This document shows positions 1-64,000 of a stretch of 64,000 bases of DNA, piece after piece. The DNA comes from a virus. How positions within the stretch are numbered: position 1 is the first letter of the stretch; each line of letters opens with the position of its first letter. The translations under genes were made by a program, and so were the position numbers. The DNA is taken from the IMG/VR virus record IMGVR_UViG_3300025141_014429, positions 59,029 to 123,028 of that record. One strand, given 5' to 3'. The notes under the pieces are model-generated. The model searched no databases. It was given only the letters and a program-made list of their open reading frames with translations, and was not told where the DNA came from.

Positions 1-383
1 CTTTATGTAGTCACGTCTTAGAACATCAGCTTAATACTCATGAGTTTTTAGAAAATGTTGTAAGCGTAACAAAAGAGAATGGATACATTGTAATAATAGT
101 GCCTCCAAGAAAACCGTTTATTATAGGAGGACATGTCAGTATATGGAATGCAGGCCTTGTTTTATATCATCTTGTTCTTGCTGGAGTTGACTGCTCTGTC
201 GAGTGCAATATAAAACAATATGACTATAATATTGGAATAATTGTTAAAAATGTTCCCATTAAAGAGGACATAAAGAGTAGTATAACTTTTGACGGCGGTG
301 ATATTGATAACTTTTTATCAAAATATTTCCCCGTCAATGCTCATGATGGATTTAACGGAGACATAATGGAGTTTAACTGGTGA
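1..383 (+). CDS. SAM-dependent methyltransferase, C-terminal part (cut by window edge)
   Basis: The reading frame is open from the left edge (first full codon at 3) to the TGA at 381-383, so only the C-terminal ~126 residues are visible. The visible part opens with SHVLEH, followed about 20 residues later by GYIVIIVPP. This is the usual post-motif-II/III region of class I SAM methyltransferases of the Methyltransf_11/23 type (HVLEH, then a hydrophobic strand before a proline pair). The SAM-binding glycine motif lies outside the window. A GTG at 99 could start a shorter product, but the methyltransferase motif upstream argues against it. Its stop overlaps the next gene by 4 bases, so it is co-transcribed with the sugar-nucleotide cluster. 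It probably methylates a sugar or a lipid-linked glycan, which is inference from context. Confidence 0.7.
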   Translation, partial: LCSHVLEHQLNTHEFLENVVSVTKENGYIVIIVPPRKPFIIGGHVSIWNAGLVLYHLVLAGVDCSVECNIKQYDYNIGIIVKNVPIKEDIKSSITFDGGDIDNFLSKYFPVNAHDGFNGDIMEFNW

Positions 384-1069
384 AAATATTTACATATATT
401 AAAAATAATTCATCTCGAATATCGAGAAAGAACTTTAAGATACTAGGGGGTATACCCTTGTGGAAGCATTTAATATACAATGTTAATTCATTTTCTGAAG
501 TTTTTATAGACACTGATAGTCAGGAAGTTATAGATGAGTGCAATAGAGACGAAATGCTGATGGGTGTTACTGCTTACTCTAGGTCTCAAAAGTTTATAGA
601 CATGGAGAACGATCTAAAAAATAAATTAAGCCCTGCGCTTCTAATGACTAAAAATTTTTTATCTAAATTTGTAGATGATGAAAATGAAGTAATTGTTTTA
701 ACACATGTAACTTCTCCATTTTTAAAAATTGAAACAATTTTAGATGCAATTACTTTCCTGGGTAAAGGATACGATGCAGTTCATTCAGTCACTTCAAAAC
801 AAGATTTTGCATGGTTGAATTCTTTTGATTACCCGATCAATTTCAACCCTAGCGTTGTACAAAGAACACAAGATTTAGAAAAGATTTATTTCTCAAATGG
901 TGCTTTTTTTATATTCACAAAAAAAACTTTTCTAGAAAACAATAATAGATTTGGTAAAAAAAATTACTTGTATGAAATCAATGATGTTGAAGGGATAGAA
1001 ATTGATACTTTGAATGACTTAGATTTTGCGAAAATAGTTTATAAAGGAGTTAAAAATGGAAATAATTGA
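380..1069 (+). CDS. Cytidylyltransferase family protein (CMP-nonulosonate/CMP-Kdo synthetase-like)
   Basis: A 229-residue protein with the overall pattern of acylneuraminate cytidylyltransferases (NeuA/KdsB group), which transfer CMP from CTP to an acidic keto-sugar. Supporting segments are ILGGIPLWKHLI after a basic N-terminus, VIVLTHVTSPFLK in the middle (family pattern: hydrophobic strand then L-x-PTSPLR-like), YDAVHSVTS, and the C-terminal EGIEIDTLNDLDFA (family: DIDTxxDxxxAE). The N-terminal nucleotide-binding motif is degenerate (RISRKNFKILGG instead of R.gSkgip.KN), so substrate or activity may be altered. It starts with GTG overlapping the preceding stop by 4 bases and runs 14 bases into the aldolase gene, which suggests translational coupling of the trio. 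The likely role is activation of a sugar acid for a glycan on the host or phage surface. Confidence 0.75.
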   Translation: MKIFTYIKNNSSRISRKNFKILGGIPLWKHLIYNVNSFSEVFIDTDSQEVIDECNRDEMLMGVTAYSRSQKFIDMENDLKNKLSPALLMTKNFLSKFVDDENEVIVLTHVTSPFLKIETILDAITFLGKGYDAVHSVTSKQDFAWLNSFDYPINFNPSVVQRTQDLEKIYFSNGAFFIFTKKTFLENNNRFGKKNYLYEINDVEGIEIDTLNDLDFAKIVYKGVKNGNN

Positions 1070-1991
1070 TGTTACACTTAGGGACGGTGGTCACGCTGTT
1101 AATTTTGATTGGCCTGTTCATGTTGCTAGAGAATATTATAAATTAATTTCTAATATTGACAGTGTAACTTATGTTGAAATGGGTTACTGGAAGCAGACTT
1201 CAAAGACTAGTAATAGATTCTACAATCTAGATATAGCGAAATTAGTAGAAGTCATTGGTGATAAACCAAAAAAGAAAGTTGCTGTAATGATAGACTATCA
1301 CTATTGCAAAAAAGACTTAAACGAATATCCAGACTGTAAACAAAATGTTGTTGGAATGATTAGAGTCTGTAGTAGAAAAAATGATATCGATAAAGCACTC
1401 CCATTTATCCAGAAATTAAAAAATAAGACAGGCTTGAAAGTAAGTCTTAATGTTTTCAACATTTCAAATTACAGTAAAAAAGAAATAGATGATGTTGCAG
1501 AAAAAGTAAAAAATTATAATTTAGATTATGTTTACTTTGCTGATACGCACGGCTCACTTGATTTTGAAGTAGATAGTCAAAGATTTAAAGATGCAGTTAG
1601 TGTCTTAAGAGAAAGTAATATAAAGGTTGGTATGCACTTACATGACCATAGAGGTAAAGCTTATAGTAACTTTAAGCACCTTAAAAGTATTGGTTTTACT
1701 GGTTTCGATGCATCTACGAGAGGCATGGGAAAAGGTGTTGGTAATTTAAGATTAGAAAATGTTATTGAAGACAAAGAATTAATTGATCTAATGAGCTTTG
1801 TTGCTAGAAATGAAAAAAAATTCACTATGAGAGCAAGTCCATACGGAGTAATTACAGCCAAATATGGAATTACTGATTATTACGCGTATTATGCAGAAAA
1901 AAATAAAATTACTATCGAATTATTTGATAGAATATGTAAAAACATAGAAGACATAGATAAAGATGTCTTCAATATAGAAAAGATAAAATAA
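1056..1991 (+). CDS. DRE-TIM (HMGL-like) aldolase/lyase family protein
   Basis: A 311-residue TIM-barrel protein of the HMG-CoA lyase/4-hydroxy-2-oxovalerate aldolase/isopropylmalate synthase superfamily (pyruvate carboxyltransferase domain). The signature TLRDGG is at residues 7-12. The metal-binding MHLHDHRGKAYSN is near residue 194, and the glycine loop DASTRGMGKGVGN follows near 218-230. These elements normally bind a divalent metal and handle an enolate of pyruvate or acyl-CoA. An AAGGAG ribosome site (1044-1049) supports the ATG at 1056. Aldolases of this type also occur in bacterial O-antigen clusters beside cytidylyltransferases, where the substrate is usually unknown. Here the same arrangement suggests that it makes or elongates the keto-sugar acid that the upstream enzyme activates; this is inference. 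Confidence 0.75.
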   Translation: MEIIDVTLRDGGHAVNFDWPVHVAREYYKLISNIDSVTYVEMGYWKQTSKTSNRFYNLDIAKLVEVIGDKPKKKVAVMIDYHYCKKDLNEYPDCKQNVVGMIRVCSRKNDIDKALPFIQKLKNKTGLKVSLNVFNISNYSKKEIDDVAEKVKNYNLDYVYFADTHGSLDFEVDSQRFKDAVSVLRESNIKVGMHLHDHRGKAYSNFKHLKSIGFTGFDASTRGMGKGVGNLRLENVIEDKELIDLMSFVARNEKKFTMRASPYGVITAKYGITDYYAYYAEKNKITIELFDRICKNIEDIDKDVFNIEKIK

Positions 1992-1992
1992 A

Positions 1993-2682
1993 ATGAAAGT
2001 AATAATAACAGGCACAAGTTCAGGTTTAGGAAAGGCTCTCGCAAATCAATTTGTAGAATTAGGTCATGAAACGATAGGTATCAGTAGATCTAATTCTAAA
2101 GAAACAAAATATGTTTGTGACTTAAGTGAAGATAGAAATATTAAAAACACTCTTAGTAAAATAACTACTGAGTATGCTAACAAGTCTATAGAGTATTTAT
2201 TTTTAAATGCAGGTGTTTTAGGAGATATTAAAAAAGCTTCAAAAGTAGAAAACAAGGAGCTCCAAGAAGCTTTGCAAGTTAATTTATTTGCAAACAAACT
2301 AATAATTGATACTTTTTTAAATTCTAAAGTTAAAGTTAAAAACATTATAATGATATCGTCAGGAGCTTCTATTAAAGCATACGATGGTTGGCTTTCTTAT
2401 TGTTTGTCAAAAGCAGCATTAAATCAACTTGCCAGATGCTACGCTATAGAAAATACAGATATAAATTTTCTAAGTTTAGCTCCAGGAATAATTCAAACAA
2501 AAATGCAAGATAAAATTATTGAATATTCTACAGAAAAATTTTCTTCAATTAAGAAATTTAAAGATTTGTACGGAAAAAATCCATCACCAGAAGAAATTGC
2601 AAATAAAGTAATTAGAAGCTTAGGAACGCTTAATAAACAAAAAAGTGGAAGCTTTTTTGACTTAAGGAGTATAGATGATTAG
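1993..2682 (+). CDS. Short-chain dehydrogenase/reductase
   Basis: A 229-residue classical SDR. The cofactor motif TGTSSGLG is at residues 6-13, the structural LNAG at 71-74, the catalytic Ser in MISSGAS (about 122-123) and the catalytic pair Y136-x3-K140 in YCLSK. These predict an NAD(P)(H)-dependent oxidoreductase acting on a hydroxyl or keto group. There is no transmembrane segment and the length is typical of the family. The gene begins one base after the aldolase stop and ends 8 bases inside the next gene, so it belongs to the same transcript. In this cluster it most likely oxidises or reduces an intermediate of the sugar acid made by its neighbours; no substrate can be assigned from sequence. 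Confidence 0.85.
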   Translation: MKVIITGTSSGLGKALANQFVELGHETIGISRSNSKETKYVCDLSEDRNIKNTLSKITTEYANKSIEYLFLNAGVLGDIKKASKVENKELQEALQVNLFANKLIIDTFLNSKVKVKNIIMISSGASIKAYDGWLSYCLSKAALNQLARCYAIENTDINFLSLAPGIIQTKMQDKIIEYSTEKFSSIKKFKDLYGKNPSPEEIANKVIRSLGTLNKQKSGSFFDLRSIDD

Positions 2683-3100
2683 TAAGATATACAATGAAAA
2701 TGACAACAGACCTTCACTACTTAAGGATGAATTTAAGCAAATAGGTGTTGATTTCGACGGTGTTATTCATGCATGTTCAAAAGGTTATCATGATGGAACA
2801 ATTTATGACGATCCTATACCCGGCTCATTGGAAGCTGTAAAAAGATTAGCCAGTAAATATAAAGTAATAGTATATACTGCCAAAGCTCGTCATGACAGGC
2901 CATTAGTTAACGGAAAAACTGGTGTTGAATTGGTTTGGGAGTGGCTCAAAGAAAAAGGGTTTAGTAAGTATATTTCCGAAGTGACAGCTGAGAAGCCAAG
3001 AGTAGTTTTTTATATTGACGACAGGGCGATTAGGTTTACAGATTGGAAACAAACAATAAGAGAATTAAATTCATTTGGGATAGATATAGATGGAACATAG
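2675..3100 (+). CDS. HAD-like hydrolase/phosphatase, small
   Basis: A 141-residue HAD-superfamily protein. Motif I is VDFDGVI with the two aspartates at 26 and 28. Motif II is the hydrophobic strand plus Thr in VIVYTAKAR, and motif IV is the acidic pair in VFYIDDRAI. The cap is minimal, as in phage and capsule-cluster HAD phosphatases that dephosphorylate sugar phosphates. A good AAGGAG lies at about 2662 before the ATG, which overlaps the SDR stop by 8 bases. In a pathway with an aldolase, an SDR and a CMP-transferase, a phosphatase step on a sugar-phosphate acid is a natural expectation (as in Kdo-8-P phosphatase). That role is inference; polynucleotide phosphatase activity is an alternative. 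Confidence 0.75.
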   Translation: MISKIYNENDNRPSLLKDEFKQIGVDFDGVIHACSKGYHDGTIYDDPIPGSLEAVKRLASKYKVIVYTAKARHDRPLVNGKTGVELVWEWLKEKGFSKYISEVTAEKPRVVFYIDDRAIRFTDWKQTIRELNSFGIDIDGT

Positions 3101-3128
3101 AGTCTTCCGATATGCATGTAAGTTTACT

Positions 3129-3136
3129 GATAAATA
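3129..3136 (+). promoter_or_regulatory. Possible late promoter box (GATAAATA)
   Basis: One mismatch from the T4 late -10 box TATAAATA, lying in the 55-base gap upstream of the GDP-fucose synthase gene at 3156, with an AGAAGGA ribosome site between. Weak by itself in AT-rich DNA. Confidence 0.25.
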
Positions 3137-3155
3137 GAACTAGAAGGAAAAATTT

Positions 3156-4076
3156 ATGAATATTCTGATAACAGGAGGTACCGGTTTAGTGGGCTCATCC
3201 TTTAAAAATATTATAACAGATAATAAACTTGCTTACATAGGGTCAGAATACGACTTAACAAAAAAAAGAGAGTCTGATCGTATGTTATACGATTTTTCTC
3301 CTGATGCTGTAATACATCTCGCTGCTAAAGTTGGAGGTGTAAAAGGTAATATGACAATGATGTATGATTTTTACACAGACAACATTAAAATCAATACAAA
3401 CGTTATTGATTCTTGTAAAGAGTTTGGAATAAAAAAAGTTGTGTCTCTTTTATCCACATGTGTTTATCCGGATAATGTTAAATATCCGTTAACTGAAGAT
3501 CAAATTCATAATGGTGAACCTCATGTTAGTAATTATGGATATGCATATGCAAAAAGAATGTTAGACGTACACAGCAGAGCAGTAAGAAGCCAACATAACT
3601 TAAATTATATAACAGCAATACCTAACAACATATACGGCCCCAATGATAATTTTGATTTAGAAAACGGACATGTAATACCTGCGATAATTAGAAAAATATA
3701 TGAAGCAAAAAAGACAAATAAGATTCCGGTGTTCTGGGGTTCCGGTATGCCGCTTAGAGAGTTTACATGTTCAAAAGATATAGCAAGGGCTATTCTACGC
3801 TTACTAGAGAATTATAATGGAATCAATCCAGTTAATATTGGTAAAACAGGAGATGTTAGCATCAAAGAGGTCGTCGAAATAATATCTGAGTGTTTAAGCT
3901 ATAGCGGTGAAATTCAATGGGATAAGACAAAACCAGAAGGTCAGTACAAGAAACCAAGCAGTAATAAAAAATTTTTGAACATGTTTGAAGATTTTGAGTA
4001 TACTTCTTTTAAACAAGGGATTAAAGAAACTTGTGAGTGGTTTGTAGAAAAATATCCAAAAGTAAGAGGAGTTTAA
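3156..4076 (+). CDS. GDP-L-fucose synthase-like epimerase/reductase
   Basis: A 306-residue extended SDR closely resembling GDP-L-fucose synthase (Fcl/WcaG). That enzyme epimerises and reduces GDP-4-keto-6-deoxymannose with NADPH to GDP-L-fucose. The Rossmann motif ITGGTGLVG is at the N-terminus. The family segments [10 protein letters not shown] (55-64), LLSTCVYP with S100 and C102, and Y129-x3-K133 are present, as is the [11 protein letters not shown] segment typical of Fcl. Length matches the family (about 310-320 aa). It is followed one base later by the GDP-mannose 4,6-dehydratase gene, the enzyme that makes its substrate, so the two form a complete GDP-mannose to GDP-fucose route. The ATG has an AGAAGGA ribosome site 9 bases upstream. 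Confidence 0.88.
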
Positions 4077-4077
4077 A

Positions 4078-5076
4078 TTGAAAACAGCACTAATCACAGG
4101 AGTAACTGGTCAAGATGGTTCGTATCTTGCTGAATTACTTTTGAGTAAAGGTTATCAAGTAATTGGAATTAAAAGAAGAAATTCTTTGATATCAACTGAT
4201 AGAATTGATCATATAATGAATGATGAAAAATTGGTTTTAAATTTTACACTTGTTTATGGTAATATGAATGATTCTGGTAATTTGCACAGAACTCTACTAA
4301 AGTACAAACCTGATGAAGTATACAATCTGGCAGCACAATCTCATGTTAGAGTTTCTTTTGATACTCCTGAAGAAACAACAGAGTTTGTGGCAATGGGAAC
4401 ATTAAGACTCTTGGAAGCAATGAGAAATGTCTGCCCAGAAGCAAGATACTACCAGGCATCTTCATCAGAAATGTTTGGAGACAATCCGGATCATCCTCAG
4501 AATGAAGACACTAGATTAATGCCGGCTAGCCCTTATGCTTGTGCAAAAACATATGCACATAATATATGTAGGAATTATAGGCAGTCTTATGGTATGCATA
4601 TTTCTTCTGGGATACTATTTAACCATGAAAGCCCACGAAGAGGTGAGACTTTTGTCACAAGAAAGATTACAATTGCTGCAGCAAAAATAAAATTAGGCTT
4701 ACAGAAGAAATTATATTTAGGAAATTTAGACGCAAAGAGGGATTGGGGGCATGCCAAAGATTATGTTGAAGCTATGTGGTTAATGTTGCAGCAAGATATA
4801 CCCGATGATTATGTCATAGCGACTGGTGAAACTTGTGCTGTATCTGACTTTTTAAGAATTGTGTTTGACATTGCTGGGTTAGATGAACGTAAATATGTGG
4901 AAATAGATGAAAGGCTTTATAGGCCTCATGAGGTACCACTTCTACTCGGAGACGCTACAAAAGCTAGAAAAAAATTAAATTGGAAACCTAAGTACGACGT
5001 ATATAAACTTGCAAAAGAAATGTATGAGGAAGATTTAAAGAAGTTACAAAATAAGATTAGTGGAATAGTTGAATGA
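4078..5076 (+). CDS. gmd: GDP-mannose 4,6-dehydratase
   Basis: A 332-residue extended SDR with the hallmarks of GMD, which converts GDP-D-mannose to GDP-4-keto-6-deoxy-D-mannose. The cofactor motif [10 protein letters not shown] is at residues 8-17. The catalytic segment SSSEMFG (128-134) and Y153-x3-K157 in SPYACAK are present. [15 protein letters not shown] is the highly conserved GMD segment downstream. Start is TTG at 4078; an AGAGGAG lies 7 bases upstream and no better ATG keeps the N-terminal Rossmann strand. It follows the GDP-fucose synthase gene and overlaps the next gene by 4 bases (ATGA). Full length for the family. Together with its neighbour it supplies GDP-deoxyhexoses for the glycosyltransferases encoded at 8.6-11 kb, or for remodelling host surface sugars. 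Confidence 0.92.
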
Positions 5077-5921
5077 AGAAAAATATTAACATAGGAATTA
5101 TTGGTCAAGGATTTGTAGGTTCTGCAATCAAAGCAGGGCTTAAAAACTTTTATAAAATTAGAACTTATGATATTGACAGGACTAAGTGTGATAGTACACA
5201 TAAGCAAGTTTGCTTAGAATCAGATATTATTTTTATGTGCTTACCTACCCCAATGCGTAAAGATGGGTCATGTGATACAAGAATATTAGAATTAGCAGTT
5301 CGTGAAGTCGATTTAGCAGTTTATCAACATGTTCATAGACCAACTATTGTCATAAAATCAACAGTTCCTCCAAGTACTACCGAAAGATTAAACGCTATGA
5401 CATCTTACTGCGATGTTTGTTTTAGCCCAGAGTTTTTAACAGAAGCAAATTCATTTGAAGATTTTAAAAATCAAAGTAGAATTATCATTGGAGGCACAGG
5501 CGCAAAAAAAGTAAAACAGATGTTTAGAAAACCTTTTCCTGATATTCCTATCGTAGTAACTAAATCAGAAACAGCAGAAATGGTTAAATATTTTACTAAT
5601 TGCTTTTTAGCTACAAAAGTAACGTTTGCAAATCAAATGTATGAAATTTGTGAAAACACAGGTATAGATTATGATAAAGTTTGTGAATATGCGCTATATG
5701 ACGATAGGATTGGAAAGAGTCATTTAGCAGTTCCTGGTCCCGATGGAGATCGTGGTTTTGGAGGTCATTGCTTTCCAAAAGATTTGGCTGCAATGATTAA
5801 CTTTTCTGATGGAAAAGAAGTTGATAATCATTTTTTGGCATCCGTTGAAATTTATAACAACGAGATTAGAACAAACAAAGATTGGTTAAGAATGAAAGGA
5901 AGAGCAGTAAGTGACGATTAG
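5073..5921 (+). CDS. Short nucleotide-sugar dehydrogenase (UDP-Glc/GDP-Man dehydrogenase family)
   Basis: A 282-residue protein matching the first two domains of UDP-glucose/GDP-mannose 6-dehydrogenases. The NAD-binding [13 protein letters not shown] is at the N-terminus, with [15 protein letters not shown] (55-69), [19 protein letters not shown] (118-125), the central K182 and GGHCFPKD with the catalytic C233. Usual family members are 390-450 aa. This one stops about 50 residues after the catalytic Cys and lacks the C-terminal nucleotide-sugar-binding Rossmann domain. Since both ends are clean (ATGA start, stop overlapping the next gene), this looks like a genuine short form rather than a frameshift. 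The catalytic residues are intact, so oxidation of a sugar C6 alcohol is plausible, but substrate binding must differ from the full-length enzymes. Confidence 0.8.
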
Positions 5922-6813
5922 CTTAGTAACAGGCGGTTGTGGATTCATAGGCAGTCATATTGTCGATAGACTTCACAGTATAGGACATCATGTAATTGTA
6001 ATTGATAATTTATCTTCACCTGAAAATGAAGACTTTTATTATCACAAGGACGTAGTAAATGTTAAGTACCATATTAAAGATATTAGTAAAGATAATTGCA
6101 GCGAGTATTTTAATGGTGTCGACTATGTTTTTCACCTTGCTGCCCGTAGTCGTATTCAACCTACTATTAATTCTCCTAACGAATGTTTTGAAGTAAATGT
6201 TGTAGGTACACAGAGGGTTCTAGAATGGTCACGGTTAAACGGAATTAAAAGAGTCATATATTCAGGTACTTCTTCACTTTACGGCAAACAGAATATAATA
6301 CCGTTCAATCCTAATATGCCGGCAGATTGTCTTAATCCATATTCTATGTCAAAATGGATGGGTGAAAGGATATGCGATCTTTATAGTCAAGTTTATGGAC
6401 TACCAAGTATTGTTCTAAGGTATTTTAATGTGTACGGCCCGAGAGAACCGCTTAAGGGCGAATATGCACCTGTAATTGGTTTACTTAAAAGGCAAGTCAA
6501 AAACAACAAACCTATGACAATTGTCTCTCCCGGAACACAAAAAAGAGACTTTACTTACATAGATGATGTTGTTAATGCAAACATTTGTGCTATGAATAAA
6601 TTGGTGCAAGAAGTACTTCATAAAGTATACAATGTTGGAACAGGAAAAAATTATTCAATACTAGAAATAGCATCCATGGTTGGAGATGAAAAAGTTTTGA
6701 TTCCAGCTAGGCCTGCTGAGGTTGTCGAGACACTAGCAGACATTAGTGAGACAACTAAAGATCTAGGTTGGACACCGAAACATAATCTTGAGGATATAAT
6801 TGATGACTACTAA
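5911..6813 (+). CDS. NAD-dependent epimerase/dehydratase (UDP-glucose 4-epimerase-like)
   Basis: A 300-residue extended SDR. The GTG start at 5911 overlaps the previous stop by 11 bases and puts the Rossmann motif LVTGGCGFIGSHI at residues 5-17. Other family segments are VFHLAARSR (73-81), GTSSLYG (119-125), the catalytic Y144-x3-K148 in NPYSMSK, LRYFNVYGPRE and KRDFTYIDDV. The pattern is that of UDP-hexose 4-epimerases and UDP-hexuronate epimerases. Given the upstream 6-dehydrogenase, a UDP-uronic acid epimerase is possible, but specificity cannot be read from the sequence. It is the last gene of the sugar-nucleotide run. Confidence 0.85.
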   Translation: MTISLVTGGCGFIGSHIVDRLHSIGHHVIVIDNLSSPENEDFYYHKDVVNVKYHIKDISKDNCSEYFNGVDYVFHLAARSRIQPTINSPNECFEVNVVGTQRVLEWSRLNGIKRVIYSGTSSLYGKQNIIPFNPNMPADCLNPYSMSKWMGERICDLYSQVYGLPSIVLRYFNVYGPREPLKGEYAPVIGLLKRQVKNNKPMTIVSPGTQKRDFTYIDDVVNANICAMNKLVQEVLHKVYNVGTGKNYSILEIASMVGDEKVLIPARPAEVVETLADISETTKDLGWTPKHNLEDIIDDY

Positions 6814-7228
6814 AAAGAAGCGAAATTGGAGTAAAAATAGAAGTATTTTAAAATCTATTTCTAATCCAACAAAAGATGCATATGAAATTAAAATGAAGAT
6901 ACCTGAATTGACTTTTGAAGGTGTTAAGAATCAACCTGACTTTGGCCATCTTTACATAACTTTTTATCCGTCTGATAAGGTGATAGAATTAAAATCACTA
7001 AAAGAGTACTTTTTTGCATTTAGAAGTCAAATTTATTCATATGAGAGAATAATTAATGTAATTTATGATGATATGACGGCTATTTACAATCCTACCAGGC
7101 TAAGACTAGTATTGATTTGCAACCCAAGAGGCGGAATATCTTCTAAGCTAACAGTCGACTCAGACTGGGGTGTCAGGGGCGGTAAAGATCAATTCAGGGA
7201 TTGGGTTGGACAAAAGGATGAATGGTAG
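6803..7228 (+). CDS. QueF-like T-fold protein lacking the catalytic Cys
   Basis: A 141-residue protein resembling QueF, the NADPH-dependent 7-cyano-7-deazaguanine (preQ0) reductase. Diagnostic segments are NQPDFGHLYITFYP (QueF: GQPDFxxxxIxYxP), VIELKSLKEYFFAFR (ExKSLKLYLxSFR) and CNPRGGIS (xxPRGGIS). The binding residues are kept (D46, E62, E81 by alignment). The nucleophilic Cys, seven residues before the QPDF Asp, is Glu39, and the His preceding the binding Glu is Tyr80. Canonical thioimide chemistry is therefore not possible. ATG at 6803 is preferred over TTG 6800 because GAGG lies 9 bases upstream; it overlaps the epimerase stop. It may bind a deazapurine or pterin-like base without reducing it. 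QueF membership is recognised by eye and function is unknown. Confidence 0.7.
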   Translation: MTTKKKRNWSKNRSILKSISNPTKDAYEIKMKIPELTFEGVKNQPDFGHLYITFYPSDKVIELKSLKEYFFAFRSQIYSYERIINVIYDDMTAIYNPTRLRLVLICNPRGGISSKLTVDSDWGVRGGKDQFRDWVGQKDEW

Positions 7229-7488
7229 TGGCTGATTCAAGAGATAAGTTTAATGACAATGTAAGTGGGTCCGTCAAGATTGGTAGTAAAGAATACTCTT
7301 TTTACGTTGACAGGGAATGTATTTTTTGTCATGTCTGTTCACAAGCTGCACCTAGCAATTTCAAAGCAAGCGACGAAGGAGATCATGATTTTGTGTATAA
7401 GCAGCCTGAAAATGAAGAAGAATTAGAAGAGTGTTATGATGCTATGGAACAATGCCCAGTTTATGCAATAGGAGACGATGATGTCTAA
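7222..7488 (+). CDS. Single-cluster 4Fe-4S ferredoxin
   Basis: An 88-residue acidic protein with a bacterial mono-cluster ferredoxin pattern. C-x2-C-x2-C occurs in CIFCHVC (about residues 34-40), and the fourth ligand is in EQCPVYAI near residue 76. The flanking VDRE before the first Cys and the helix of about 15 residues before CP are typical of the 4Fe-4S ferredoxin family (Fer4_13/15-like). It is expected to be a cytoplasmic one-electron carrier. The gene overlaps the QueF-like gene by 7 bases and the following small gene by 11 bases, so all three are co-translated. Which redox partner it serves is unknown; the Fe-S nuclease at 7748 is near but does not normally need a ferredoxin. Confidence 0.85.
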   Translation: MVVADSRDKFNDNVSGSVKIGSKEYSFYVDRECIFCHVCSQAAPSNFKASDEGDHDFVYKQPENEEELEECYDAMEQCPVYAIGDDDV

Positions 7489-7684
7489 ATTACATAAATG
7501 GAATGTATTATGTGTAAAAAAATTTACTTATCCAATGCCTAGGCATACAGAGTTTCAAGTAGATTCTAAAACTCATTTAGGCGCAGCAATGAAAGCATCA
7601 AATAAATTAAAATCTATAGATGATCAGGAATGGATCATTAAGTCTGTTTACTGGTTAGATCCAAAAAGTTACGAAGTAAAGTAA
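7478..7684 (+). CDS. Small protein of unknown function
   Basis: A 68-residue basic protein that I do not recognise. Two adjacent ATGs (7478 and 7481) both overlap the end of the ferredoxin gene; the ribosome site is unclear, which suggests coupled translation. The sequence is soluble with no signal or membrane segment and has a repeated pattern of Lys and aromatic residues (FTYPMPRHTEF, then WIIKSVYWL), with a central Ala-rich stretch that could form one helix. Genes of this size next to ferredoxin are common in T4-like phages and generally uncharacterised. Coding status is supported by tight packing and by a normal codon pattern up to the stop at 7682-7684. Confidence 0.6.
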   Translation: MMSKLHKWNVLCVKKFTYPMPRHTEFQVDSKTHLGAAMKASNKLKSIDDQEWIIKSVYWLDPKSYEVK

Positions 7685-7698
7685 AATGCTTAGTCCTA

Positions 7699-7727
7699 AT
7701 GTAAAAACTTTGTTTTCTTATTATAAT
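7699..7727 (+). promoter_or_regulatory. Candidate sigma70-like promoter (weak -35)
   Basis: TATAAT at 7722-7727 lies 17 bases after ATGTAA (7699-7704), in the 63-base gap before the nuclease gene. The geometry equals that of the stronger promoters at 43.4-48.9 kb, but the -35 box is poor. Confidence 0.4.
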
Positions 7728-7747
7728 CTTAACAGAGGTATAATAGA

Positions 7748-8590
7748 ATGAGCAAAAATAATTTATTTCCAACAGGGAAGCCACATATTTCTTTTTCTGA
7801 AATCAAACAGTGGAAAGAGTGCAGTTATCGTCATAAGCTAGTCTACATTGATAAAATAGACACTTTCCAAGACTCACCCTACTTGCACTTTGGAACTGCA
7901 GTTCACGAAGGCTGTGAGACCCTGCTAGAGACAAAGCAAGTTGACCGTGATAAGATAATAAAGGTAATGAAAGAAAGCTGGGAGACAGCTGGATTTGAGA
8001 ACCCAGAGTGGTATTCTAAGCAGCCTGGATGGTACAAGCATGAGCCTGTTGAAACTTGGGAATCTTGGGCTAACAATATGTGGGATGAAGTCTTAGGATA
8101 CTTAGATAAGGAACTTCCAGGTTGGGAATGTTTTGAAGCAGAGGAACAATTATATGAACCGATTGAAGATATAGATGCCCCATTGTCTTTCAAAGGGTTT
8201 ATTGATGGAGTTTTGAAAGTACCAAAAAAGAGAGGAAAGGGTCATGAATATTGGATTATTGACTGGAAAACTTCAGGATCCTGGGGTTGGAGAAGGGATA
8301 AAAAGCAAGACTTAGGAATGACAGCACAGTTAATTTTATACAAGCACTTTTGGGCTAAAAAACATAATATTGATCTAAAAGATGTTCGCTGTGGCTTTGT
8401 TTTGCTTAAAAGGGGTGGAAAAAAGGGAAAAGTGTGTGAATTAGTAAAAGTTTCAGTTGGGCCGAAAACATACGAGAAGGGCATGAAGTTAATGAGGAGT
8501 ATGATAAAAACAGTCAGACGGGGCATGTTTCTCAAAAATAGAAATAGCTGTAAATTTTGCCCGTATGAAAATACAGAACATTGCAGTTAA
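7748..8590 (+). CDS. PD-(D/E)XK nuclease with Fe-S cluster cysteines (Cas4/AddB-like)
   Basis: A 280-residue RecB-family nuclease. The N-terminal SFSEIKQWKECSYRHK holds the first cluster Cys (C25). The H motif is GTAVHEG (H53). The metal-binding core is D153 in GFIDGVL and D172-x-K174 in IIDWKTS, followed by a Gln motif in MTAQLILY. Near the C-terminus come C268-x2-C271-x7-C279. One Cys before the core and three after it is the arrangement that holds a 4Fe-4S cluster in AddB, Cas4 and related exonucleases. The expected role is DNA end processing during replication, recombination or host DNA degradation. Start ATG at 7748 has AGAGG 9 bases upstream. It stands alone between two short intergenic gaps. 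Confidence 0.85.
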   Translation: MSKNNLFPTGKPHISFSEIKQWKECSYRHKLVYIDKIDTFQDSPYLHFGTAVHEGCETLLETKQVDRDKIIKVMKESWETAGFENPEWYSKQPGWYKHEPVETWESWANNMWDEVLGYLDKELPGWECFEAEEQLYEPIEDIDAPLSFKGFIDGVLKVPKKRGKGHEYWIIDWKTSGSWGWRRDKKQDLGMTAQLILYKHFWAKKHNIDLKDVRCGFVLLKRGGKKGKVCELVKVSVGPKTYEKGMKLMRSMIKTVRRGMFLKNRNSCKFCPYENTEHCS

Positions 8591-8616
8591 CATACGGAAC
8601 CAGAGCAGTAAAATCA

Positions 8617-8624
8617 TATAAATA
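8617..8624 (+). promoter_or_regulatory. T4-type late promoter box TATAAATA
   Basis: An exact match to the T4 late -10 consensus in the 46-base gap before the first glycosyltransferase, just upstream of a GAGGA ribosome site. The phage encodes a gp55-like late sigma factor at 11393, which supports the reading. Chance occurrence in AT-rich DNA is not excluded. Confidence 0.5.
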
Positions 8625-8636
8625 TGAGGAAACTGC

Positions 8637-9887
8637 ATGCAAGAAAAGAAACTTAAAATCTTGGCATTGTGTGATCATGCGCTATCTACAAGTGGCGTAG
8701 GCACGCAATCTAGACATTTATTTAACGGGCTTATTGAAAGGGGGACATGGTCAATTAGACAGTTTGGGGCTGCTATGAAGCATGAAAATTACGATACGAT
8801 TGTTGTAAATGAAGACTTTGTAATCAAGCCAATAGACGGATTTGGAAACCCAGAACTTCTAAGGGTTACGTTAGCTGCTGAAAGACCGGATATCTTATTT
8901 ATTTTTACTGATCCAAGGTTCTTTACTTGGCTCTTTGAAATGGAAGATGAAATACATCAAATCTGTCCAATTGTTTGGTGGCATGTATGGGATAATTATC
9001 CATACCCACAATTTAATGATTGGATGTATAAAGCCACAGATGCTATTAATTGCCATTCACATATGACTTATGAGATGGTTAAAAAAGTACACCCAGATAA
9101 AACAAGCTTTATACCACATACACTTCCTAAAAATGTATTTACTAGACTTAATGATTACGAGAAAGTTCAAATTAAATCACAACTGCTAGGTTTAGATAAG
9201 CTTGATTATTTTGTAGGTATTTGGGTAAATAGAAATGCTAAGCGGAAGAGACCGAATGATTTGTTGAGTTCTTGGAAAATATTTTTAGATAATCTTGAAA
9301 AAGAACACGGGCATAAAAAAGCAATGCTTATAATGCATACTGACCCGAGAGACAATGAAGGTCCTAATCTTTTGGCAACGACTGAACAACTAGGAATTCA
9401 ACAAAATGTTGTTTTTTCGCAAGAAAGAATTGATTTTTCACAAATGAATAGCTTGTATAATATTGCAGACTTTTGTGTTAACATATCTTATGCTGAAGGG
9501 TTTGGGTTGGGTACACTTGAAGCTATGATGACAGGTACGCCTATCATTGCAACAAAAACTGGAGGCATGACAAGACAAGTAATCGATCATAGAGACGGAA
9601 CTGAAAATGGTGTGGGTTTAGATGTTGAACTCAAAACAATGGTAGGTAGTCAAGGTGTACCTTACATTTATGAAGACTACGTTTCTTGTGACACAGTTGC
9701 TGAAGGTATTATGAAAATTTTTAACATGGATAAAGAAGCAAAACAAAAGCTTTCAGAAAAAGTTTTAGAATATGCACATACCCAATTTAATTATACAACA
9801 ATGATTGATGCTTGGCATGACTCACTAGTTAATGTGCATAAAAACTGGAAAAGCAATTATAAAAGATGGGAGAAGATTACAATATGA
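8637..9887 (+). CDS. GT-B glycosyltransferase, family 4-like
   Basis: A 416-residue retaining glycosyltransferase of the GT4 type. The N-terminal half has the acceptor-side Rossmann start KILALCDHALSTSGVGTQSRHL (shown here in part: the glycine loop SGVGTQ). The C-terminal half holds the donor site with SYAEGFGLGTLEAM, the E-x7-E motif of GT4 enzymes, near residue 286. It is followed by GTPIIATKTGG, as in family members. No signal peptide or membrane anchor is seen. The ATG at 8637 has a GAGGA ribosome site 8 bases upstream. It overlaps the next glycosyltransferase by 4 bases. Together with the sugar-nucleotide genes this suggests that the phage builds or modifies a glycan; the target (host envelope, phage virion or phage DNA) is unknown. 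Confidence 0.85.
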   Translation: MQEKKLKILALCDHALSTSGVGTQSRHLFNGLIERGTWSIRQFGAAMKHENYDTIVVNEDFVIKPIDGFGNPELLRVTLAAERPDILFIFTDPRFFTWLFEMEDEIHQICPIVWWHVWDNYPYPQFNDWMYKATDAINCHSHMTYEMVKKVHPDKTSFIPHTLPKNVFTRLNDYEKVQIKSQLLGLDKLDYFVGIWVNRNAKRKRPNDLLSSWKIFLDNLEKEHGHKKAMLIMHTDPRDNEGPNLLATTEQLGIQQNVVFSQERIDFSQMNSLYNIADFCVNISYAEGFGLGTLEAMMTGTPIIATKTGGMTRQVIDHRDGTENGVGLDVELKTMVGSQGVPYIYEDYVSCDTVAEGIMKIFNMDKEAKQKLSEKVLEYAHTQFNYTTMIDAWHDSLVNVHKNWKSNYKRWEKITI

Positions 9888-11053
9888 TAAAATTTAAAAG
9901 AAAAGTACTACTTAGGGCTCCTCTTTTAACAGTAAGTGGATACGGTGTTCACTGTAGACAAATATTTGATTATTTGTATAGTAGGAATGATCTAGATCTA
10001 ACTGTCCAAGTTCTTAACTGGGGATCAACTCCGTGGATTGTTGACAGACATTCTGAAGATGGACTAATTGGTAAGATAATGATGTGCTCAAAACCAATAA
10101 AAGAAAAATTTGATGTATCAGTGCAAGTCCAGCTTCCTGATGAATGGGATGAAAGTTTGGCTCATCACAACATAGGCGTATCTGCTTTTGTAGAGACTGA
10201 TATATGTAATCCCATGTGGTTAGATAAAGTCAATAAGATGAATGAGGTAATTGTACCATCAAATTTTGTTAAAGAAGTAGTTTTCAATACGGGAAATGTT
10301 AAAAAGAATATCGAAGTTATTCCTGAACACTATAATTACAATATTGATAAAAAGCAAAATAAAGAAAATTTTCATTTTGATAAGAAGTTTAATTTTCTAA
10401 TACTTGGACAATTAACAGGTGACAACCCTGATAATGATCGAAAAAACATAGAAAATATGATTAAGTGGTATTGCGAAGAATTCAAAGATAACAGAAACGT
10501 AAATTTAATACTTAAGACAAATTCTGGAAGATGTTCTTTGAATGATCGATCTAGAACAGTTACAAGAGTTAGTGAAATAGTTGATAGAAATAGAAAAGGT
10601 AAATATCCTACAATTGATGTATTACATGGTAATTTGACAAGCAAAGAAATTGCTAGTTTGTTTAAAAACAATAAAATAAAGTGTTTATTGAGTGCTACTA
10701 GGGGTGAAGGATACGGTCTTCCATTAGTAGATGCTGCAGCGTCTGCAATGCCTATTGTTGTACCTGCATACTCTGGTCACATGGAGTTTTTAGAAAAAGA
10801 AAATATTTGTAGTTTAAATTACAAAATGAGTCAAATTCCACCAAATAGAATTGATGCAAGAATCTTTATGAAAGATTCTAAGTGGGCAGAAGTCGATGGC
10901 GACGATTTCAAAAATAAAATTAGAGATGTTTTTGAAAATTATACAGCCTATAGAAAAAAAGCACAAAGAATGCAACAAAGAGTTAGAAATAATTTTTCTA
11001 GAGAATCAGTTTTTGAAAAATATGATCAATTTTTTGAGAAGTATCTTGGGTAG
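9884..11053 (+). CDS. GT-B glycosyltransferase, family 4-like (second copy)
   Basis: A GT4-type glycosyltransferase of 389 residues when started at 9884. I prefer that ATG because it overlaps the previous stop as ATGA and has GGGAGAAG 8 bases upstream; an upstream ATG at 9866 would add six residues. The N-terminal LLTVSGYGVHCRQIF matches the glycine-rich start of the fold. The donor-site motif GEGYGLPLVDAAASAMP (E-x7-D) is near residue 274, and the preceding GNLTSKEIASLF is typical of the family. It is a distant relative of the upstream enzyme rather than a recent duplicate. Substrate is unknown; the two probably act in sequence on the same glycan. Confidence 0.83.
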   Translation: MIKFKRKVLLRAPLLTVSGYGVHCRQIFDYLYSRNDLDLTVQVLNWGSTPWIVDRHSEDGLIGKIMMCSKPIKEKFDVSVQVQLPDEWDESLAHHNIGVSAFVETDICNPMWLDKVNKMNEVIVPSNFVKEVVFNTGNVKKNIEVIPEHYNYNIDKKQNKENFHFDKKFNFLILGQLTGDNPDNDRKNIENMIKWYCEEFKDNRNVNLILKTNSGRCSLNDRSRTVTRVSEIVDRNRKGKYPTIDVLHGNLTSKEIASLFKNNKIKCLLSATRGEGYGLPLVDAAASAMPIVVPAYSGHMEFLEKENICSLNYKMSQIPPNRIDARIFMKDSKWAEVDGDDFKNKIRDVFENYTAYRKKAQRMQQRVRNNFSRESVFEKYDQFFEKYLG

Positions 11054-11061
11054 ACATATAT

Positions 11062-11403
11062 ATGTATTTAGGTTTTTGGTTTTGGTTGTCTGTTGTTTTA
11101 GTCTTGTTATTAGTGACATCACTATTTTATCTTTGGAAATTTGCAAATATAGTTCTTGAAACACAAGATTCAGTTGAATCTTGTCTAGATATTTTAGACA
11201 ATAGATACCGTGCTATGTCAGAAATATTAGAAATACCTATTTTTTTTGACTCTATTGAAGTTAGAAGGTGTGTTGATGAAATTAAAAAATCCAGAGATTC
11301 AATACTTGTAGTTGCAAATATTTTAACTGGTCCTATGAAGCAAGATTTAGTAGAAGTTGATACAAAACAAATCACAGATAAGGACGATACAGATGGCAGC
11401 TAA
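11062..11403 (+). CDS. Small membrane-anchored protein of unknown function
   Basis: A 113-residue protein with one strong N-terminal transmembrane segment (about residues 4-26, LGFWFWLSVVLVLLLVTSLF), followed by a mostly helical, charged domain of about 85 residues. No signal-peptidase motif is seen, so it is probably an N-terminally anchored inner-membrane protein. I do not recognise the family. It lies 8 bases after the second glycosyltransferase and overlaps the sigma factor gene by 11 bases. A role with the glycosyltransferases at the membrane, or as a spanin or superinfection factor, cannot be decided from sequence. Confidence 0.65.
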   Translation: MYLGFWFWLSVVLVLLLVTSLFYLWKFANIVLETQDSVESCLDILDNRYRAMSEILEIPIFFDSIEVRRCVDEIKKSRDSILVVANILTGPMKQDLVEVDTKQITDKDDTDGS

Positions 11404-12157
11404 AAGAACTAGAAATATTAAAGTTAAGAATAAGAATGAGACTAAACCGAAAAAGAAAAAGAAAAAACCTTATTTCGGAAAAGATGCTCATCAAGCAGTT
11501 GTAGATTATCAGAAATCAGACACAAGAGAAGAAAAAAATAGTATATATAACGAGAAAATTAAACCTTCTTTTGAAAAATTGGCAGAAAATTTAATTTTTA
11601 TACACGGCTTTGCTGCTAGCGACTATTCATTAGTTGAGATAATGAAAAATGATTGTGTATCTTTTTTATATGAAACACTAGAAAAATTTGACCCAACAAG
11701 GAAAACTAAAGCTTTTTCTTACTTTAATGTTGTTGCAAAAAACTGGTTAATAATACAAAGTAAGAAAAGAATAAAAAATAGAAATAGACATGTAAGCATG
11801 TCAAATATGAGTAACTTAAGTAAATCAGATAAATCAAGTATTGAAAATTATCAAATAATTCCTTCACAAGAAACTATAATGATAATGAAGCAAAATAGAG
11901 AAATGTTAGATGTTTTACTTGTAAAAATTAAAAATAGATTATCAAATCAAAATGAAATAGCATGTGTTAATGCAATTATTACGTTATTTGCTAAAATAGA
12001 AGATTTAGATTTTTTAAATAAAAGAGCAGTATTTGTTTATATGCGTGAACTTTCTAATTTAACACCAAAGCAACTTTCTGTTGCAATGTCAAACATAAGA
12101 AAACATTATAGGGAGATAGTTAAATCTAACGATGATTTCAATGTTTTTATAACGTAA
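11393..12157 (+). CDS. 55: Late-transcription sigma factor, T4 gp55-like
   Basis: A 254-residue protein resembling T4-superfamily gp55, which directs host RNA polymerase to late promoters with a minimal TATAAATA box. After a very basic N-terminus (a run of Lys), the segment YETLEKFDPTRKTKAFSYF, followed by NVVAKNWLIIQSKKRIKNR, corresponds to the sigma region 2 core that recognises the -10 box. Region 4-like -35 recognition is absent, as in gp55. The last residues DDFNVFIT are acidic and hydrophobic, placed where T4 gp55 has its sliding-clamp-binding tail (inference). ATG 11393 is preferred to the upstream in-frame TTG at 11357 because AAGGA lies 9 bases before it. It should drive the virion gene blocks on both sides. 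Confidence 0.75.
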   Translation: MAAKRTRNIKVKNKNETKPKKKKKKPYFGKDAHQAVVDYQKSDTREEKNSIYNEKIKPSFEKLAENLIFIHGFAASDYSLVEIMKNDCVSFLYETLEKFDPTRKTKAFSYFNVVAKNWLIIQSKKRIKNRNRHVSMSNMSNLSKSDKSSIENYQIIPSQETIMIMKQNREMLDVLLVKIKNRLSNQNEIACVNAIITLFAKIEDLDFLNKRAVFVYMRELSNLTPKQLSVAMSNIRKHYREIVKSNDDFNVFIT

Positions 12158-12169
12158 TATGAGGTGCAC

Positions 12170-12532
12170 ATGTCTAAAAGTATTAAAGACGGAATAGAAA
12201 AAATAAGCAAAAAGAAAACAAAGATAGAACAGTTCTCAGATATTCTAGACGGTTTAACATCAACTGAAGATAAAAAGAAATTACTTTGGAAAGAAATATA
12301 TGAAAATGCATTAGAAGATAGAAGCAGTGCAAAAATTCTTTTTGAAGACTTGATGTTGCAATCTAGAGGGAATGCAGCAAATCATTCTATGTTTGGGTCA
12401 ATAATGTCAAAATACTTAGAGCGCATGTCTAAATGCAATGATCAGATTCTTAGATTAGCAGAATTAATAGCAAAAGAAGAAGACAAAAACCAGCTGTCTC
12501 CTGATGACATATTCAATCAGATAGAGGGGTAG
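12170..12532 (+). CDS. Probable small terminase subunit, T4 gp16-like
   Basis: A 120-residue helical protein. The C-terminal half FGSIMSKYLERMSKCNDQILRL parallels the T4 gp16 region that ends in a helix before its tail, and the extreme end SPDDIFNQIEG resembles the C-terminal tail of gp16. gp16 assembles into a ring that recognises concatemeric DNA and stimulates the gp17 ATPase. Length is somewhat shorter than T4 gp16 (164 aa). ATG 12170 is chosen over GTG 12164 because GAGG at 12161-12164 is then correctly spaced. In T4 this gene sits next to gene 17; here gene 17 is 40 kb away. The match is by eye; an unrelated helical structural protein is the alternative. Confidence 0.5.
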   Translation: MSKSIKDGIEKISKKKTKIEQFSDILDGLTSTEDKKKLLWKEIYENALEDRSSAKILFEDLMLQSRGNAANHSMFGSIMSKYLERMSKCNDQILRLAELIAKEEDKNQLSPDDIFNQIEG

Positions 12533-12535
12533 CGA

Positions 12536-14158
12536 ATGAGTGGCGGTCTTAAAATTAGAGATTTCCTATCAGGAAAAAGAGGATCTGATATAGCAGCAGC
12601 AGATTCAAGTAGCGAAAACACAAGAGACAGAATAACACAAATCGAGACTAGTTTCTTCAGTACTGTACTAGTTAAAGACGTCATTACTAATCCTGTAAAT
12701 TTTCTAAACAAAGAATATAAAGGGCTTAAGAATAGATTTGCTTTGAAGGAAAAGTCATCCGGCGTTGCACTTTCTGATTCGCAGCTAGTCAACTTAATTC
12801 CTAGAAATAGCATTATAGGCTACAATTTAAGTTCAGCAGATGCAATATCGGACAAAAGCCCAGAGCTGTTCTTTCCATTTTTTTCTGGACACTTGTCTTT
12901 ACCTCTAAAGCCTGGTGAATCTGTTTGGACAATAAGGGATCAAAATGGTAGAGGTTATTGGCTGAGTAGAAAAGTCTCATTTAGACAGGTTGAAGATTTA
13001 AATTATACAGTAGCTAGTAGGGAGTTGAATGTAGCAAGAAAAGATTCGATCGATCCGGATCAAAAAAACTTGACACAAGATGAAAATAATTATTTTAAAA
13101 ATTTAATTGCAACAATTCCTGATGAAGGAAATTCACCCATATCAGTCGATGATATGGTTGCAGAGTCTATAGCTTATAAAGAAGAATTTATTGGAGAACC
13201 GGTACCAAGTTATTCAAAAAAATGTGGTGACTTAGTCTTACAAGGTTCAAACAATACACTAATTAGTTTAGGAACAGATCGTTCTTTTAAAAAGGAAAAT
13301 AAGACAAGAATGGAGAAGCTTCACTCAAGAGTCTCAGAAACATTTAAAGCAGTAACTGATACATTTCTATCAGAAAATGACAATGTTCAGAACAAGGAAG
13401 CGAGTGATGGAGCATTCAAGTATTTCAAGCCAGAAATGGCTGGTTGTATTGAATTAGTAGCAGGTAGAGATATCGATAGATTGACACTTGATGATGTAAC
13501 AGTTAATGGTCGAAAAAAAAGGAATGCATTAAGTTTTTTTGAATTAAAAAAGTTTAAGTCACTTTTTAGTGATGAAAGCGAAGAAGATGAAAATGAAGGT
13601 GAATTCACATTACCACAAAACAATCCACTAGCAAGATTTTACGTAAGTATGAGGTCTATGCCTAATGATAATTATCCTAGCTTGATAAAACAAGAGTTGG
13701 GCGAAGACACTGATATCAAAAAATCAATAGAAGCCCATGAAGGATTAAGCGAAAGTGCAATTGTTGGAAGTGCCTATTCAATTAAAAGTTTTGCTAAAGG
13801 AAATTGTGAACTGCAGTCTGAAGCAGGTGGTTCAATGTTTATAAGTGATGGTGTTATTTTAGCTTCAAAAGGTGGAGCATACATACATCTCAAGCCTAGC
13901 GGTGACATATCAATAGTTCCAGGTAAAAACGGGATAATAAAACTTGGAGGGGAAGAAGCAAATCTAACTACGCTTTGTAGCGATGTAGCTTTAGATGGAT
14001 CAAATGTCGGACAAGAAAAAACTGTATTGGGTAAAATCATAGTTTCATCTGCAGCAGGTTTTGTTGGCGGTGATTCTTATTTAGATAAACAAACAAGCTC
14101 TCCACTTGCTAACCCACCACCAAATGGTAAATTTGCAACTAAGATTTTGTTAAAGTAG
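12536..14158 (+). CDS. Baseplate hub protein, gp5/OB-fold type without lysozyme
   Basis: A 540-residue protein. Around residues 110-150 it has FPFFSGHLSLPLKPGE, followed by VWTIRD and GYWLSRK. This is the OB-fold pattern of gp5/gpV-type baseplate hubs in T4-like marine phages. The C-terminal third (about 420-500) is rich in Gly, Ser and beta-branched residues in short alternating strands (GGAYIHLKPSGDISIVPG), as expected for the spike-side beta structure. No lysozyme domain is evident, unlike T4 gp5. A GAGGGG ribosome site precedes the ATG. It opens the baseplate block and is followed 5 bases later by the next gene. It likely forms the central hub/spike that contacts the host envelope. Confidence 0.65.
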   Translation: MSGGLKIRDFLSGKRGSDIAAADSSSENTRDRITQIETSFFSTVLVKDVITNPVNFLNKEYKGLKNRFALKEKSSGVALSDSQLVNLIPRNSIIGYNLSSADAISDKSPELFFPFFSGHLSLPLKPGESVWTIRDQNGRGYWLSRKVSFRQVEDLNYTVASRELNVARKDSIDPDQKNLTQDENNYFKNLIATIPDEGNSPISVDDMVAESIAYKEEFIGEPVPSYSKKCGDLVLQGSNNTLISLGTDRSFKKENKTRMEKLHSRVSETFKAVTDTFLSENDNVQNKEASDGAFKYFKPEMAGCIELVAGRDIDRLTLDDVTVNGRKKRNALSFFELKKFKSLFSDESEEDENEGEFTLPQNNPLARFYVSMRSMPNDNYPSLIKQELGEDTDIKKSIEAHEGLSESAIVGSAYSIKSFAKGNCELQSEAGGSMFISDGVILASKGGAYIHLKPSGDISIVPGKNGIIKLGGEEANLTTLCSDVALDGSNVGQEKTVLGKIIVSSAAGFVGGDSYLDKQTSSPLANPPPNGKFATKILLK

Positions 14159-14163
14159 GTAGT

Positions 14164-15309
14164 ATGGCATCTGACGGAATGTTTTTAGGAATCTTTGTTG
14201 ATGATGATGGAAATCCTCTGCCTGCAATAGAAGAGGATTTTACTAATATAACTGCCAGAAAATTTAAAGAAGATACATTTACATGTCTGGGTTTTAATGT
14301 TCTACCAGGTGTAACGAATAACAACGCTTCAGATTTTGCATCAGAATGCTTTAAACAACCTGATGAAACCATTGCAGACCATAAAAAAAGGATGTCTGGG
14401 TGGCATAACACATGGGGTAAACTATTAGGTGCTTTAATCACAACTTTTAATACACCCTCAGCAGAAATTATGAAAATTGCACCCCCAACAAAAGTATTTT
14501 GGGCAATTGGAGATCCTACTAAGTTTTTGACAGAAATATTAAATCCAATAAAAGCAAAAATAGAACCAATTATCGGAATGAGCATAAACGATTATTTACA
14601 GTCAAGATTAGCAGAAGTATTTGCCGGGTTAACAGACTTAGTCAAAGCTGTACTATTAATACCTACAGCAACAAAGAAGGGTTTTAATAAGCTTATAGAC
14701 TTCATACTAAGCCTGTTTCCTGACATGTCAAAAGAAATTATTAAAAAGATTAAGAAAGCTTTAAAAGAAGAAAAAGATAAGATTGTAGGAAAAGTAATAG
14801 CACTTTTAGCAGGAATACCATCGTTCCCAGATATTGTTTTGCCTAGTCTAGAAAATTTACTTGAGTATTTTGGTGTAGAAATAGATCTAGATATTGAGTT
14901 GACACTACCTAATTTAAGAGCTATGATTTATCCTGGAATTCCGGAATTGTCAGTCCCCCAAGGAATTTTGCTTATTTTCATGAAAATAATTTTATCATTT
15001 ATTGAGATAGTCACAGATCTCTTTACAAACTTATCTTCTTTTTTATTTGCTATAGGGGAGATGCTTCAACTAATATTGCAATTAAAATTTTTAGAAGCAA
15101 TAATGCTTATACTCCAGAAAATAATAGAATTTTTAATGGAAAAGATAATAAGTATTTCACCAGAAATAGTAGGATCATCATCTTTTTTATGTACACTAAT
15201 GGCTTTTCTAGAATTGGGGGCAAAGATATTTTGTATTACACTGCTTGGACATTTACTGGGGCCCGGTCTTGTTTTTCAAACAATGGCAAGTTTAGTTATG
15301 AGTATATAA
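14164..15309 (+). CDS. Baseplate-region protein with long hydrophobic C-terminal helices
   Basis: A 381-residue protein of unknown family. The first ~150 residues are soluble (MASDGMFLGIFVDDDG onward). From about residue 155 to the end it is a series of amphipathic and strongly hydrophobic helices (for example ILLIFMKIILSFIEIVTDL near 265-285 and LFAIGEMLQLILQLKF after it), ending MASLVMSI. There is no signal peptide. Its position between the gp5-like hub and gp25 indicates a virion component. The hydrophobic half is compatible with a protein stored in the tail that inserts into the host membrane, or with a coiled tape-measure-like segment; both are inference. The stop TAA (15307-15309) is embedded in a TATAAATA box. 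Confidence 0.6.
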   Translation: MASDGMFLGIFVDDDGNPLPAIEEDFTNITARKFKEDTFTCLGFNVLPGVTNNNASDFASECFKQPDETIADHKKRMSGWHNTWGKLLGALITTFNTPSAEIMKIAPPTKVFWAIGDPTKFLTEILNPIKAKIEPIIGMSINDYLQSRLAEVFAGLTDLVKAVLLIPTATKKGFNKLIDFILSLFPDMSKEIIKKIKKALKEEKDKIVGKVIALLAGIPSFPDIVLPSLENLLEYFGVEIDLDIELTLPNLRAMIYPGIPELSVPQGILLIFMKIILSFIEIVTDLFTNLSSFLFAIGEMLQLILQLKFLEAIMLILQKIIEFLMEKIISISPEIVGSSSFLCTLMAFLELGAKIFCITLLGHLLGPGLVFQTMASLVMSI

Positions 15310-15312
15310 ATA
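15305..15312 (+). promoter_or_regulatory. T4-type late promoter box TATAAATA
   Basis: An exact TATAAATA overlaps the stop codon of the upstream gene and lies 56 bases before the ATG of the gp25-like gene. The spacing leaves a normal leader. It is a good candidate start of a late transcript for the wedge genes. Confidence 0.5.
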
Positions 15313-15367
15313 AATTGCAACAAAATTAACATGAGTGATATTTATTATAGATTAAATAGAGTAAATT

Positions 15368-15874
15368 ATGAGTACAACCACAAGAAGAACGATAAATTTT
15401 AAACATGTTGGGACAAGAATATCAGCAAGAAAGTTTGAAAAAACAACTCAACAACCTGTAATACCCATAGGGATAAAGACACCGCTTAGAATCGGTACAG
15501 GTAATTCAAATTTATTTGATATGAATTTTCAACCTGCAGATCAGATATCAGATAATTTAAAAAATTTGATAAAAACTAATTTTGGTGACAGAATAGGTAG
15601 GTATAATTATGGAGCAAATTTACAATCTTTGTCATTTGATTATGCAGATATTGGTAATTTTGAAAACAATGCATTGATCAATATAAGGGAAGCAGTTGAA
15701 AAAACAATGCCTATTGTAGAAATAGAAAATATTAGTGTTCTATCTCATTCTAAAAAAGAAAGTTCGGATCTTCCTGCAGGAATAGCACAAATCAACATAT
15801 CTATAACTTATAATGTTCCAAAAATCAAAATAATTGGCGCAAAATTAATAGCTGTAATTTATGCTGGAGGATAA
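15368..15874 (+). CDS. 25: Baseplate wedge protein gp25-like
   Basis: A 168-residue member of the GPW/gp25 family, the lysozyme-like-fold wedge protein that connects the baseplate to the first sheath ring. The family core is clear: a start of the domain with SNLFDMNFQPADQISDNLKNL, then FGDRIGRYNYGANLQSL (family: pGeR...p.fG..L...lF), and IREAVEKTMPIVEIENI. There is an N-terminal extension of about 45 residues relative to T4 gp25 (132 aa). Four bases separate it from the gp6-like gene, matching the W-J / gp25-gp6 pairing common to contractile tails. Confidence 0.88.
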   Translation: MSTTTRRTINFKHVGTRISARKFEKTTQQPVIPIGIKTPLRIGTGNSNLFDMNFQPADQISDNLKNLIKTNFGDRIGRYNYGANLQSLSFDYADIGNFENNALINIREAVEKTMPIVEIENISVLSHSKKESSDLPAGIAQINISITYNVPKIKIIGAKLIAVIYAGG

Positions 15875-15878
15875 ATAA

Positions 15879-17726
15879 ATGCCTAAGAATATCAAAAAGA
15901 AGGTAAAACTAGCTACGAACGTATCTTATCTAAATAAGGATTTTGATAGTTTTAGACAGCAACTAGTAAACTACGCAGCAGCTAATTACAGTAATCAGAT
16001 TAATGACTTTACACAAGCTGGGTTGGGTGGATTGTTTGTTGACATGGCCGCATATGTAGGAGATTCATTATCTTTTTACTTAGATCATCAATTTAACGAA
16101 CTCAATCTTGAAACTGCAATTGAAGAAAAAAATATTGAGAGGTTAGTAAGATTAGCAGGTGTCAAATCTACGCCTAAAGCACCTTCTACTGCATATGTTG
16201 ATGTATCTGTTGTAATTCCTGCAAAACTTGTTAGTGGTGAATATCAACCGGATCCGGATCTTTTACCGGTTATAAAATCAGAAACAGTTTTTTCATCAAC
16301 GAATGGTACGAACTTTTATCTCTATGATGATATCGACTTCAGTATCAGAACAGATGATAATTTCTTAGATGCTATTGTAACAATTAATGGAACAGATTCA
16401 TCAGGAAATCCATCTTCTTTTTCATTGACAAAAGAGGGGGTCTGTTCTAGTGGTCAATTAATTAATGAAACCCATGTCGTTGGAGATTCATTTATTCCTT
16501 TTAGGGTAATAAGTCTTAGAAAAGCTGATGTTTCTGAAATTATTTTTGTTAAGGACTCTGATAATAATGAATATTTTGAAGTAGATAATTTAACGCAAGA
16601 CTTAATTTACAAGAGAGTTTTAAATAACTTTGATGATAAAAATTTAGTAAGGGAAAGAATTGAAATAACACCAGCTTCTCGTAGATTTGTAAAAGAATTT
16701 GATAGACAAACTGGGAAAACAGGCATTAGATTTGGAGGGGGTAGGGCAGATGTTTTTGATGATGACATAATACCTGATCCAAGTGAGTTTGCACTACCGC
16801 TCTATGGGGATAGAAAGACATTTAACAGTGTTACAATTGATCCAAATTCTTTTCTAGAAACACAGACACTAGGAATTGCTCCTAGAAATACTATAATTAC
16901 AGTTGCTTACAGGTCTGGTGGCGGTGTTATTCATAATGTACCCGCATCATCGATATCAGCAGTATCATCATTGTCAATGAATTTTAAAACAACTCCTTCA
17001 CCTGACAATATTGTTAAAATACGTGCTAGTACTTCTGTTAACAACCCGCTTCCAGCAGGAGGTGGAGAAGAAGAACCAACAATTGAAGAGCTTCGCCAAA
17101 TTGCAATTAATAACAAGAACTCCCAAAATAGAATAGTAACTAGACAAGATTTAATATCTAGAATCTACACTATTCCAAATAACTTTGGAAGAGTATTTCG
17201 TGCAGCTATTATTGATAATCCCAACAATCCATTAGCAGCAAGACTTTTTATTATTTCTAGAAATTCCCAGAAACAACTTATAATATCACCGGACACACTA
17301 AAAGACAATTTATCAACATACTTGAATCAATACAGATTAATATCAGAGGCTATTGATATATTAGACGCACCAATTGCAAACATGGCAATTAAATATTCTG
17401 TATCTGTTGAAAAAGGTTATAATGCACAATCTGTCATAAACGATATCAATGCCAGTCTTAAGGATTACTTTAAAGTAGAAAATTTTCAAATTAATCAACC
17501 TATAGTTATAGCTGATGTTTCAAATTTGATACTAAATACACCCGGGTCTTTATCTTTGATTGAACTAAAGTTTATAGGTATGAGTGGGACAATTAATCAA
17601 AGTGTATACTCAAATTATACATATGTACCTTCTGAAAACCTATCAAGAGGTATGTATTTCCCTCCTCCGGGAGGTATATTTGAAATCAAGTATCCCGGCG
17701 TAGATATTGTTGGGAGAGTAATATAA
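15879..17726 (+). CDS. 6: Baseplate wedge protein gp6-like (baseplate J family)
   Basis: A 615-residue protein similar in size and order to T4 gp6 (660 aa), the core wedge subunit that forms the inner baseplate ring. The N-terminal YLNKDFDSFRQQLVNYAAA, the GLGGLFVDMAAYVGDSLSFYLDHQ segment (given in part) and NIERLVRLAGVKSTPKAPS are characteristic of gp6 and its marine homologues. A later stretch, TIEELRQIAINNKNSQNRIVT, with the RQDLISRIY segment after it, is the conserved Baseplate_J motif. GGAGG (15865-15869) precedes the ATG at 15879. Its stop overlaps the next start by one base. Confidence 0.88.
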   Translation: MPKNIKKKVKLATNVSYLNKDFDSFRQQLVNYAAANYSNQINDFTQAGLGGLFVDMAAYVGDSLSFYLDHQFNELNLETAIEEKNIERLVRLAGVKSTPKAPSTAYVDVSVVIPAKLVSGEYQPDPDLLPVIKSETVFSSTNGTNFYLYDDIDFSIRTDDNFLDAIVTINGTDSSGNPSSFSLTKEGVCSSGQLINETHVVGDSFIPFRVISLRKADVSEIIFVKDSDNNEYFEVDNLTQDLIYKRVLNNFDDKNLVRERIEITPASRRFVKEFDRQTGKTGIRFGGGRADVFDDDIIPDPSEFALPLYGDRKTFNSVTIDPNSFLETQTLGIAPRNTIITVAYRSGGGVIHNVPASSISAVSSLSMNFKTTPSPDNIVKIRASTSVNNPLPAGGGEEEPTIEELRQIAINNKNSQNRIVTRQDLISRIYTIPNNFGRVFRAAIIDNPNNPLAARLFIISRNSQKQLIISPDTLKDNLSTYLNQYRLISEAIDILDAPIANMAIKYSVSVEKGYNAQSVINDINASLKDYFKVENFQINQPIVIADVSNLILNTPGSLSLIELKFIGMSGTINQSVYSNYTYVPSENLSRGMYFPPPGGIFEIKYPGVDIVGRVI

Positions 17727-19300
17727 TGTATAGAATATTATCTGCAAGTAAAGATGCATATATCACAAATAAGGTTATAAATAATATTTTTACTGCATCT
17801 GATGCAAATACGGGTCAAGCAGGAACAATAGACTTATTTAAGCTTTACAATGAAAGTAAACTCTCGGGCTCATCTAATGTTATTGAATTGTCTAGAGCAC
17901 TTGTTAAGTTTGATCTAGATCCTTTACGACAACAAATGAAAAAAGATTTAAATATCAATGATTCCAGCTTTAATTGTCAAATTAAACTTCACGATGTTTA
18001 CGGAGGTCAGACCACGCCTAGCAACTTTTCATTAATTGCTTTTCCTCTCGCAATACCTTTCAATGAAGGAACAGGTAGAGATATAGTAAGATACTCAGAT
18101 TTGGGAGCAACTAATTACATAACAGCATCATTTTTTAGTAGTAACGGATTAGCTGTAAAATGGAATTTAGCAGGCGCCATGAAATCCGGATCAAAAGGAG
18201 AGTCAAACATAGACGTGATAGTTAGCGGCAATCTAGATGATGGTGTAGGAGTGCAAGCTTTGTGTGCTGAACAATATTTCAAAACAGGAGAAGAAGATTT
18301 AGTTATAGATGTTACAACAGCAGTTTCTGGAATGTTGTCAAATCAATTATCTGATTATGGCTTTCTAATTGGTTTAAGCGGATCTTATGAGAAAGATAAT
18401 AAAACTTATTTTGTCAAAAGATTTGCATCTCGTAATGCTTCTGATCGATCAAAACATCCAAAAATGATTGTAAGGTATGATGATGCAATAATTGATGATA
18501 GACAAAATTTTATATTCAGTTCTTCAGGTTCTTTGTTTCTTAATAATTACAATCAAGGAAAGCCGGCAAATCTTATAGACTCTAGTGGGACAGAAATTAA
18601 AGGACACAATTGCTTAAAGTTGACTATAAAAACTGGAAGTTATACTCAAACAGTTAATGCATCGCAGTTTTCTTACAGCAGCTCAGAACCTTTCTTGACA
18701 GGAGTATACTCAGCTTCATTTGCAGTCTCTGAGTACAATTCTGTATTAAGACCTTTTGTTTTAGCATCGTCAAGTGTTACTTTTACTGAAACTTGGCATA
18801 GGAATGATGGAAGTCATGGTTTTTTAACTAGTTCTTTTACTATTAGTGCTAATGACAGAATAACATTTTTTAACGGAACTAACAGAATATTAGCAACTAT
18901 AACAAATTTAAAACCAAATTATTTTAATAACGAAGTAGTCAGGCTAAGAGTTTATGCTGAAGATAGAGATCGCCCAATAAAGGCACTTAAACTCCCGTAT
19001 TACAATCCGAGTAACATATACAAGGAGATGTATTATCAAATTATTGACTTTGATTCAAAAGAAATAATAATTCCTTTTGATACAGCAAATAACTCTACAA
19101 AAATGTCTACAGACTCTCAAGGAATGTTTTTCAATTTGCATATTGAATCGTTACCTCCTGGGAGGATTTATCAGTTTCAATTTTTGATAAATGATAAAGA
19201 TAGTAATCAAATATTAGAAAATGTTGCAGGAAAATTTAAAGTAGAACATAAATATGATCCAAAGCATGATTTAATTGATGATGACAGTCTGTCATCTTAG
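17726..19300 (+). CDS. Virion protein with N-terminal DNRLRE-like domain
   Basis: A 524-residue protein. The first ~250 residues show the layout of the DNRLRE beta-sandwich: RALVKFDL near residue 55, an internal LHDVYGG, and VKRFASRNASDRSKHPKMIV with YDD after it near 245, which matches the family ending (F.SRe....PpKLvV.Y). The rest is rich in Ser/Gly/Thr beta strands (FSSSGSLFL, TSSFTISAND). Such modules are stem or carbohydrate-binding parts of surface and fibre proteins. It directly follows gp6 and precedes the large LamG protein, so a baseplate-attached fibre or peripheral wedge component is likely. No T4 homologue is recognised. Confidence 0.6.
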   Translation: MYRILSASKDAYITNKVINNIFTASDANTGQAGTIDLFKLYNESKLSGSSNVIELSRALVKFDLDPLRQQMKKDLNINDSSFNCQIKLHDVYGGQTTPSNFSLIAFPLAIPFNEGTGRDIVRYSDLGATNYITASFFSSNGLAVKWNLAGAMKSGSKGESNIDVIVSGNLDDGVGVQALCAEQYFKTGEEDLVIDVTTAVSGMLSNQLSDYGFLIGLSGSYEKDNKTYFVKRFASRNASDRSKHPKMIVRYDDAIIDDRQNFIFSSSGSLFLNNYNQGKPANLIDSSGTEIKGHNCLKLTIKTGSYTQTVNASQFSYSSSEPFLTGVYSASFAVSEYNSVLRPFVLASSSVTFTETWHRNDGSHGFLTSSFTISANDRITFFNGTNRILATITNLKPNYFNNEVVRLRVYAEDRDRPIKALKLPYYNPSNIYKEMYYQIIDFDSKEIIIPFDTANNSTKMSTDSQGMFFNLHIESLPPGRIYQFQFLINDKDSNQILENVAGKFKVEHKYDPKHDLIDDDSLSS

Positions 19301-19308
19301 GAATCACA

Positions 19309-22300
19309 ATGAGCTATAGATTATTCAAGCTTAAAAAACCAAAGTTATTTAAACCCAATTATAAACGAGGTGATAAAAGCTTGGGGTTGACAACAAATCC
19401 AAACAATGTTGCTATAGGAGGTGTTGTAGGCAATAGTGCTAGTACTTCTTCATTCAGGTATGAGAGTAATAAAAGTCTAAAATCTACACAACAACTTAAT
19501 ATTGACTATACATTTTTTGAAAATCATACATTTTTTGATTCTGCATTATCAAAAACAAATATAGCTTTTGATAAAATTATTAATAAGTATCCTTTTGATG
19601 GATCTATTCAAGAAATTGAAGACTTTGAGGATAATTTAACAGGTTTTGAAAATCACGTATTAGATAATTATCCTAAACATACAGGTAGTCTTGTTCTTTC
19701 TGGAACAGCAATTAACGAGGATCCTGCAAATGGATACGAATCCGGTCTGGGTCAATACGTAGTTGTAAAAGATGGTAAAGGCCTAGAGTTTCCAAGTTTT
19801 TCAAAAGATAGTACAGCTATTGCTGATCTAGATCCGGATAATAATTCTTTTACTTTTGAATTTTTTATTAACTTACCGTTCCAGCCTAACTCAAATCAAA
19901 TAATATGTCAAAAAAGAGCTTCTCTATCTAAGAATATAACAGTAGCATTAGAATCTTCCATTGATAAAAATTTTGCAGGTATCAAGTTTGGTGTAACAAA
20001 TGGTACAGAATTTTTATTTTTAAGTAGTTCTATTGATAAGGGTGAGTTTAAACATATAACTTTGCAGTTTGATAACGAGGGCGGATTTACTGAACAACAA
20101 AAACTTAAATACTATGTAGACGGTGAACTAATTGTAACCTCAAGTACACAATTTCAATTAAGCAATATCATGCTTGATAAGGCTGATTTTATAATAGGAT
20201 CCGGATCACAAGTAAGGATTGATCAACAAATATTTACTCCGGATCAAACGTTATCCGGGTCAATTGATGAATTTAGATTTTTTCATTCTGCTAGACAAGA
20301 AGATTCTGTAGAAAAACAAATGTTTAAAAATATACATGCTACTTCTGATTTGAAAGCTTATTATAGATTTAATGAAACTGCTGAGTCACATAATCTTAAT
20401 AATATAGTTCTAGATAGTTCAGGTAATTCAAGACATGCAAAAATAACAAATTACACCACAGATTGCAGATCTACAGTAAGCCCAGTCAAAGCTGAAAACT
20501 TAAAAAGAAATCCTGTCTTATTTTTCGTACAAACAGTAGCAAATCTAAATACAAGACTTATTAACTCTGCTAGTTTTTACGACGAATTCAATCCGAACTT
20601 AATAACTAAATTGGTTCCTGCACAATTATTCTTAGAAGGAGAAAACTTTGAAGGTTTAGATCAAAATAATCCACTAACAGGTTTTGAGTCTACACCCCAG
20701 CAAAGTGGTATGCCTGGTTCTGGAAAGTTTGGAAGTTCACAATTACTAGTTTCATTTTTGCTTATTTGGGCAAAGTTTTTTGATGAGCTCAAATTGTTTG
20801 TTGATTCATTTGGAGACGTAAGAGATGTTAACTACGACACAGCAGATACAACCCCAGATATTTTTTTAAAAGCACTAGCTACACACTATAATATTGAATT
20901 GCCTGACTTTTTCCCTAATGCTGATTTAAATCAATTGACTGCAGGCGAAGGCATATATAGTGTGGGATCACAAAGAAGTAAATATACACTTGAATATATA
21001 CAAAATCAATTATGGCGTAGGATATTAACAAATGCTGTGCACTTACAAAAGTCTACCGGAACAATAGAAGGAATAAGAAGTACTCTTCGAACAATGGGTG
21101 TTAATGTTGACGATATATTCACAATTAGAGAATACGGCGGACAAACAAAAATAACATTAGACGGAATAAGAGTAGATAAGACTGATAATATTCGAATGCT
21201 AGCATTTACAGGTAGTTTATCGCAAGTAACACCTACCCTAAATTATCAAGGGATTCCTGATACTTTACCTTTTTTAAAAAGCGGTTATCTGTCTAGTTCT
21301 AGATTAGAAATAGGCCGTCCTGAACCTGAGGGCACATTTGTTAGCAAAGACTTGTTTTTTCCTCATGGAGTATCTAATAATGTTAATGACGGCCTTTTGT
21401 CATCCGGATCTTTTACTTATGAGGGCGTGTATAGATTTCCTCACTTGAAAACAGGATCCTATCCATTATACCAGAGCTTAGCAAGACTTCATGTCACAGG
21501 AACAGATCATCCTACACACAAGCACGGAGTATTGACAAATTTAGTTTTAAAGTCTGGCTCTGCACCTGTTTTTACACTATACGCACATCCAGGACAGACA
21601 AATACAGTAGCTACAGATCAATTGATTAATTTTGATATTAACATGCCTACAGGTTCAATTTTTGATGGTAATTTTTGGCATATTTCTTTTGGGCGAAAAC
21701 GAGGAGATCTTGTATTTGAAAAAGAGTCTATAGATTCTTTTAACAAGTCATCTGTATCTTCATCTTACTTTTTAAGAGTAGCTCGAGTTGGTGATAGACG
21801 TCTAAGAAATGTATACACAGAATCAATTGTTAGAGCTGAAGATAACGGGGTCACTTTACAATACTTCCAGAATGCTTTCCAGCAAAAATCAGCACTTAAC
21901 ACTTCAGGATCATTTATTGTAATAGGTAGCCAAAGTATAGAACCCCATAGATTTTATTTTTTAAATAAAACTGCATTAGAAGAAGTTGTTCGAACTACAG
22001 ACTTTGCAGGAGAAATAAGTCAAAATAGATTTTGGTCTAGAGCAGTAACAGATAGAGAATTTAGAGAACATGCTAAAAATTTAAAGTCATTAGGTTCTGA
22101 AGATCCTAGATTTAACTACAATTTTATAACTCACAATACAGGAACATTCGAACAAATAAGACTTTGGACAATGTCAAAACAAGGAACGTCAAGTTCGGAT
22201 GGATCTGGTAATGTAAGGTTGTTTGATTTTTCACAAAATAATTTTCATTTAATGGGTACAGGATTTGAGCCAAATAAAATAGTATTTAATACAAATCAGT

Positions 22301-22887
22301 TAAGATACACAATGTTAAACCCACAATTTGATGTTGCAGGAACAACTAATAAAGTTAGAATCAGAAGTTTGCAACAGTTTGATCCTATTAAGCAAATAGG
22401 ATATCCTTACGCTTCAACTGCACCTGTATATAATGTACCTGAAAATGAAGAAGTTATTGATGATTTAAGATTTAGTTTAGAGATGAGCTTAGTAAAAGCA
22501 CTTAATGAAGATATTGTAAATATGTTTAGTGACTATCAATTTATTGAAAATGCTCTTGGGAGGACCAATTTACTGTTCTCAGAAAAATACCCTGAGTTAG
22601 ATCAAGTTAGAAAAAATTACTTTGAAAATACAACTGGAAAGCTTGACATTGATAAATACTATAAGCTTTTCAAGTGGTTTAACGATACTTTTTCTAGCAC
22701 TATAGAACATATGTTACCTTCAAAAACTAAATTCATGGGAATTAATTTTGTTATTGAATCTCATGCCTTAGAACGTCACAAGTTTAAATATTATTATGAC
22801 GAGATATATTTAAAAGCTTTGCAACGTGATCCTTCTAGAGGGGTAATTCTTCTTTCACAATTTGTGGGTACACTAAAAAAATTCTAA
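19309..22887 (+). CDS. Large baseplate/tail protein with LamG-like and tail-protein-I-like domains
   Basis: A 1192-residue virion protein. Residues about 170-335 form a concanavalin-like LamG domain: NSFTFEFFINLPF, then ITLQFDN, YYVDGELIV and SGSIDEFRFFHSARQ, the standard strand pattern. Around 560-640 the segment LWRRILTNAVHLQKSTGTIE, with GIRSTLRTMGV after it, resembles phage tail protein I-type sequences that attach fibres to the baseplate. The C-terminal region has LPSKTKFMGINFVIESHALE followed by a YYYDEIYL helix, a closing motif seen in T4-like marine virion proteins. It is therefore probably a wedge or fibre-docking protein (gp7/gp8-like position) with a carbohydrate-binding module. 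The exact counterpart in T4 is unclear. Confidence 0.65.
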   Translation: MSYRLFKLKKPKLFKPNYKRGDKSLGLTTNPNNVAIGGVVGNSASTSSFRYESNKSLKSTQQLNIDYTFFENHTFFDSALSKTNIAFDKIINKYPFDGSIQEIEDFEDNLTGFENHVLDNYPKHTGSLVLSGTAINEDPANGYESGLGQYVVVKDGKGLEFPSFSKDSTAIADLDPDNNSFTFEFFINLPFQPNSNQIICQKRASLSKNITVALESSIDKNFAGIKFGVTNGTEFLFLSSSIDKGEFKHITLQFDNEGGFTEQQKLKYYVDGELIVTSSTQFQLSNIMLDKADFIIGSGSQVRIDQQIFTPDQTLSGSIDEFRFFHSARQEDSVEKQMFKNIHATSDLKAYYRFNETAESHNLNNIVLDSSGNSRHAKITNYTTDCRSTVSPVKAENLKRNPVLFFVQTVANLNTRLINSASFYDEFNPNLITKLVPAQLFLEGENFEGLDQNNPLTGFESTPQQSGMPGSGKFGSSQLLVSFLLIWAKFFDELKLFVDSFGDVRDVNYDTADTTPDIFLKALATHYNIELPDFFPNADLNQLTAGEGIYSVGSQRSKYTLEYIQNQLWRRILTNAVHLQKSTGTIEGIRSTLRTMGVNVDDIFTIREYGGQTKITLDGIRVDKTDNIRMLAFTGSLSQVTPTLNYQGIPDTLPFLKSGYLSSSRLEIGRPEPEGTFVSKDLFFPHGVSNNVNDGLLSSGSFTYEGVYRFPHLKTGSYPLYQSLARLHVTGTDHPTHKHGVLTNLVLKSGSAPVFTLYAHPGQTNTVATDQLINFDINMPTGSIFDGNFWHISFGRKRGDLVFEKESIDSFNKSSVSSSYFLRVARVGDRRLRNVYTESIVRAEDNGVTLQYFQNAFQQKSALNTSGSFIVIGSQSIEPHRFYFLNKTALEEVVRTTDFAGEISQNRFWSRAVTDREFREHAKNLKSLGSEDPRFNYNFITHNTGTFEQIRLWTMSKQGTSSSDGSGNVRLFDFSQNNFHLMGTGFEPNKIVFNTNQLRYTMLNPQFDVAGTTNKVRIRSLQQFDPIKQIGYPYASTAPVYNVPENEEVIDDLRFSLEMSLVKALNEDIVNMFSDYQFIENALGRTNLLFSEKYPELDQVRKNYFENTTGKLDIDKYYKLFKWFNDTFSSTIEHMLPSKTKFMGINFVIESHALERHKFKYYYDEIYLKALQRDPSRGVILLSQFVGTLKKF

Positions 22888-22897
22888 AGAGTAAACT

Positions 22898-24037
22898 ATG
22901 CCGGCAATCAAACCTACAAATCCATACCCAACAATACCCACGTTTACAGATATTCCGGGCATTGATAGACCTACAACCTATGCTACATCAAGTAGTGTTA
23001 AATTACCTTCAAGTGTGTCAACTCCTGCAACGCAAAGAATTGGCATGGAGCAAGAAGTTCAAACAGCATCAACGACTAGCCTGGCACTCACCGGATCCGA
23101 TGGCGCACGTTTAGGTTTTGGTGAAAGAGTAGGAGCTGTTACAGTTTTTGGTACTGATATCAATCCGGGTAGCGCAACACAAGCTGTGGATTCTAGACGA
23201 CAAGGAACTAGTGTTACAACATTTGCTAGATTTGATAATTTGATATATCCACTTATGAGAATGACAGACAAGAAGTTGACAAACAAAACACCTTTTGTTA
23301 ATTTTAAAGCTAACCCAGAGGCTTATGGTCAGCCAAAACTTTTTCACAATCCTGACGATGAAACAGCTAAATATGCATTTCTAGATATCCCAGGCAATAC
23401 AAACCCAGTTACATATATAAAATTAGGAGAAGGGTATCTATCCTATCCCTTCGTCCTCGATTTAATTAATTATAAGGAGCCTGATCAGTTAGATGGTGTG
23501 ATTGAAGTTTTTGATGTTAGAAAGAGTTTTGCACACACGTCAATAACAGATTATAATTTTATGAAAGGTGTGCATTCTGATCTAGGTGGAGGTTATCTTA
23601 AAAATAATAAAGGAACGTCAAGACTAACTAGTCTTTTTGAATACGCAGTAGGCGAATCAGTAGACTTTTTTGAAGATGCAGAAGATTTATTTTTTACCAA
23701 CCACAATACAGTTACTGGATCTTACACAACAGGAGGCGTCCCATTAAGAAAATTTGCCGTCCCTGGAATAGTTTCTGAAGGTACTTACAAAGATTCACCT
23801 TTTTCTGATACAGCTGCAGAAAACTATACGTCTGGTAGCTATGAAATGTTTAATCTACCAACTAGCAAACCACTGACAACTACATTATATGATCTATTAT
23901 ACGGTAATAATAATCCACCCTATTCAAGTATGTCAGAGGTAGGAACTCGTTTTAAGTCTGCAACATGCGGATTACAATATGGCGAGAGTAATCCATTAGG
24001 AACTGATTCGATTGCTTTCGGAGGTTTAAAGAAGTAA
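22898..24037 (+). CDS. Virion structural protein, unknown family
   Basis: A 379-residue protein that I do not recognise. The N-terminus is proline-rich (PTNPYPTIPTFTDIPG) and lacks a signal peptide. The rest is Gly/Ser/Thr- and aromatic-rich with motifs such as FARFDNLIYPLMRMTDKKLT and a final FGGLKK, typical of phage tail components. It sits between two large tail proteins, starting 10 bases after one and ending directly against the ATG of the next, so it is expressed as part of the baseplate/fibre operon. A connector or chaperone-free fibre subunit is possible. Confidence 0.55.
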   Translation: MPAIKPTNPYPTIPTFTDIPGIDRPTTYATSSSVKLPSSVSTPATQRIGMEQEVQTASTTSLALTGSDGARLGFGERVGAVTVFGTDINPGSATQAVDSRRQGTSVTTFARFDNLIYPLMRMTDKKLTNKTPFVNFKANPEAYGQPKLFHNPDDETAKYAFLDIPGNTNPVTYIKLGEGYLSYPFVLDLINYKEPDQLDGVIEVFDVRKSFAHTSITDYNFMKGVHSDLGGGYLKNNKGTSRLTSLFEYAVGESVDFFEDAEDLFFTNHNTVTGSYTTGGVPLRKFAVPGIVSEGTYKDSPFSDTAAENYTSGSYEMFNLPTSKPLTTTLYDLLYGNNNPPYSSMSEVGTRFKSATCGLQYGESNPLGTDSIAFGGLKK

Positions 24038-27000
24038 ATGCCAAAAGTATTTTTAACAGGAAGCGGAGTAACAAGAGGTTATTTGACAGGATCAGGTTTT
24101 ATATCTAATCCTCCTCGTTATCTCATAAGACAATTTGATTCTGCAACGGGATCTTACCCTACAATAGCTAGAACTGGTGACGCGTCTAGGATGGGTAATT
24201 ATAGTGTTAGTTTTGATGACACTAGTACTATGATTTTTGATGATCCTTATGCAGAGGCAGAAATAAACTTTGACATGGTATTCCAGACTAAAATTGTTCC
24301 GATTACAACACCAGGTATTTATTATGGACCGGTAAACTCAAATATTCTTGGAGAAGGTTACAAGGAGGTTATTGAACCGACAATAAAAGAGACGTTTTTG
24401 TCACCCTTAGATGATGATACAATAACGCTGACAGATACAGATGGTAACTCTGTTGTTTTTACGTTTAAGTACGGTCTAAACTTAAGTGGTTTAGCCAATA
24501 ACGAAGTTCAAATACCGATTAATCGCTATGATAGAAAATTATTGGCTAAAAACTTTACAAAAAAAATTAATGAACACCCGGGAATAAAAATTCAAGCTAT
24601 ACTGCTTGATGAACCTAAAAAATTTAGACTTCCAGGTAGAAATGATGCCGGCAAATCAGAATCTTTTGCTAACGGTACAATCAAGCTTCGTCAACAAAAA
24701 CCAGGAACAGCAGGTAATAAGGCTATAACTAAGTCGCTAACTGCACCTTCTATTTTTGGAACCATCGAAGGAATATCTATAACAAATTTTTCTGGTGGTA
24801 AAGATATTAGCAGAATATCATACCCGCAAGTTTTAGATTCTGACATACAGCTAAAAATACAAGAACAAGGAATTGCAACACCTAATTTTAGTTCTGAAAA
24901 CTTAGATAATTCAGGCGGTGTTATAAGAAAAGGCATATCAGATGCACATATTAGGTTTACGAAAGGTGAAGATTTAACTGCATTTGATGATTCTAGAATT
25001 GACATTAGAGGCGATGTATTTTATGAAGTAGGAACTCCAGAAAATATTTATCCAGGGTTTTCTAGTAAATTGTCTGATAAGACTCAAATTGTAATAGACA
25101 TAAGTTCAGCAATAAAGTCTTCCATAGGGTATAATACAAAAGGTAGTCAACCAAAGTCACAGACTTCACTGAATGATACCTCAGGCGCTAGACAACGCTT
25201 AATGGCATATTACAATCCGACAATTAAAAAGTGGGAAACAATAGCAAGAGGTATTAATTCTAACTACTCTGATCAATCACAAATAATATATAATTCTATA
25301 ATGAATGAGGCAGTAATAGGATTTGGACCACTAGCGTCTGGATTTCAACTTATAGGGACTAGTAGTAATTCTTCAATTAACAATGCTAAGTTACTAGATG
25401 ATAATGTTTTAGCTAGTCTTGAAAAACCAATAAGTAATTTTGGATTTCCATTTAGCGGTAAGTATCATGCTACGTCTAGTCAGACATTTAAAATGTCTAG
25501 TTATATCAATCAACCATTTGTGGTTGAAAAAGTTGTAATTGATTTTGATGCAGAGTTTGAAGGAGTTGGGAAGAACACATATGTAGGTAAATTTGGACCA
25601 ACATTTGGTTACAATAATGGTGCAGGTAATGAGTCTGACAAGGGAAATATTGACTTAACAAAAATGCAAAAATTTAATTTTTTCCTTTTAAGACAATTTG
25701 AAAGTAAAAAACCGCACACAGAAAATTATTCAATAGGTTTTGCTACAGCTTTTTTTGACCTAACTCCGGCAGATTATACACACTTTACATCTTCAATACC
25801 TGGGCACTTTTATTTAGGTCCAAGTGGAAGCAATGAAACAACATACGTGACAACAGGTAGAGAAATGATCACTTATGGAAGCATGCTCCATATAGTAACT
25901 TCATCTGCATATTCATCTAAGTCTGATTTAGAAGATCCAGCTTCAGGAATAAATTTTGACACAATATTCAATAGTAAACTTGCTGGTGATGCTAACTACA
26001 TTATAGACACAAAATTTAATGCATCTTTAGGATATAACAAACCATATACAGGAAGTTTCTCTATAGAATTTCCATGTCGTCATACTGCACAAACGCTACC
26101 TGTATCAAGCTTTAGTTCAGTCAAAGTAGGAACCAATCAGCGAGCTAATTTTCTCAATAATGATTTTTCAAGCAGGGGCGGAAGTAGACTGGAAAAATCA
26201 TCAAGAGCACTTGTCAATGGTCAACAGAGCTTAAAGAAAGGAGGGCCCTCTTCAGTTTCATGTCGATCTGCTACAGTGGTTCCAGATGTTTTTGAAACAA
26301 GCGATGCATCTTCACTTGACAAAGTTTCACCTTACATTCTTTTTCCTAACGATGAACTAGTCTTAGGTTTCCAGTACCCATTAGCCGGCAATATAATTAA
26401 TTATGGCATACCTGGATCTGATGAAACTCTATTTGACCAAATAACATTTACAGGACCGGCTAAATTAACACTTTATGGATCACAAATTAAAAAGAATGTT
26501 GAATTTCATGATACACTCAATCAACCACTGACTTCAGATGCAGTTCACGAAGTAATACACTATGATAACCCTGTTATAGATCAATTTGATTTAGCGCAAA
26601 GAACAGAGTATGTTGACAGTTCACTTGATCAATTTAATGAAACCGGTTTTATATTAAGGACTAATAATCCTGCAAGTAGGATTGGTAAAAAAATTGAAAG
26701 CTTAATTTCAGGCTCTGTTGTGGGTATGAATGGTGCTTTTTCTAGATACAGACAGGCTTACGCATTTAGTCAAATTTATTTTGACTCTATGCTTCCAAAT
26801 GTTAGACAGCTATTTATTGATAGTCAAAATCTTGAATCTGTGCCTAGTGTTAATTACACTGTAAATTATGGTAATACAATAACACACATCGTCGGTTTGA
26901 ATATAGAAGCAAAGACAGATTCAGTTTGGCCTGATAACAGTGGTCTATCAAAGTCAGTTGACTATACACTTCCTTTCAATTTATCAGATAATAAAGGACA

Positions 27001-28150
27001 GCTGGCATTTCAAAGTTCAGATTCAACGTCTATGATTAGCAAGCACGATTTTCCAACACAACTTCAAGCCCACAGTTACTGGACCGACAATGGTAACAAG
27101 TGGAAAACACCTGAGACATATTCTAATGATTTATATGGTTCTGCATTCGATCTTGTAGATAATTATAAAGTCCCTGCACCAACTGCGGATTCTGGAGGTT
27201 CAGCTACTGCAACACATGTGTATACAACTGATCAGATAACATATGAAGAGACTACAAATAATTTTGGAGTTGGATCAATGATTTTTCCTAGTCCTAAATT
27301 TAAAAGTGAATTTATATACCCATATAAAAATAATCCAGATCGATCTATGCATCAAGATAAAAGCCTAACTTTGCTTCTATACAGACTAAAATACGTGGAT
27401 ATGTATGCTAGTGGTACATATGTTGGAACTGCTGGTAATCCAAAGCTAGCAATAACTGATCAAGCAACCGACGCACAAAGACGAGAAGCTGTTGATACAA
27501 TACAAGCCGGATACGAAACCCCACTCGGTGCAATAAGAAGAGTTGGTTACATGTCAGGAGATGATTTAATTCCTCACTTGTTCGGTGGAACATTCAACTC
27601 CAATGATACACTTTTTGATAATTTTCGACTGGAAGGTAAGAATAGCCGTGATACATCGGTATTAGGGAGTGCACCTACTGTTAATCTTACATCTGCAGCA
27701 ATCCCAGCGCTAGCGAAAGTTGCAATAGAACAACGAACTTTTTTAGGACTTACAGGTAGTATTTACGAAAATGATCGAACGTTTAGTTACGGAATAATCA
27801 ACACCAATCTCCAAAGAAGAAAATCATATTATCGATCTGATAGATTCACAGGTCAAGTTGCAGATCTTGTACACCCAGGATTTGATACTGCATTTTCTCA
27901 ATTAGGCGCTAGATTAGGAAGAAATATTAGAAATTTTAAAAATACTAGTAATGAACCCCTAGCGGCACCTGTTGTTATTAAGTTTGTAACCGGTTCTAAT
28001 GTCAAACCCCAGAATGATACAAAGGGTAGAAAATTTAAATTAATGAAACCAGCTGATCTTAGAGTAGTACCGGGTAGGCAAAGCTCTAATATGAGTATAT
28101 TTGCTACATCTTCTATGCCTTTCTTTGATGATGACAATTCTAGAAATTAA
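24038..28150 (+). CDS. Giant virion protein (1370 aa), unknown family
   Basis: A 1370-residue protein. The start ATG at 24038 abuts the previous stop and has GGAGG about 12 bases upstream. It begins VFLTGSGVTRGYLTGSG, and many short TGS/SGS turns recur, as in its neighbours. Composition is beta-rich with few Cys and without transmembrane segments or coiled coils, consistent with a tail-fibre or baseplate-peripheral protein. No catalytic motif was found. The same style of Gly-Ser turns in the flanking LamG proteins suggests a shared assembly rather than a shared domain. It is followed by a 45-base gap and then a new group of genes. Confidence 0.55.
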   Translation: MPKVFLTGSGVTRGYLTGSGFISNPPRYLIRQFDSATGSYPTIARTGDASRMGNYSVSFDDTSTMIFDDPYAEAEINFDMVFQTKIVPITTPGIYYGPVNSNILGEGYKEVIEPTIKETFLSPLDDDTITLTDTDGNSVVFTFKYGLNLSGLANNEVQIPINRYDRKLLAKNFTKKINEHPGIKIQAILLDEPKKFRLPGRNDAGKSESFANGTIKLRQQKPGTAGNKAITKSLTAPSIFGTIEGISITNFSGGKDISRISYPQVLDSDIQLKIQEQGIATPNFSSENLDNSGGVIRKGISDAHIRFTKGEDLTAFDDSRIDIRGDVFYEVGTPENIYPGFSSKLSDKTQIVIDISSAIKSSIGYNTKGSQPKSQTSLNDTSGARQRLMAYYNPTIKKWETIARGINSNYSDQSQIIYNSIMNEAVIGFGPLASGFQLIGTSSNSSINNAKLLDDNVLASLEKPISNFGFPFSGKYHATSSQTFKMSSYINQPFVVEKVVIDFDAEFEGVGKNTYVGKFGPTFGYNNGAGNESDKGNIDLTKMQKFNFFLLRQFESKKPHTENYSIGFATAFFDLTPADYTHFTSSIPGHFYLGPSGSNETTYVTTGREMITYGSMLHIVTSSAYSSKSDLEDPASGINFDTIFNSKLAGDANYIIDTKFNASLGYNKPYTGSFSIEFPCRHTAQTLPVSSFSSVKVGTNQRANFLNNDFSSRGGSRLEKSSRALVNGQQSLKKGGPSSVSCRSATVVPDVFETSDASSLDKVSPYILFPNDELVLGFQYPLAGNIINYGIPGSDETLFDQITFTGPAKLTLYGSQIKKNVEFHDTLNQPLTSDAVHEVIHYDNPVIDQFDLAQRTEYVDSSLDQFNETGFILRTNNPASRIGKKIESLISGSVVGMNGAFSRYRQAYAFSQIYFDSMLPNVRQLFIDSQNLESVPSVNYTVNYGNTITHIVGLNIEAKTDSVWPDNSGLSKSVDYTLPFNLSDNKGQLAFQSSDSTSMISKHDFPTQLQAHSYWTDNGNKWKTPETYSNDLYGSAFDLVDNYKVPAPTADSGGSATATHVYTTDQITYEETTNNFGVGSMIFPSPKFKSEFIYPYKNNPDRSMHQDKSLTLLLYRLKYVDMYASGTYVGTAGNPKLAITDQATDAQRREAVDTIQAGYETPLGAIRRVGYMSGDDLIPHLFGGTFNSNDTLFDNFRLEGKNSRDTSVLGSAPTVNLTSAAIPALAKVAIEQRTFLGLTGSIYENDRTFSYGIINTNLQRRKSYYRSDRFTGQVADLVHPGFDTAFSQLGARLGRNIRNFKNTSNEPLAAPVVIKFVTGSNVKPQNDTKGRKFKLMKPADLRVVPGRQSSNMSIFATSSMPFFDDDNSRN

Positions 28151-28195
28151 CTTGTGAGAAATATTTGTGTGTAATAATTATAAGTGTGAGGAATA

Positions 28196-29254
28196 ATGGC
28201 AGGAATACTTGATAGTAAAACTAGAATTATGGACGTTATTGTTACCCAAGAAGGGAGAAGACAAATAGCGTCAGGAAAGATGCGTCCAGAGTTTATTTCT
28301 TTTACTGATGGGCATACTTTTTATCAAAAAGAAGGAATGCAAGGAAACGAGGATCCAACAACAAGAATCTATTTTGAAGCAACTTCTAGACTTAACGATT
28401 CAATTACGCTAGAAAGTGATGATAGCGGTAACTTAGTTCAATTTGACTTTTCACCTAAACACACACTAGTTGGCGAAGAGCTTTTTACAGCAACAGCTAG
28501 TAGTCCTGATTTATCAACAAATAAGTTTAGAATTCATAATTTTGGATCACAATTTGCTTCAACAGGTAAATTAATTGCTAGTGCAAGCATTAATAATTTC
28601 AAAAACTTGTATATGATTGGTACAAGAAATGGAGTTGAAGCTGAGCTTCCTGGAGATGGATTTGCTTTAAGCTCAAATACAGCAAGGTTTTCTATTAAAA
28701 ACTACTCTCCTTGGATTGATGGCGCACATAATCAAAAAATAACAATAGATGCAATTGAACCGCTATTTACTGATAAGAGGCTTTCACATCTTCCTAATTT
28801 TAAATATTTGCCACCAGAAACAATAACAGGAAACCCACTTGGCGTTTATCCAAATGTAAATGAATCTGCACCACTCACATATTCAGAATTAATGAAAGAG
28901 ATAGCTATTAAAAAACCCGAAGAGTTTGCAAAGTCAGATTCATTAGATCCATTCGACCACCCAAAAAGAAGAAATCTTCTTAAAAACTTTATGAAGCCAG
29001 AAGGCGTAATGGCAACAAAAGAAGGTAAGACTATACAATTTACTAATACATCTAAGACAAATAATGTCGTCATGCAAATGTTTGAATTGAGTGATAATAA
29101 ATTTAAAAAATTAGATATTATTGACTTTGGTACATTTAATGACCCACAAGACTTTGATAGACCTGAAAAACATATATTTTTTGCTGGTAAAGTCTATGTT
29201 GATTCGAATGGATCACCAACTTTTGTCAACTTATTTACTTTCATACTGGACTAA
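28196..29254 (+). CDS. Virion protein with ILDSKTRIMDVIVT N-terminal module (paralogue of 38429 gene)
   Basis: A 352-residue protein. Its N-terminal ~45 residues (MAGILDSKTRIMDVIVTQEG, then RRQIASG) match in pattern the start of the 235-aa protein at 38429: LD-x2-T-x2-I-x-(V/D)-x2-(V)-x-T-x2-GR-x2-(I/L)A. The rest is mixed alpha/beta with an internal NLLKNF and a C-terminal beta ending VNLFTFILD. Such proteins occur in the tail regions of T4-like marine phages and are uncharacterised. The ATG at 28196 has GAGGA 5 bases upstream. A shared docking module at the N-terminus is the most likely meaning of the similarity; function is unknown. Confidence 0.6.
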   Translation: MAGILDSKTRIMDVIVTQEGRRQIASGKMRPEFISFTDGHTFYQKEGMQGNEDPTTRIYFEATSRLNDSITLESDDSGNLVQFDFSPKHTLVGEELFTATASSPDLSTNKFRIHNFGSQFASTGKLIASASINNFKNLYMIGTRNGVEAELPGDGFALSSNTARFSIKNYSPWIDGAHNQKITIDAIEPLFTDKRLSHLPNFKYLPPETITGNPLGVYPNVNESAPLTYSELMKEIAIKKPEEFAKSDSLDPFDHPKRRNLLKNFMKPEGVMATKEGKTIQFTNTSKTNNVVMQMFELSDNKFKKLDIIDFGTFNDPQDFDRPEKHIFFAGKVYVDSNGSPTFVNLFTFILD

Positions 29255-29256
29255 CA

Positions 29257-32025
29257 ATGATAATCGTAGATCCTGATTCAATTGACATTATAACAGAGCT
29301 TCCAGATGATGATGATATCGTTATTATTGATGTCAAGGGTGATAAAGATAATCCAGTTTATACATATAGAATCCCTGTCAAGATCGATCTAAGAAAAGCT
29401 TTGCAAGCAAATGTATCAGACTTTTCAATTAAAGTTCTAAATAGACCTTTTTCTGAAATAAATAGTATTGGATTCTTAGATGATCAGTCACTACAAGGAC
29501 AGCCGTCAGATGTTAATCAACAAGTTAATTCATTTGTTGAAAAAAACATGATCAGATATTTAAATAAGCAAAAAGATGCTGTTATCAAAGAATACAAGAC
29601 TGACTTTAAAGAAATACTAGATAAACAAATAATGTATAGATTTAAAGACTTATCTGATGAAGAACTTTTTGGAAAGGAAAGAATAGTTGTAGTTGCTGAT
29701 AGTTCTCTTGATGAAGATAATACAATCTCATCAATTCCTCTTCATGACAATAAAACTCAAGAATATGATATTACTTTTGAGCAAGCAGTTGATATCACAT
29801 ACCAAGAAGGTGGTGATCCTGCATCTGCTTTTGAGTCTGTGCAAGATGAACTTTCACTAACACAGCTTAAACAAGGAACAACATTAAATAATTATGCTTC
29901 ATTAAAGGGCAGGGATTCGCGTCTAAATAGAATTAAAGAAACGATAAGAAATACTTTTAGAGAAGAATCTAATATAGATTTGTCCGACGGTAGCGATATT
30001 GATTTATCTAATGACGCGATTAATACAAATAGACTTAAGTCTTTTGAGATTAATCAGTCATTAAGAGAACAAAAAATATGTTTATACATTGATGTTGAAC
30101 AAGAATTAATAGCAAAAACAGGGGGAAAGGTATTTTTAGCTATTGGTTGCTTCAATATATTTGGCTTGATTCTAGACACAACAGAACTAATTTTAAATCA
30201 CAGCTCTTTTTCTGATGATCTTAGTATATTTTTACCTAAATTAAAAGTAGAATCAACAAGAACCGGAGTCAATAAGGATATAATAGTTTTAGAAGTTGCT
30301 AATGAATCTTTTTCTGAAGTTAAAGCAAACATATATTACAAAGTCACTAATGAATGCGGTAGTTTAGATATGATGCGATTTGAATTTGATAAGTCTATTA
30401 CATTGAATCCAAAAAGCTCTAAGCGAATCAAATACACTGGTCTAGACTTGGAAGGCGAAGGTGGCGGCCCTAGAACAGCCGGCTCTGTTTTATTTAGAGT
30501 TACACCTGAGATCAAATCATACGAAGATGGAGCTTATCGACGAATAGCAAATACTTACTATGCAAATCTTAAATCTAGTTATATTGAGAGAAATGTATTT
30601 ATCCCTATTATGACATATAACAAATCTGGTTATATAGATGTTGAACTTCACAACATTCCAAAAAATATCACATCAGTACAAATATATAAGCGAAATGTTA
30701 CAAAAAAGCAAAGAGAGTTTCAGCCTATTCTTAACGAAATAGGTTCACAATACGAGATAGAAGTCCTGTCAAACAATCAAAATACTGTGCTTTTAAGTGA
30801 TTATGACGTAAGAGATGAGAATTTTTACGAATATAAAGCAAAAATTATTTATGGACCGGGTGAAGAATACTTTACTCTAAATTCTGGTATTATAGAGTAT
30901 CTAAGTATTGATGATTTAGTCAAGTTAGATATAGTGGGACAATCTGGAGAAGGTAATTACAGCTTTACTGTTAATGTTGAAAAATCACTATCAGCAGCGG
31001 ATAGGCTTTTTGATCAGATATCTTCATTCGGTAAACAACCTAAGAATGTTGATGTTTCCTCTGTATCAAACCCAGCTTTTCAACTATTTGAAAATGAACT
31101 TAAGCAAATTAATGCGCTTATTTTAGACGCAGTATTGATTAGAGTTAAACGATTTAATTGTGTTACAGGTGAAATGCTCAATATTGGTGAGTTCAATGTT
31201 GAGTTTAATCAAAATAGTTCTTCCCAAGGAACAGCATTAGTTGAAGATACTTTTGGATCAAAATCAGGGCAAAAATATGTATATGCAATACAACCTTTTG
31301 CTAGGTCTGTTTATGAGCTATTAGTTAGTATCAATTCAAAATTGAAAGATTTAGCCAAACAATCTCCGATCGCAGGAAAAAATATAATAAGTCAATTAGT
31401 TAGAATAACAGAGGAAGGTATCGAATCATCTGTAGGTTCTAAGTATTATTCTAGGTCCAATTATAAGAGAGGAACTTTGCAATCAGATATGCAGAGTGTA
31501 GAACAAGTAAATGGTGACTTGTGGCTTTATGGAAGAAATGGTAATATTGAGTATCTTGAAAATAATAAGCCTAGAAAAACAATTAATTTTGAAAATACTA
31601 GAATATCATTAGTTAAAGCTGTGCAAGGATTGGCTGAAGTTTATGAGTCAAAATTGCAAGTAGTTTTTACAGCAGCTGATCCAGAAGTCATGGCTTTTCC
31701 ATTTTCACCTAAAATTGTTAGAAGACCTGTTAAAAAGTCAATATCTGATTCATTTATAGATGACATAGTAAAAATTGAGTTTGACTTTGATGATGATCAA
31801 GGAGAAGTTGATTATTTTGTAATTACTGCCCTTAAAGATGGGCAGAATAGAATAGTCGCCGGTATACATTGTCCAGACGAAGACGTTGGATCTTTTACTT
31901 ACATAGATGATAGTCAAATAGGTTATCATGGTGCTATATCTTATACAATTTATGCTGTTAACGAAGACAAAACAATCCAAGGACCTTTTAATTTAGGTAT
32001 GATAATAGTTGGATCAGGAGTTTAA
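29257..32025 (+). CDS. Large virion protein with FN3-like modules (922 aa)
   Basis: A 922-residue protein beginning with an acidic stretch (LPDDDDIVIIDVKGDKDN). The central region includes IPKNITSVQIYKRNVTKKQ followed by DYDVRDENFYEYKAKIIYGPG, and the C-terminal ~100 residues include VKIEFDFDDDQGEVDYFVI with YTIYAVNEDKTIQGPF. Both look like fibronectin-III-type beta sandwiches (a Y-x-(V/I)-x-A strand near the end). A middle segment also contains hydrophobic beta strands. It starts 3 bases after the previous stop and ends 3 bases before the next gene, part of a tight operon. A fibre or baseplate decoration is likely; there is no T4 counterpart I can name. Confidence 0.55.
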   Translation: MIIVDPDSIDIITELPDDDDIVIIDVKGDKDNPVYTYRIPVKIDLRKALQANVSDFSIKVLNRPFSEINSIGFLDDQSLQGQPSDVNQQVNSFVEKNMIRYLNKQKDAVIKEYKTDFKEILDKQIMYRFKDLSDEELFGKERIVVVADSSLDEDNTISSIPLHDNKTQEYDITFEQAVDITYQEGGDPASAFESVQDELSLTQLKQGTTLNNYASLKGRDSRLNRIKETIRNTFREESNIDLSDGSDIDLSNDAINTNRLKSFEINQSLREQKICLYIDVEQELIAKTGGKVFLAIGCFNIFGLILDTTELILNHSSFSDDLSIFLPKLKVESTRTGVNKDIIVLEVANESFSEVKANIYYKVTNECGSLDMMRFEFDKSITLNPKSSKRIKYTGLDLEGEGGGPRTAGSVLFRVTPEIKSYEDGAYRRIANTYYANLKSSYIERNVFIPIMTYNKSGYIDVELHNIPKNITSVQIYKRNVTKKQREFQPILNEIGSQYEIEVLSNNQNTVLLSDYDVRDENFYEYKAKIIYGPGEEYFTLNSGIIEYLSIDDLVKLDIVGQSGEGNYSFTVNVEKSLSAADRLFDQISSFGKQPKNVDVSSVSNPAFQLFENELKQINALILDAVLIRVKRFNCVTGEMLNIGEFNVEFNQNSSSQGTALVEDTFGSKSGQKYVYAIQPFARSVYELLVSINSKLKDLAKQSPIAGKNIISQLVRITEEGIESSVGSKYYSRSNYKRGTLQSDMQSVEQVNGDLWLYGRNGNIEYLENNKPRKTINFENTRISLVKAVQGLAEVYESKLQVVFTAADPEVMAFPFSPKIVRRPVKKSISDSFIDDIVKIEFDFDDDQGEVDYFVITALKDGQNRIVAGIHCPDEDVGSFTYIDDSQIGYHGAISYTIYAVNEDKTIQGPFNLGMIIVGSGV

Positions 32026-32027
32026 GA

Positions 32028-35000
32028 ATGCCTAGAAGACCTAAGATAAAATTTAATGCGCAACCAAAACGCCCGTCTAGAGCTGTTACAGGTGCACAAT
32101 CAAAAGCTGCAATAACTAGTGCACAAATTGGAATGAGGGAGGCTAAAAAAAGTGCTAGAGAGAATGCTGAGAAGACAATTAAGATACCCAGCCCTAACGG
32201 AAAAGATAGAAATCAACTTCTATCAGATAGAGGTATATCAGTAGTCAGACCTGAAATAATTGCTGCAACTGAATTCATACCGCTCGTCAAAGATGATGAT
32301 CCTTCTGATGCAACTTTTACAATGACATCTGGAGATAAAGAATTTAAAGTTGATGTTTCAAATGCTGCAAGACTTCTAGAAATGCAAGTAGTTGCTCAAA
32401 CAATGCTATTCGAAAACATAAGAGAGGTTTTAACAATTTATGCCGGCGGTGATATTGTAGGAATCCTTGATCAATTTTTAACTTTTTTAAATGGTGAATA
32501 CGCCGGCGAAATAAATGTAGGCACAATCAATAATATGAAAAGACAGATTAAAGATGCTATAAAAAGTGCTTATTTTGTTATGCCTACTGACTTAAGTGAA
32601 GCAGACTTAGCCACAGGAAGGCTTAAAAAAGTACAAGAAGCAAAGAAAAGTCTAGAAAGTTTAAGTCAAAGATTTAATAAGTTAGATAACAAATACCAAG
32701 ATCTATTAATAGAATATGTTGCAAGATACTATCTTGTTAAACATTCAAATAACTTCTTAAGAGAAATGGGACTTTCTAAGATTAGAATTAAAAAGACGTT
32801 TGATATACTGAGCTCAGATCCTTCTACTTTAAAAGATTCTTCAGATACTCGTGTAAAAAATGCTAGAGAATACATAACACAAGGAACAGCTGCACAAGGA
32901 TTAGGGCTTTTACTTCCTGATATGAAAAGCTATATAGCAAATAATTTAATATCAGACTTGAAAAATGCTAAAAAAGCAAACTCTAGTAGAAATCTAATGC
33001 ATGTAATCAAAGCGCTTTCATCTGATATGCAATTTAAGGAAAGACAAACAACAGTAGATTACAGTAAGGATCAAATACCTGCTACAGTTAAAACTGAGCC
33101 ATCTCTTGAAAATGGTCAAGCTTCATATGAAACATTTAATGTTTCTACTTTTTTTGGTACTCCTGGGTCTAGATCTAATATGATTACTGGTAATAAGTCA
33201 GGAAAAAATTTTTCCAACAATGCTTATGATCGTGTGAGAACAATCATTAGGGGGAACAGAACAAGTTTTAAAAAAATGATAGGTAATAGTGCTAATTTAA
33301 GTTTTGAAAAGATTGAAAGTGATATATCGCCACTACTAGCAAGGTGTCTATCAGATGTAACTCTTCACAATAATTTTTCAGTAAAAAATTCTGTGTCTGA
33401 TTTTAAAGTGATTGCTAGTAATCAAGAAAACACTAGTGCACAAGTTAATTTTAATGTTGGCAGTTACTGTAAATCTGCTTTGTACAATAAAGACTTAGAC
33501 TCGAGTCAAGTTATATCTAACATGTTTATGTCTGATCAGTCTAATAATGGTATAGTACCCAATAAGATTGCAAACTCTTTTAAAATAGATGCTGATAACA
33601 AAGTTCTGCCTTTTGAGCAGAACTTTGGAGACTTGTCTGTAGGTGAACCGTACATTCCGGGTGGAAGTTATTATTTTGATCAAGGTCTTCAAGAGTTAAG
33701 TCAGGGAAATGAAAATAATGTTTTCACAGACTTGACGACATTTTCAAATACATTAGACACGGTAATCAATGACATATTTTCAGATTTTAATACGATGAGA
33801 GGCTTCAGTAGTCGTGATTCAGATAATCTGTTAAATAGTCAAGAACTATTAGACAATTTTAACAATAAGATTGCAGACTGGTTGAACAAATATTATAATA
33901 AGTCTAACCCTGGTTTCAACAACCTCTTTTTCTGGTTATTCATAGAAAAATGTACAAAAGATCAGTATTTTTTAACTACATTCATAACTTATCTCAAATT
34001 AATGGAATACAGGGTTAATCCGCAACCTGAGACTGGGGGTACTAACATGAATAGACCTGTCTCTAATGCATTTACCAATGTATATAAAAATAAACCCAGG
34101 GCTAGGAATTTTGCTGCAAGAGAAGGCGAGGACGAACAAAAAAAACACAGAGAAAAAGTAAGCCTTAGAAATTATTGTGTGTCTCACATGTTTCTTGAAA
34201 TAATGACAGATCTCTTAGGGCAGAAAAAGAATGGAAAGGGAGATGGGTTAGGTAACGATTTTGATCTTAAAGTAAAACATGTTCGAAGAAAAGTTAAGAT
34301 GTATGGATTGGGCGCAGATGCGATTGGAAATAAAGGTTTGATGGTTTCTACTACTAGTGATAAGTTTTTCCGGAACCCTTGGAAAACATTCTATGATGAA
34401 GTAATTAATGGAAATTGTTGGGATGATTTAAGACATACCGGTGCTCCAGAAGAAAATGTATTTGAAAAAACAATCCCCATGCTTCATCCTTATGAAAGCA
34501 TGCTTGCTAGTCGAGCAAAAAATAATTTAAAAAGAACAATCGGGTCTAACACCGGGGAAGGTGATACTAATAAGAAAAACACAAACGGGGGCGTGGGTAG
34601 GTATCAACCTGGTTTTACCGGAGGTGTTAATGATTTAGAAAATAATATACCTTTAAATACAAATAGGGAGCGAACTTACCTTGGTTTAGATAGTACTAAA
34701 GATATGCGAGGATTTGCGCATCTTATGTATTTTATATCAGTTCTAAGCAAGATGAGTGTATTCAAAGTAGAAGTATTTGCCGGAGAGCCACAATTAAAAA
34801 TTAAAATCTATAGAAAAGTAATAAAATCAGGTATAGCAGCACTCAGAGGTAATCAATTTGACTCTGATAATCATTCTAGAACAATATTTAATAATATCAA
34901 AAGAATCACAGGCGCAGTTAAGAATGATATTAGAGAGAATAATAAAAGTTGTTTCAATCATCTTTTAATTATGAAAGCGCAAGCTCAGACAATGAAAAAT

Positions 35001-36281
35001 CAAGTTAGTGAGATTAAAAGTTTTGTCAAAGGTACAGGAAGCGAAAATGATTATAGGGAGATATTAAGAATTTTTGATGAATCCGGAATAGGTAGGGAAC
35101 TTTTGAGTTTTGTAAGCCCATCGATGTTAGCATCTAACAAATACTCGCAAATGAAATTAATGACAGGGGCAAAGAAATTTCCTCACATACCGTCAGCTGA
35201 TGTAATTACTTCAAAACAATTAAAAAATATGATGACTTTTTTCAATCAAAAGACAAGAGGTTTTCATGCAAAAGAAACCTTAGATGTCTTAAATGGAAGA
35301 AAAACAGTTATGCATGTAGGGATTCCTGCTGGTATGTTAGAAAACTTACAATTTGAAGCGCTTAGAGAAACTGGTGACAATTTGTATGAAGGGTCAAACC
35401 TGGTAATGGTTGCAATACATAGAAAAGATGTGCTTAATTCGAGATCATATGTATACCCAAAGACTTTTGTTTTTGATATGAGTAGATTCGTAATTGACTA
35501 CCCTGAAAACGGATCTGTGAGTCAAACATCTGATCAATCATTTTTAAGTGCACAAGACCTGCTCAACAACTCTCAGATTCATAAGATAGATGGGCTTGGA
35601 AGCGCATTTAGAATTCCTAAAGGTAAAGCATATCATGAAGATAGCTTTGGAATATTTGATTTTGAAAATCAACCAGGGTATACTGATAAATTTCAAAAAG
35701 ATGTATTCCATAATCATCTAACAGATCACTATCTAAAGATGTATTATAAATTCTTACTAGGGCTTGACTTTGATGAATATGTTTACCAGTTGACTCGTGA
35801 CAGTGCTATAAGAAACGGACCTGATCAAATCAATGTTGACCTACTCAATCAAATAATAACTAATAATGAATCAGTCTTTCCAGATGCATTTAAAGATGTT
35901 AATTCTGCAAGAGAACTATTTAAAATAAATACTGGAATAGCAAATACATTATTTTTTAATGCTGAGCACTACTCAAAAGCTTCATTATATCCAAATGCAT
36001 TTGATCGTGTTTTTTCTGTTCTTTTAAATGAAAGAGACTTCATATATTATACAGGAGATATTACAAAAGATAAGTCTACTAAACAATACGGAAGGATAGT
36101 TGGGAATCAATTTAGAACAGATGGCCAGATCGAAACAATAAATAAAATAAGAAAACCTCTGTCTAGTATAACAATTGGTGAAAAATACCATAATAAAACT
36201 AGAGACAAAGATTTTCCACAAGTCTATATGTATTATGCAGAAATCAGTATAATGAGAAGAATTGAAACACCAAGTTTCTAG
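32028..36281 (+). CDS. Giant virion protein (1417 aa), unknown family
   Basis: The largest gene in the window, 1417 residues. The N-terminus is very basic and Pro/Ala-rich (MPRRPKIKFNAQPKRPSR). Residues ~90-360 are mainly helical (for example RLKKVQEAKKSLESLSQRFN), and the remainder is mixed. There is no signal peptide, transmembrane segment or recognised catalytic motif. The alternating helical and mixed regions differ from the beta-rich neighbours. It is therefore more likely a structural hub, internal baseplate protein or tape-measure-like element than a fibre, but no family is recognised. It lies between two FN3-containing proteins with gaps of 2 and 8 bases. Confidence 0.55.
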   Translation: MPRRPKIKFNAQPKRPSRAVTGAQSKAAITSAQIGMREAKKSARENAEKTIKIPSPNGKDRNQLLSDRGISVVRPEIIAATEFIPLVKDDDPSDATFTMTSGDKEFKVDVSNAARLLEMQVVAQTMLFENIREVLTIYAGGDIVGILDQFLTFLNGEYAGEINVGTINNMKRQIKDAIKSAYFVMPTDLSEADLATGRLKKVQEAKKSLESLSQRFNKLDNKYQDLLIEYVARYYLVKHSNNFLREMGLSKIRIKKTFDILSSDPSTLKDSSDTRVKNAREYITQGTAAQGLGLLLPDMKSYIANNLISDLKNAKKANSSRNLMHVIKALSSDMQFKERQTTVDYSKDQIPATVKTEPSLENGQASYETFNVSTFFGTPGSRSNMITGNKSGKNFSNNAYDRVRTIIRGNRTSFKKMIGNSANLSFEKIESDISPLLARCLSDVTLHNNFSVKNSVSDFKVIASNQENTSAQVNFNVGSYCKSALYNKDLDSSQVISNMFMSDQSNNGIVPNKIANSFKIDADNKVLPFEQNFGDLSVGEPYIPGGSYYFDQGLQELSQGNENNVFTDLTTFSNTLDTVINDIFSDFNTMRGFSSRDSDNLLNSQELLDNFNNKIADWLNKYYNKSNPGFNNLFFWLFIEKCTKDQYFLTTFITYLKLMEYRVNPQPETGGTNMNRPVSNAFTNVYKNKPRARNFAAREGEDEQKKHREKVSLRNYCVSHMFLEIMTDLLGQKKNGKGDGLGNDFDLKVKHVRRKVKMYGLGADAIGNKGLMVSTTSDKFFRNPWKTFYDEVINGNCWDDLRHTGAPEENVFEKTIPMLHPYESMLASRAKNNLKRTIGSNTGEGDTNKKNTNGGVGRYQPGFTGGVNDLENNIPLNTNRERTYLGLDSTKDMRGFAHLMYFISVLSKMSVFKVEVFAGEPQLKIKIYRKVIKSGIAALRGNQFDSDNHSRTIFNNIKRITGAVKNDIRENNKSCFNHLLIMKAQAQTMKNQVSEIKSFVKGTGSENDYREILRIFDESGIGRELLSFVSPSMLASNKYSQMKLMTGAKKFPHIPSADVITSKQLKNMMTFFNQKTRGFHAKETLDVLNGRKTVMHVGIPAGMLENLQFEALRETGDNLYEGSNLVMVAIHRKDVLNSRSYVYPKTFVFDMSRFVIDYPENGSVSQTSDQSFLSAQDLLNNSQIHKIDGLGSAFRIPKGKAYHEDSFGIFDFENQPGYTDKFQKDVFHNHLTDHYLKMYYKFLLGLDFDEYVYQLTRDSAIRNGPDQINVDLLNQIITNNESVFPDAFKDVNSARELFKINTGIANTLFFNAEHYSKASLYPNAFDRVFSVLLNERDFIYYTGDITKDKSTKQYGRIVGNQFRTDGQIETINKIRKPLSSITIGEKYHNKTRDKDFPQVYMYYAEISIMRRIETPSF

Positions 36282-36289
36282 GAATTACA

Positions 36290-38371
36290 ATGTCAATTAA
36301 AAGAATCACAGGAAAAAATTTAAATAGAAGAAAGGTAAATGCCGCTGCTAGTCTAATAGGAAAGAGTAAAAAATTATCTGATAGAGTTATTGATCAAAGC
36401 CAATTAGAAAAAAAGATAGAAATAATGAATCTATCAGAGAATGTCGGTTATACTTCTTATACATCACGCGCTGTCCCCTCTGTAGACATTCCTGATCCGG
36501 ATGACATAAAACTAGAGTTTGTTTACAACTATTATACACCTGACGAAAGAGTCCAAAGACAAATAAGCAAAGAAGATCAAATTATTAATTTAAACTCGAG
36601 TGATGAAGCACAATTACTATATCAAATTACAAATGATAAAAAACCAAGATACATACGAATTGACTTTAAGCCGGCAAGATTCTTAAAAAATGATGATGAA
36701 TTAAATATTGCTGATGTTAATATTCTCGACAATTTAGATAAACTTTTTGTTGAAGGTGCAACTAGTTCAAAATATTTCTCAGGAACAGAGCTTGTTGATA
36801 CATTATCAGATCAAAATTTCTATAATTTAGGTGAGTTATCAGAATTTATTTTATCTACAAAAGAGGTAGACAACTCACCAAATTCTAATGCTCAAAAACT
36901 AGCAAAAAAAATTAAGTCAAATGATCTAAAAGGTAGTCATAAAAAATTGATAATGGATACGATGTCAGATTTGCAACCCAAAGGAATATCTTATGCCTCT
37001 TCTGATACTAGGAGAGAGCAAGTAGCTGCTGCATACGATTCTGCTGCAAGACAGTCTTTTTCTTTAAAGTTTAACAATTTATTCTTTTCAGATGTTATAG
37101 CATCAGGTAATCGCCAGGTATACTCAGTTTTTGAAGATGAATTAAGAGCATATACGACATCACCGTCAATAGCAGGTGAAATACAAGAAGAAGGCATTAA
37201 AAAAGTTAATCCTTCAAAGATATTTGAAGACGAATATGAATTTTATGGAAAACCAATAAGTTCTATTGTAATTAATCCTGCAAATGGAATAGAAAATATT
37301 GATACAAGACCTCGTTTTGCTGTCACAGGATACATAGTTCAACGTTTTGAAGTTTTAGAAAATGGTTCTTTAGATATTTTAGAACCTCTAATCATTGAAA
37401 ATCCAGATGCTACTTATGCTATTGATTCTAACATTCGTTATGGTGGGACTTATATATATAAGATAAGAACTGTTGCAATAGTAGAATCAATAGCAAAAAG
37501 AGTCAAAAGAAAGAGAACCGGTTCGACAACAGTACAATATGTTAGGTCAAAATTTCTATTAGCATCAGAAGGTGTCTCGGGAACAATTAATTGTATTGAA
37601 AATAATCCGCCACCGCATCCGGTAAATGTTAGATTTAGATATGACTATGAACACAGAAAACCTGTAGTTAGTTGGGAATTTCCAATTAATCCGACAAGAG
37701 ACATAGTAAAGTTTCAAGTTTTCAAGAGAAATTCAGTTAATGAAGCTTTTAAACTCCAAGTTGAATATGACTTTGATCAAAGTGTATTTAAGTCTTCATC
37801 TCTCGAAACGGGTTCAGGAAAGAGAATTGTTGAGATGCAATATCCTGTTTTGAATTTTATTGACAAAGGTTTTAAAGACGGTGACAGTTCTATTTATGCA
37901 ATTGCTGCAATTGATGCACATGGTATGACATCAAATTATTCAGAACAGTTTCAGATTCAATATAACAAATTTAAAAATACAATTGACAAAACATTCATAT
38001 CTCGAGGCGGAGCGCCAAAATCATATCCTAATCTCTATTTAGAAGTTGATACATTCCAAGATACAATGAAAAGTTCTGGAAAAGATCGAATGACAGTAGT
38101 TTTTGATCCCGAATACTACACAGTCACTAGAAAAGTAGAAAGAAAAAATAAGGAAGGAAAGGTAGTTTTTAGTCGAGAGTATGATTTAAAATTGATTGGA
38201 ATAGATCCGGATAATTCAACCTATAAAATACAAATTATTAATACAGATTTCCAACAATCCGAAAACGTAGACATATTTATAGGTGACTTAACGTCACCAC
38301 CACTTGAAGTACCTGCATCAAAGCTTTCTAAAAATAATCTGAGCTTTGAATTTGGTGTCAAGGTAGATTAA
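36290..38371 (+). CDS. Virion protein with FN3-like domain (693 aa)
   Basis: A 693-residue protein. Residues about 440-560 form a fibronectin-III-like module: PPPHPVNVRFRYDYEHRKPV, then VSWEFPINP, IVKFQVFKRN and SSIYAIAAIDAHGMTSNYSE, the classic FN3 strand order and ending. The first ~250 residues are mixed with helices. FN3 modules are frequent spacer or glycan-contact domains in tailed-phage baseplate and fibre proteins. It is the last gene of the run from 28196; a 57-base gap follows. It shares style with the 922-aa protein and may join it in the same structure. Confidence 0.62.
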   Translation: MSIKRITGKNLNRRKVNAAASLIGKSKKLSDRVIDQSQLEKKIEIMNLSENVGYTSYTSRAVPSVDIPDPDDIKLEFVYNYYTPDERVQRQISKEDQIINLNSSDEAQLLYQITNDKKPRYIRIDFKPARFLKNDDELNIADVNILDNLDKLFVEGATSSKYFSGTELVDTLSDQNFYNLGELSEFILSTKEVDNSPNSNAQKLAKKIKSNDLKGSHKKLIMDTMSDLQPKGISYASSDTRREQVAAAYDSAARQSFSLKFNNLFFSDVIASGNRQVYSVFEDELRAYTTSPSIAGEIQEEGIKKVNPSKIFEDEYEFYGKPISSIVINPANGIENIDTRPRFAVTGYIVQRFEVLENGSLDILEPLIIENPDATYAIDSNIRYGGTYIYKIRTVAIVESIAKRVKRKRTGSTTVQYVRSKFLLASEGVSGTINCIENNPPPHPVNVRFRYDYEHRKPVVSWEFPINPTRDIVKFQVFKRNSVNEAFKLQVEYDFDQSVFKSSSLETGSGKRIVEMQYPVLNFIDKGFKDGDSSIYAIAAIDAHGMTSNYSEQFQIQYNKFKNTIDKTFISRGGAPKSYPNLYLEVDTFQDTMKSSGKDRMTVVFDPEYYTVTRKVERKNKEGKVVFSREYDLKLIGIDPDNSTYKIQIINTDFQQSENVDIFIGDLTSPPLEVPASKLSKNNLSFEFGVKVD

Positions 38372-38428
38372 CACAATTCTTTTACTATTTTTTATTGTAG
38401 AGTATATTTATTGACAGGAGACTAACAC

Positions 38429-39136
38429 ATGGGTTTTTTAGATCACAGTACAAATAACATCATCGTAGACGCTGTGCTTACCGACAAGGGTCGAGCATCG
38501 CTAGCTAGGAATGATGGAAGTTTTAATTTATTTAAATTTGCACTATCAGATGATGAAGTGGATTATTCAATAATTCAACAGTACGGAAGGACTGTTGGAA
38601 AAGAAAAGATTGAAAAAAATACACCAATCATGGAAGCATTAACAATAGGTTCTTTATCTATGAAGAATAAGCTACTTTCTGCGTCTAATGAATTTTTAAC
38701 ACATCTTCCTGGTCTAACAATAGATACAGGAGGAACAGCAGTACTTTCTTTGACTACAAATACAACTAATAGTGCAACACTATCCAGCACTGTTACAGTC
38801 AATGTCAGCATTAAAAATTCTCAGAATTCTGCTATAGATAACGATCTTAGAGACTCAGAAATTAAAGTTGAAGTTAATGACTTATTTATATCACTGACAG
38901 GAAGAACACCTGACTTTAAGTATTCTGATAACATAGCATGTTATAGAGTTGGAACTACATCAAACGCAGATGGAAGTATATCAGCTAGTTTTACGATAGC
39001 AGTCAAATCCTTTTCTTCATCAATATTTAATACATATAGTGTTTCAACAGGTACATTTATAAGAACTTACATGTCAATTAAAGGCATGAATTCTGGTGTA
39101 TCTTCACAGAAAGAAATAAACATTAGTCAAACTTAG
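38429..39136 (+). CDS. Virion protein, short paralogue of the 28196 N-terminal module
   Basis: A 235-residue protein. The N-terminal module GFLDHSTNNIIVDAVLTDKG, then RASLAR, aligns in pattern with the start of the 352-aa protein encoded at 28196. The remaining ~180 residues are Ser/Thr-rich beta strands (LSLTTNTTNSATLSSTVTV) that end with an ISQT tail, resembling a small immunoglobulin-like or fibre-shaft fold. ACAGGAG (38415-38420) precedes the ATG. It opens a three-gene set of fibre-like proteins (38429, 39147, 40366). Function beyond virion structure is unknown. Confidence 0.58.
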   Translation: MGFLDHSTNNIIVDAVLTDKGRASLARNDGSFNLFKFALSDDEVDYSIIQQYGRTVGKEKIEKNTPIMEALTIGSLSMKNKLLSASNEFLTHLPGLTIDTGGTAVLSLTTNTTNSATLSSTVTVNVSIKNSQNSAIDNDLRDSEIKVEVNDLFISLTGRTPDFKYSDNIACYRVGTTSNADGSISASFTIAVKSFSSSIFNTYSVSTGTFIRTYMSIKGMNSGVSSQKEINISQT

Positions 39137-39146
39137 AGGGTAAACA

Positions 39147-40361
39147 GTGGCAACTTTTAAAACAATATCGAGCGCTGATATAAAATCAACCCGCTCTTAC
39201 TTAAATCAACTTGTAGATTTTGTTGAGAATGATATATCAGGTTCATCAACAAGAAAAAAATATAAAGTTTTTGTTACAGGTGGCATCGGTCCTGGTGTGA
39301 CTTCTAGCCTATTTCATACTATTTATGATCAAGACTACCAGCTTCAAACTGCTAATGCACTTTTTGACGTAACCCTAGGTCTTTATTCTGGCTCGAATGC
39401 TGTATCGTCTACAACTATCGGACAAGACTCTGCAGGTAAACTTCTTTTTCCGTCGTCTTCATTGATGATGCGTGAAAAAGTTAATATTTATAGACAGTTT
39501 GCACAGACACTTTTAGGAAATGCTGATCACGCTTTTGTTGCACCTTTTCAAACAGGTATCGACGGTTCATCTTTTGGGACTACAACAAGCGCAATTGGTG
39601 AGGCTCTATTTCTAACTCATAAAAGACTTTTTGTTCGTGATGGTATAAAAAGAGAAACTTTTGCAATGAGATTTTTTCAAAGTAGTTCTTATGGTGACTC
39701 CGGTGCAATTGAATATAATAATTTATCGCTAGACCCTCCAGATCATAGTGCATCAGGATCTTTTATTTATACAGATGTAGGATCAGCTACTTCAATAGAA
39801 AGATCACCAACAGGTGGCGATGTCGGTAATATTGTTGATGCATCTGATACTTCAAGAACACTTGGTTTAATGTTTTATCAGGAAGGTGTTACAGTTCTTG
39901 ATATGACAAAAATCATGTCAGGAAATCAGCATATGTCAGGTACTATTTCTGCTGTAAACGCATCTGGAAATGAAGTAGTTTCAAATCCACTTATACCAGG
40001 TTTTGTAACTTCTGGTTCTATAGATGACATTCTAGATCATATAACAGAAACAAGATTTGGAAGCGGCTCTAATACAGTCATGACATATCAAAATAATACA
40101 CAAATTAATTCTACTTTAGTATTTTGTCGTGCAACAGCAGATGAATTTAATTATTCTACTAATCCGACTTATACAGATGCAAATGGAAGAATCATTGTTA
40201 TCGATGAGACACAACAGAATATACAGAAGGCCTTTTCATTCGTGTCAACCGTTGGCCTATTTGATGCAAATGATGAATTACTTGCTGTTGCTAAGCTAAG
40301 TCGACCTGTAGAGAAAAATGATGAAAAAGATCTGACATTTAGAGTGAGGTTGGACTTTTAA
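39147..40361 (+). CDS. Tail fibre-like protein with shared C-terminal module
   Basis: A 404-residue protein starting with GTG at 39147, with GAGGG about 8 bases upstream. The N-terminal region has FKTISSADIKSTRSYLNQLV, and the middle is Gly/Ser/Thr-rich. The last ~45 residues (TVGLFDANDELLAVAKLSRP, then VEKNDEKDLTFRVRLDF) share a pattern with the end of the next protein (TGINVHDDNLNVIMRANLAQ, then PVIKRDDDGFLFKIKKDF). This closing beta hairpin is common in T4-like marine tail proteins. It is probably a fibre or a component of a fibre-baseplate joint. There is no enzymatic motif. Confidence 0.6.
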   Translation: MATFKTISSADIKSTRSYLNQLVDFVENDISGSSTRKKYKVFVTGGIGPGVTSSLFHTIYDQDYQLQTANALFDVTLGLYSGSNAVSSTTIGQDSAGKLLFPSSSLMMREKVNIYRQFAQTLLGNADHAFVAPFQTGIDGSSFGTTTSAIGEALFLTHKRLFVRDGIKRETFAMRFFQSSSYGDSGAIEYNNLSLDPPDHSASGSFIYTDVGSATSIERSPTGGDVGNIVDASDTSRTLGLMFYQEGVTVLDMTKIMSGNQHMSGTISAVNASGNEVVSNPLIPGFVTSGSIDDILDHITETRFGSGSNTVMTYQNNTQINSTLVFCRATADEFNYSTNPTYTDANGRIIVIDETQQNIQKAFSFVSTVGLFDANDELLAVAKLSRPVEKNDEKDLTFRVRLDF

Positions 40362-40365
40362 TGTT

Positions 40366-42840
40366 ATGTCATTCACTAGTATTACAAAAGATCTTTTCGA
40401 AAATACGAGCATAACCCTTAAGCCTGAAGTTCATTTTATATCTTCTTCTGCAGGCGTAACGGGTTCTGCACAAGTTTCTGCGCTAGTTATGGGAAAGTCT
40501 CCAGGATCAAGCGGTATCAAAGATATAATTAAACCACCTCCTGATAGCGGTCTAGGTTCACTAGTACTTAATGCTCCCGGGTATGATGAGGGAGACTACG
40601 AAGTCTTAACTTTGATTAAAAGTGCTGGTCATGTAGTAAACAAGATAAGATCACAGGGATTGTCATCTGCAGATATTAGCGGCTTTATAAATAGATATCT
40701 TGAAGCTGTCAATGATGCACCTCATTCTTTAAAACATCAAAAAGCAATTGATGTTTTTAGATTTGATCCACCTGTAACAAAATTTCAAAAAAATTCTGCA
40801 GTAAAAAATAACATTAGAAAAGTTTTAATGCCTTATCATAGGGTTCGATATCAAAATTGTGAATTTTCATATTCAAATTATCACACACTTAATTTTTTCA
40901 CAGGTTCAATTTTTCCAACTTCTTCTTGCTTGATATATCCTAATAAGTCACTAAAAACAGGAAAAATGGGTATATATAATCCAAGCGGATCTTTTACATT
41001 AGACTTTTGGATCAATCCCAGGTACCAATTTGACAAGGGCACAGAGATTAAGGCAGGAACTATATTTCATATGTCTTCATCAATTGCACTGTCACTATTA
41101 TCTGGGTCAAGTGTGGACAGTCAAGGTAAAATAGATAAGTATCGTTTATTACTCCAGCTAAGTCATAGTGCTGACAAATCACCAAGTTCTTTTGACCCAA
41201 ATAGTTTGTCAGGAATTTATCCAGATGATTTAGTTTTTGCATCTGAAGATAACGCTCTAGAACAAAATAAGTGGCATCACGTCTCAGTAAGGTGGGGCGG
41301 ATTAAATATAAATGATGCTTCAGGTAGTATTGTAATTGATGAAATCAATAATCAGGGCGGGTCGGGAACAAATACAGAGACAACCTTTAATATTCCTTCC
41401 TCTTCTGTAATTCAAGATAACTTTGATGCTATATTTCTAGGTAATTTCTATGATGGCCCCAACTTAAATGTAGGTTCCGGAGACGCAGTAGTAGAATTTT
41501 TTAATTCTAACGCATCAAGTGCAGAAGGAGTAACATTTATGGGTGGGGCGTCAGATCCATCTGTAGCTGACAGAAGTTTAGCACATCCGCTTAATGCTGA
41601 AATTCATGATATTAAGCTATATAATAAATATTTATTCAATACAGAATTAGATGAAGTACATAACAAAGGTCCTGTATCAAAAGATGACCCTAGCGGATTG
41701 ATATTCTATGTGCCTCCTTTTTATCAGATGGAAACAAGAAAAAGAGATGTACTTGTTACACCGTTCCAAAAGATAGTCGGGACAACAGGTGATCCATTCA
41801 ATGTTTCTTTTTCATTTGGTGTTGGCGGAAAATTAATAAATCTAGAGAATTTTACTAGAGAATTAATTCATGGAGAGTTTCCTCGTCTATACCATTTGAC
41901 TGCATCTATAATTAATAAGACTATAGAAAATATAACCGCAGATGAATACGTTTACGGAGAAATTCCTTACGCTAAATTGAGTACTGCTGGAGTTACTCAT
42001 AATTCCGGATCGATTGGAAAAAGAAACTTTACAATTCTTCCAAATGACAATGGTCAGTTTAGACCTAATTACTTTCCTGTTATAACTAGCTCTAATGCTT
42101 TGGTTTCTTTTAAAACGCCGGGAGGCGGAACAGATTATTCAAACATTAGTCTAGAGAATCTAATACCTACATCATCACTTTATAAAGGGTTGATTTTCCA
42201 AACAGGCAGTATATTTGAGCAAATTGTTGGTTCTTCACCTGAAAACCCAGGTGTAGCTCCAGGAGCAGTTCTTACAATAGCACAGCGTACACGAGATTTA
42301 AGTTCTAATGAGATCGTTGTATTTGATATATCAAATCTTTACTATGGGAACAGAATTCATCCTGGATCATTTATCGCAACAGATGAAGCGCTTACAGGGT
42401 CAAGAGGTTTGATCAATTTGACATTCAAAGACAATGGTATTGGTGGTTTATATAGGGCAAATTGCCTAACAACACAAGCATCTTTTGCTAATCATGGTAA
42501 TATATTCTATGACGAAGGTATTGCAGTAATCAAGACGCCTCATGCTTTTTACTTTGCTAAAGACAAGACAGATCTTAAGTTTAAGGGTGAGCATAATATG
42601 CATGTTATGACACTAAATGCATTCTGCCCACAAGGATTATTTAACTCTTCATCAAATCCGCAGTATAAATTACTATCAGCATCAAACGATACAAACGACG
42701 ATAATTCAAAATTTGTATACATTACAGGCATCAATGTTCACGATGACAATCTTAATGTAATCATGAGAGCAAACTTAGCGCAGCCTGTAATAAAACGTGA
42801 TGATGATGGTTTTCTGTTTAAAATAAAAAAGGATTTTTAA
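40366..42840 (+). CDS. Tail fibre-like protein with LamG-like domain
   Basis: An 824-residue protein. Residues about 200-425 show a LamG/concanavalin-like fold: SGSFTLDFWINPRYQF, then WHHVSVRWGG and HPLNAEIHDIKLYNKYLFNT, the usual first, middle and last strands. The C-terminus carries the same closing module as the preceding 404-aa protein. ATG 40366 is chosen rather than ATG 40361, because only the former opens this frame. The stop shares its last A with the resolvase ATG at 42840. LamG modules bind carbohydrates or mediate self-association; a receptor-binding or adsorption role is a reasonable inference. Confidence 0.65.
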   Translation: MSFTSITKDLFENTSITLKPEVHFISSSAGVTGSAQVSALVMGKSPGSSGIKDIIKPPPDSGLGSLVLNAPGYDEGDYEVLTLIKSAGHVVNKIRSQGLSSADISGFINRYLEAVNDAPHSLKHQKAIDVFRFDPPVTKFQKNSAVKNNIRKVLMPYHRVRYQNCEFSYSNYHTLNFFTGSIFPTSSCLIYPNKSLKTGKMGIYNPSGSFTLDFWINPRYQFDKGTEIKAGTIFHMSSSIALSLLSGSSVDSQGKIDKYRLLLQLSHSADKSPSSFDPNSLSGIYPDDLVFASEDNALEQNKWHHVSVRWGGLNINDASGSIVIDEINNQGGSGTNTETTFNIPSSSVIQDNFDAIFLGNFYDGPNLNVGSGDAVVEFFNSNASSAEGVTFMGGASDPSVADRSLAHPLNAEIHDIKLYNKYLFNTELDEVHNKGPVSKDDPSGLIFYVPPFYQMETRKRDVLVTPFQKIVGTTGDPFNVSFSFGVGGKLINLENFTRELIHGEFPRLYHLTASIINKTIENITADEYVYGEIPYAKLSTAGVTHNSGSIGKRNFTILPNDNGQFRPNYFPVITSSNALVSFKTPGGGTDYSNISLENLIPTSSLYKGLIFQTGSIFEQIVGSSPENPGVAPGAVLTIAQRTRDLSSNEIVVFDISNLYYGNRIHPGSFIATDEALTGSRGLINLTFKDNGIGGLYRANCLTTQASFANHGNIFYDEGIAVIKTPHAFYFAKDKTDLKFKGEHNMHVMTLNAFCPQGLFNSSSNPQYKLLSASNDTNDDNSKFVYITGINVHDDNLNVIMRANLAQPVIKRDDDGFLFKIKKDF

Positions 42841-43397
42841 TGATACTTGCACTCGACATATCAACATCTTGTACAGGTTGGTGTGTGTTTGACGAGGATG
42901 GACTTAAGGGATCAGGATACATTGACCTTAGTAAACATAAAGGAATGTATGCAAAAGCTGGTAAAGTTAAAACAGAGCTGCTTTATTTAACTGTTTTGTA
43001 TCCTTTTAGAAAAGTTGTTGTTGAAGAAAACTTACAAGCATTTCGTCCCGGTCTTTCTTCTGCAAAAACACTTATGACGCTGGCACAATTTAATGGTGTA
43101 ATTAGATGGATATGCCATTCAGATTTAAACACAGAAGTTGAATCTATTAACGTAAATACTGCAAGAAAAACAGCAGGAATAAAAATAGATAGAAAGTCAA
43201 AAAAGAAAACCAAGGAGCAGGTTTGGGAGTGGGTTAAGGTTATTAACAATAGCGATCAAATCAAAATCCAGTGGCCGTACAAGACACTTAAAAGCGGGCC
43301 TAATAAAGGTAAGATAAGATTATGTAATGAAGCCTTTGATGTAGCTGATGCTTATGTTATTGGAAAGAGTTATTTTTTATTGAAAAATGACGAGTAG
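42840..43397 (+). CDS. RuvC-like Holliday junction resolvase
   Basis: A 185-residue RNase H-fold nuclease. The RuvC acidic residues are in place: D6 in LALDISTSCTG, E62-E63 in VVVEEN, and D167 and D170 in FDVADAYVIG near the C-terminus. The spacing and the STSCTGW segment fit bacterial and phage RuvC-like resolvases, which cut four-way junctions symmetrically. T4 uses an unrelated endonuclease VII (gp49), so this is an alternative solution for debranching replicative DNA before packaging. It is translated by TAATG coupling to the fibre gene upstream and precedes the primase; a promoter sits at its 3' end. Confidence 0.82.
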   Translation: MILALDISTSCTGWCVFDEDGLKGSGYIDLSKHKGMYAKAGKVKTELLYLTVLYPFRKVVVEENLQAFRPGLSSAKTLMTLAQFNGVIRWICHSDLNTEVESINVNTARKTAGIKIDRKSKKKTKEQVWEWVKVINNSDQIKIQWPYKTLKSGPNKGKIRLCNEAFDVADAYVIGKSYFLLKNDE

Positions 43398-43408
43398 TAT
43401 GTTATAAT
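43380..43408 (+). promoter_or_regulatory. Sigma70-like promoter for the primase gene (near-leaderless)
   Basis: TTGAAA (43380-43385), 17 bases, then TATAAT (43403-43408). A start about 7 bases downstream would fall at or next to the ATG at 43416, giving an mRNA with almost no leader. There is no AGGAG before that ATG. Confidence 0.7.
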
Positions 43409-43415
43409 TTGTAAT

Positions 43416-44375
43416 ATGCAAACAATAACATCAAAAATTGAATTTATCACAGGACATTTTGGAGAATGTGATGTTAGTCGCGATGGTACTAACGTAGCTG
43501 TAAAATGTCCTAGTTGTGGTAAAGAAAACAAGAAAAAGCTATCTATTTGTCTCGAAACTTGGCGATATCATTGCTGGGTTTGTGGTATGAAAGGAAAAAA
43601 CCTTTATAAACCAATTAGAGACTTTAGAGGTGCAGATTATGCCAGAGAATATTCTAAGTTATATAATCTTAATAATGAAGATGATGAATCTGCACCTGAA
43701 ATTATTAGAGTTAAATTACCAAAAGACTATATGATGATAGCACCTAATCTCAAGTGCAAAGATCCTGATTTTAGATCTGTTTTAAAGTATTTGCGGAGCA
43801 GAGGTGTTACTGATGAAAAACTTTGGCAGCATAAGATAGGTACATGTATAACTGGAGGCTACTGGAATAGGCGCGTTATTTTTCCTTCTTTTGATGAAAA
43901 GCAAGAATTAAATTACTATGTAAGTAGAGCTATTGATGAAAAAACAAAGCCAAAATACGTAAATGCAAAAGTCAAAAAACGTGATGTTATCTTTGATGAA
44001 ATAAGAATAGACTGGGACAAAGAACTGATAATCGTTGAAGGTGTTTTTGATATGATTAAATGTAATCATAATGTTACCTGCCTTTTAGGAAGTGACATGT
44101 CAATAAAACATTCTATTTTCCAAAAAATTATCCAAAATCAAACACCTGTAGCATTAGCTTTAGATGAAGATGTAAAAGACAAGACTTATAAAATTGCTAA
44201 TTTATTATTTACGTATGGTATTGAAGTTAGAATTATCAATACAGAAGGTGTTGAGGATGTAGGTGAAATGAGTGTTGAAGAATTTAATCAAAGACTAGTT
44301 GAGGCAGATAATTATAATGGAGACTCTAAGATTAGCTATCTAATAGATAGTATAAAATCAGGATCTATTTTCTAG
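43416..44375 (+). CDS. DNA primase (zinc ribbon plus TOPRIM)
   Basis: A 319-residue DnaG-type primase. The zinc ribbon has C31-x2-C34 in CPSCGK and C53-x2-C56 in CWVCG. The TOPRIM catalytic core has E208 in IIVEGVFDM and D250-x-D252 in ALALDEDVKD. No helicase domain follows, so like T4 gp61 it must work with a separate helicase, which is outside this window. It synthesises RNA primers for lagging-strand replication. It has its own sigma70-like promoter, and is followed 8 bases later by a small zinc-motif protein and then the PAP2-Fic gene, so the three may form one transcript. Confidence 0.85.
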   Translation: MQTITSKIEFITGHFGECDVSRDGTNVAVKCPSCGKENKKKLSICLETWRYHCWVCGMKGKNLYKPIRDFRGADYAREYSKLYNLNNEDDESAPEIIRVKLPKDYMMIAPNLKCKDPDFRSVLKYLRSRGVTDEKLWQHKIGTCITGGYWNRRVIFPSFDEKQELNYYVSRAIDEKTKPKYVNAKVKKRDVIFDEIRIDWDKELIIVEGVFDMIKCNHNVTCLLGSDMSIKHSIFQKIIQNQTPVALALDEDVKDKTYKIANLLFTYGIEVRIINTEGVEDVGEMSVEEFNQRLVEADNYNGDSKISYLIDSIKSGSIF

Positions 44376-44383
44376 GAGGGACT

Positions 44384-44677
44384 GTGAAAAATTTGTCTGT
44401 ACAAAAATTAAGAAAAATAATATTAGAAGAAATGCAATCTATGCTAAATGATGACGTTCTATTTTCTCTTGACCAATTACCCACGTCAGGCACAGGTAGG
44501 GTTAGTTATGATAATGATGACATGTCATATCCGCATGATGAAGAAGAGGAATCAGGAGAAATTGGTTCTTGTATAAGTTGTGGCGGTCAATATGACCAAA
44601 AAACTCCTTGCGGTGAACATCCAGCAGACGATGATATTGACAGCGTAGTTAATCACATAATGGATCTCTTAAGCTAG
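44384..44677 (+). CDS. Small acidic protein with LRKIILEEM N-terminus and Cys/His motif
   Basis: A 97-residue protein starting at GTG 44384 after a strong AGGAGGG. Residues 5-18 form an amphipathic helix (SVQKLRKIILEEMQSML), a pattern repeated in two other small proteins near the head genes (57781 and 58346). The middle is very acidic (HDEEEESGE). Near residues 63-79 come C-x2-C-x9-C-x2-H (CISCGG ... PCGEH), which could bind zinc. It lies immediately upstream of the PAP2-Fic gene. I do not recognise a family; a head-packaged or regulatory protein is possible. Confidence 0.6.
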   Translation: MKNLSVQKLRKIILEEMQSMLNDDVLFSLDQLPTSGTGRVSYDNDDMSYPHDEEEESGEIGSCISCGGQYDQKTPCGEHPADDDIDSVVNHIMDLLS

Positions 44678-44693
44678 AAATTGGGTACGAAAT

Positions 44694-45953
44694 ATGATGT
44701 CTTTAAAGCATCTTTTTGAAAATGATGGCAAAGATTACGATGTTGAATGCACACAAAAGAACATCAAGAAAAGAAATAGGATTAATTTAAAAGCTGGCGA
44801 TGTACCCGTTGTATATCCACCAAAATTTGGATCGAAAAGATATACTACAGATGTTGAGACAGTCATACACTGTTATAATCATCCTATATTTACGCCGGCA
44901 TTTTTAGAGATTAGTGACAGCAACGCTGAAGAAATATATAAAAGATTTGTTGAAAATCAGAACTTGAATATTGATCTAGATCATATTGCTGATCTATGTA
45001 ATGAGTTTGACGGCATAGTTAGAGAACTTAAAAAGTATTATAGTCGAGCTAGACCAAGGGATGAAATTGTAAAAGTAGATGAAAATTTTCCAAGTGAAGA
45101 AATAAAAGAATCAGAAACTTATTCATACCCAAGCGGACACACTGCAATGGGATATTTTATTTCAAATATAATAGCAAAACAGTTTCCGCAGTATCAAGCA
45201 GATTTAGAAACAATAGCAGAAATGATCGGCCAATCTAGGATTGATATTGGGGTTCATTTTCCTTCTGATGTAGAATTTGGAAGATATATTGGAGAGTTAG
45301 CAGCAAGCAAAGTAGGAGAAAATGTAGGTAATCACAAATCACTGTCAGACAAATCAGTTTGTGATATATTTAAGAAAAAATCAAAAGAAAGTAAAGACTA
45401 TGCTAGCGATTTAGCAGAATTCATAAGAAGATCAAATGAGATAGAAAGATATCCGTTAGATTACAATGAATGCTTGAAGGCAAGCAATGAATTCATTGCA
45501 GGGTACCCAGTAGATTATTGCACTGACAACAAATATATCAGATCACATTTATCTGCGCTTAGAAAAGCAGCTTCTTTTGTCAAGATAAACACAATCAACA
45601 ATATCATCGATATTCATAAAAGCCTAGGTAATGATGTTATTGAGAATGATAATGGTGCCGGAGCATTAAGAAACTTTATTCATTCATCTAGGTCAGGTGT
45701 AAAATATCCTGATCCGGAAAATATTCCTAGTGAAGTTGATCAATTTTTGCAAACACGATACGATCACCCGCTTGGTAAACATGCCTACTACGAATGGATT
45801 CATCCGTTTTGTGATGGAAACGGTAGAAGCGGAAGAATTATTCTAGCACATGATCTAGACTTTGATTTTAAAGAGATCTTAAAACACATTGATGATGATT
45901 ATTTGCCTAATATTATCAGCATGACAGGAAATATTGCTGATAATAAGTTTTAA
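44694..45953 (+). CDS. PAP2 phosphatase-Fic domain fusion protein
   Basis: A 419-residue, soluble two-domain protein. Residues ~60-205 carry the complete PAP2/acid phosphatase signature: K113-x6-R120-P121, P146-S-G-H149, and S181-R182-x5-H188-x3-D192. Residues ~230-400 are a Fic domain with the full active site H370-PFCDGNGRSG-R381 (H370 base, N376, R378/R381). Upstream, SNEIER at 247-252 occupies the place of the class II inhibitory helix (S/T-x3-E-G/N), with the Glu kept. Fic enzymes usually transfer AMP or another phosphate-linked group to a protein hydroxyl; PAP2 enzymes hydrolyse phosphomonoesters or pyrophosphates. There is no signal or transmembrane segment, so both act in the cytoplasm. 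Two ATGs (44694, 44697) are possible. The N-terminal SLKHLFEN recalls virion-packaging tags. Confidence 0.85.
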   Translation: MMSLKHLFENDGKDYDVECTQKNIKKRNRINLKAGDVPVVYPPKFGSKRYTTDVETVIHCYNHPIFTPAFLEISDSNAEEIYKRFVENQNLNIDLDHIADLCNEFDGIVRELKKYYSRARPRDEIVKVDENFPSEEIKESETYSYPSGHTAMGYFISNIIAKQFPQYQADLETIAEMIGQSRIDIGVHFPSDVEFGRYIGELAASKVGENVGNHKSLSDKSVCDIFKKKSKESKDYASDLAEFIRRSNEIERYPLDYNECLKASNEFIAGYPVDYCTDNKYIRSHLSALRKAASFVKINTINNIIDIHKSLGNDVIENDNGAGALRNFIHSSRSGVKYPDPENIPSEVDQFLQTRYDHPLGKHAYYEWIHPFCDGNGRSGRIILAHDLDFDFKEILKHIDDDYLPNIISMTGNIADNKF

Positions 45954-45955
45954 AT

Positions 45956-45987
45956 TGCGTGTATAATTCCTACTTACTATGTATAAT
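45956..45987 (+). promoter_or_regulatory. Sigma70-like promoter with TGCGTG element
   Basis: TGC then GTGTAT as the -35 box (45959-45964), 17 bases, TATAAT (45982-45987). It starts just after the PAP2-Fic stop and serves the 111-aa gene. Same layout as the promoters at 46353 and 47496. Confidence 0.7.
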
Positions 45988-46014
45988 TTAAGTACCTACC
46001 TAAAAGGAATTATT

Positions 46015-46350
46015 ATGGCAAAATTTAGTAAAAAGCTAATAAGAAAAGCAGCAAAAGAAGCCAAGAGTAATGGTTTAATTGATAAGACCAAGAAGAAAGA
46101 AAACAGAAGCACAATGCGTGATGTAGCAAGAACAATGCGCAAAGAAAAGAGGGAAACTACATCTTTGACTTGGAATATTCATCCAGGTGATCTAGTAAGA
46201 GTTCATGATGGGTTATTAGGTTATATCATCAAAATAGACTCAGAAGGTGCTTTGAGGTTAAACGATTGGCATCAAGAAGCGACTGTTATGACTAGTCGTG
46301 GTAAAATTGGTGTACATCCTAAAACTTTACAAGTTGTGCAAAAAGCTTAA
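46015..46350 (+). CDS. Small basic protein with SH3/KOW-like C-terminus, unknown function
   Basis: A 111-residue protein. ATG 46015 is preferred over an in-frame ATG at 45979: the predicted transcription start from the promoter at 45956-45987 lies after 45979, and AAAGGAA precedes 46015. The first ~55 residues are strongly basic and helical (KKLIRKAAKEAKSN, then RDVARTMRKEKR). The second half, IHPGDLVRVHDGLLGYIIKI, with VHPKTLQVV at the end, has the strand pattern of an SH3-like/KOW barrel. A nucleic-acid or RNA-polymerase contact is plausible but unproven. It has its own promoter and is followed by another promoter. Confidence 0.65.
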   Translation: MAKFSKKLIRKAAKEAKSNGLIDKTKKKENRSTMRDVARTMRKEKRETTSLTWNIHPGDLVRVHDGLLGYIIKIDSEGALRLNDWHQEATVMTSRGKIGVHPKTLQVVQKA

Positions 46351-46352
46351 TT

Positions 46353-46384
46353 TGCGTGCAAATTTAAAAATTAAAAATTATAAT
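46353..46384 (+). promoter_or_regulatory. Sigma70-like promoter with TGCGTG element (AAA+ gene)
   Basis: TGC then GTGCAA (46356-46361), 17 bases, TATAAT (46379-46384), in the 75-base gap before the MoxR-type gene. Leader of about 35 bases with AAAAGGAG before the ATG. Confidence 0.75.
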
Positions 46385-46425
46385 ATAAATGTTAAAACAA
46401 TAAAAATTATCCAAAAGGAGTTAAA

Positions 46426-47493
46426 ATGGAAATCAAAACATTCGTACAAGTTGTATCAAACTTACCACCTGAAATATCTGTACTTGCAAGAGGTGCCACA
46501 GGCGTTGGTAAATCACAAATATTTAAGCAAATTGGTGCTAAATTAGGTTTACCAGTTATTGATAGACGCTTAAGTCAAATGACAGAAGGTGATATCATTG
46601 GATTGCCTGAACTAAAAGACGGAATAACAAGATTTGCACCAGTTGATTGGTTTGTAAGAGCTTGTAATGAGCCTGTAATCTTATTTTTAGATGAGATTAA
46701 TAGAGCCTCTGTTGAAGTTCAACAATGTGCTTTCCAGATTGTCTTAGATCGTGAACTAAATGGAATGAAACTACACCCTGAAACCAGATTATATTCTGCA
46801 GTTAATGAAGGTACACACTATCAAGTTAATGATATGGGACCTGCTTTAACCCGTCGTTTTTGGGTTGTCGACCTAGAACCAACAACTGAAGACTGGTTGT
46901 ACTGGGCAGAAAACAATAGTGATATCGATCCTCTTGTCATAGAATTTATTAGACAACAACCGGCACACTTGCGACATAAGGGTGAAATGGAACCGGGTAA
47001 GGTATACCCGAATCCAGCATCATGGGATAGACTTAACTATAGTTTTAAATATGCTAATATGAGTCCAACAAAATGTTGTGGAAAGGAAACACCCGCAGGA
47101 TTCTATGCACTCATGACTGGATTTATTGGTGTTGAAGCTGCAATTTCTTTTAATGATTTTGTAGTCAATTATGATAAGCAATATTCTGCTGAGGATATCT
47201 TAAATGACTGGAGTGATAATGAAAAGGCAATATTGCAATTAACTAATGACAAACATAACGATTTAATAGTAAAGCTTGTTAATCACTGCAAGATCAAAGA
47301 TTGGACAGTTACACAGACTTCAAATGCTTGTTCTTTTATCAATAATTTATCTGGCGAAATGATTGTATCATTCTTTAATGAAATAATGGATACAGAACAA
47401 TTGGATAATATCAGAAAAGTTCACAAGCTTCTTGGAAAGAAAGTTGTTGATATTGTTAATGCATCTGAAAAAGTTGACTGGAAAACAAAATAA
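46426..47493 (+). CDS. MoxR-type AAA+ ATPase
   Basis: A 355-residue AAA+ protein. Walker A is GATGVGKS (23-30) and Walker B is VILFLDEIN with D89-E90. The TRRF segment (ALTRRFWVVDL) holds the arginine finger/sensor region, and SAVNEG resembles sensor 1. This is the MoxR pattern: a short AAA+ without extra domains, encoded next to a von Willebrand factor A protein. Such ATPases act as remodelling chaperones together with their VWA partner, here the gene at 47553. ATG 46426 has AAAAGGAG; the gene has its own promoter. The remodelled target in phage infection is unknown. Confidence 0.85.
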   Translation: MEIKTFVQVVSNLPPEISVLARGATGVGKSQIFKQIGAKLGLPVIDRRLSQMTEGDIIGLPELKDGITRFAPVDWFVRACNEPVILFLDEINRASVEVQQCAFQIVLDRELNGMKLHPETRLYSAVNEGTHYQVNDMGPALTRRFWVVDLEPTTEDWLYWAENNSDIDPLVIEFIRQQPAHLRHKGEMEPGKVYPNPASWDRLNYSFKYANMSPTKCCGKETPAGFYALMTGFIGVEAAISFNDFVVNYDKQYSAEDILNDWSDNEKAILQLTNDKHNDLIVKLVNHCKIKDWTVTQTSNACSFINNLSGEMIVSFFNEIMDTEQLDNIRKVHKLLGKKVVDIVNASEKVDWKTK

Positions 47494-47495
47494 CC

Positions 47496-47527
47496 TGCGT
47501 GCATATTTTTATGTAAATTTGTATAAT
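47496..47527 (+). promoter_or_regulatory. Sigma70-like promoter with TGCGTG element (VWA gene)
   Basis: TGC then GTGCAT (47499-47504), 17 bases, TATAAT (47522-47527), directly after the AAA+ stop. GGAGG precedes the ATG at 47553. Confidence 0.75.
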
Positions 47528-47552
47528 AATAATGTAAACACATGGAGGTTAT

Positions 47553-48851
47553 ATGTCAAAAAAAGAAATAACAACATCAGATTATATATTCGATGCAGTC
47601 TCTGACGAGGAGGCTGCTAGATATAATCTAGACCCTGTCTTAGTAAAGTTTTTAATGCACGAACCATTTTTTAGTACCATCTTAAGAAGTATGGGCAAGT
47701 ACAAAACCGATCAAATACCTACTGCAGGTGTTACAGTCAAAGATGGCGCTCTTACACTATATTGGAATCCCAAGTTTCTTGCAGGACTCAAACCAAGAGA
47801 AGTGTACGGTTTGCTCAAGCATGAATGTTATCATCTTATCTTTAATCACTGTACTACAAGAAAGCAAGATCCACATGCAATGTGGAATATAGCAACAGAT
47901 TTAGCAATCAACTCTCTTATTGATGAAGATGAGTTACCTGATGGTGGATTTATCCCGGGTAAGGCATTTGACTTAAGTAAGATTGAAGATCCGGATCAAA
48001 AAGCTAAATGGGCAGAATTTTCAAAACTAATAGAAAGTTTTCCTAAGGGTCAAGCATCTGAATGGTATATGGAGCAGCTACGCAAAGATGAAAATGCACA
48101 GCAGTGTTGTGAAGATATGAGCGGTGAAGGTGGTGGGGAAGGTATCCCTGGGGGATTTGACGATCATGGAAAATGGGGTGAAGGGCTTTCTGAAGAACAG
48201 CGACAGCTTCTAGACGGCAAAGTAAAACAAATCATAGGTGATGCAGTAAAAAAATCTGATGGTAAAAACTCATGGGGTACTGTTAGCGCTGAGACTCGTG
48301 AAATGCTTAGAAAAATGTTTAATAAAACAATCGACTGGAAAAAGGTATTACAGACTTTTGTAGGTCGAAGGCAGAGAGCAAACAAAACATCAACACATCG
48401 TAGACTAAATAGAAAGTATCCGTATATTCATCCTGGAAAGCACAGAAGTCATACCAGTAATTTGGTTATATACATCGACCAATCAGGTTCAATAGGTAGT
48501 GACGATATTGAAATGTTTTTTGGTGCGTTGTCAGAGCTAGCAAAAAATGTTACATTTACAGTTTATTTCTTTGATACTTCAGTTGATGAAAGAAGCAAGT
48601 TTATTTGGAAGAAAGGTAAGAAAAATGTTAAAGCAACCAGAACGCGTCACGGTGGTACATGTTTCAACTGTGTGGAGTTACATTATAGAGGCGTAAGCTC
48701 AGAATATGATGGCTATCTTGTTTTAACAGATGGCTGTGCATCCAAGCCTTACCCTTGTGTAAGTCAAAGATGCTGGGTTCTCCTTCCTAATTATGACTTG
48801 TATTTCCCGGCTGATAAAAAAGATACTATAGTCAGGATGGATCGCTCATAA
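47553..48851 (+). CDS. Metallopeptidase-like plus VWA domain protein (MoxR partner)
   Basis: A 432-residue protein. The N-terminal part has a zincin motif H90-E-x2-H94 in LLKHECYHLIFNH, followed by a helical region, as in the DUF2201-type putative metallopeptidases. A Gly/acidic linker lies at ~185-210. The C-terminal part is a von Willebrand A-like domain with the MIDAS start D309-x-S311-G-S313 (VIYIDQSGSIGSDD) and a later TDGCA segment. Proteins of this type are the standard partners of MoxR AAA+ ATPases, and the ATPase gene is immediately upstream, each with its own promoter. Whether the HExxH site is proteolytic is not established for the family. In a phage, a role in dismantling or inhibiting a host complex is possible. 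Confidence 0.82.
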   Translation: MSKKEITTSDYIFDAVSDEEAARYNLDPVLVKFLMHEPFFSTILRSMGKYKTDQIPTAGVTVKDGALTLYWNPKFLAGLKPREVYGLLKHECYHLIFNHCTTRKQDPHAMWNIATDLAINSLIDEDELPDGGFIPGKAFDLSKIEDPDQKAKWAEFSKLIESFPKGQASEWYMEQLRKDENAQQCCEDMSGEGGGEGIPGGFDDHGKWGEGLSEEQRQLLDGKVKQIIGDAVKKSDGKNSWGTVSAETREMLRKMFNKTIDWKKVLQTFVGRRQRANKTSTHRRLNRKYPYIHPGKHRSHTSNLVIYIDQSGSIGSDDIEMFFGALSELAKNVTFTVYFFDTSVDERSKFIWKKGKKNVKATRTRHGGTCFNCVELHYRGVSSEYDGYLVLTDGCASKPYPCVSQRCWVLLPNYDLYFPADKKDTIVRMDRS

Positions 48852-48857
48852 ATCAAA

Positions 48858-48886
48858 TTGTAAACTTCATAAACTCGCGTTATAAT
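48858..48886 (+). promoter_or_regulatory. Sigma70-like promoter (recombination nuclease gene)
   Basis: TTGTAA (48858-48863), 17 bases, TATAAT (48881-48886). A GCGAGGG ribosome site precedes the ATG at 48911. No TGCGTG element here. Confidence 0.72.
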
Positions 48887-48910
48887 ATAATGAACTTATA
48901 GCGAGGGTTT

Positions 48911-51900
48911 ATGAAGATAGCACATATTGCAGACATTCACTGGCGTGGATTGTCTAGACACAAAGAGTATAGAAAAGCTTTTACAGATTTTTTCGAGCAG
49001 TGCAAAGAATTAAAACCAGATATCATCTATGTTGGAGGTGATATCGTTCATAGTAAGACACAAGGTATATCACCAGAACTCATTGATAATTTGAGCTGGT
49101 GGTTTACTAGTTTAGCAGAGATAGCTCCTACACACATTATATTGGGTAATCACGATGGATTAATACTCAATAAAGGTAGACAGGATGCTATTACACCGAT
49201 TATCACAATGCTTGATAACAATAATCTTTATTTATATAAGCAGTCTGGTACATACCCGATAGGGATTCCAGGATTTAACTGGTGCGTATTTTCTTGCTTT
49301 GATGAGGAAAATTATAGCAAAGTTGTTCCTGTTAAAGGAGAGATTAATATCGCTCTTTATCACGGTGCTGTTAGAGGTTCTTTGACTGATACAGACTGGC
49401 AACTTGAAGGTGAGATTAATTTAGGTACCTTTGAAAATTATGAATTTGGAATGTTTGGTGATATTCATAAGCGCCAATTTCTGAATGAGAAAGGCACAAT
49501 TGCATACTGTGGATCTACAATACAACAGAATTACGGAGAAAGTGAAGGAAAAGGTTTTCTTATGTGGGACATTAGGTCTGCAGACGATTTTGATGTTGAA
49601 TTTTTTCCAGTTAAACATGATCATCCTTTTATAACATTGAGTTGGATGGGTTCTGTAGAAGAAACATTAAAAAAGTGTAAAATACACCCAGTGGGTGTTA
49701 GATTTAGAATTAGAACAGATGAAACAGTAACGCACATTGAGTGCAAAAGATTACAAGGTGAGCTAGTCAAGCATCATGGTGCTAAAGAAGTAGTTTTTAA
49801 GTCAGAATCAACATTTGACCCTAGAAAAGTCATGGTAGATAATGCAACACTTAACCAACAAAATCTCAGAGATCCTATCACACATAGAAAAATGTTTCGT
49901 GAGTATTACAAAGATGCCCAGATATCTAAAGATCATTGGGAAAAAGTAGACGGAATGATTGATCTATACGTCGATAAACTCTCAGGTCAAGACGAAACAC
50001 TTAGAAATATAAAATGGGAAATTAATCGTATTGAATTCGATAATTTGTTTTCGTATGGTGAGAAAAACATTATTAATTTTGACAATCTTTCGGGTATAAC
50101 TGGAATATTTGGCACCAATGCTAGAGGTAAATCTTCTATAATTGGTGCAATTGTTTATACATTATTCAATTCGACAGATCGAGGTTCAATCAAAAACTTG
50201 CATGTCATAAACACTCGCAAAAATATGTGCAAGGCCTCGATTTGGCTTACTATTAATGGACAGAGATATAGAATTGATCGCAAGACAATTAAGAAAAATG
50301 CTAAAGGAGGGGTTTGGGCTCCTACAAGCTTAAACTTTTATCGTGTTGATAGAGATAACAATGAGGTTGAAGACTTGACAGAAGAGCAAAGAAGGGAAAC
50401 AGAGAAAATAGTCAGAGGATTGATTGGTAATTCAGATGATTTTTTATTAACCAGCTTAGCATCACAAGGTCAAATGAATGCATTTATTAAAGAAAAGGCG
50501 ACTGCCAGAAAACAAATACTAACTAATTTTTTAGACTTAGAAGTTTTTGATAAGCTTCATGAAGAAGTTAGAAAAGATGCTCAAGAAGTTAGATTTAAGT
50601 TTAAATCACTAGGCGAAAATAATTGGATAGAAAGAATAAGCAATACAGAGTCTGATGTAGAATCAAACAACAAAAAGCTTAAGTCAGAAGATAAGACTAT
50701 TACTAGACTTAAAGAAGAAATTGATGCGCTTAAAGATGAATTAAGGTCAGATGCAACTACTGTTCTAGCATCAGATGTAAGAAAAGTTTATAATAAGCTA
50801 ATTAAAACAGAGACAAAAATATCTGAAGATGATGATGAAATAGCTGATATTAAAAATGAAATTAGTGAAAAACAAAGCAAACTAAACAAACTCAATAGTT
50901 TTTTAGATAATTTTGATATTGCTGAGATGAAAGAAAGAAGATCTGCACAAATTAACTTAGAAAGCTCTGCTAAGGAAATGAAGCATAAGATTGACTTAAT
51001 TAAAAAAGATATCAAACAAAGTAAGCAATCTATAAGGATACTGGAGGATGTACCCTGCGGTGATCAATTTCCAACATGTAAATTTATCAAAAATTCCCAT
51101 AAAAGCAAAAAAGTAATAGTCCAACAAGAGGCTAATCTTATTTCTTTGAATACAAATTTAACAGATATAAGAGGAATGTATAGAAAAATTAAAGATGATG
51201 AGCTGGAAGAAAAAATTAGCAAATATGAGCAAATTGTACAAAAGAAAAGCATTCTTATTTCAGAAACTTCTAGAGCTAATTTGCAGCTAGCTAAACTACA
51301 AGAAAACATGAAATGGCACAATAAGGCTCTCAAAGATCAACAGGCAGAATATGAAAGATTAGATGCAGCTTTCAAGAGTCAAGACAGCACTAGTGCGAAT
51401 GGCGAACTTATTAAGCTTTGTGATGAAAAGATCAAATATTTAAAAAAGCTTGAATTTGATAAAATTAAAACAATCAATCGTTTAGCTGAACTTAAAGCTG
51501 CACTCAGGAGACTGCAAAAAGACCGTGACCTATACGATGAATTAAAAGATCAAAATAAGTGTTATGATATATTTAGTACTGCAGTATCAAAAAAAGGTAT
51601 CCCTTTACATATTATAAACAAAATGCTACCTGCAATAAATACAGAAATTTCTAAAATACTATCAGGTGTTGTGGGGTTTACAGTTGAAATAGAATCTGAT
51701 TTAGAATCCAATTCTCTTGATGTTTATATTAACTACGGTGACTCTCGTCGTATAATTGAGCTAGGATCCGGGATGGAAAAGATGATGGCATCACTAGCAA
51801 TCAGAGTTGCATTAATTAATGTATCAACATTGTCAAAGACTACCACACTTATGATTGATGAAGGTTTTGGCACTCTAGATGATACCAATCTTGAAGCTTG

Positions 51901-52039
51901 TAATAGACTTTTAGTATCGTTAAAGAAGTGGTTTAAAAATATACTAGTCATATCACACGTTGATGCAATCAAAGATTGTGTGGATCATAATTTAGAAATA
52001 CTTAAAAGAGGTAAAGATTCATATGTCTCGTGCGAGTAA
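48911..52039 (+). CDS. Mre11-Rad50 type (gp47-gp46) single-chain recombination nuclease/ATPase
   Basis: A 1042-residue fusion of two proteins that T4 makes separately. Residues 1-~340 are an Mre11/SbcD/gp47 calcineurin-like nuclease: ADIHWRG, VGGDIVHSK, ILGNHDG, LYHGAVRGS and FGDIHKRQ carry the metal-binding residues. From ~373 a Rad50/SbcC/gp46 ATPase begins: NRIEFDNLFSYGEKN, Walker A GTNARGKSS near 400, long coiled coils, a Cys pair in CGDQFPTC near 715 at the hook position, and the C-terminal signature LGSGMEKMM and Walker B LMIDEGFG near 980. gp46/47 resect DNA ends for recombination-dependent replication and degrade host DNA. No internal stop or frameshift is seen. Fusion should force 1:1 assembly. 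Confidence 0.88.
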   Translation: MKIAHIADIHWRGLSRHKEYRKAFTDFFEQCKELKPDIIYVGGDIVHSKTQGISPELIDNLSWWFTSLAEIAPTHIILGNHDGLILNKGRQDAITPIITMLDNNNLYLYKQSGTYPIGIPGFNWCVFSCFDEENYSKVVPVKGEINIALYHGAVRGSLTDTDWQLEGEINLGTFENYEFGMFGDIHKRQFLNEKGTIAYCGSTIQQNYGESEGKGFLMWDIRSADDFDVEFFPVKHDHPFITLSWMGSVEETLKKCKIHPVGVRFRIRTDETVTHIECKRLQGELVKHHGAKEVVFKSESTFDPRKVMVDNATLNQQNLRDPITHRKMFREYYKDAQISKDHWEKVDGMIDLYVDKLSGQDETLRNIKWEINRIEFDNLFSYGEKNIINFDNLSGITGIFGTNARGKSSIIGAIVYTLFNSTDRGSIKNLHVINTRKNMCKASIWLTINGQRYRIDRKTIKKNAKGGVWAPTSLNFYRVDRDNNEVEDLTEEQRRETEKIVRGLIGNSDDFLLTSLASQGQMNAFIKEKATARKQILTNFLDLEVFDKLHEEVRKDAQEVRFKFKSLGENNWIERISNTESDVESNNKKLKSEDKTITRLKEEIDALKDELRSDATTVLASDVRKVYNKLIKTETKISEDDDEIADIKNEISEKQSKLNKLNSFLDNFDIAEMKERRSAQINLESSAKEMKHKIDLIKKDIKQSKQSIRILEDVPCGDQFPTCKFIKNSHKSKKVIVQQEANLISLNTNLTDIRGMYRKIKDDELEEKISKYEQIVQKKSILISETSRANLQLAKLQENMKWHNKALKDQQAEYERLDAAFKSQDSTSANGELIKLCDEKIKYLKKLEFDKIKTINRLAELKAALRRLQKDRDLYDELKDQNKCYDIFSTAVSKKGIPLHIINKMLPAINTEISKILSGVVGFTVEIESDLESNSLDVYINYGDSRRIIELGSGMEKMMASLAIRVALINVSTLSKTTTLMIDEGFGTLDDTNLEACNRLLVSLKKWFKNILVISHVDAIKDCVDHNLEILKRGKDSYVSCE

Positions 52040-52277
52040 ACAATTTGTAATCATTGACAAGACAAATAAAAAGACAAATGGAATATTTTGTCATACATGT
52101 CAGTTTTTAATAAAAAGTGCAGATGACTTAATTACATTTAAAAACTGGCAAACTTGTCATGATTGTTATTTGAGGTTTATAGAAGGACGACAGCAAGAGT
52201 GGAAAGATGGCTGTCGTCCTGATGATAAGAAAATAGCACAGATTTATGAAGAGAAGTCTAGGCTTTTTATAAAGTAG
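52023..52277 (+). CDS. Small protein with two CxxC motifs
   Basis: An 84-residue protein whose ATG lies 17 bases inside the end of the recombination gene. It has C-x2-C in FCHTCQ (about 23-26) and C-x2-C in TCHDCY (about 44-48), a treble-clef or zinc-ribbon arrangement. The C-terminal region is a helical Lys/Glu-rich stretch. No further family is recognised. Small zinc proteins of this kind frequently bind nucleic acid or host RNA polymerase; this is a class expectation, not evidence. It is probably translated by coupling from the upstream gene. Confidence 0.6.
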   Translation: MSRASKQFVIIDKTNKKTNGIFCHTCQFLIKSADDLITFKNWQTCHDCYLRFIEGRQQEWKDGCRPDDKKIAQIYEEKSRLFIK

Positions 52278-52308
52278 GGTAATAGTTATTATCATTGTGG
52301 AGGATAAA

Positions 52309-52713
52309 ATGGAATATATAGGCGTGAACACACTATCAGGGCATGAAGTAAATTGTTTAGGGCAAGCTCTTGATACTACGTGGGGTAGCTCTAGTCAATC
52401 AGGAGGAGTTCATACACATAGTACGACTGGTTCGCTAGAAGGCAATAAACTAATTATTAAGTGCGTGACAGTAATCAATATTATGCAAGATCAGGATACT
52501 AGATCACAAGTTAAAAAATATGATAGTGAACTTAAGCAAATGTGCAAACAGTATCTCAAAGATGTAAAAGCAGAGTTCAAGTCATTGGCTGGGCGAGCTT
52601 TAAAGACTAAACAAGATAGTGAAGATGATTCAATTGAAATTGTCAGTATGTGTCCATACTCTGCTAAAAGAACAGCATATTATAGAAAGAATTATTACGT
52701 AACCATATCATAA
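52309..52713 (+). CDS. Conserved-type phage protein of unknown function upstream of terminase
   Basis: A 134-residue protein. ATG 52309 is preferred over an in-frame GTG at 52297, because the GGAGG at 52299-52303 is then correctly spaced. It contains TLSGHEVNCLGQALDTTWGS, a Gly/Ser/His patch (GGVHTHSTTGS), a beta strand LIIKCVTVINIM and a C-terminal helix and Tyr-rich tail (TAYYRKNYYVTIS). No domain is recognised. It lies 2 bases before the terminase large subunit, where T4 has the small subunit, but its sequence does not look like gp16, which I place at 12170. A packaging accessory role is possible. Confidence 0.55.
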   Translation: MEYIGVNTLSGHEVNCLGQALDTTWGSSSQSGGVHTHSTTGSLEGNKLIIKCVTVINIMQDQDTRSQVKKYDSELKQMCKQYLKDVKAEFKSLAGRALKTKQDSEDDSIEIVSMCPYSAKRTAYYRKNYYVTIS

Positions 52714-52715
52714 CT

Positions 52716-54326
52716 ATGAGCAAATCAAAGCAAGTTAAAGAAATTATTAAGTGCGGAAAAGATCCGTCATATTTTTTTAACAATTATCTGAAAATTCAAC
52801 ATCCTGTCAAGGGATTAATAGCTTTTGACACTTATGATTTTCAAGATGATTGTTTAGAAGATTTTATTGACAATAGATTTAACATTGTTTTAAAGTCTAG
52901 GCAGTTAGGATTATCAACATTAGTTGCAGCTTATGCTGTTTGGATGGCGCTTTTCCAAAGAGAAAAGAATATATTGATCATCGCTACTAAATTAGCAGTA
53001 GCACAGAACTTCATTACGAAAGTCAAGACAATGATCAGAAGTCTACCTAAGTGGTTGATGATCCCTGACATTGTTGCTAATAATAAGCAAATGATACAAT
53101 TTAGTCATGGTTCACAAATTAAAGCAATTCCAACATCAGAAGATGCAGGTAGATCAGAAGCGCTATCACTACTTATCGTTGATGAAGCTGCATTTGTTAG
53201 AAACTTCGATACAATTTGGACAGGTATCTATCCTACAATTTCAACTGGGGGTAGAGTTATTTTGTTGTCTACACCAAACGGTGTAGGTGGTCAATATTAT
53301 AAGCTTTACACAGAAGCTGAGGCGGGATTAAATGAGTTTAATCCAATAAAGTTAATGTGGGATGTCATACCTGACAGAAATCAAGAGTGGTTTGATAAGA
53401 CCACAAATAATATGAATAAGCGTCAAATAGCACAAGAATACTTATGCGACTTCACCACGTCAGGTGAAACATTTATGTCTGATGGCGATATAGAATGGAT
53501 TAGAAACAATGTAGAACCACCGATAGCAAGAGAATATGATGATAGAAATGTCTGGATATGGGACTACCCACTATCTGAGCATGACTATGTAATATCAGCA
53601 GACGTTTCTAGAGGTGACTCTAAGGATTATTCAACATTTCATGTAATAGACACAACAGAAGGGAAGTGTGTTGCTGAGTACAAAGGTAAAATAAGACCTG
53701 ATACATTTGCTGAATTGCTTAATGAATACGGTCTAAAATATAACAAGGCACTACTATGTCCTGAAAATAATAGTTACGGATATGCAACAATTTTAAAATT
53801 GCAAGAATTAAAATATCCACGAATATACTATAGAAGAAAGAAAGGTGTTTATATAGGGGATTATGTCCCTCCTTCATCTGTAGAAACTGCAGGTTTCAAT
53901 ACTAATGGAAAATCTAGAGGTACAATTCTTTCTAAACTAGAAGAAGTACTTAGAAATAAGCAGATTATAATTAAGTCTTCTAGATTTTATGAAGAGCTTA
54001 AGACATTTACATGGTCAAGCGGAAAAGCTCAAGCTAAACGCGGATATCATGATGACCTGGTCATGAGTTTTGCAATAGGAACATGGTTGTTTGATGCAGC
54101 AGGAGGCTACAGTAAGGATTCCAAGACACTTAATGATGCTATGTTGGCAGCAATGAAAAGAGAAGTTAAACATTATGATGGTACGCCAGAGAATGTAATA
54201 AAAGATGTTGGAGGGGGTCATGGTTCAAAGAAGGTTGACGCTAATACACATCAAAAACAAATCAAATCTTTAAATGTAAAAAATAGAAACCAGATACCTA
54301 CAGATATGATGTGGGTTCTTAAGTGA
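52716..54326 (+). CDS. 17: Terminase large subunit, gp17-like
   Basis: A 536-residue packaging motor. The ATPase domain has a deviant Walker A KSRQLGLST (60-68), as in T4-like terminases, a Walker B LLIVDEAAF with D156-E157, and the coupling motif STPNG. The nuclease domain has the acidic residues D296 in SADVSRGD, E350 in CPENNS and D446-D447 in YHDDLVMSFA. It cuts concatemers and translocates DNA into the prohead through the portal. Length is slightly less than T4 gp17 (610 aa). The C-terminal ~80 residues are basic. It starts 2 bases after the previous stop and is followed 7 bases later by the portal gene. Confidence 0.93.
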   Translation: MSKSKQVKEIIKCGKDPSYFFNNYLKIQHPVKGLIAFDTYDFQDDCLEDFIDNRFNIVLKSRQLGLSTLVAAYAVWMALFQREKNILIIATKLAVAQNFITKVKTMIRSLPKWLMIPDIVANNKQMIQFSHGSQIKAIPTSEDAGRSEALSLLIVDEAAFVRNFDTIWTGIYPTISTGGRVILLSTPNGVGGQYYKLYTEAEAGLNEFNPIKLMWDVIPDRNQEWFDKTTNNMNKRQIAQEYLCDFTTSGETFMSDGDIEWIRNNVEPPIAREYDDRNVWIWDYPLSEHDYVISADVSRGDSKDYSTFHVIDTTEGKCVAEYKGKIRPDTFAELLNEYGLKYNKALLCPENNSYGYATILKLQELKYPRIYYRRKKGVYIGDYVPPSSVETAGFNTNGKSRGTILSKLEEVLRNKQIIIKSSRFYEELKTFTWSSGKAQAKRGYHDDLVMSFAIGTWLFDAAGGYSKDSKTLNDAMLAAMKREVKHYDGTPENVIKDVGGGHGSKKVDANTHQKQIKSLNVKNRNQIPTDMMWVLK

Positions 54327-54333
54327 GGAATGA

Positions 54334-56346
54334 ATGGCTGACAGAAAGACAAATCAAAGCACAGCAAGCTTATTTAGAAGGCTAACAAAGCTCTTTAGGA
54401 GTGGGCCAGTTGTTAAGCGATCTGTTCTTGATTTTGATGGAAAGAGTACACCTTCTTCTGCTTTTGAGATATTTAAAAAGAATCAATCTCAAGTGTATAG
54501 TGCAGCGATGTCTGCATATGGAACATACGATAGAATGGCAAGATATTCAGATTTCTCTGAAATGGAATATACACCAGAAATAGCAAGTGCATTGGACATA
54601 TATTCTGAAGAATCTGTTGCAGGTGATGAAAATGGTAGATCTCTTCACATATACTCAGAAAATTCTAGAATTAGAGAAGTATTGAATGAGTTATTTTATG
54701 AAACTCTTAATATTGAATTTAATATGACATCTTGGGTTAGAAATCTTTGCAAATATGGTGACTTCTTTCTATTTAACGATGTAAGTCCGAAATATGGTGT
54801 TATAAATTGCTTTCCATTACCAATATCAGAAGTCGAAAGAGAAGAAGGCTTTGATCCTAACGATCCAATGGCAGTACGATTTAGATGGTTAACACAAGGA
54901 AATCAGGTTTTAGAAAACTGGCAAGTATCGCACTTTAGATTATTGGCTAATGATGCTTTTCTACCTTATGGATCTTCAGTATTAGAGCCGGCTAGAAGAA
55001 TATGGAGACAATTAATCTTACTAGAAGATGCTATGCTAGTTTACAGAATCGTTAGAGCTCCTGAAAGAAGAGTTTTTAAAGTTGACGTTGGTAATGTACC
55101 ACCTGAAGATATTGCAAATTATATGGAACAAGTACAATCATCATTAAAAAAAGCGCCAGTCGTTGACAAAAATAATGGTCGTGTTGATTTAAGATATAAT
55201 CCACTTTCTGTTGATGAAGACTATTATATACCCGTACGAGGATCAGATTCGGGTACATCAATTGAAACACTTGGTGGTGGAACAATGGCGGGAGAGACAA
55301 ATGATGTTGAATACATCCAAAAGAAGCTTTTTGCTGCGCTAAAAATTCCAAAGGCTTATCTAGGCTATGATGAAGGTTTGGGTGCTAAGGCAACTCTTTC
55401 ACAAGAAGATATTAGATTTAGTCGTACAATTGCAAGAATACAAAGAACTATATTATCAGAACTTAATAAAGTTGCTGTTATTCACTTATATTGTAATGGT
55501 TTTAGCAACGAAGAACTCTTGGATTTTTCGCTTAAACTTTCAAACCCATCAACAATAGCACAACAGCAAAAGTTAGAATTATTTAAATCTAGATTTGAAG
55601 CAGCCAGTACAGCGCTTACAACACCGGGATTAGTTGATAGAAGGTGGGTGCAAAAAAATATTTTAAAACTTACAAATGAAGAAATTGATGCAATAGCTAG
55701 CGGTCTAACAACAGACAAAGTTCAAGATTTAGAGATTGAAGCCACAACTGTTGGAGGAGAATCAGTAGGACCGGTAGGCGGCGGATTAGGCGGAATGGGA
55801 GGTGGTCCAGCACCTACAATTGACTTAGGCGGTGGAGGACCACCTCCAGGGCTTTCTGAGAAAAATATGATATCAATGGAAGATGAAGATGCACCGATTA
55901 AAATATTAGACAATATTGCTAAAATTAGTGATGACTTACTAAGTGAAGAAAATGTTGATGAACGCGATGATGAAGAATTGACTGAATTTGAGAAATTTCA
56001 AAAAGAAGCACAACAAGAATTTCAACGAAAAGAAAAGAAAAAGCTAAACGGAAGCTTATTTGGCGATAAAGTTGTGAATAATGCATATCAAGATAAAAGA
56101 AATCAAAATTCATTAGACGGGCTTTGGCGTAACAATAAAGATCTTAAACGGGCCGGCTCAATAAAAATGGAAGAAGATTTCGAAATCGGTGAATACTTAG
56201 ATATGAAAATAGAACAAAATGGTTTTATGACAGACAGACTTAAAAACACATTATCAAAAATGGATAATATCTTATCAATTAATAAAAAAGTAATCTCTGA
56301 AAGCAAAGAATCGACGGAGGAAGAAGATAAAGATGAAACACAATAA
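54334..56346 (+). CDS. 20: Portal vertex protein, gp20-like
   Basis: A 670-residue portal protein, longer than T4 gp20 (524 aa). The conserved core includes MEYTPEIASALDIYSEES near residue 85-102, PLPISEVEREE, FLPYGSSVLEPARRIWRQL near 208-226, YRIVRAPERRVFKVDVGNVP and LGYDEGLGAKATLSQEDIRF (in parts) near 345-365, all typical of T4-type portals. The extra length is mostly C-terminal: a Gly/Pro-rich run GGGLGGMGGGPAP (about 479 onward) and an acidic Lys/Glu tail that ends EEEDKDETQ. It forms the dodecameric ring for DNA passage. It overlaps the next gene by 14 bases. Confidence 0.92.
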   Translation: MADRKTNQSTASLFRRLTKLFRSGPVVKRSVLDFDGKSTPSSAFEIFKKNQSQVYSAAMSAYGTYDRMARYSDFSEMEYTPEIASALDIYSEESVAGDENGRSLHIYSENSRIREVLNELFYETLNIEFNMTSWVRNLCKYGDFFLFNDVSPKYGVINCFPLPISEVEREEGFDPNDPMAVRFRWLTQGNQVLENWQVSHFRLLANDAFLPYGSSVLEPARRIWRQLILLEDAMLVYRIVRAPERRVFKVDVGNVPPEDIANYMEQVQSSLKKAPVVDKNNGRVDLRYNPLSVDEDYYIPVRGSDSGTSIETLGGGTMAGETNDVEYIQKKLFAALKIPKAYLGYDEGLGAKATLSQEDIRFSRTIARIQRTILSELNKVAVIHLYCNGFSNEELLDFSLKLSNPSTIAQQQKLELFKSRFEAASTALTTPGLVDRRWVQKNILKLTNEEIDAIASGLTTDKVQDLEIEATTVGGESVGPVGGGLGGMGGGPAPTIDLGGGGPPPGLSEKNMISMEDEDAPIKILDNIAKISDDLLSEENVDERDDEELTEFEKFQKEAQQEFQRKEKKKLNGSLFGDKVVNNAYQDKRNQNSLDGLWRNNKDLKRAGSIKMEEDFEIGEYLDMKIEQNGFMTDRLKNTLSKMDNILSINKKVISESKESTEEEDKDETQ

Positions 56347-57178
56347 AAAAAGAAACATAGGCATAATGTACGAACTATTGCTAATGAACATTAGCTCTAA
56401 TTTGGTAGAGGGTAAGAAAGCTAAAGCTAATAAATCGCTTAGAATTATAGAGAAAAGATTTAATAACAATACTGAGCTTTATAAAGAATTTCGACTCTTT
56501 AATGCTTTAATCAAGACGCATGCTAGTAGTGAAAGAATTGCACTCCAAATCATAAATGAAGCGAAAGATGCAATTAGAAGATGTAATAAAACAGAAATAG
56601 ATAGAGAAAAGTCTAGATTAATAAGAGACATTAATCATATTATCGATGATTCGAAATTCTATCATAGAAAGGTAAGAAATTACCGCCAATACGGTACTGT
56701 CCAACAGCTTTTCAATGAGTGGTCAAAAGGTGATAAATCAAATCTTAAACAAGTACTTGACTTAGAAGATAAAGTTATTAGAATGCTTACTGAAGAAAAA
56801 ACAGAAATTACAAAGTCTGAAATAGATCCAAATTTAACTGATAAGCTAGTTATAAATTTAATGACTGAAAAACTTAATCAACGCTACAATACAAATTTAA
56901 ATGAAGAACAAAAACAGATAATTCAAAAATATTCTTTGTACTGTACAGAAAATCATCACGGAGATATGAGAAAATACCTTGTCTCACTAAAAGAAAATAC
57001 AGTAAATGCAATGAAAAAATATAAAATAGAAACTGATAGTGAATTTACTAGAAGCAAAATAGATAACGTAATTAGCAAAGTCCAAGAGCTAAATACAGAT
57101 ACAATAAATGATGATATCGTTACAAAATTTATGACAGTATCAAATCTTAAAGAACAAATTCTTAAGGAGGATAAGTAA
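56333..57178 (+). CDS. Conserved head-cluster protein between portal and protease (281 aa)
   Basis: A 281-residue, highly charged helical protein. It begins MKHNKKRNIGIMYELLLMNI and consists mostly of Lys/Glu/Asn-rich helices without membrane segments or catalytic motifs. T4 has the small prohead core proteins gp67 and gp68 at this location, but these are far shorter, so this is not an obvious homologue. It overlaps the portal end and its stop overlaps the protease start by one base. GGAGG (56316-56320) precedes the ATG. Expected role: prohead core or head assembly factor, from position only. Confidence 0.65.
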   Translation: MKHNKKRNIGIMYELLLMNISSNLVEGKKAKANKSLRIIEKRFNNNTELYKEFRLFNALIKTHASSERIALQIINEAKDAIRRCNKTEIDREKSRLIRDINHIIDDSKFYHRKVRNYRQYGTVQQLFNEWSKGDKSNLKQVLDLEDKVIRMLTEEKTEITKSEIDPNLTDKLVINLMTEKLNQRYNTNLNEEQKQIIQKYSLYCTENHHGDMRKYLVSLKENTVNAMKKYKIETDSEFTRSKIDNVISKVQELNTDTINDDIVTKFMTVSNLKEQILKEDK

Positions 57179-57780
57179 TGTCTAATTTAAAATTACTTAC
57201 TGAGTGGTGCCCATTAAATCTTGACAAAGAATCTATTAATGAATCTAAAATTCAAAATGGAGGAAGATTAATCTTAAAAGGAATCATACAGCGCGCAGAA
57301 ACTTTAAATCAGAATGGAAGAGTTTATCCTAAGTCTATACTTGAACGGGAAGTAATAAATTATCAAAAACTCATTAAAGAAAATAGAGCATTAGGCGAAT
57401 GTGACCATCCAGACTCTTCAGTTGTTGAGTTGAAAAATGTATCTCACATTGTTAGAGAAGCTTACATGGATGGCGACTCAGTTTACGGAGCAATAGAAAT
57501 ACTAGACACACCAAAAGGAAAGATAATCCAAAGTTTAATAGAGAGTGGCGTAACATTAGGAATATCTTCAAGAGGTGTAGGCTCAACAAGAAGTCAAGGT
57601 GATACACAGGTTGTACAAGATGATTTTCAGCTAATATGTTTTGACATGGTTTCAGAACCTTCAACGCCAGGTGCATTCATGCTAAGAGAAGGAAAAGAAA
57701 TAGACAGGCGTGATCTAGATAAAATTTTTACAAAATCAGATAAGATTGATAGAATATGCAATGAAATATTGAGGTGGTAA
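57178..57780 (+). CDS. 21: Prohead core protease, gp21-like
   Basis: A 200-residue serine protease of the T4 gp21 / herpesvirus-assemblin-like (S80/S78) type that matures the prohead by cutting scaffold and capsid proteins. The core is GGRLILKGIIQRAETLNQNG (30-49), with NGRVYP following, H77 in GECDHPDSSVV and the nucleophile Ser in GVTLGISSRGVGS (S130 or S131). VSEPSTPGAF is the usual C-terminal family segment. Length matches T4 gp21 (212 aa). AAGGAGG precedes the ATG. It is followed directly by the next gene, whose GTG is the base after the stop. Confidence 0.9.
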   Translation: MSNLKLLTEWCPLNLDKESINESKIQNGGRLILKGIIQRAETLNQNGRVYPKSILEREVINYQKLIKENRALGECDHPDSSVVELKNVSHIVREAYMDGDSVYGAIEILDTPKGKIIQSLIESGVTLGISSRGVGSTRSQGDTQVVQDDFQLICFDMVSEPSTPGAFMLREGKEIDRRDLDKIFTKSDKIDRICNEILRW

Positions 57781-58287
57781 GTGTCTAAGCTAAGTAGAAG
57801 TGTTCTTAAGGGGATTATCAAGGAGTGTATGGTTGAAATTATGCAAGAAAGCTTTTTTCCTCATTCTAACTCACAAATGATAGATATGTTAGGTGAATCA
57901 AAATCACAATCGATTGATAGACAAAGTTATAAGAAAAATATGCAAGAAGGTAATCAGGGTAGAAAGCGCAGTAGACACTTAGATAATATAAACTATGGTG
58001 GCGGAGAAAGTTCTCGTAAACCCAATAAGCAGTTTGAAAATAAGGTAAGTAATCTTGCATCTTCGATGACTAATGATCCAATACTTGCAGACATATTAAA
58101 AGATACAGCAATGACAACACTACAAGAACAAGTTTCTGCTGATAATAAAGGTAATATTGTTTCACCCGTGAGATCGGGAGATAAAGCTGCTATAGCAGTA
58201 AGTCAAAATGATCCTACAGATATATTTGGTCAAGAAGCTGCAGGAAAATGGGCATCTTTAGCTTTTGCTGATTCTGTAAAAAAATAA
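57781..58287 (+). CDS. Head-cluster protein with VLKGIIKECM N-terminus
   Basis: A 168-residue protein starting with GTG immediately after the protease stop. An N-terminal amphipathic helix (SVLKGIIKECMVEIMQES) resembles those of the proteins at 44384 and 58346. The middle is Ser/Asn/Gln-rich and basic (GRKRSRHLDN), and the C-terminal ~90 residues contain a helix-rich, Ala-rich end (GQEAAGKWASLAFADSVKK). No family is recognised. Its place between protease and scaffold suggests an internal head or core protein, possibly cleaved by gp21. A 58-base gap follows. Confidence 0.6.
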   Translation: MSKLSRSVLKGIIKECMVEIMQESFFPHSNSQMIDMLGESKSQSIDRQSYKKNMQEGNQGRKRSRHLDNINYGGGESSRKPNKQFENKVSNLASSMTNDPILADILKDTAMTTLQEQVSADNKGNIVSPVRSGDKAAIAVSQNDPTDIFGQEAAGKWASLAFADSVKK

Positions 58288-58345
58288 GATAAATTTTCTT
58301 ATGTGTGATACATATAACTGTCGCATCTTTTACTAGGAGTGTGTT

Positions 58346-58576
58346 ATGAAAAAGGTAAAACTAACTGATAAATTGCTTAAGAAAATTATCGCTGAAGAAC
58401 GTGAAAAATTATCACAAATGGGAATGATGAAACAAGACAACAGCGAAACAAATGTTGATAAGTATTTAAAGCACTATGATAAGCTTATTTTGAAAGAAGC
58501 TTCTCTAAGAAGGCAGTTGAGAAATGTTAAAGTTCTTAAAGAAAAAATTTCAAAAACATTGAAGCGTAGGAAGTAA
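58346..58576 (+). CDS. Small basic head-cluster protein with LLKKIIAEE N-terminus
   Basis: A 76-residue protein, almost entirely helical and charged, with an N-terminal KLTDKLLKKIIAEEREKL and a strongly basic C-terminal helix (LRNVKVLKEKISKTLKRRK). GGAGTG lies before the ATG at 58346. Size, charge and position recall the small internal or core proteins of T4-like heads (gp67/68 or IP proteins), although sequence similarity is not evident. It could contact DNA or scaffold. It is 2 bases from the next gene. Confidence 0.6.
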   Translation: MKKVKLTDKLLKKIIAEEREKLSQMGMMKQDNSETNVDKYLKHYDKLILKEASLRRQLRNVKVLKEKISKTLKRRK

Positions 58577-58578
58577 TC

Positions 58579-59076
58579 ATGGCTGAACAACCACAAATAA
58601 TTATACAACAACCAGTACCACCAAATAAAAAGTTTGGAGCAAGAAATCAAACAAACTTGCAAAAGATCTTTAGTAATTCACCAATTCATGCAGGAGAATT
58701 ATCTGATCAAGAAAGAAAAGAATACTTTGAAAAAAATGTGATAAATGGAACTGTAGTAGGTGGTAACGGTATCAATAGTTTTAATTTAGATTATGAAGAT
58801 GCACCAAATCTTGAAGATGTCCAAACTGGAGGAGGCGGTCTGCCATCAACTCCATATACGCCTAACTTAACTTCACCCGGTCCAGGAAGTATGAATGCTG
58901 CTGATCAGCCTGTTTATGAAGGAAACATTGTAGGTAATACTGAATTAAGTAGTGCAGAATTCGGTGTAGGCTTAGGTGGATCTGTGTCACCATCAGTTAC
59001 GTCTAAAGAAATTTCAAAGCAATCAGTTTTAGGCACTTATATAATGGGGCGTTCTTTTTCAACATCAAACGGATAA
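58579..59076 (+). CDS. Head-cluster protein, proline/glycine-rich, unknown function
   Basis: A 165-residue protein that I do not recognise. The N-terminus is Gln/Pro-rich (PQIIIQQPVPPNKKFGAR), followed by a short helical acidic stretch (SDQERKEYFEKN) and then a Gly/Pro/Ser-rich region with low complexity (TGGGGLPSTPYTPNLTSPGP). The end is SVLGTYIMGRSFSTSNG. It has the look of a disordered virion protein, for example a head decoration or minor capsid protein. It lies in the head operon between the small basic protein and the 216-aa protein, with gaps of 2 and 4 bases. Confidence 0.6.
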   Translation: MAEQPQIIIQQPVPPNKKFGARNQTNLQKIFSNSPIHAGELSDQERKEYFEKNVINGTVVGGNGINSFNLDYEDAPNLEDVQTGGGGLPSTPYTPNLTSPGPGSMNAADQPVYEGNIVGNTELSSAEFGVGLGGSVSPSVTSKEISKQSVLGTYIMGRSFSTSNG

Positions 59077-59080
59077 TTGA

Positions 59081-59731
59081 ATGAGTTATTATTCAGATAC
59101 CAAAGCTACTCTAAGCGATCCTCGACCAGGCGGTGGATACGGATCGCTTAGAAAGTATTCGTATCATGGTCATGACCCTGTTTTAGGAACAACTGCTGGA
59201 AGTATGTCTTATTTTCCCGTAGGAAGTATGAATGATTCAAATATTAAAGAGGAAGAAATAGAAGAATTGGATGATTTTGTTGAAGATATGACACCGGAGC
59301 TTCATAATAAAATTGGTGGAATGACTTTTATTAATGATTTCGGTGCACAAGCATCAACAGATGCAAGATCTTTCACAAAAGGTCAGGCTACAATTGCTGA
59401 ACAAATGCAATTTAACACACCTGCTCGAGACGGAATATCTCCATTTTCTCATAGGACAATATATAGACAGGGGGGATTCGATGGCCCACCAATAGGTGGG
59501 GATGCTCTAAAGTCCAATTGGGCAGATAGTTCTGCAGGAGCACCGTATAGGCAAACAGGAACACTAGGTTTTGCGCATCCTGCAAAAGATCTCTCCGGAG
59601 CCAATGATGATATTGCGATGTATAACCTTCAGGACTTTTTAGAAGATCCGGAAGGTGCCAAATACCAAAGAGCAGTTCTAAAACAACAGAATAATATTAG
59701 AAAAATCCTTAACGATATCGAGAAAGAATAG
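59081..59731 (+). CDS. Head-cluster protein of unknown function (216 aa)
   Basis: A 216-residue protein with many Tyr/Gly/Ser residues at the start (MSYYSDTKATLSDPRPGGGY), a Met/Gly-rich centre and an acidic helix EEEIEELDDFVEDM. The C-terminal ~45 residues are helical (YQRAVLKQQNNIRKILNDIE). No family is recognised. The position immediately before the scaffold and capsid genes indicates a head protein. It starts 4 bases after the previous stop; the ribosome site is poor, so translation is probably coupled. A 65-base gap with an AT-rich stretch follows. Confidence 0.6.
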   Translation: MSYYSDTKATLSDPRPGGGYGSLRKYSYHGHDPVLGTTAGSMSYFPVGSMNDSNIKEEEIEELDDFVEDMTPELHNKIGGMTFINDFGAQASTDARSFTKGQATIAEQMQFNTPARDGISPFSHRTIYRQGGFDGPPIGGDALKSNWADSSAGAPYRQTGTLGFAHPAKDLSGANDDIAMYNLQDFLEDPEGAKYQRAVLKQQNNIRKILNDIEKE

Positions 59732-59796
59732 GATAATCAAGATATTTAATAACGAAAGTTATAATTATATATTGCATTCCAAATTGGAGTAAATTA

Positions 59797-61404
59797 ATGT
59801 CGAAGAGTATATACGAAGAGGCTATAGCTGATGCCAAGAAAATTAGGGAGGCAGCAGAAGTCAATGCGAAAAACGCAATTCTAGAATCTGTTACCCCTAA
59901 GATTCGTGAGTTTATTGAGCAAGCCATTCTAGAACAGGATGACGAAGATGGCGATAAAGATGCTGATAAAGTTGCTGACGGTGATAGTAATAAAAATACT
60001 TCACCAGATATCTTAGGTGGTGAACCAGAAGATGGTGCACCAGAAGATAATAGTTCTGAATCAGTTGCTCTAGACGAATCAGCAATTGGTGCACTTCTCG
60101 GACTTTTAGGTGGAGAAGATATTTTCGATGATCTAAATACGCAATCGTCAAAATCAGCGATGAATTCAGTGGTTAATGAAGCAATTGGTAATTTATCTAA
60201 ACCTGAAAGGGAAAAATTATTCAATATTGCTGATAAATTAGAAAGAAATGCAGATAAATTAGAAAGTAACGTAATAAATAATGATGTAAGCCTCAAGGAG
60301 AATAACGACATGGCACAAGAAACATTTTATGAAGTAGATCTTAGATCACTTAAGAAAGCAGTTAACGAAGGAATTGAATCCGATCACGGCGTTGAAGAAT
60401 TAAGTGACATTGAGCTTAATGAGCTTATGGGTTTATTGGAACAGGATGAAGAAGGCGAAGAACCTCCTGCTTCTGTTGGTGATATGGATCTGTTTGGAGG
60501 ACCTCCAGCTGGCGAAGGTGAAGAAGCTCCTGAAATGGAAATGCCTCCTATGGACGATGCATCTGAAGGTGACGAAGGTGAAATAGACACTGGAAATTCT
60601 GCTGTTGATGAAATATTAGCAAATTTAGTTGATCTTCTTAAAGGTGAATTAGCAGGTGAAGAACCTGAAGCTGAAGATATTGAAGTAGAAGATGAAGAAG
60701 AATTTGAAATGCCAGAAGACGAAGGTGAAGAACCTGAAGGTCCTGGAGGACTTGAAGAAGTTTACGAGATAGATCCAGCTATGCTTCGTAGAGAACTTAG
60801 AAATATTAAGAAAACATTACGTGAAGGAAAAGGTATCTCTAAAGATATGGAAGCCCAATACGGCGGAAAAGGTCACGCAAATGCAGGAATTAAAAACTCT
60901 TACGGTGGAAAGGGCACTGGCAAGGTCGGCGTTAAGCGATCTTTCGGTGGCGGCTCTGAAGGACAAGATCCTTTTGTCAACCCTCCACAAATTAATAAAC
61001 TTAACGAGGCACTACGCCAACAGGTCCGCTTGAATCGTGACTTGAGCAAGAAACTGACAAAATACAGAGGTGCAGTTAAATCACTTCGTGAGCAGTTGGA
61101 AGATCTCAATCTTTTTAATGCAAAGCTTCTTTATGTGAACAAGCTTCTCCAAAATAAGAATTTAAATGAATCGCAACGTAAGTCGATCATAAAAGCTCTT
61201 GATAAAGCAGGTTCAATTAATGAAGCAAAGACTCTATTTAGAAGTCTAACAGAAACTTTTTCTAGATCTAGAAAAGGCGGAAGCAAGACAATTAATGAGT
61301 CAAGAACACTTGGTAGTTCTTCTCGTCCAACAACCTCAGCAGCTAGTAAAAATACTGGCAACACAGAGCTTGGAAGATGGGCAAAACTTGCAGGTTTAAA
61401 ATAA
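59797..61404 (+). CDS. Prohead scaffold protein, gp22-like, with possible internal start
   Basis: A 535-residue, very acidic protein in the gp22 position between protease and major capsid genes. The N-terminal ~170 residues contain a helix and an acidic low-complexity region. From residue 172 comes MAQETFYEVDLRSLKKAVNE, then many acidic GEEP-like patches (about 225-325). A Gly/Lys repeat occupies 354-390. The C-terminal helices LFNAKLLYVNKLLQNKNLNE and the following KSIIKALDKAGSINEAK resemble marine T4-like scaffold proteins. AAGGAG at 60295-60300 lies 9 bases before the in-frame ATG at 60310, so a 364-residue short form may be made. It would form the core that is removed by gp21. Confidence 0.75.
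   Translation: MSKSIYEEAIADAKKIREAAEVNAKNAILESVTPKIREFIEQAILEQDDEDGDKDADKVADGDSNKNTSPDILGGEPEDGAPEDNSSESVALDESAIGALLGLLGGEDIFDDLNTQSSKSAMNSVVNEAIGNLSKPEREKLFNIADKLERNADKLESNVINNDVSLKENNDMAQETFYEVDLRSLKKAVNEGIESDHGVEELSDIELNELMGLLEQDEEGEEPPASVGDMDLFGGPPAGEGEEAPEMEMPPMDDASEGDEGEIDTGNSAVDEILANLVDLLKGELAGEEPEAEDIEVEDEEEFEMPEDEGEEPEGPGGLEEVYEIDPAMLRRELRNIKKTLREGKGISKDMEAQYGGKGHANAGIKNSYGGKGTGKVGVKRSFGGGSEGQDPFVNPPQINKLNEALRQQVRLNRDLSKKLTKYRGAVKSLREQLEDLNLFNAKLLYVNKLLQNKNLNESQRKSIIKALDKAGSINEAKTLFRSLTETFSRSRKGGSKTINESRTLGSSSRPTTSAASKNTGNTELGRWAKLAGLK
60295..60312 (+). promoter_or_regulatory. Internal ribosome binding site and start inside the scaffold gene
   Basis: AAGGAG, 9 bases, ATG (60310), in frame with the long scaffold reading frame at codon 172. 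It has the same strength and spacing as real gene starts in this window, and a family-like sequence begins right at this Met. Confidence 0.6.
60856..60966 (+). repeat. Tandem 42-bp coding repeat (YGGKG unit) in scaffold gene
   Basis: Two 14-codon units (60856-60897 and 60898-60939) encode QYGGKGHANAGIKN and SYGGKGTGKVGVKR, followed by a partial third (SFGGGSEGQ). Glycine and lysine positions are kept while the DNA has diverged, so the protein repeat is under selection. Confidence 0.75.
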
Positions 61405-61442
61405 CAATTTATTAAAATGGATAATTTCATAAGGAGAAAATA

Positions 61443-63377
61443 ATGTCCAGATCATTTACACTTAATCAACTCACTGAAGGCATTCGTGACAGAAATGTCG
61501 GTGCTGAAGGTAATCGTTTGATTTCTAAGTGGAACAGAACTGGTCTTCTTAGAGGTCTCGCTGAACACAGTCGTGAAACAATGGCGCGCCTCTTAGAAAA
61601 CCAAGCTGCTCAATTGCTTAGAGAATCAAATAATATTTCATCTATATCATCAAACGGAGCAATGGGAACATCAGGAGATCTTCAAGGTTTCACTAACATT
61701 GCATTTCCAATTGTAAGACGTGTCTTCGGTGGTCTTGTTGCTAACGAATTGGTTTCAATTCAGCCAATGAGTCTTCCATCAGGTCTTCTTTTCTATCTTG
61801 ATTACACATACGGCACTGATGTCGGTGGTGATGACGCAAGAGGTAACGCTGGAAACCTAGGCGGTCTTAACTCTGACGGAGTTAGAGATAATGCAGCAAC
61901 ATATGCAGCGGGTCAATCAATTTATGGTTCACCTACCGGTAAGGGCATCCGCGGCGGTGCTAATGCTGTTGGTGGTAACTATGACTTGGTAGGTTCAGCT
62001 TATACTAAAGTTCATTCTGCGTCATTGAAACCTGCAGCTGCACTTGTTGGTGCTTATAACGGTACTGCAGCAATTATTGATGGTGCACAGCTCCAAGCAA
62101 CAGGATCTGACGGTAAATTGCTTAATTTTGATATTCAGCTGACTCGTGAGATCGAAGCAGGAACATCATTTTATACAGCTGGAATATTTCCAATAGCACA
62201 GCTTGGTGCTAATTTTGATAAAACAAATGCAAAATCTCTTGCATTCTTTTCAGCTTCTGATGATGAAACTCATTTAGATCTCCGTTCAGCCGGTCCTACA
62301 TTTCAACAGGGTGCAGGAATTCTTAATATTCGTCGCCTTAATGAAGTTGGAAGTGTTGTTGGGTCTACTTTTGTTTCAGATCCTATCAATGGTGATCACG
62401 TAAAAGCAATTTTTAAAGTTGACACATCTTTTGCTACAGCTGAAGCTACCAATATCAGAACTAAAGCAGACTGTCGAATGACTGCTTCATTTGCAATTGC
62501 TGATAAGTTTGATAGTGAAGCGGATTCTACCGGTGCAACACTAGTTATTCCATCATTCGAATCTAACTTTGCATCATCTCCAACGCCTATCATCCCTGAA
62601 ATCGACATTAAGATCGAATCTATTGCAGTTACAGCGACCACACGTAAGTTAAGAGCTCGTTGGTCACCAGAACTTGCGCAAGATCTTAATGCTTATCACT
62701 CGTTGGATGCTGAGGTTGAATTGACCCAGATTCTTTCTGAGCAAATTGCATTGGAAATCGATCGTGAAATTCTTAATGACCTTCTTGTTGAAGCACGTGG
62801 TGCTAACTACTACTGGAGTAGATCTCCTGGTAAGTTTGTTAATAAGACAAACGGTAATGCTGCTACTCTTGCATCTAACTTGGCAACTGGACCTTCATTT
62901 ACTGGTACAGTTAGAGAATGGTATGAGACTCTTGTTGAAACCATTATCGATGTAGCGAATGAAATTCATAGAAAGACACTTCGTGGATCTGCGAACTTTA
63001 TCGTAGTTTCTCCTGAGGTTGCTACAATCTTTGAAGCTTCTATTCTTTACAAGCCAAGCATTAAAATCGATGGAAACGGTCAAGCTTCTGCTCCTTTCCA
63101 ATTGGGTGCTGCAGCAATCGGTTCTCTTTCAAATCGTTTCACCGTTTACAAAGATCCTTACTTCCCTAGAAATAAGATCCTTGTAGGTTATAAAGGTGGA
63201 TCATATCTTGAAACAGGATACGTTTATGCTCCATACGTACCGTTGATTGTTACTCCTACAATTTTCGCTCCTGAGGACTTCACACCTAGAAAAGGTGTAA
63301 TGACCCGATACGGAAAGAAAATGGTTCGTGCTGACTTCTACGGAACAGTAACATGTTTGGATATGGATATAATCTAA
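61443..63377 (+). CDS. 23: Major capsid protein, gp23-like
   Basis: A 644-residue major capsid protein, longer than T4 gp23 (521 aa). The N-terminal propeptide has WNRTGLLRGLAEHSRETMAR (30-49), then LLENQAAQLLRE with the probable gp21 cleavage after E61. The mature HK97-type core begins with GFTNIAFPIVRRVFGGLVAN (82-101), then LVSIQPMSLPSGLLFYLDYTYG, characteristic of gp23. The extra ~120 residues lie mostly in the central region (about 130-390). Arg is often CGT/CGC here, whereas AGA dominates elsewhere, as expected of a highly expressed gene. TAAGGAGA precedes the ATG. A strong terminator follows 26 bases after the stop. Confidence 0.95.
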   Translation: MSRSFTLNQLTEGIRDRNVGAEGNRLISKWNRTGLLRGLAEHSRETMARLLENQAAQLLRESNNISSISSNGAMGTSGDLQGFTNIAFPIVRRVFGGLVANELVSIQPMSLPSGLLFYLDYTYGTDVGGDDARGNAGNLGGLNSDGVRDNAATYAAGQSIYGSPTGKGIRGGANAVGGNYDLVGSAYTKVHSASLKPAAALVGAYNGTAAIIDGAQLQATGSDGKLLNFDIQLTREIEAGTSFYTAGIFPIAQLGANFDKTNAKSLAFFSASDDETHLDLRSAGPTFQQGAGILNIRRLNEVGSVVGSTFVSDPINGDHVKAIFKVDTSFATAEATNIRTKADCRMTASFAIADKFDSEADSTGATLVIPSFESNFASSPTPIIPEIDIKIESIAVTATTRKLRARWSPELAQDLNAYHSLDAEVELTQILSEQIALEIDREILNDLLVEARGANYYWSRSPGKFVNKTNGNAATLASNLATGPSFTGTVREWYETLVETIIDVANEIHRKTLRGSANFIVVSPEVATIFEASILYKPSIKIDGNGQASAPFQLGAAAIGSLSNRFTVYKDPYFPRNKILVGYKGGSYLETGYVYAPYVPLIVTPTIFAPEDFTPRKGVMTRYGKKMVRADFYGTVTCLDMDII

Positions 63378-63402
63378 TCTTTCGAGACTAGATTCTAGGA
63401 TG

Positions 63403-63430
63403 AAAAAGGTGGCTTCGGTCACCTTTTTTT
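63403..63430 (+). terminator. Rho-independent terminator after the capsid gene
   Basis: AAAAAGGTGGC, TTCG loop, GTCACCTTTTTTT: an 11-pair stem (one G-T pair) closed by a C(TTCG)G tetraloop and followed by a T-run. It ends the late head transcript. Confidence 0.92.
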
Positions 63431-63501
63431 ATACATTTTATCTGCCGCAGTTTATATTTATAACACTCATAAATCACACACACACACAAAAGGAGGAAAT
63501 T

Positions 63502-63711
63502 ATGAGTAGTGCGTATAGCCTTAGAGCTGGTTTGTTATCACAAGCAGAAGGAATCTTAATGACAAAATACCAAATTGAATATGACAGAGTTAGGTATTTA
63601 TGTGATAGAGATTTAATTGATCCAAAAACTGTCACGTGGCCAGAGCCACCAGAGACAGAAGCTATTTTAGCAGAAGCCGAAAAGCTTTACAAGTTTGTGC
63701 AAACCAAGTAA
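63502..63711 (+). CDS. Small protein of unknown function after the capsid terminator
   Basis: A 69-residue protein. The ATG at 63502 has AGGAGGA about 6 bases upstream, the best ribosome site in the area; an open frame continuing upstream of it contains no plausible start. The sequence is helical and soluble (SLRAGLLSQAEGILMTKYQI, ending ILAEAEKLYKFV), with a central WPEPPETE. I do not recognise the family. It is flanked by terminators on both sides, so it is a single-gene transcript; a strong expression signal on its own suggests an abundant small protein. Confidence 0.7.
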   Translation: MSSAYSLRAGLLSQAEGILMTKYQIEYDRVRYLCDRDLIDPKTVTWPEPPETEAILAEAEKLYKFVQTK

Positions 63712-63732
63712 AATTTTACTGGATGAGTAAAA

Positions 63733-63764
63733 ACTAAGGGTGATACTCATGTGTCACCTTTTTT
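63733..63764 (+). terminator. Rho-independent terminator after the small gene
   Basis: AAGGGTGA ... TCACCTTTTTT with an 8-12 base loop and a T-run. It is similar in stem sequence (GGTGA/TCACC) to the capsid terminator. Confidence 0.8.
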
Positions 63765-63777
63765 ATTGTGAGGAATT

Positions 63778-64000
63778 ATGTTGTTATCACTATTAAGTCT
63801 TTTAACCTTTGCACACACACCTGATCTAGAAATCACAGTGGAAGCGAAACAGTATGAAGAGATATACGTAGAAGAGCCGAGGATTATATCAGAATTGACT
63901 CTAGAAGGTGAGGATTATGAAACTGTTATATTCACTCTAATGAATGCTCATCACAGCTTCTGGTACAAAGGAGGCGATATTGGTGCTATTTATAATAAAG
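63778..64000 (+). CDS. Start of a probable exported protein (cut by window edge)
   Basis: The frame opens at ATG 63778, with GTGAGGA 8 bases upstream, and runs to the edge (74 codons visible). The first 12 residues, MLLSLLSLLTFA, form a short hydrophobic stretch followed by HTPD, which looks like a short signal peptide or membrane anchor with a cut near TFA-HT. The following region is acidic (EEIYVEEPRI), with LEGEDYETVIFTLMNAHHSF after it. No family is recognised. If exported to the periplasm it may act in lysis or superinfection exclusion; that is a guess from the signal alone. Confidence 0.65.
   Translation, partial: MLLSLLSLLTFAHTPDLEITVEAKQYEEIYVEEPRIISELTLEGEDYETVIFTLMNAHHSFWYKGGDIGAIYNK

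What the first reader, a model, noticed from the sequence alone, without database searches (positions are those of the whole stretch)
44694..45953. PAP2 phosphatase fused to a Fic domain in a phage gene
One 419-aa chain carries a complete PAP2/acid phosphatase signature (K113-x6-RP, PSGH, SR-x5-H-x3-D) and a complete Fic active site (HPFCDGNGRSGR), with a Glu-containing helix at the class II inhibitory position (SNEIER, R instead of G/N). Fic domains modify proteins by transferring AMP or other phosphate-linked groups; PAP2 domains remove phosphate. Putting both on one soluble polypeptide suggests a self-contained make-and-remove switch, a pathway that uses or clears the by-product of the transfer, or a host takeover or counter-defence effector. 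I know of no characterised protein with this architecture.
Basis: partly seen in the sequence, partly recalled or inferred. Interest (0 to 1): 0.85.

Follow-up and report, generated by a model that had tools for sequence, protein, structure and literature searches.

The report
Phage PAP2–Fic enzyme with head-targeting tag
An uncultured T4-like phage, and at least 18 related viral contigs, carry one protein that joins a phosphatase to a Fic-type protein-modifying enzyme, with a short N-terminal tag like the one that puts T4 Alt into the phage head, so it may be a two-headed enzyme fired into the host with the DNA.

Summary
ORF 44694-45953 (+, 419 aa) has a PAP2 domain (Pfam E=7e-13) and a Fic domain (E=8e-10), and a confident structure model shows both folds. 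It is not an assembly join: the same fusion lies on at least 18 other IMG/VR contigs (33-80% identity), at the same place between primase and AAA/SbcCD-terminase genes. The PAP2 catalytic residues (Ser181 is Thr in three), the Fic loop HPFxDGNGRSGR and inhibitory Glu251 are kept in all 16 sequences, and both domains are under purifying selection. The Fic tree (100/99) fits a single fusion. It resembles the start of T4 Alt, which is packaged in the head and injected, and fits the positions that define the T4 capsid-targeting sequence; the phage encodes a gp21-type prohead protease. Best reading: a head-packaged, injected effector whose Fic domain AMPylates a host protein. What the PAP2 domain adds is open. 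No paper found describes this architecture, and no annotated phage record searched carries it. Packaging, activity and target are untested. It is a new variant of a known kind (Alt-like injected, multi-enzyme phage proteins).

The parts
44694..45953 (+). PAP2-Fic fusion gene, 419 aa
   Evidence: open frame; Pfam PAP2 and Fic; homologous fusions on at least 18 other contigs
44694..44723 (+). N-terminal tag MMSLKHLFEN (residues 1-10), proposed capsid-targeting sequence with an LxE-type processing site (LFE|N)
   Evidence: 54% mean pairwise identity at residues 1-10 against 24% at 11-37; same form as T4 Alt MELITELFDE and the 4/7/8/10 rule of T4 IPIII; low confidence in the model, pLDDT<50 for 1-16 and 19-26. 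This member has E at 9, not 10.
45024..45305 (+). PAP2 domain, Pfam-matched part (residues 111-204); active-site K113, R120, H149, R182, H188, D192
45399..45449 (+). Fic inhibitory helix region (residues 236-252) with S247-N-E-I-E251
   Evidence: E251 invariant in 21 sequences; aligned with CdFic HSNKIEG
45594..45848 (+). Fic domain, Pfam-matched part (residues 301-385); catalytic loop HPFCDGNGRSGR (370-381), conserved R326 before the loop
44384..44677 (+). small upstream gene (97 aa, GTG start, CxxC pairs), N-terminus KLRKIILEEM; conserved neighbour, possible partner or co-packaged protein
   Evidence: synteny; no Pfam or PHROG match; inspection
43416..44375 (+). DnaG-type primase, conserved left neighbour
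   Evidence: Pfam DNAG_N; synteny
46015..46350 (+). 111-aa protein of unknown function, right neighbour
57178..57780 (+). gp21-type prohead protease (Peptidase_S77), the enzyme expected to cut the tag
   Evidence: Pfam E 2.3e-28, PHROG head maturation protease

Best explanation
This is a head-packaged, injected host-modifying enzyme of a T4-superfamily phage lineage. Step 1 (shown from sequence): the gene encodes a soluble two-enzyme chain with intact PAP2 and Fic active sites. Step 2 (inferred): the first ~10 residues act as a capsid-targeting sequence that draws the protein into the prohead core and is cut by the phage's gp21-type protease. Step 3 (inferred): the protein leaves the head with the DNA, as T4 Alt does. 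Step 4 (inferred): in the cell the class II-type Fic domain, held back by Glu251 until released, transfers AMP from ATP to a host protein. Step 5 (most speculative): the PAP2 domain hydrolyses a small phosphate compound, either the nucleotide or pyrophosphate linked to the Fic reaction or an unrelated target as a second weapon. The confidence given is for a head-delivered effector with AMP-transferase activity; for any particular role of the PAP2 domain it is about 0.25.
For: Both domains are above Pfam's curated cut-offs in the window protein and are found in 16 of 16 family members. Active-site residues of both are invariant apart from S/T at 181. Both are under purifying selection: window against L001, PAP2 dN 0.13/dS 0.93, Fic dN 0.07/dS 1.52, linker dN 0.35/dS 0.61. 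The canonical Fic motif is kept and the invariant inhibitory Glu aligns with that of CdFic. The N-terminal ten residues are as conserved as the PAP2 core (54% against 53.5%), while residues 11-37 fall to 24% and the start is low-confidence in the model, the pattern of a detachable tag. The tag is M-x-S-[IL]4-x-x-L7-F8-x-E10 in most members; T4 Alt starts MELITELFDE. In T4 IPIII residues 4 and 7 direct packaging and 8 and 10 processing (PMC9026906). Encoded as a pattern, that rule picks only gp24, Alt, IPII and IPIII among 275 candidate starts in 55 kb of T4. Across 1,587 distinct ATG starts in the loci held it matches 9 of 14 family members and 9 of the other 1,573. The phage has gp20, gp21 protease and gp23. 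The T4 record says Alt is in the capsid and enters the host with the DNA. A close Fic-domain relative (L032) is encoded inside the head cluster, between the gp21 protease and scaffold/major capsid genes.
Against: No virion proteomics or enzyme assay exists. The window protein and L001 have Glu at 9, not 10, so they fail the strict rule, although LFE|N still fits an LxE site. The looser LF..E pattern was drawn from the family itself, so its full recall is circular; only its specificity is informative. The gene lies between primase and AAA/SbcCD genes, not in the head cluster. TATAAATA, the T4-type late promoter core, is at chance level in the window. The residue after Glu251 is not G/N, so regulation may differ from textbook class II. 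No host or target is known.
Confidence: 0.5

Rival explanations
1. Counter-defence enzyme made in the infected cell: the Fic domain, with its invariant Glu, works mainly as a deAMPylase (or the PAP2 domain removes a modification or a nucleotide signal), undoing a host defence such as a SoFic-type AMPylator.
For: E251 is invariant in 21 sequences and class II deAMPylation needs this Glu (PMC10628234). PADLOC lists SoFic among anti-phage proteins and its model is the best PADLOC match (E 2.5e-13). PAP2 (here) and Nudix (L035) partners are both phosphohydrolases.
Against: The conserved, separable N-terminal tag is not explained. The same Glu also fits a simply autoinhibited AMPylator. No host target or signal is identified.
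Confidence: 0.2
2. Two independent weapons on one chain (polyvalent protein): the fusion only shares a delivery tag, and the two domains act on unrelated targets. (This is compatible with the delivery steps of the best explanation; it differs on the PAP2 role.)
For: Multi-domain phage proteins delivered with DNA are a known theme (PMC5512222). Fic relatives in this clade sit next to other modules: HEAT/LRV repeats (L032), Nudix (L035), a long multi-module chain (L093). The linker is variable.
Against: The PAP2-Fic pairing is constant across at least 18 contigs spanning about 33-80% identity with one apparent origin, which suggests some coupling, though shared delivery alone could also keep it.
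Confidence: 0.35
3. Ordinary late metabolic enzyme: a phosphatase with a degenerate or regulatory Fic part that salvages phosphate or adjusts nucleotide pools inside the cell, not packaged.
For: Location beside primase, AAA and SbcCD-type genes. Broad-specificity class A acid phosphatases are its nearest solved relatives.
Against: The Fic active site is complete and under purifying selection. The phosphatase lacks a secretion signal. The N-terminal tag is unexplained.
Confidence: 0.15
4. Chimeric ORF from an assembly or sequencing join of two genes.
For: None beyond the rarity of the architecture.
Against: Same continuous frame, order and neighbours on at least 18 other contigs; single-branch Fic tree.
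Confidence: 0.01

Closest known systems
T4 Alt (head-packaged, injected ADP-ribosyltransferase) and T4 internal proteins IPII/IPIII
   Same: N-terminal tag of the same form and spacing; T4-type head with gp21 protease; a protein-modifying enzyme
   Different: Different catalytic folds (Fic and PAP2 instead of ART); packaging and injection not shown; no homology seen beyond the tag
Class II Fic AMP transferases (FICD/HYPE, SoFic, CbFic2, CdFic)
   Same: HPFxDGNGRxxR loop, N-terminal helix with inhibitory Glu, fold
   Different: No G/N after the Glu; fused to PAP2; chain ends soon after the Fic core; low identity (15-24%)
Class A non-specific acid phosphatases (PhoN, PhoC, 7f17) and apyrase PhoN2
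   Same: All catalytic motifs and fold; 36% identity to PhoN2 over 119 aa
   Different: No signal peptide, so cytoplasmic or intravirion rather than periplasmic; fused to Fic
Polyvalent proteins of phages and conjugative elements (PMC5512222)
   Same: Several enzyme domains on one phage chain, proposed to enter the host with DNA
   Different: The main text of that survey mentions neither Fic, Doc nor PAP2
Phage P1 Doc and FicT toxins (class I)
   Same: Fic fold (Doc from general knowledge)
   Different: Canonical AMPylation loop, own inhibitory helix, no antitoxin gene shown

Membership tests
Fic/Fido family (Pfam PF02661) | HPFx[D/E]GN[G/K]Rxx[R] catalytic loop | tested here: met
   HPFCDGNGRSGR, invariant except position 373 in 16 members
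Fic/Fido family (Pfam PF02661) | Fic fold | tested here: met
   Model pLDDT 91.2; Foldseek to FICD E 3e-5, CdFic TM 0.63/0.55
Fic/Fido family (Pfam PF02661) | AMP (NMP) transferase activity | not testable with these tools
   needs biochemistry
Class II Fic (N-terminal inhibitory helix) | (S/T)xxxE(G/N) helix N-terminal to the Fic core | tested here: inconclusive
   S/T247 and E251 conserved and aligned with CdFic; position 252 is R/Q/N/F/L/S/K, G/N only once in 16
PAP2 superfamily, class A acid phosphatase type | K-x6-RP, PSGH, SR-x5-H-x3-D | tested here: met
   invariant in 16 members apart from S/T at 181
PAP2 superfamily, class A acid phosphatase type | PhoN/PhoC-like soluble fold | tested here: met
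   Foldseek E 5e-6, target TM about 0.6-0.68 over ~190 columns
PAP2 superfamily, class A acid phosphatase type | secreted (signal peptide), periplasmic | tested here: not met
   no hydrophobic N-terminal stretch; so it is a PAP2 of this fold, not a member of the secreted class A enzymes in the strict sense
T4-type capsid-targeted internal protein | N-terminal propeptide with hydrophobic 4 and 7 and processing residues 8 and 10 (hydrophobic-x-E) | tested here: inconclusive
   9 of 14 testable members meet the strict rule; the window protein has E at 9
T4-type capsid-targeted internal protein | present in virions, N-terminus cleaved by gp21-type protease | not testable with these tools
   protease gene present; no proteomics
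Polyvalent protein | two or more effector domains on one phage chain delivered with DNA | tested here: inconclusive
   two enzyme domains shown; delivery inferred only
FicTA toxin-antitoxin (class I) | inhibitory motif on a separate antitoxin gene | tested here: not met
   the motif is in the same chain

The most novel reading that the evidence does not exclude
A coupled enzyme delivered from the phage head: the Fic domain tags a host protein with a nucleotide while the fused PAP2 (or, in a relative, Nudix) hydrolase works on the same chemistry, either by destroying the by-product and donor or by trimming the attached group. This would make a self-contained, perhaps self-limiting, modification machine of a type not described before.
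Probability: 0.2. Interest if true: 0.88.

Novelty: new variant of a known kind. Interest (0 to 1): 0.66.

Why it matters
T4 Alt is the textbook case of an enzyme injected with phage DNA to modify host proteins. A Fic AMP-transferase carrying the same kind of head tag would add a second chemistry to that strategy and give the phage Fic proteins of this clade a delivery route. The constant pairing with a phosphatase makes a direct question testable: does Fic chemistry need, or benefit from, a built-in phosphohydrolase? The tag also predicts which other uncharacterised proteins of these uncultured phages are injected.

Tried and rejected
Assembly join: rejected. Membrane lipid phosphatase type of PAP2: rejected, no transmembrane stretch and the best fold matches are soluble class A enzymes. 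Vanadium haloperoxidase: same motifs, but weaker fold match (E about 2e-2 against 5e-6). Toxin-antitoxin with the upstream 97-aa gene as antitoxin: not favoured, since the inhibitory motif is in the chain; a physical partnership is not excluded. Late promoter TATAAATA: chance level, uninformative. Rfam in the region: none. Known phage relatives: no record in 50,697 holds both domains in one place; best matches cover one domain. BFVD: no listed viral match spans both domains. First homology scans with long or poor peptide patterns found only the 80% copy; a Fic-loop pattern and the resulting alignment opened the family. The single genome-contig scan returned only a Treponema MAG PAP2, so cellular homologues of the fusion were not properly surveyed. 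Paper searches for Fic with PAP2 found no description.

Full report
OBSERVATION. The ORF at 44694-45953 (+) is open, starts with ATG and encodes 419 aa. Pfam recognises PAP2 at 111-204 (E 7.2e-13) and Fic at 301-385 (E 7.9e-10), both above curated cut-offs. PDB sequence searches give class A acid phosphatases for the first half and Fic proteins for the second. AlphaFold2 on a 16-sequence alignment gives mean pLDDT 84.9; Foldseek matches acid phosphatases (best E 5e-6) and FICD (E 2e-4). The Fic part alone models at pLDDT 91.2 and matches FICD, CbFic2 and CdFic.

CONTEXT. The window is part of a 123-kb IMG/VR virus record. Portal, prohead protease, major capsid protein and terminase are of T4 type, with terminase about 41-44% identical to those of Microcystis phage Mel-JY01 and Flavobacterium immuto phages. 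The gene lies in the order RuvC-like resolvase, DnaG-like primase, 97-aa protein, PAP2-Fic, 111-aa protein, AAA ATPase, VWA/metallopeptidase-like protein, SbcCD-like fusion, two small genes, terminase, portal. This order is kept in the relatives, with small insertions or losses (for example no AAA/VWA pair in L010 and L027).

FAMILY. Early scans found one 80% copy. A Fic-loop DNA pattern and then alignment-based and wider pattern scans found the fusion on at least 18 IMG/VR contigs besides the window's own record, 33-80% identical to it. Both Pfam domains are found in all 16 aligned members. PAP2 residues K113, R120, P121, S147-G148-H149, R182, H188, D192 and Fic residues H370-F372, D374-R381 and inhibitory E251 are invariant; 181 is S or T; 252 is variable. 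Pairwise dN is well below dS in both domains and the linker is more relaxed; saturation of dS in the more distant pairs limits those values. In the 50,697-record phage collection no record carries both domains.

NEAREST FIC RELATIVES WITHOUT PAP2. Several other phage proteins share the Fic domain closely; five of them were aligned. L032 (repeat protein with Fic) lies between the gp21 protease and scaffold/capsid genes. L035 is Fic plus Nudix (Nudix E 1.7e-16). L034, L051 and L065 are short Fic proteins. In the tree of Fic domains, PAP2-Fic members are one side of a branch with support 100/99, which fits a single fusion. The Fic-only L032, L034 and L035 keep the textbook SNKIEG; the PAP2-Fic members do not have the G.

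N-TERMINAL TAG. Residues 1-10 are 54% identical on average between members, as conserved as the PAP2 core, while 11-37 fall to 24%, and the start is low-confidence in the model. Most members read M-x-S-[IL]-x-x-L-F-x-E-[TS]. T4 Alt begins MELITELFDE. Alt is annotated in the T4 record as present in the capsid and entering the host with the DNA. For T4 IPIII, residues 4 and 7 govern targeting and 8 and 10 processing (PMC9026906, section 2.6). A pattern encoding those positions picks only gp24, Alt, IPII and IPIII in 55 kb of T4 (275 candidate starts); it misses IPI and the core proteins. In 1,587 distinct ATG starts from all loci held, it picks 9 of 14 family members and 9 of 1,573 others. The window protein itself has Glu at 9 rather than 10, so for it the match is approximate. 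This is motif evidence, not proof of packaging.

MECHANISM. Shown: a soluble two-domain chain with intact, conserved active sites in a T4-type phage with a gp21 protease. Inferred: head targeting, cleavage and injection; AMP transfer to a host protein, because the loop is the canonical AMPylating form; autoinhibition by E251, because it aligns with the CdFic inhibitory motif and class II Fic proteins use that Glu for inhibition and deAMPylation (PMC10628234). Open: the PAP2 role. Its relatives include broad acid phosphatases and, at 36% identity, PhoN2, an ATP-diphosphohydrolase (PMC3937361 abstract), so hydrolysis of nucleotides or pyrophosphate linked to the Fic reaction is plausible but unproven; a second independent weapon is at least as likely.

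COMPARISON AND NOVELTY. It works most like T4 Alt plus the 'polyvalent' multi-enzyme phage proteins (PMC5512222), but that survey's main text names neither Fic nor PAP2, and no paper found in the library combines them. Both domain families are known and the delivery idea is known; the combination, its conservation as a syntenic gene of a phage lineage and the Alt-like tag appear new. I rate it a new variant of a known kind.

Noticed in passing
L035 440-11256 (IMGVR_UViG_3300008952_000030): A run of about a dozen small unrelated ORFs, each starting with one of two short amphipathic tags (KLxxxxLxxxIIxEE or MxxFxxxWxxFLxE); looks like a general head-targeting tag system in these phages. The first tag also starts window 44384 and 57781 and several L010 genes.
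   Followed up: partly
window 48911-52039 and relatives (L010, L018, L027, L062): The gp47/gp46 (SbcD/SbcC-type) pair is one fused 1042-aa protein (metallophosphoesterase plus SMC-like ATPase), conserved in the clade.
   Followed up: no
L093, 912-aa open frame at the start of its minus strand (IMGVR_UViG_3300006736_003987): Protein of at least 912 aa with Fic, an HExxH-like segment (LSHELQHSCD) and further modules, with internal tag-like stretches (LRENIKRILLTEN); possibly a polyprotein of injected modules.
   Followed up: no
L035 5998-6987: Same Fic clade fused to a Nudix hydrolase; a second phosphohydrolase partner for Fic.
   Followed up: partly
L032 4036-7116: Fic protein with many LRV/HEAT-type repeats encoded between gp21 protease and the scaffold/major capsid genes.
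   Followed up: partly
window 47553-48851: VWA/DUF2201 metallopeptidase-like protein next to an AAA ATPase, a conserved pair reminiscent of MoxR-VWA couples; PHROG calls it HNH endonuclease, probably a mislabel.
   Followed up: no
window 1-7000: Sugar-nucleotide and aldolase-type genes (epimerase/dehydratase-like, SDR, cytidylyltransferase-like, by eye) at the left end, suggesting surface glycan synthesis or modification.
   Followed up: no
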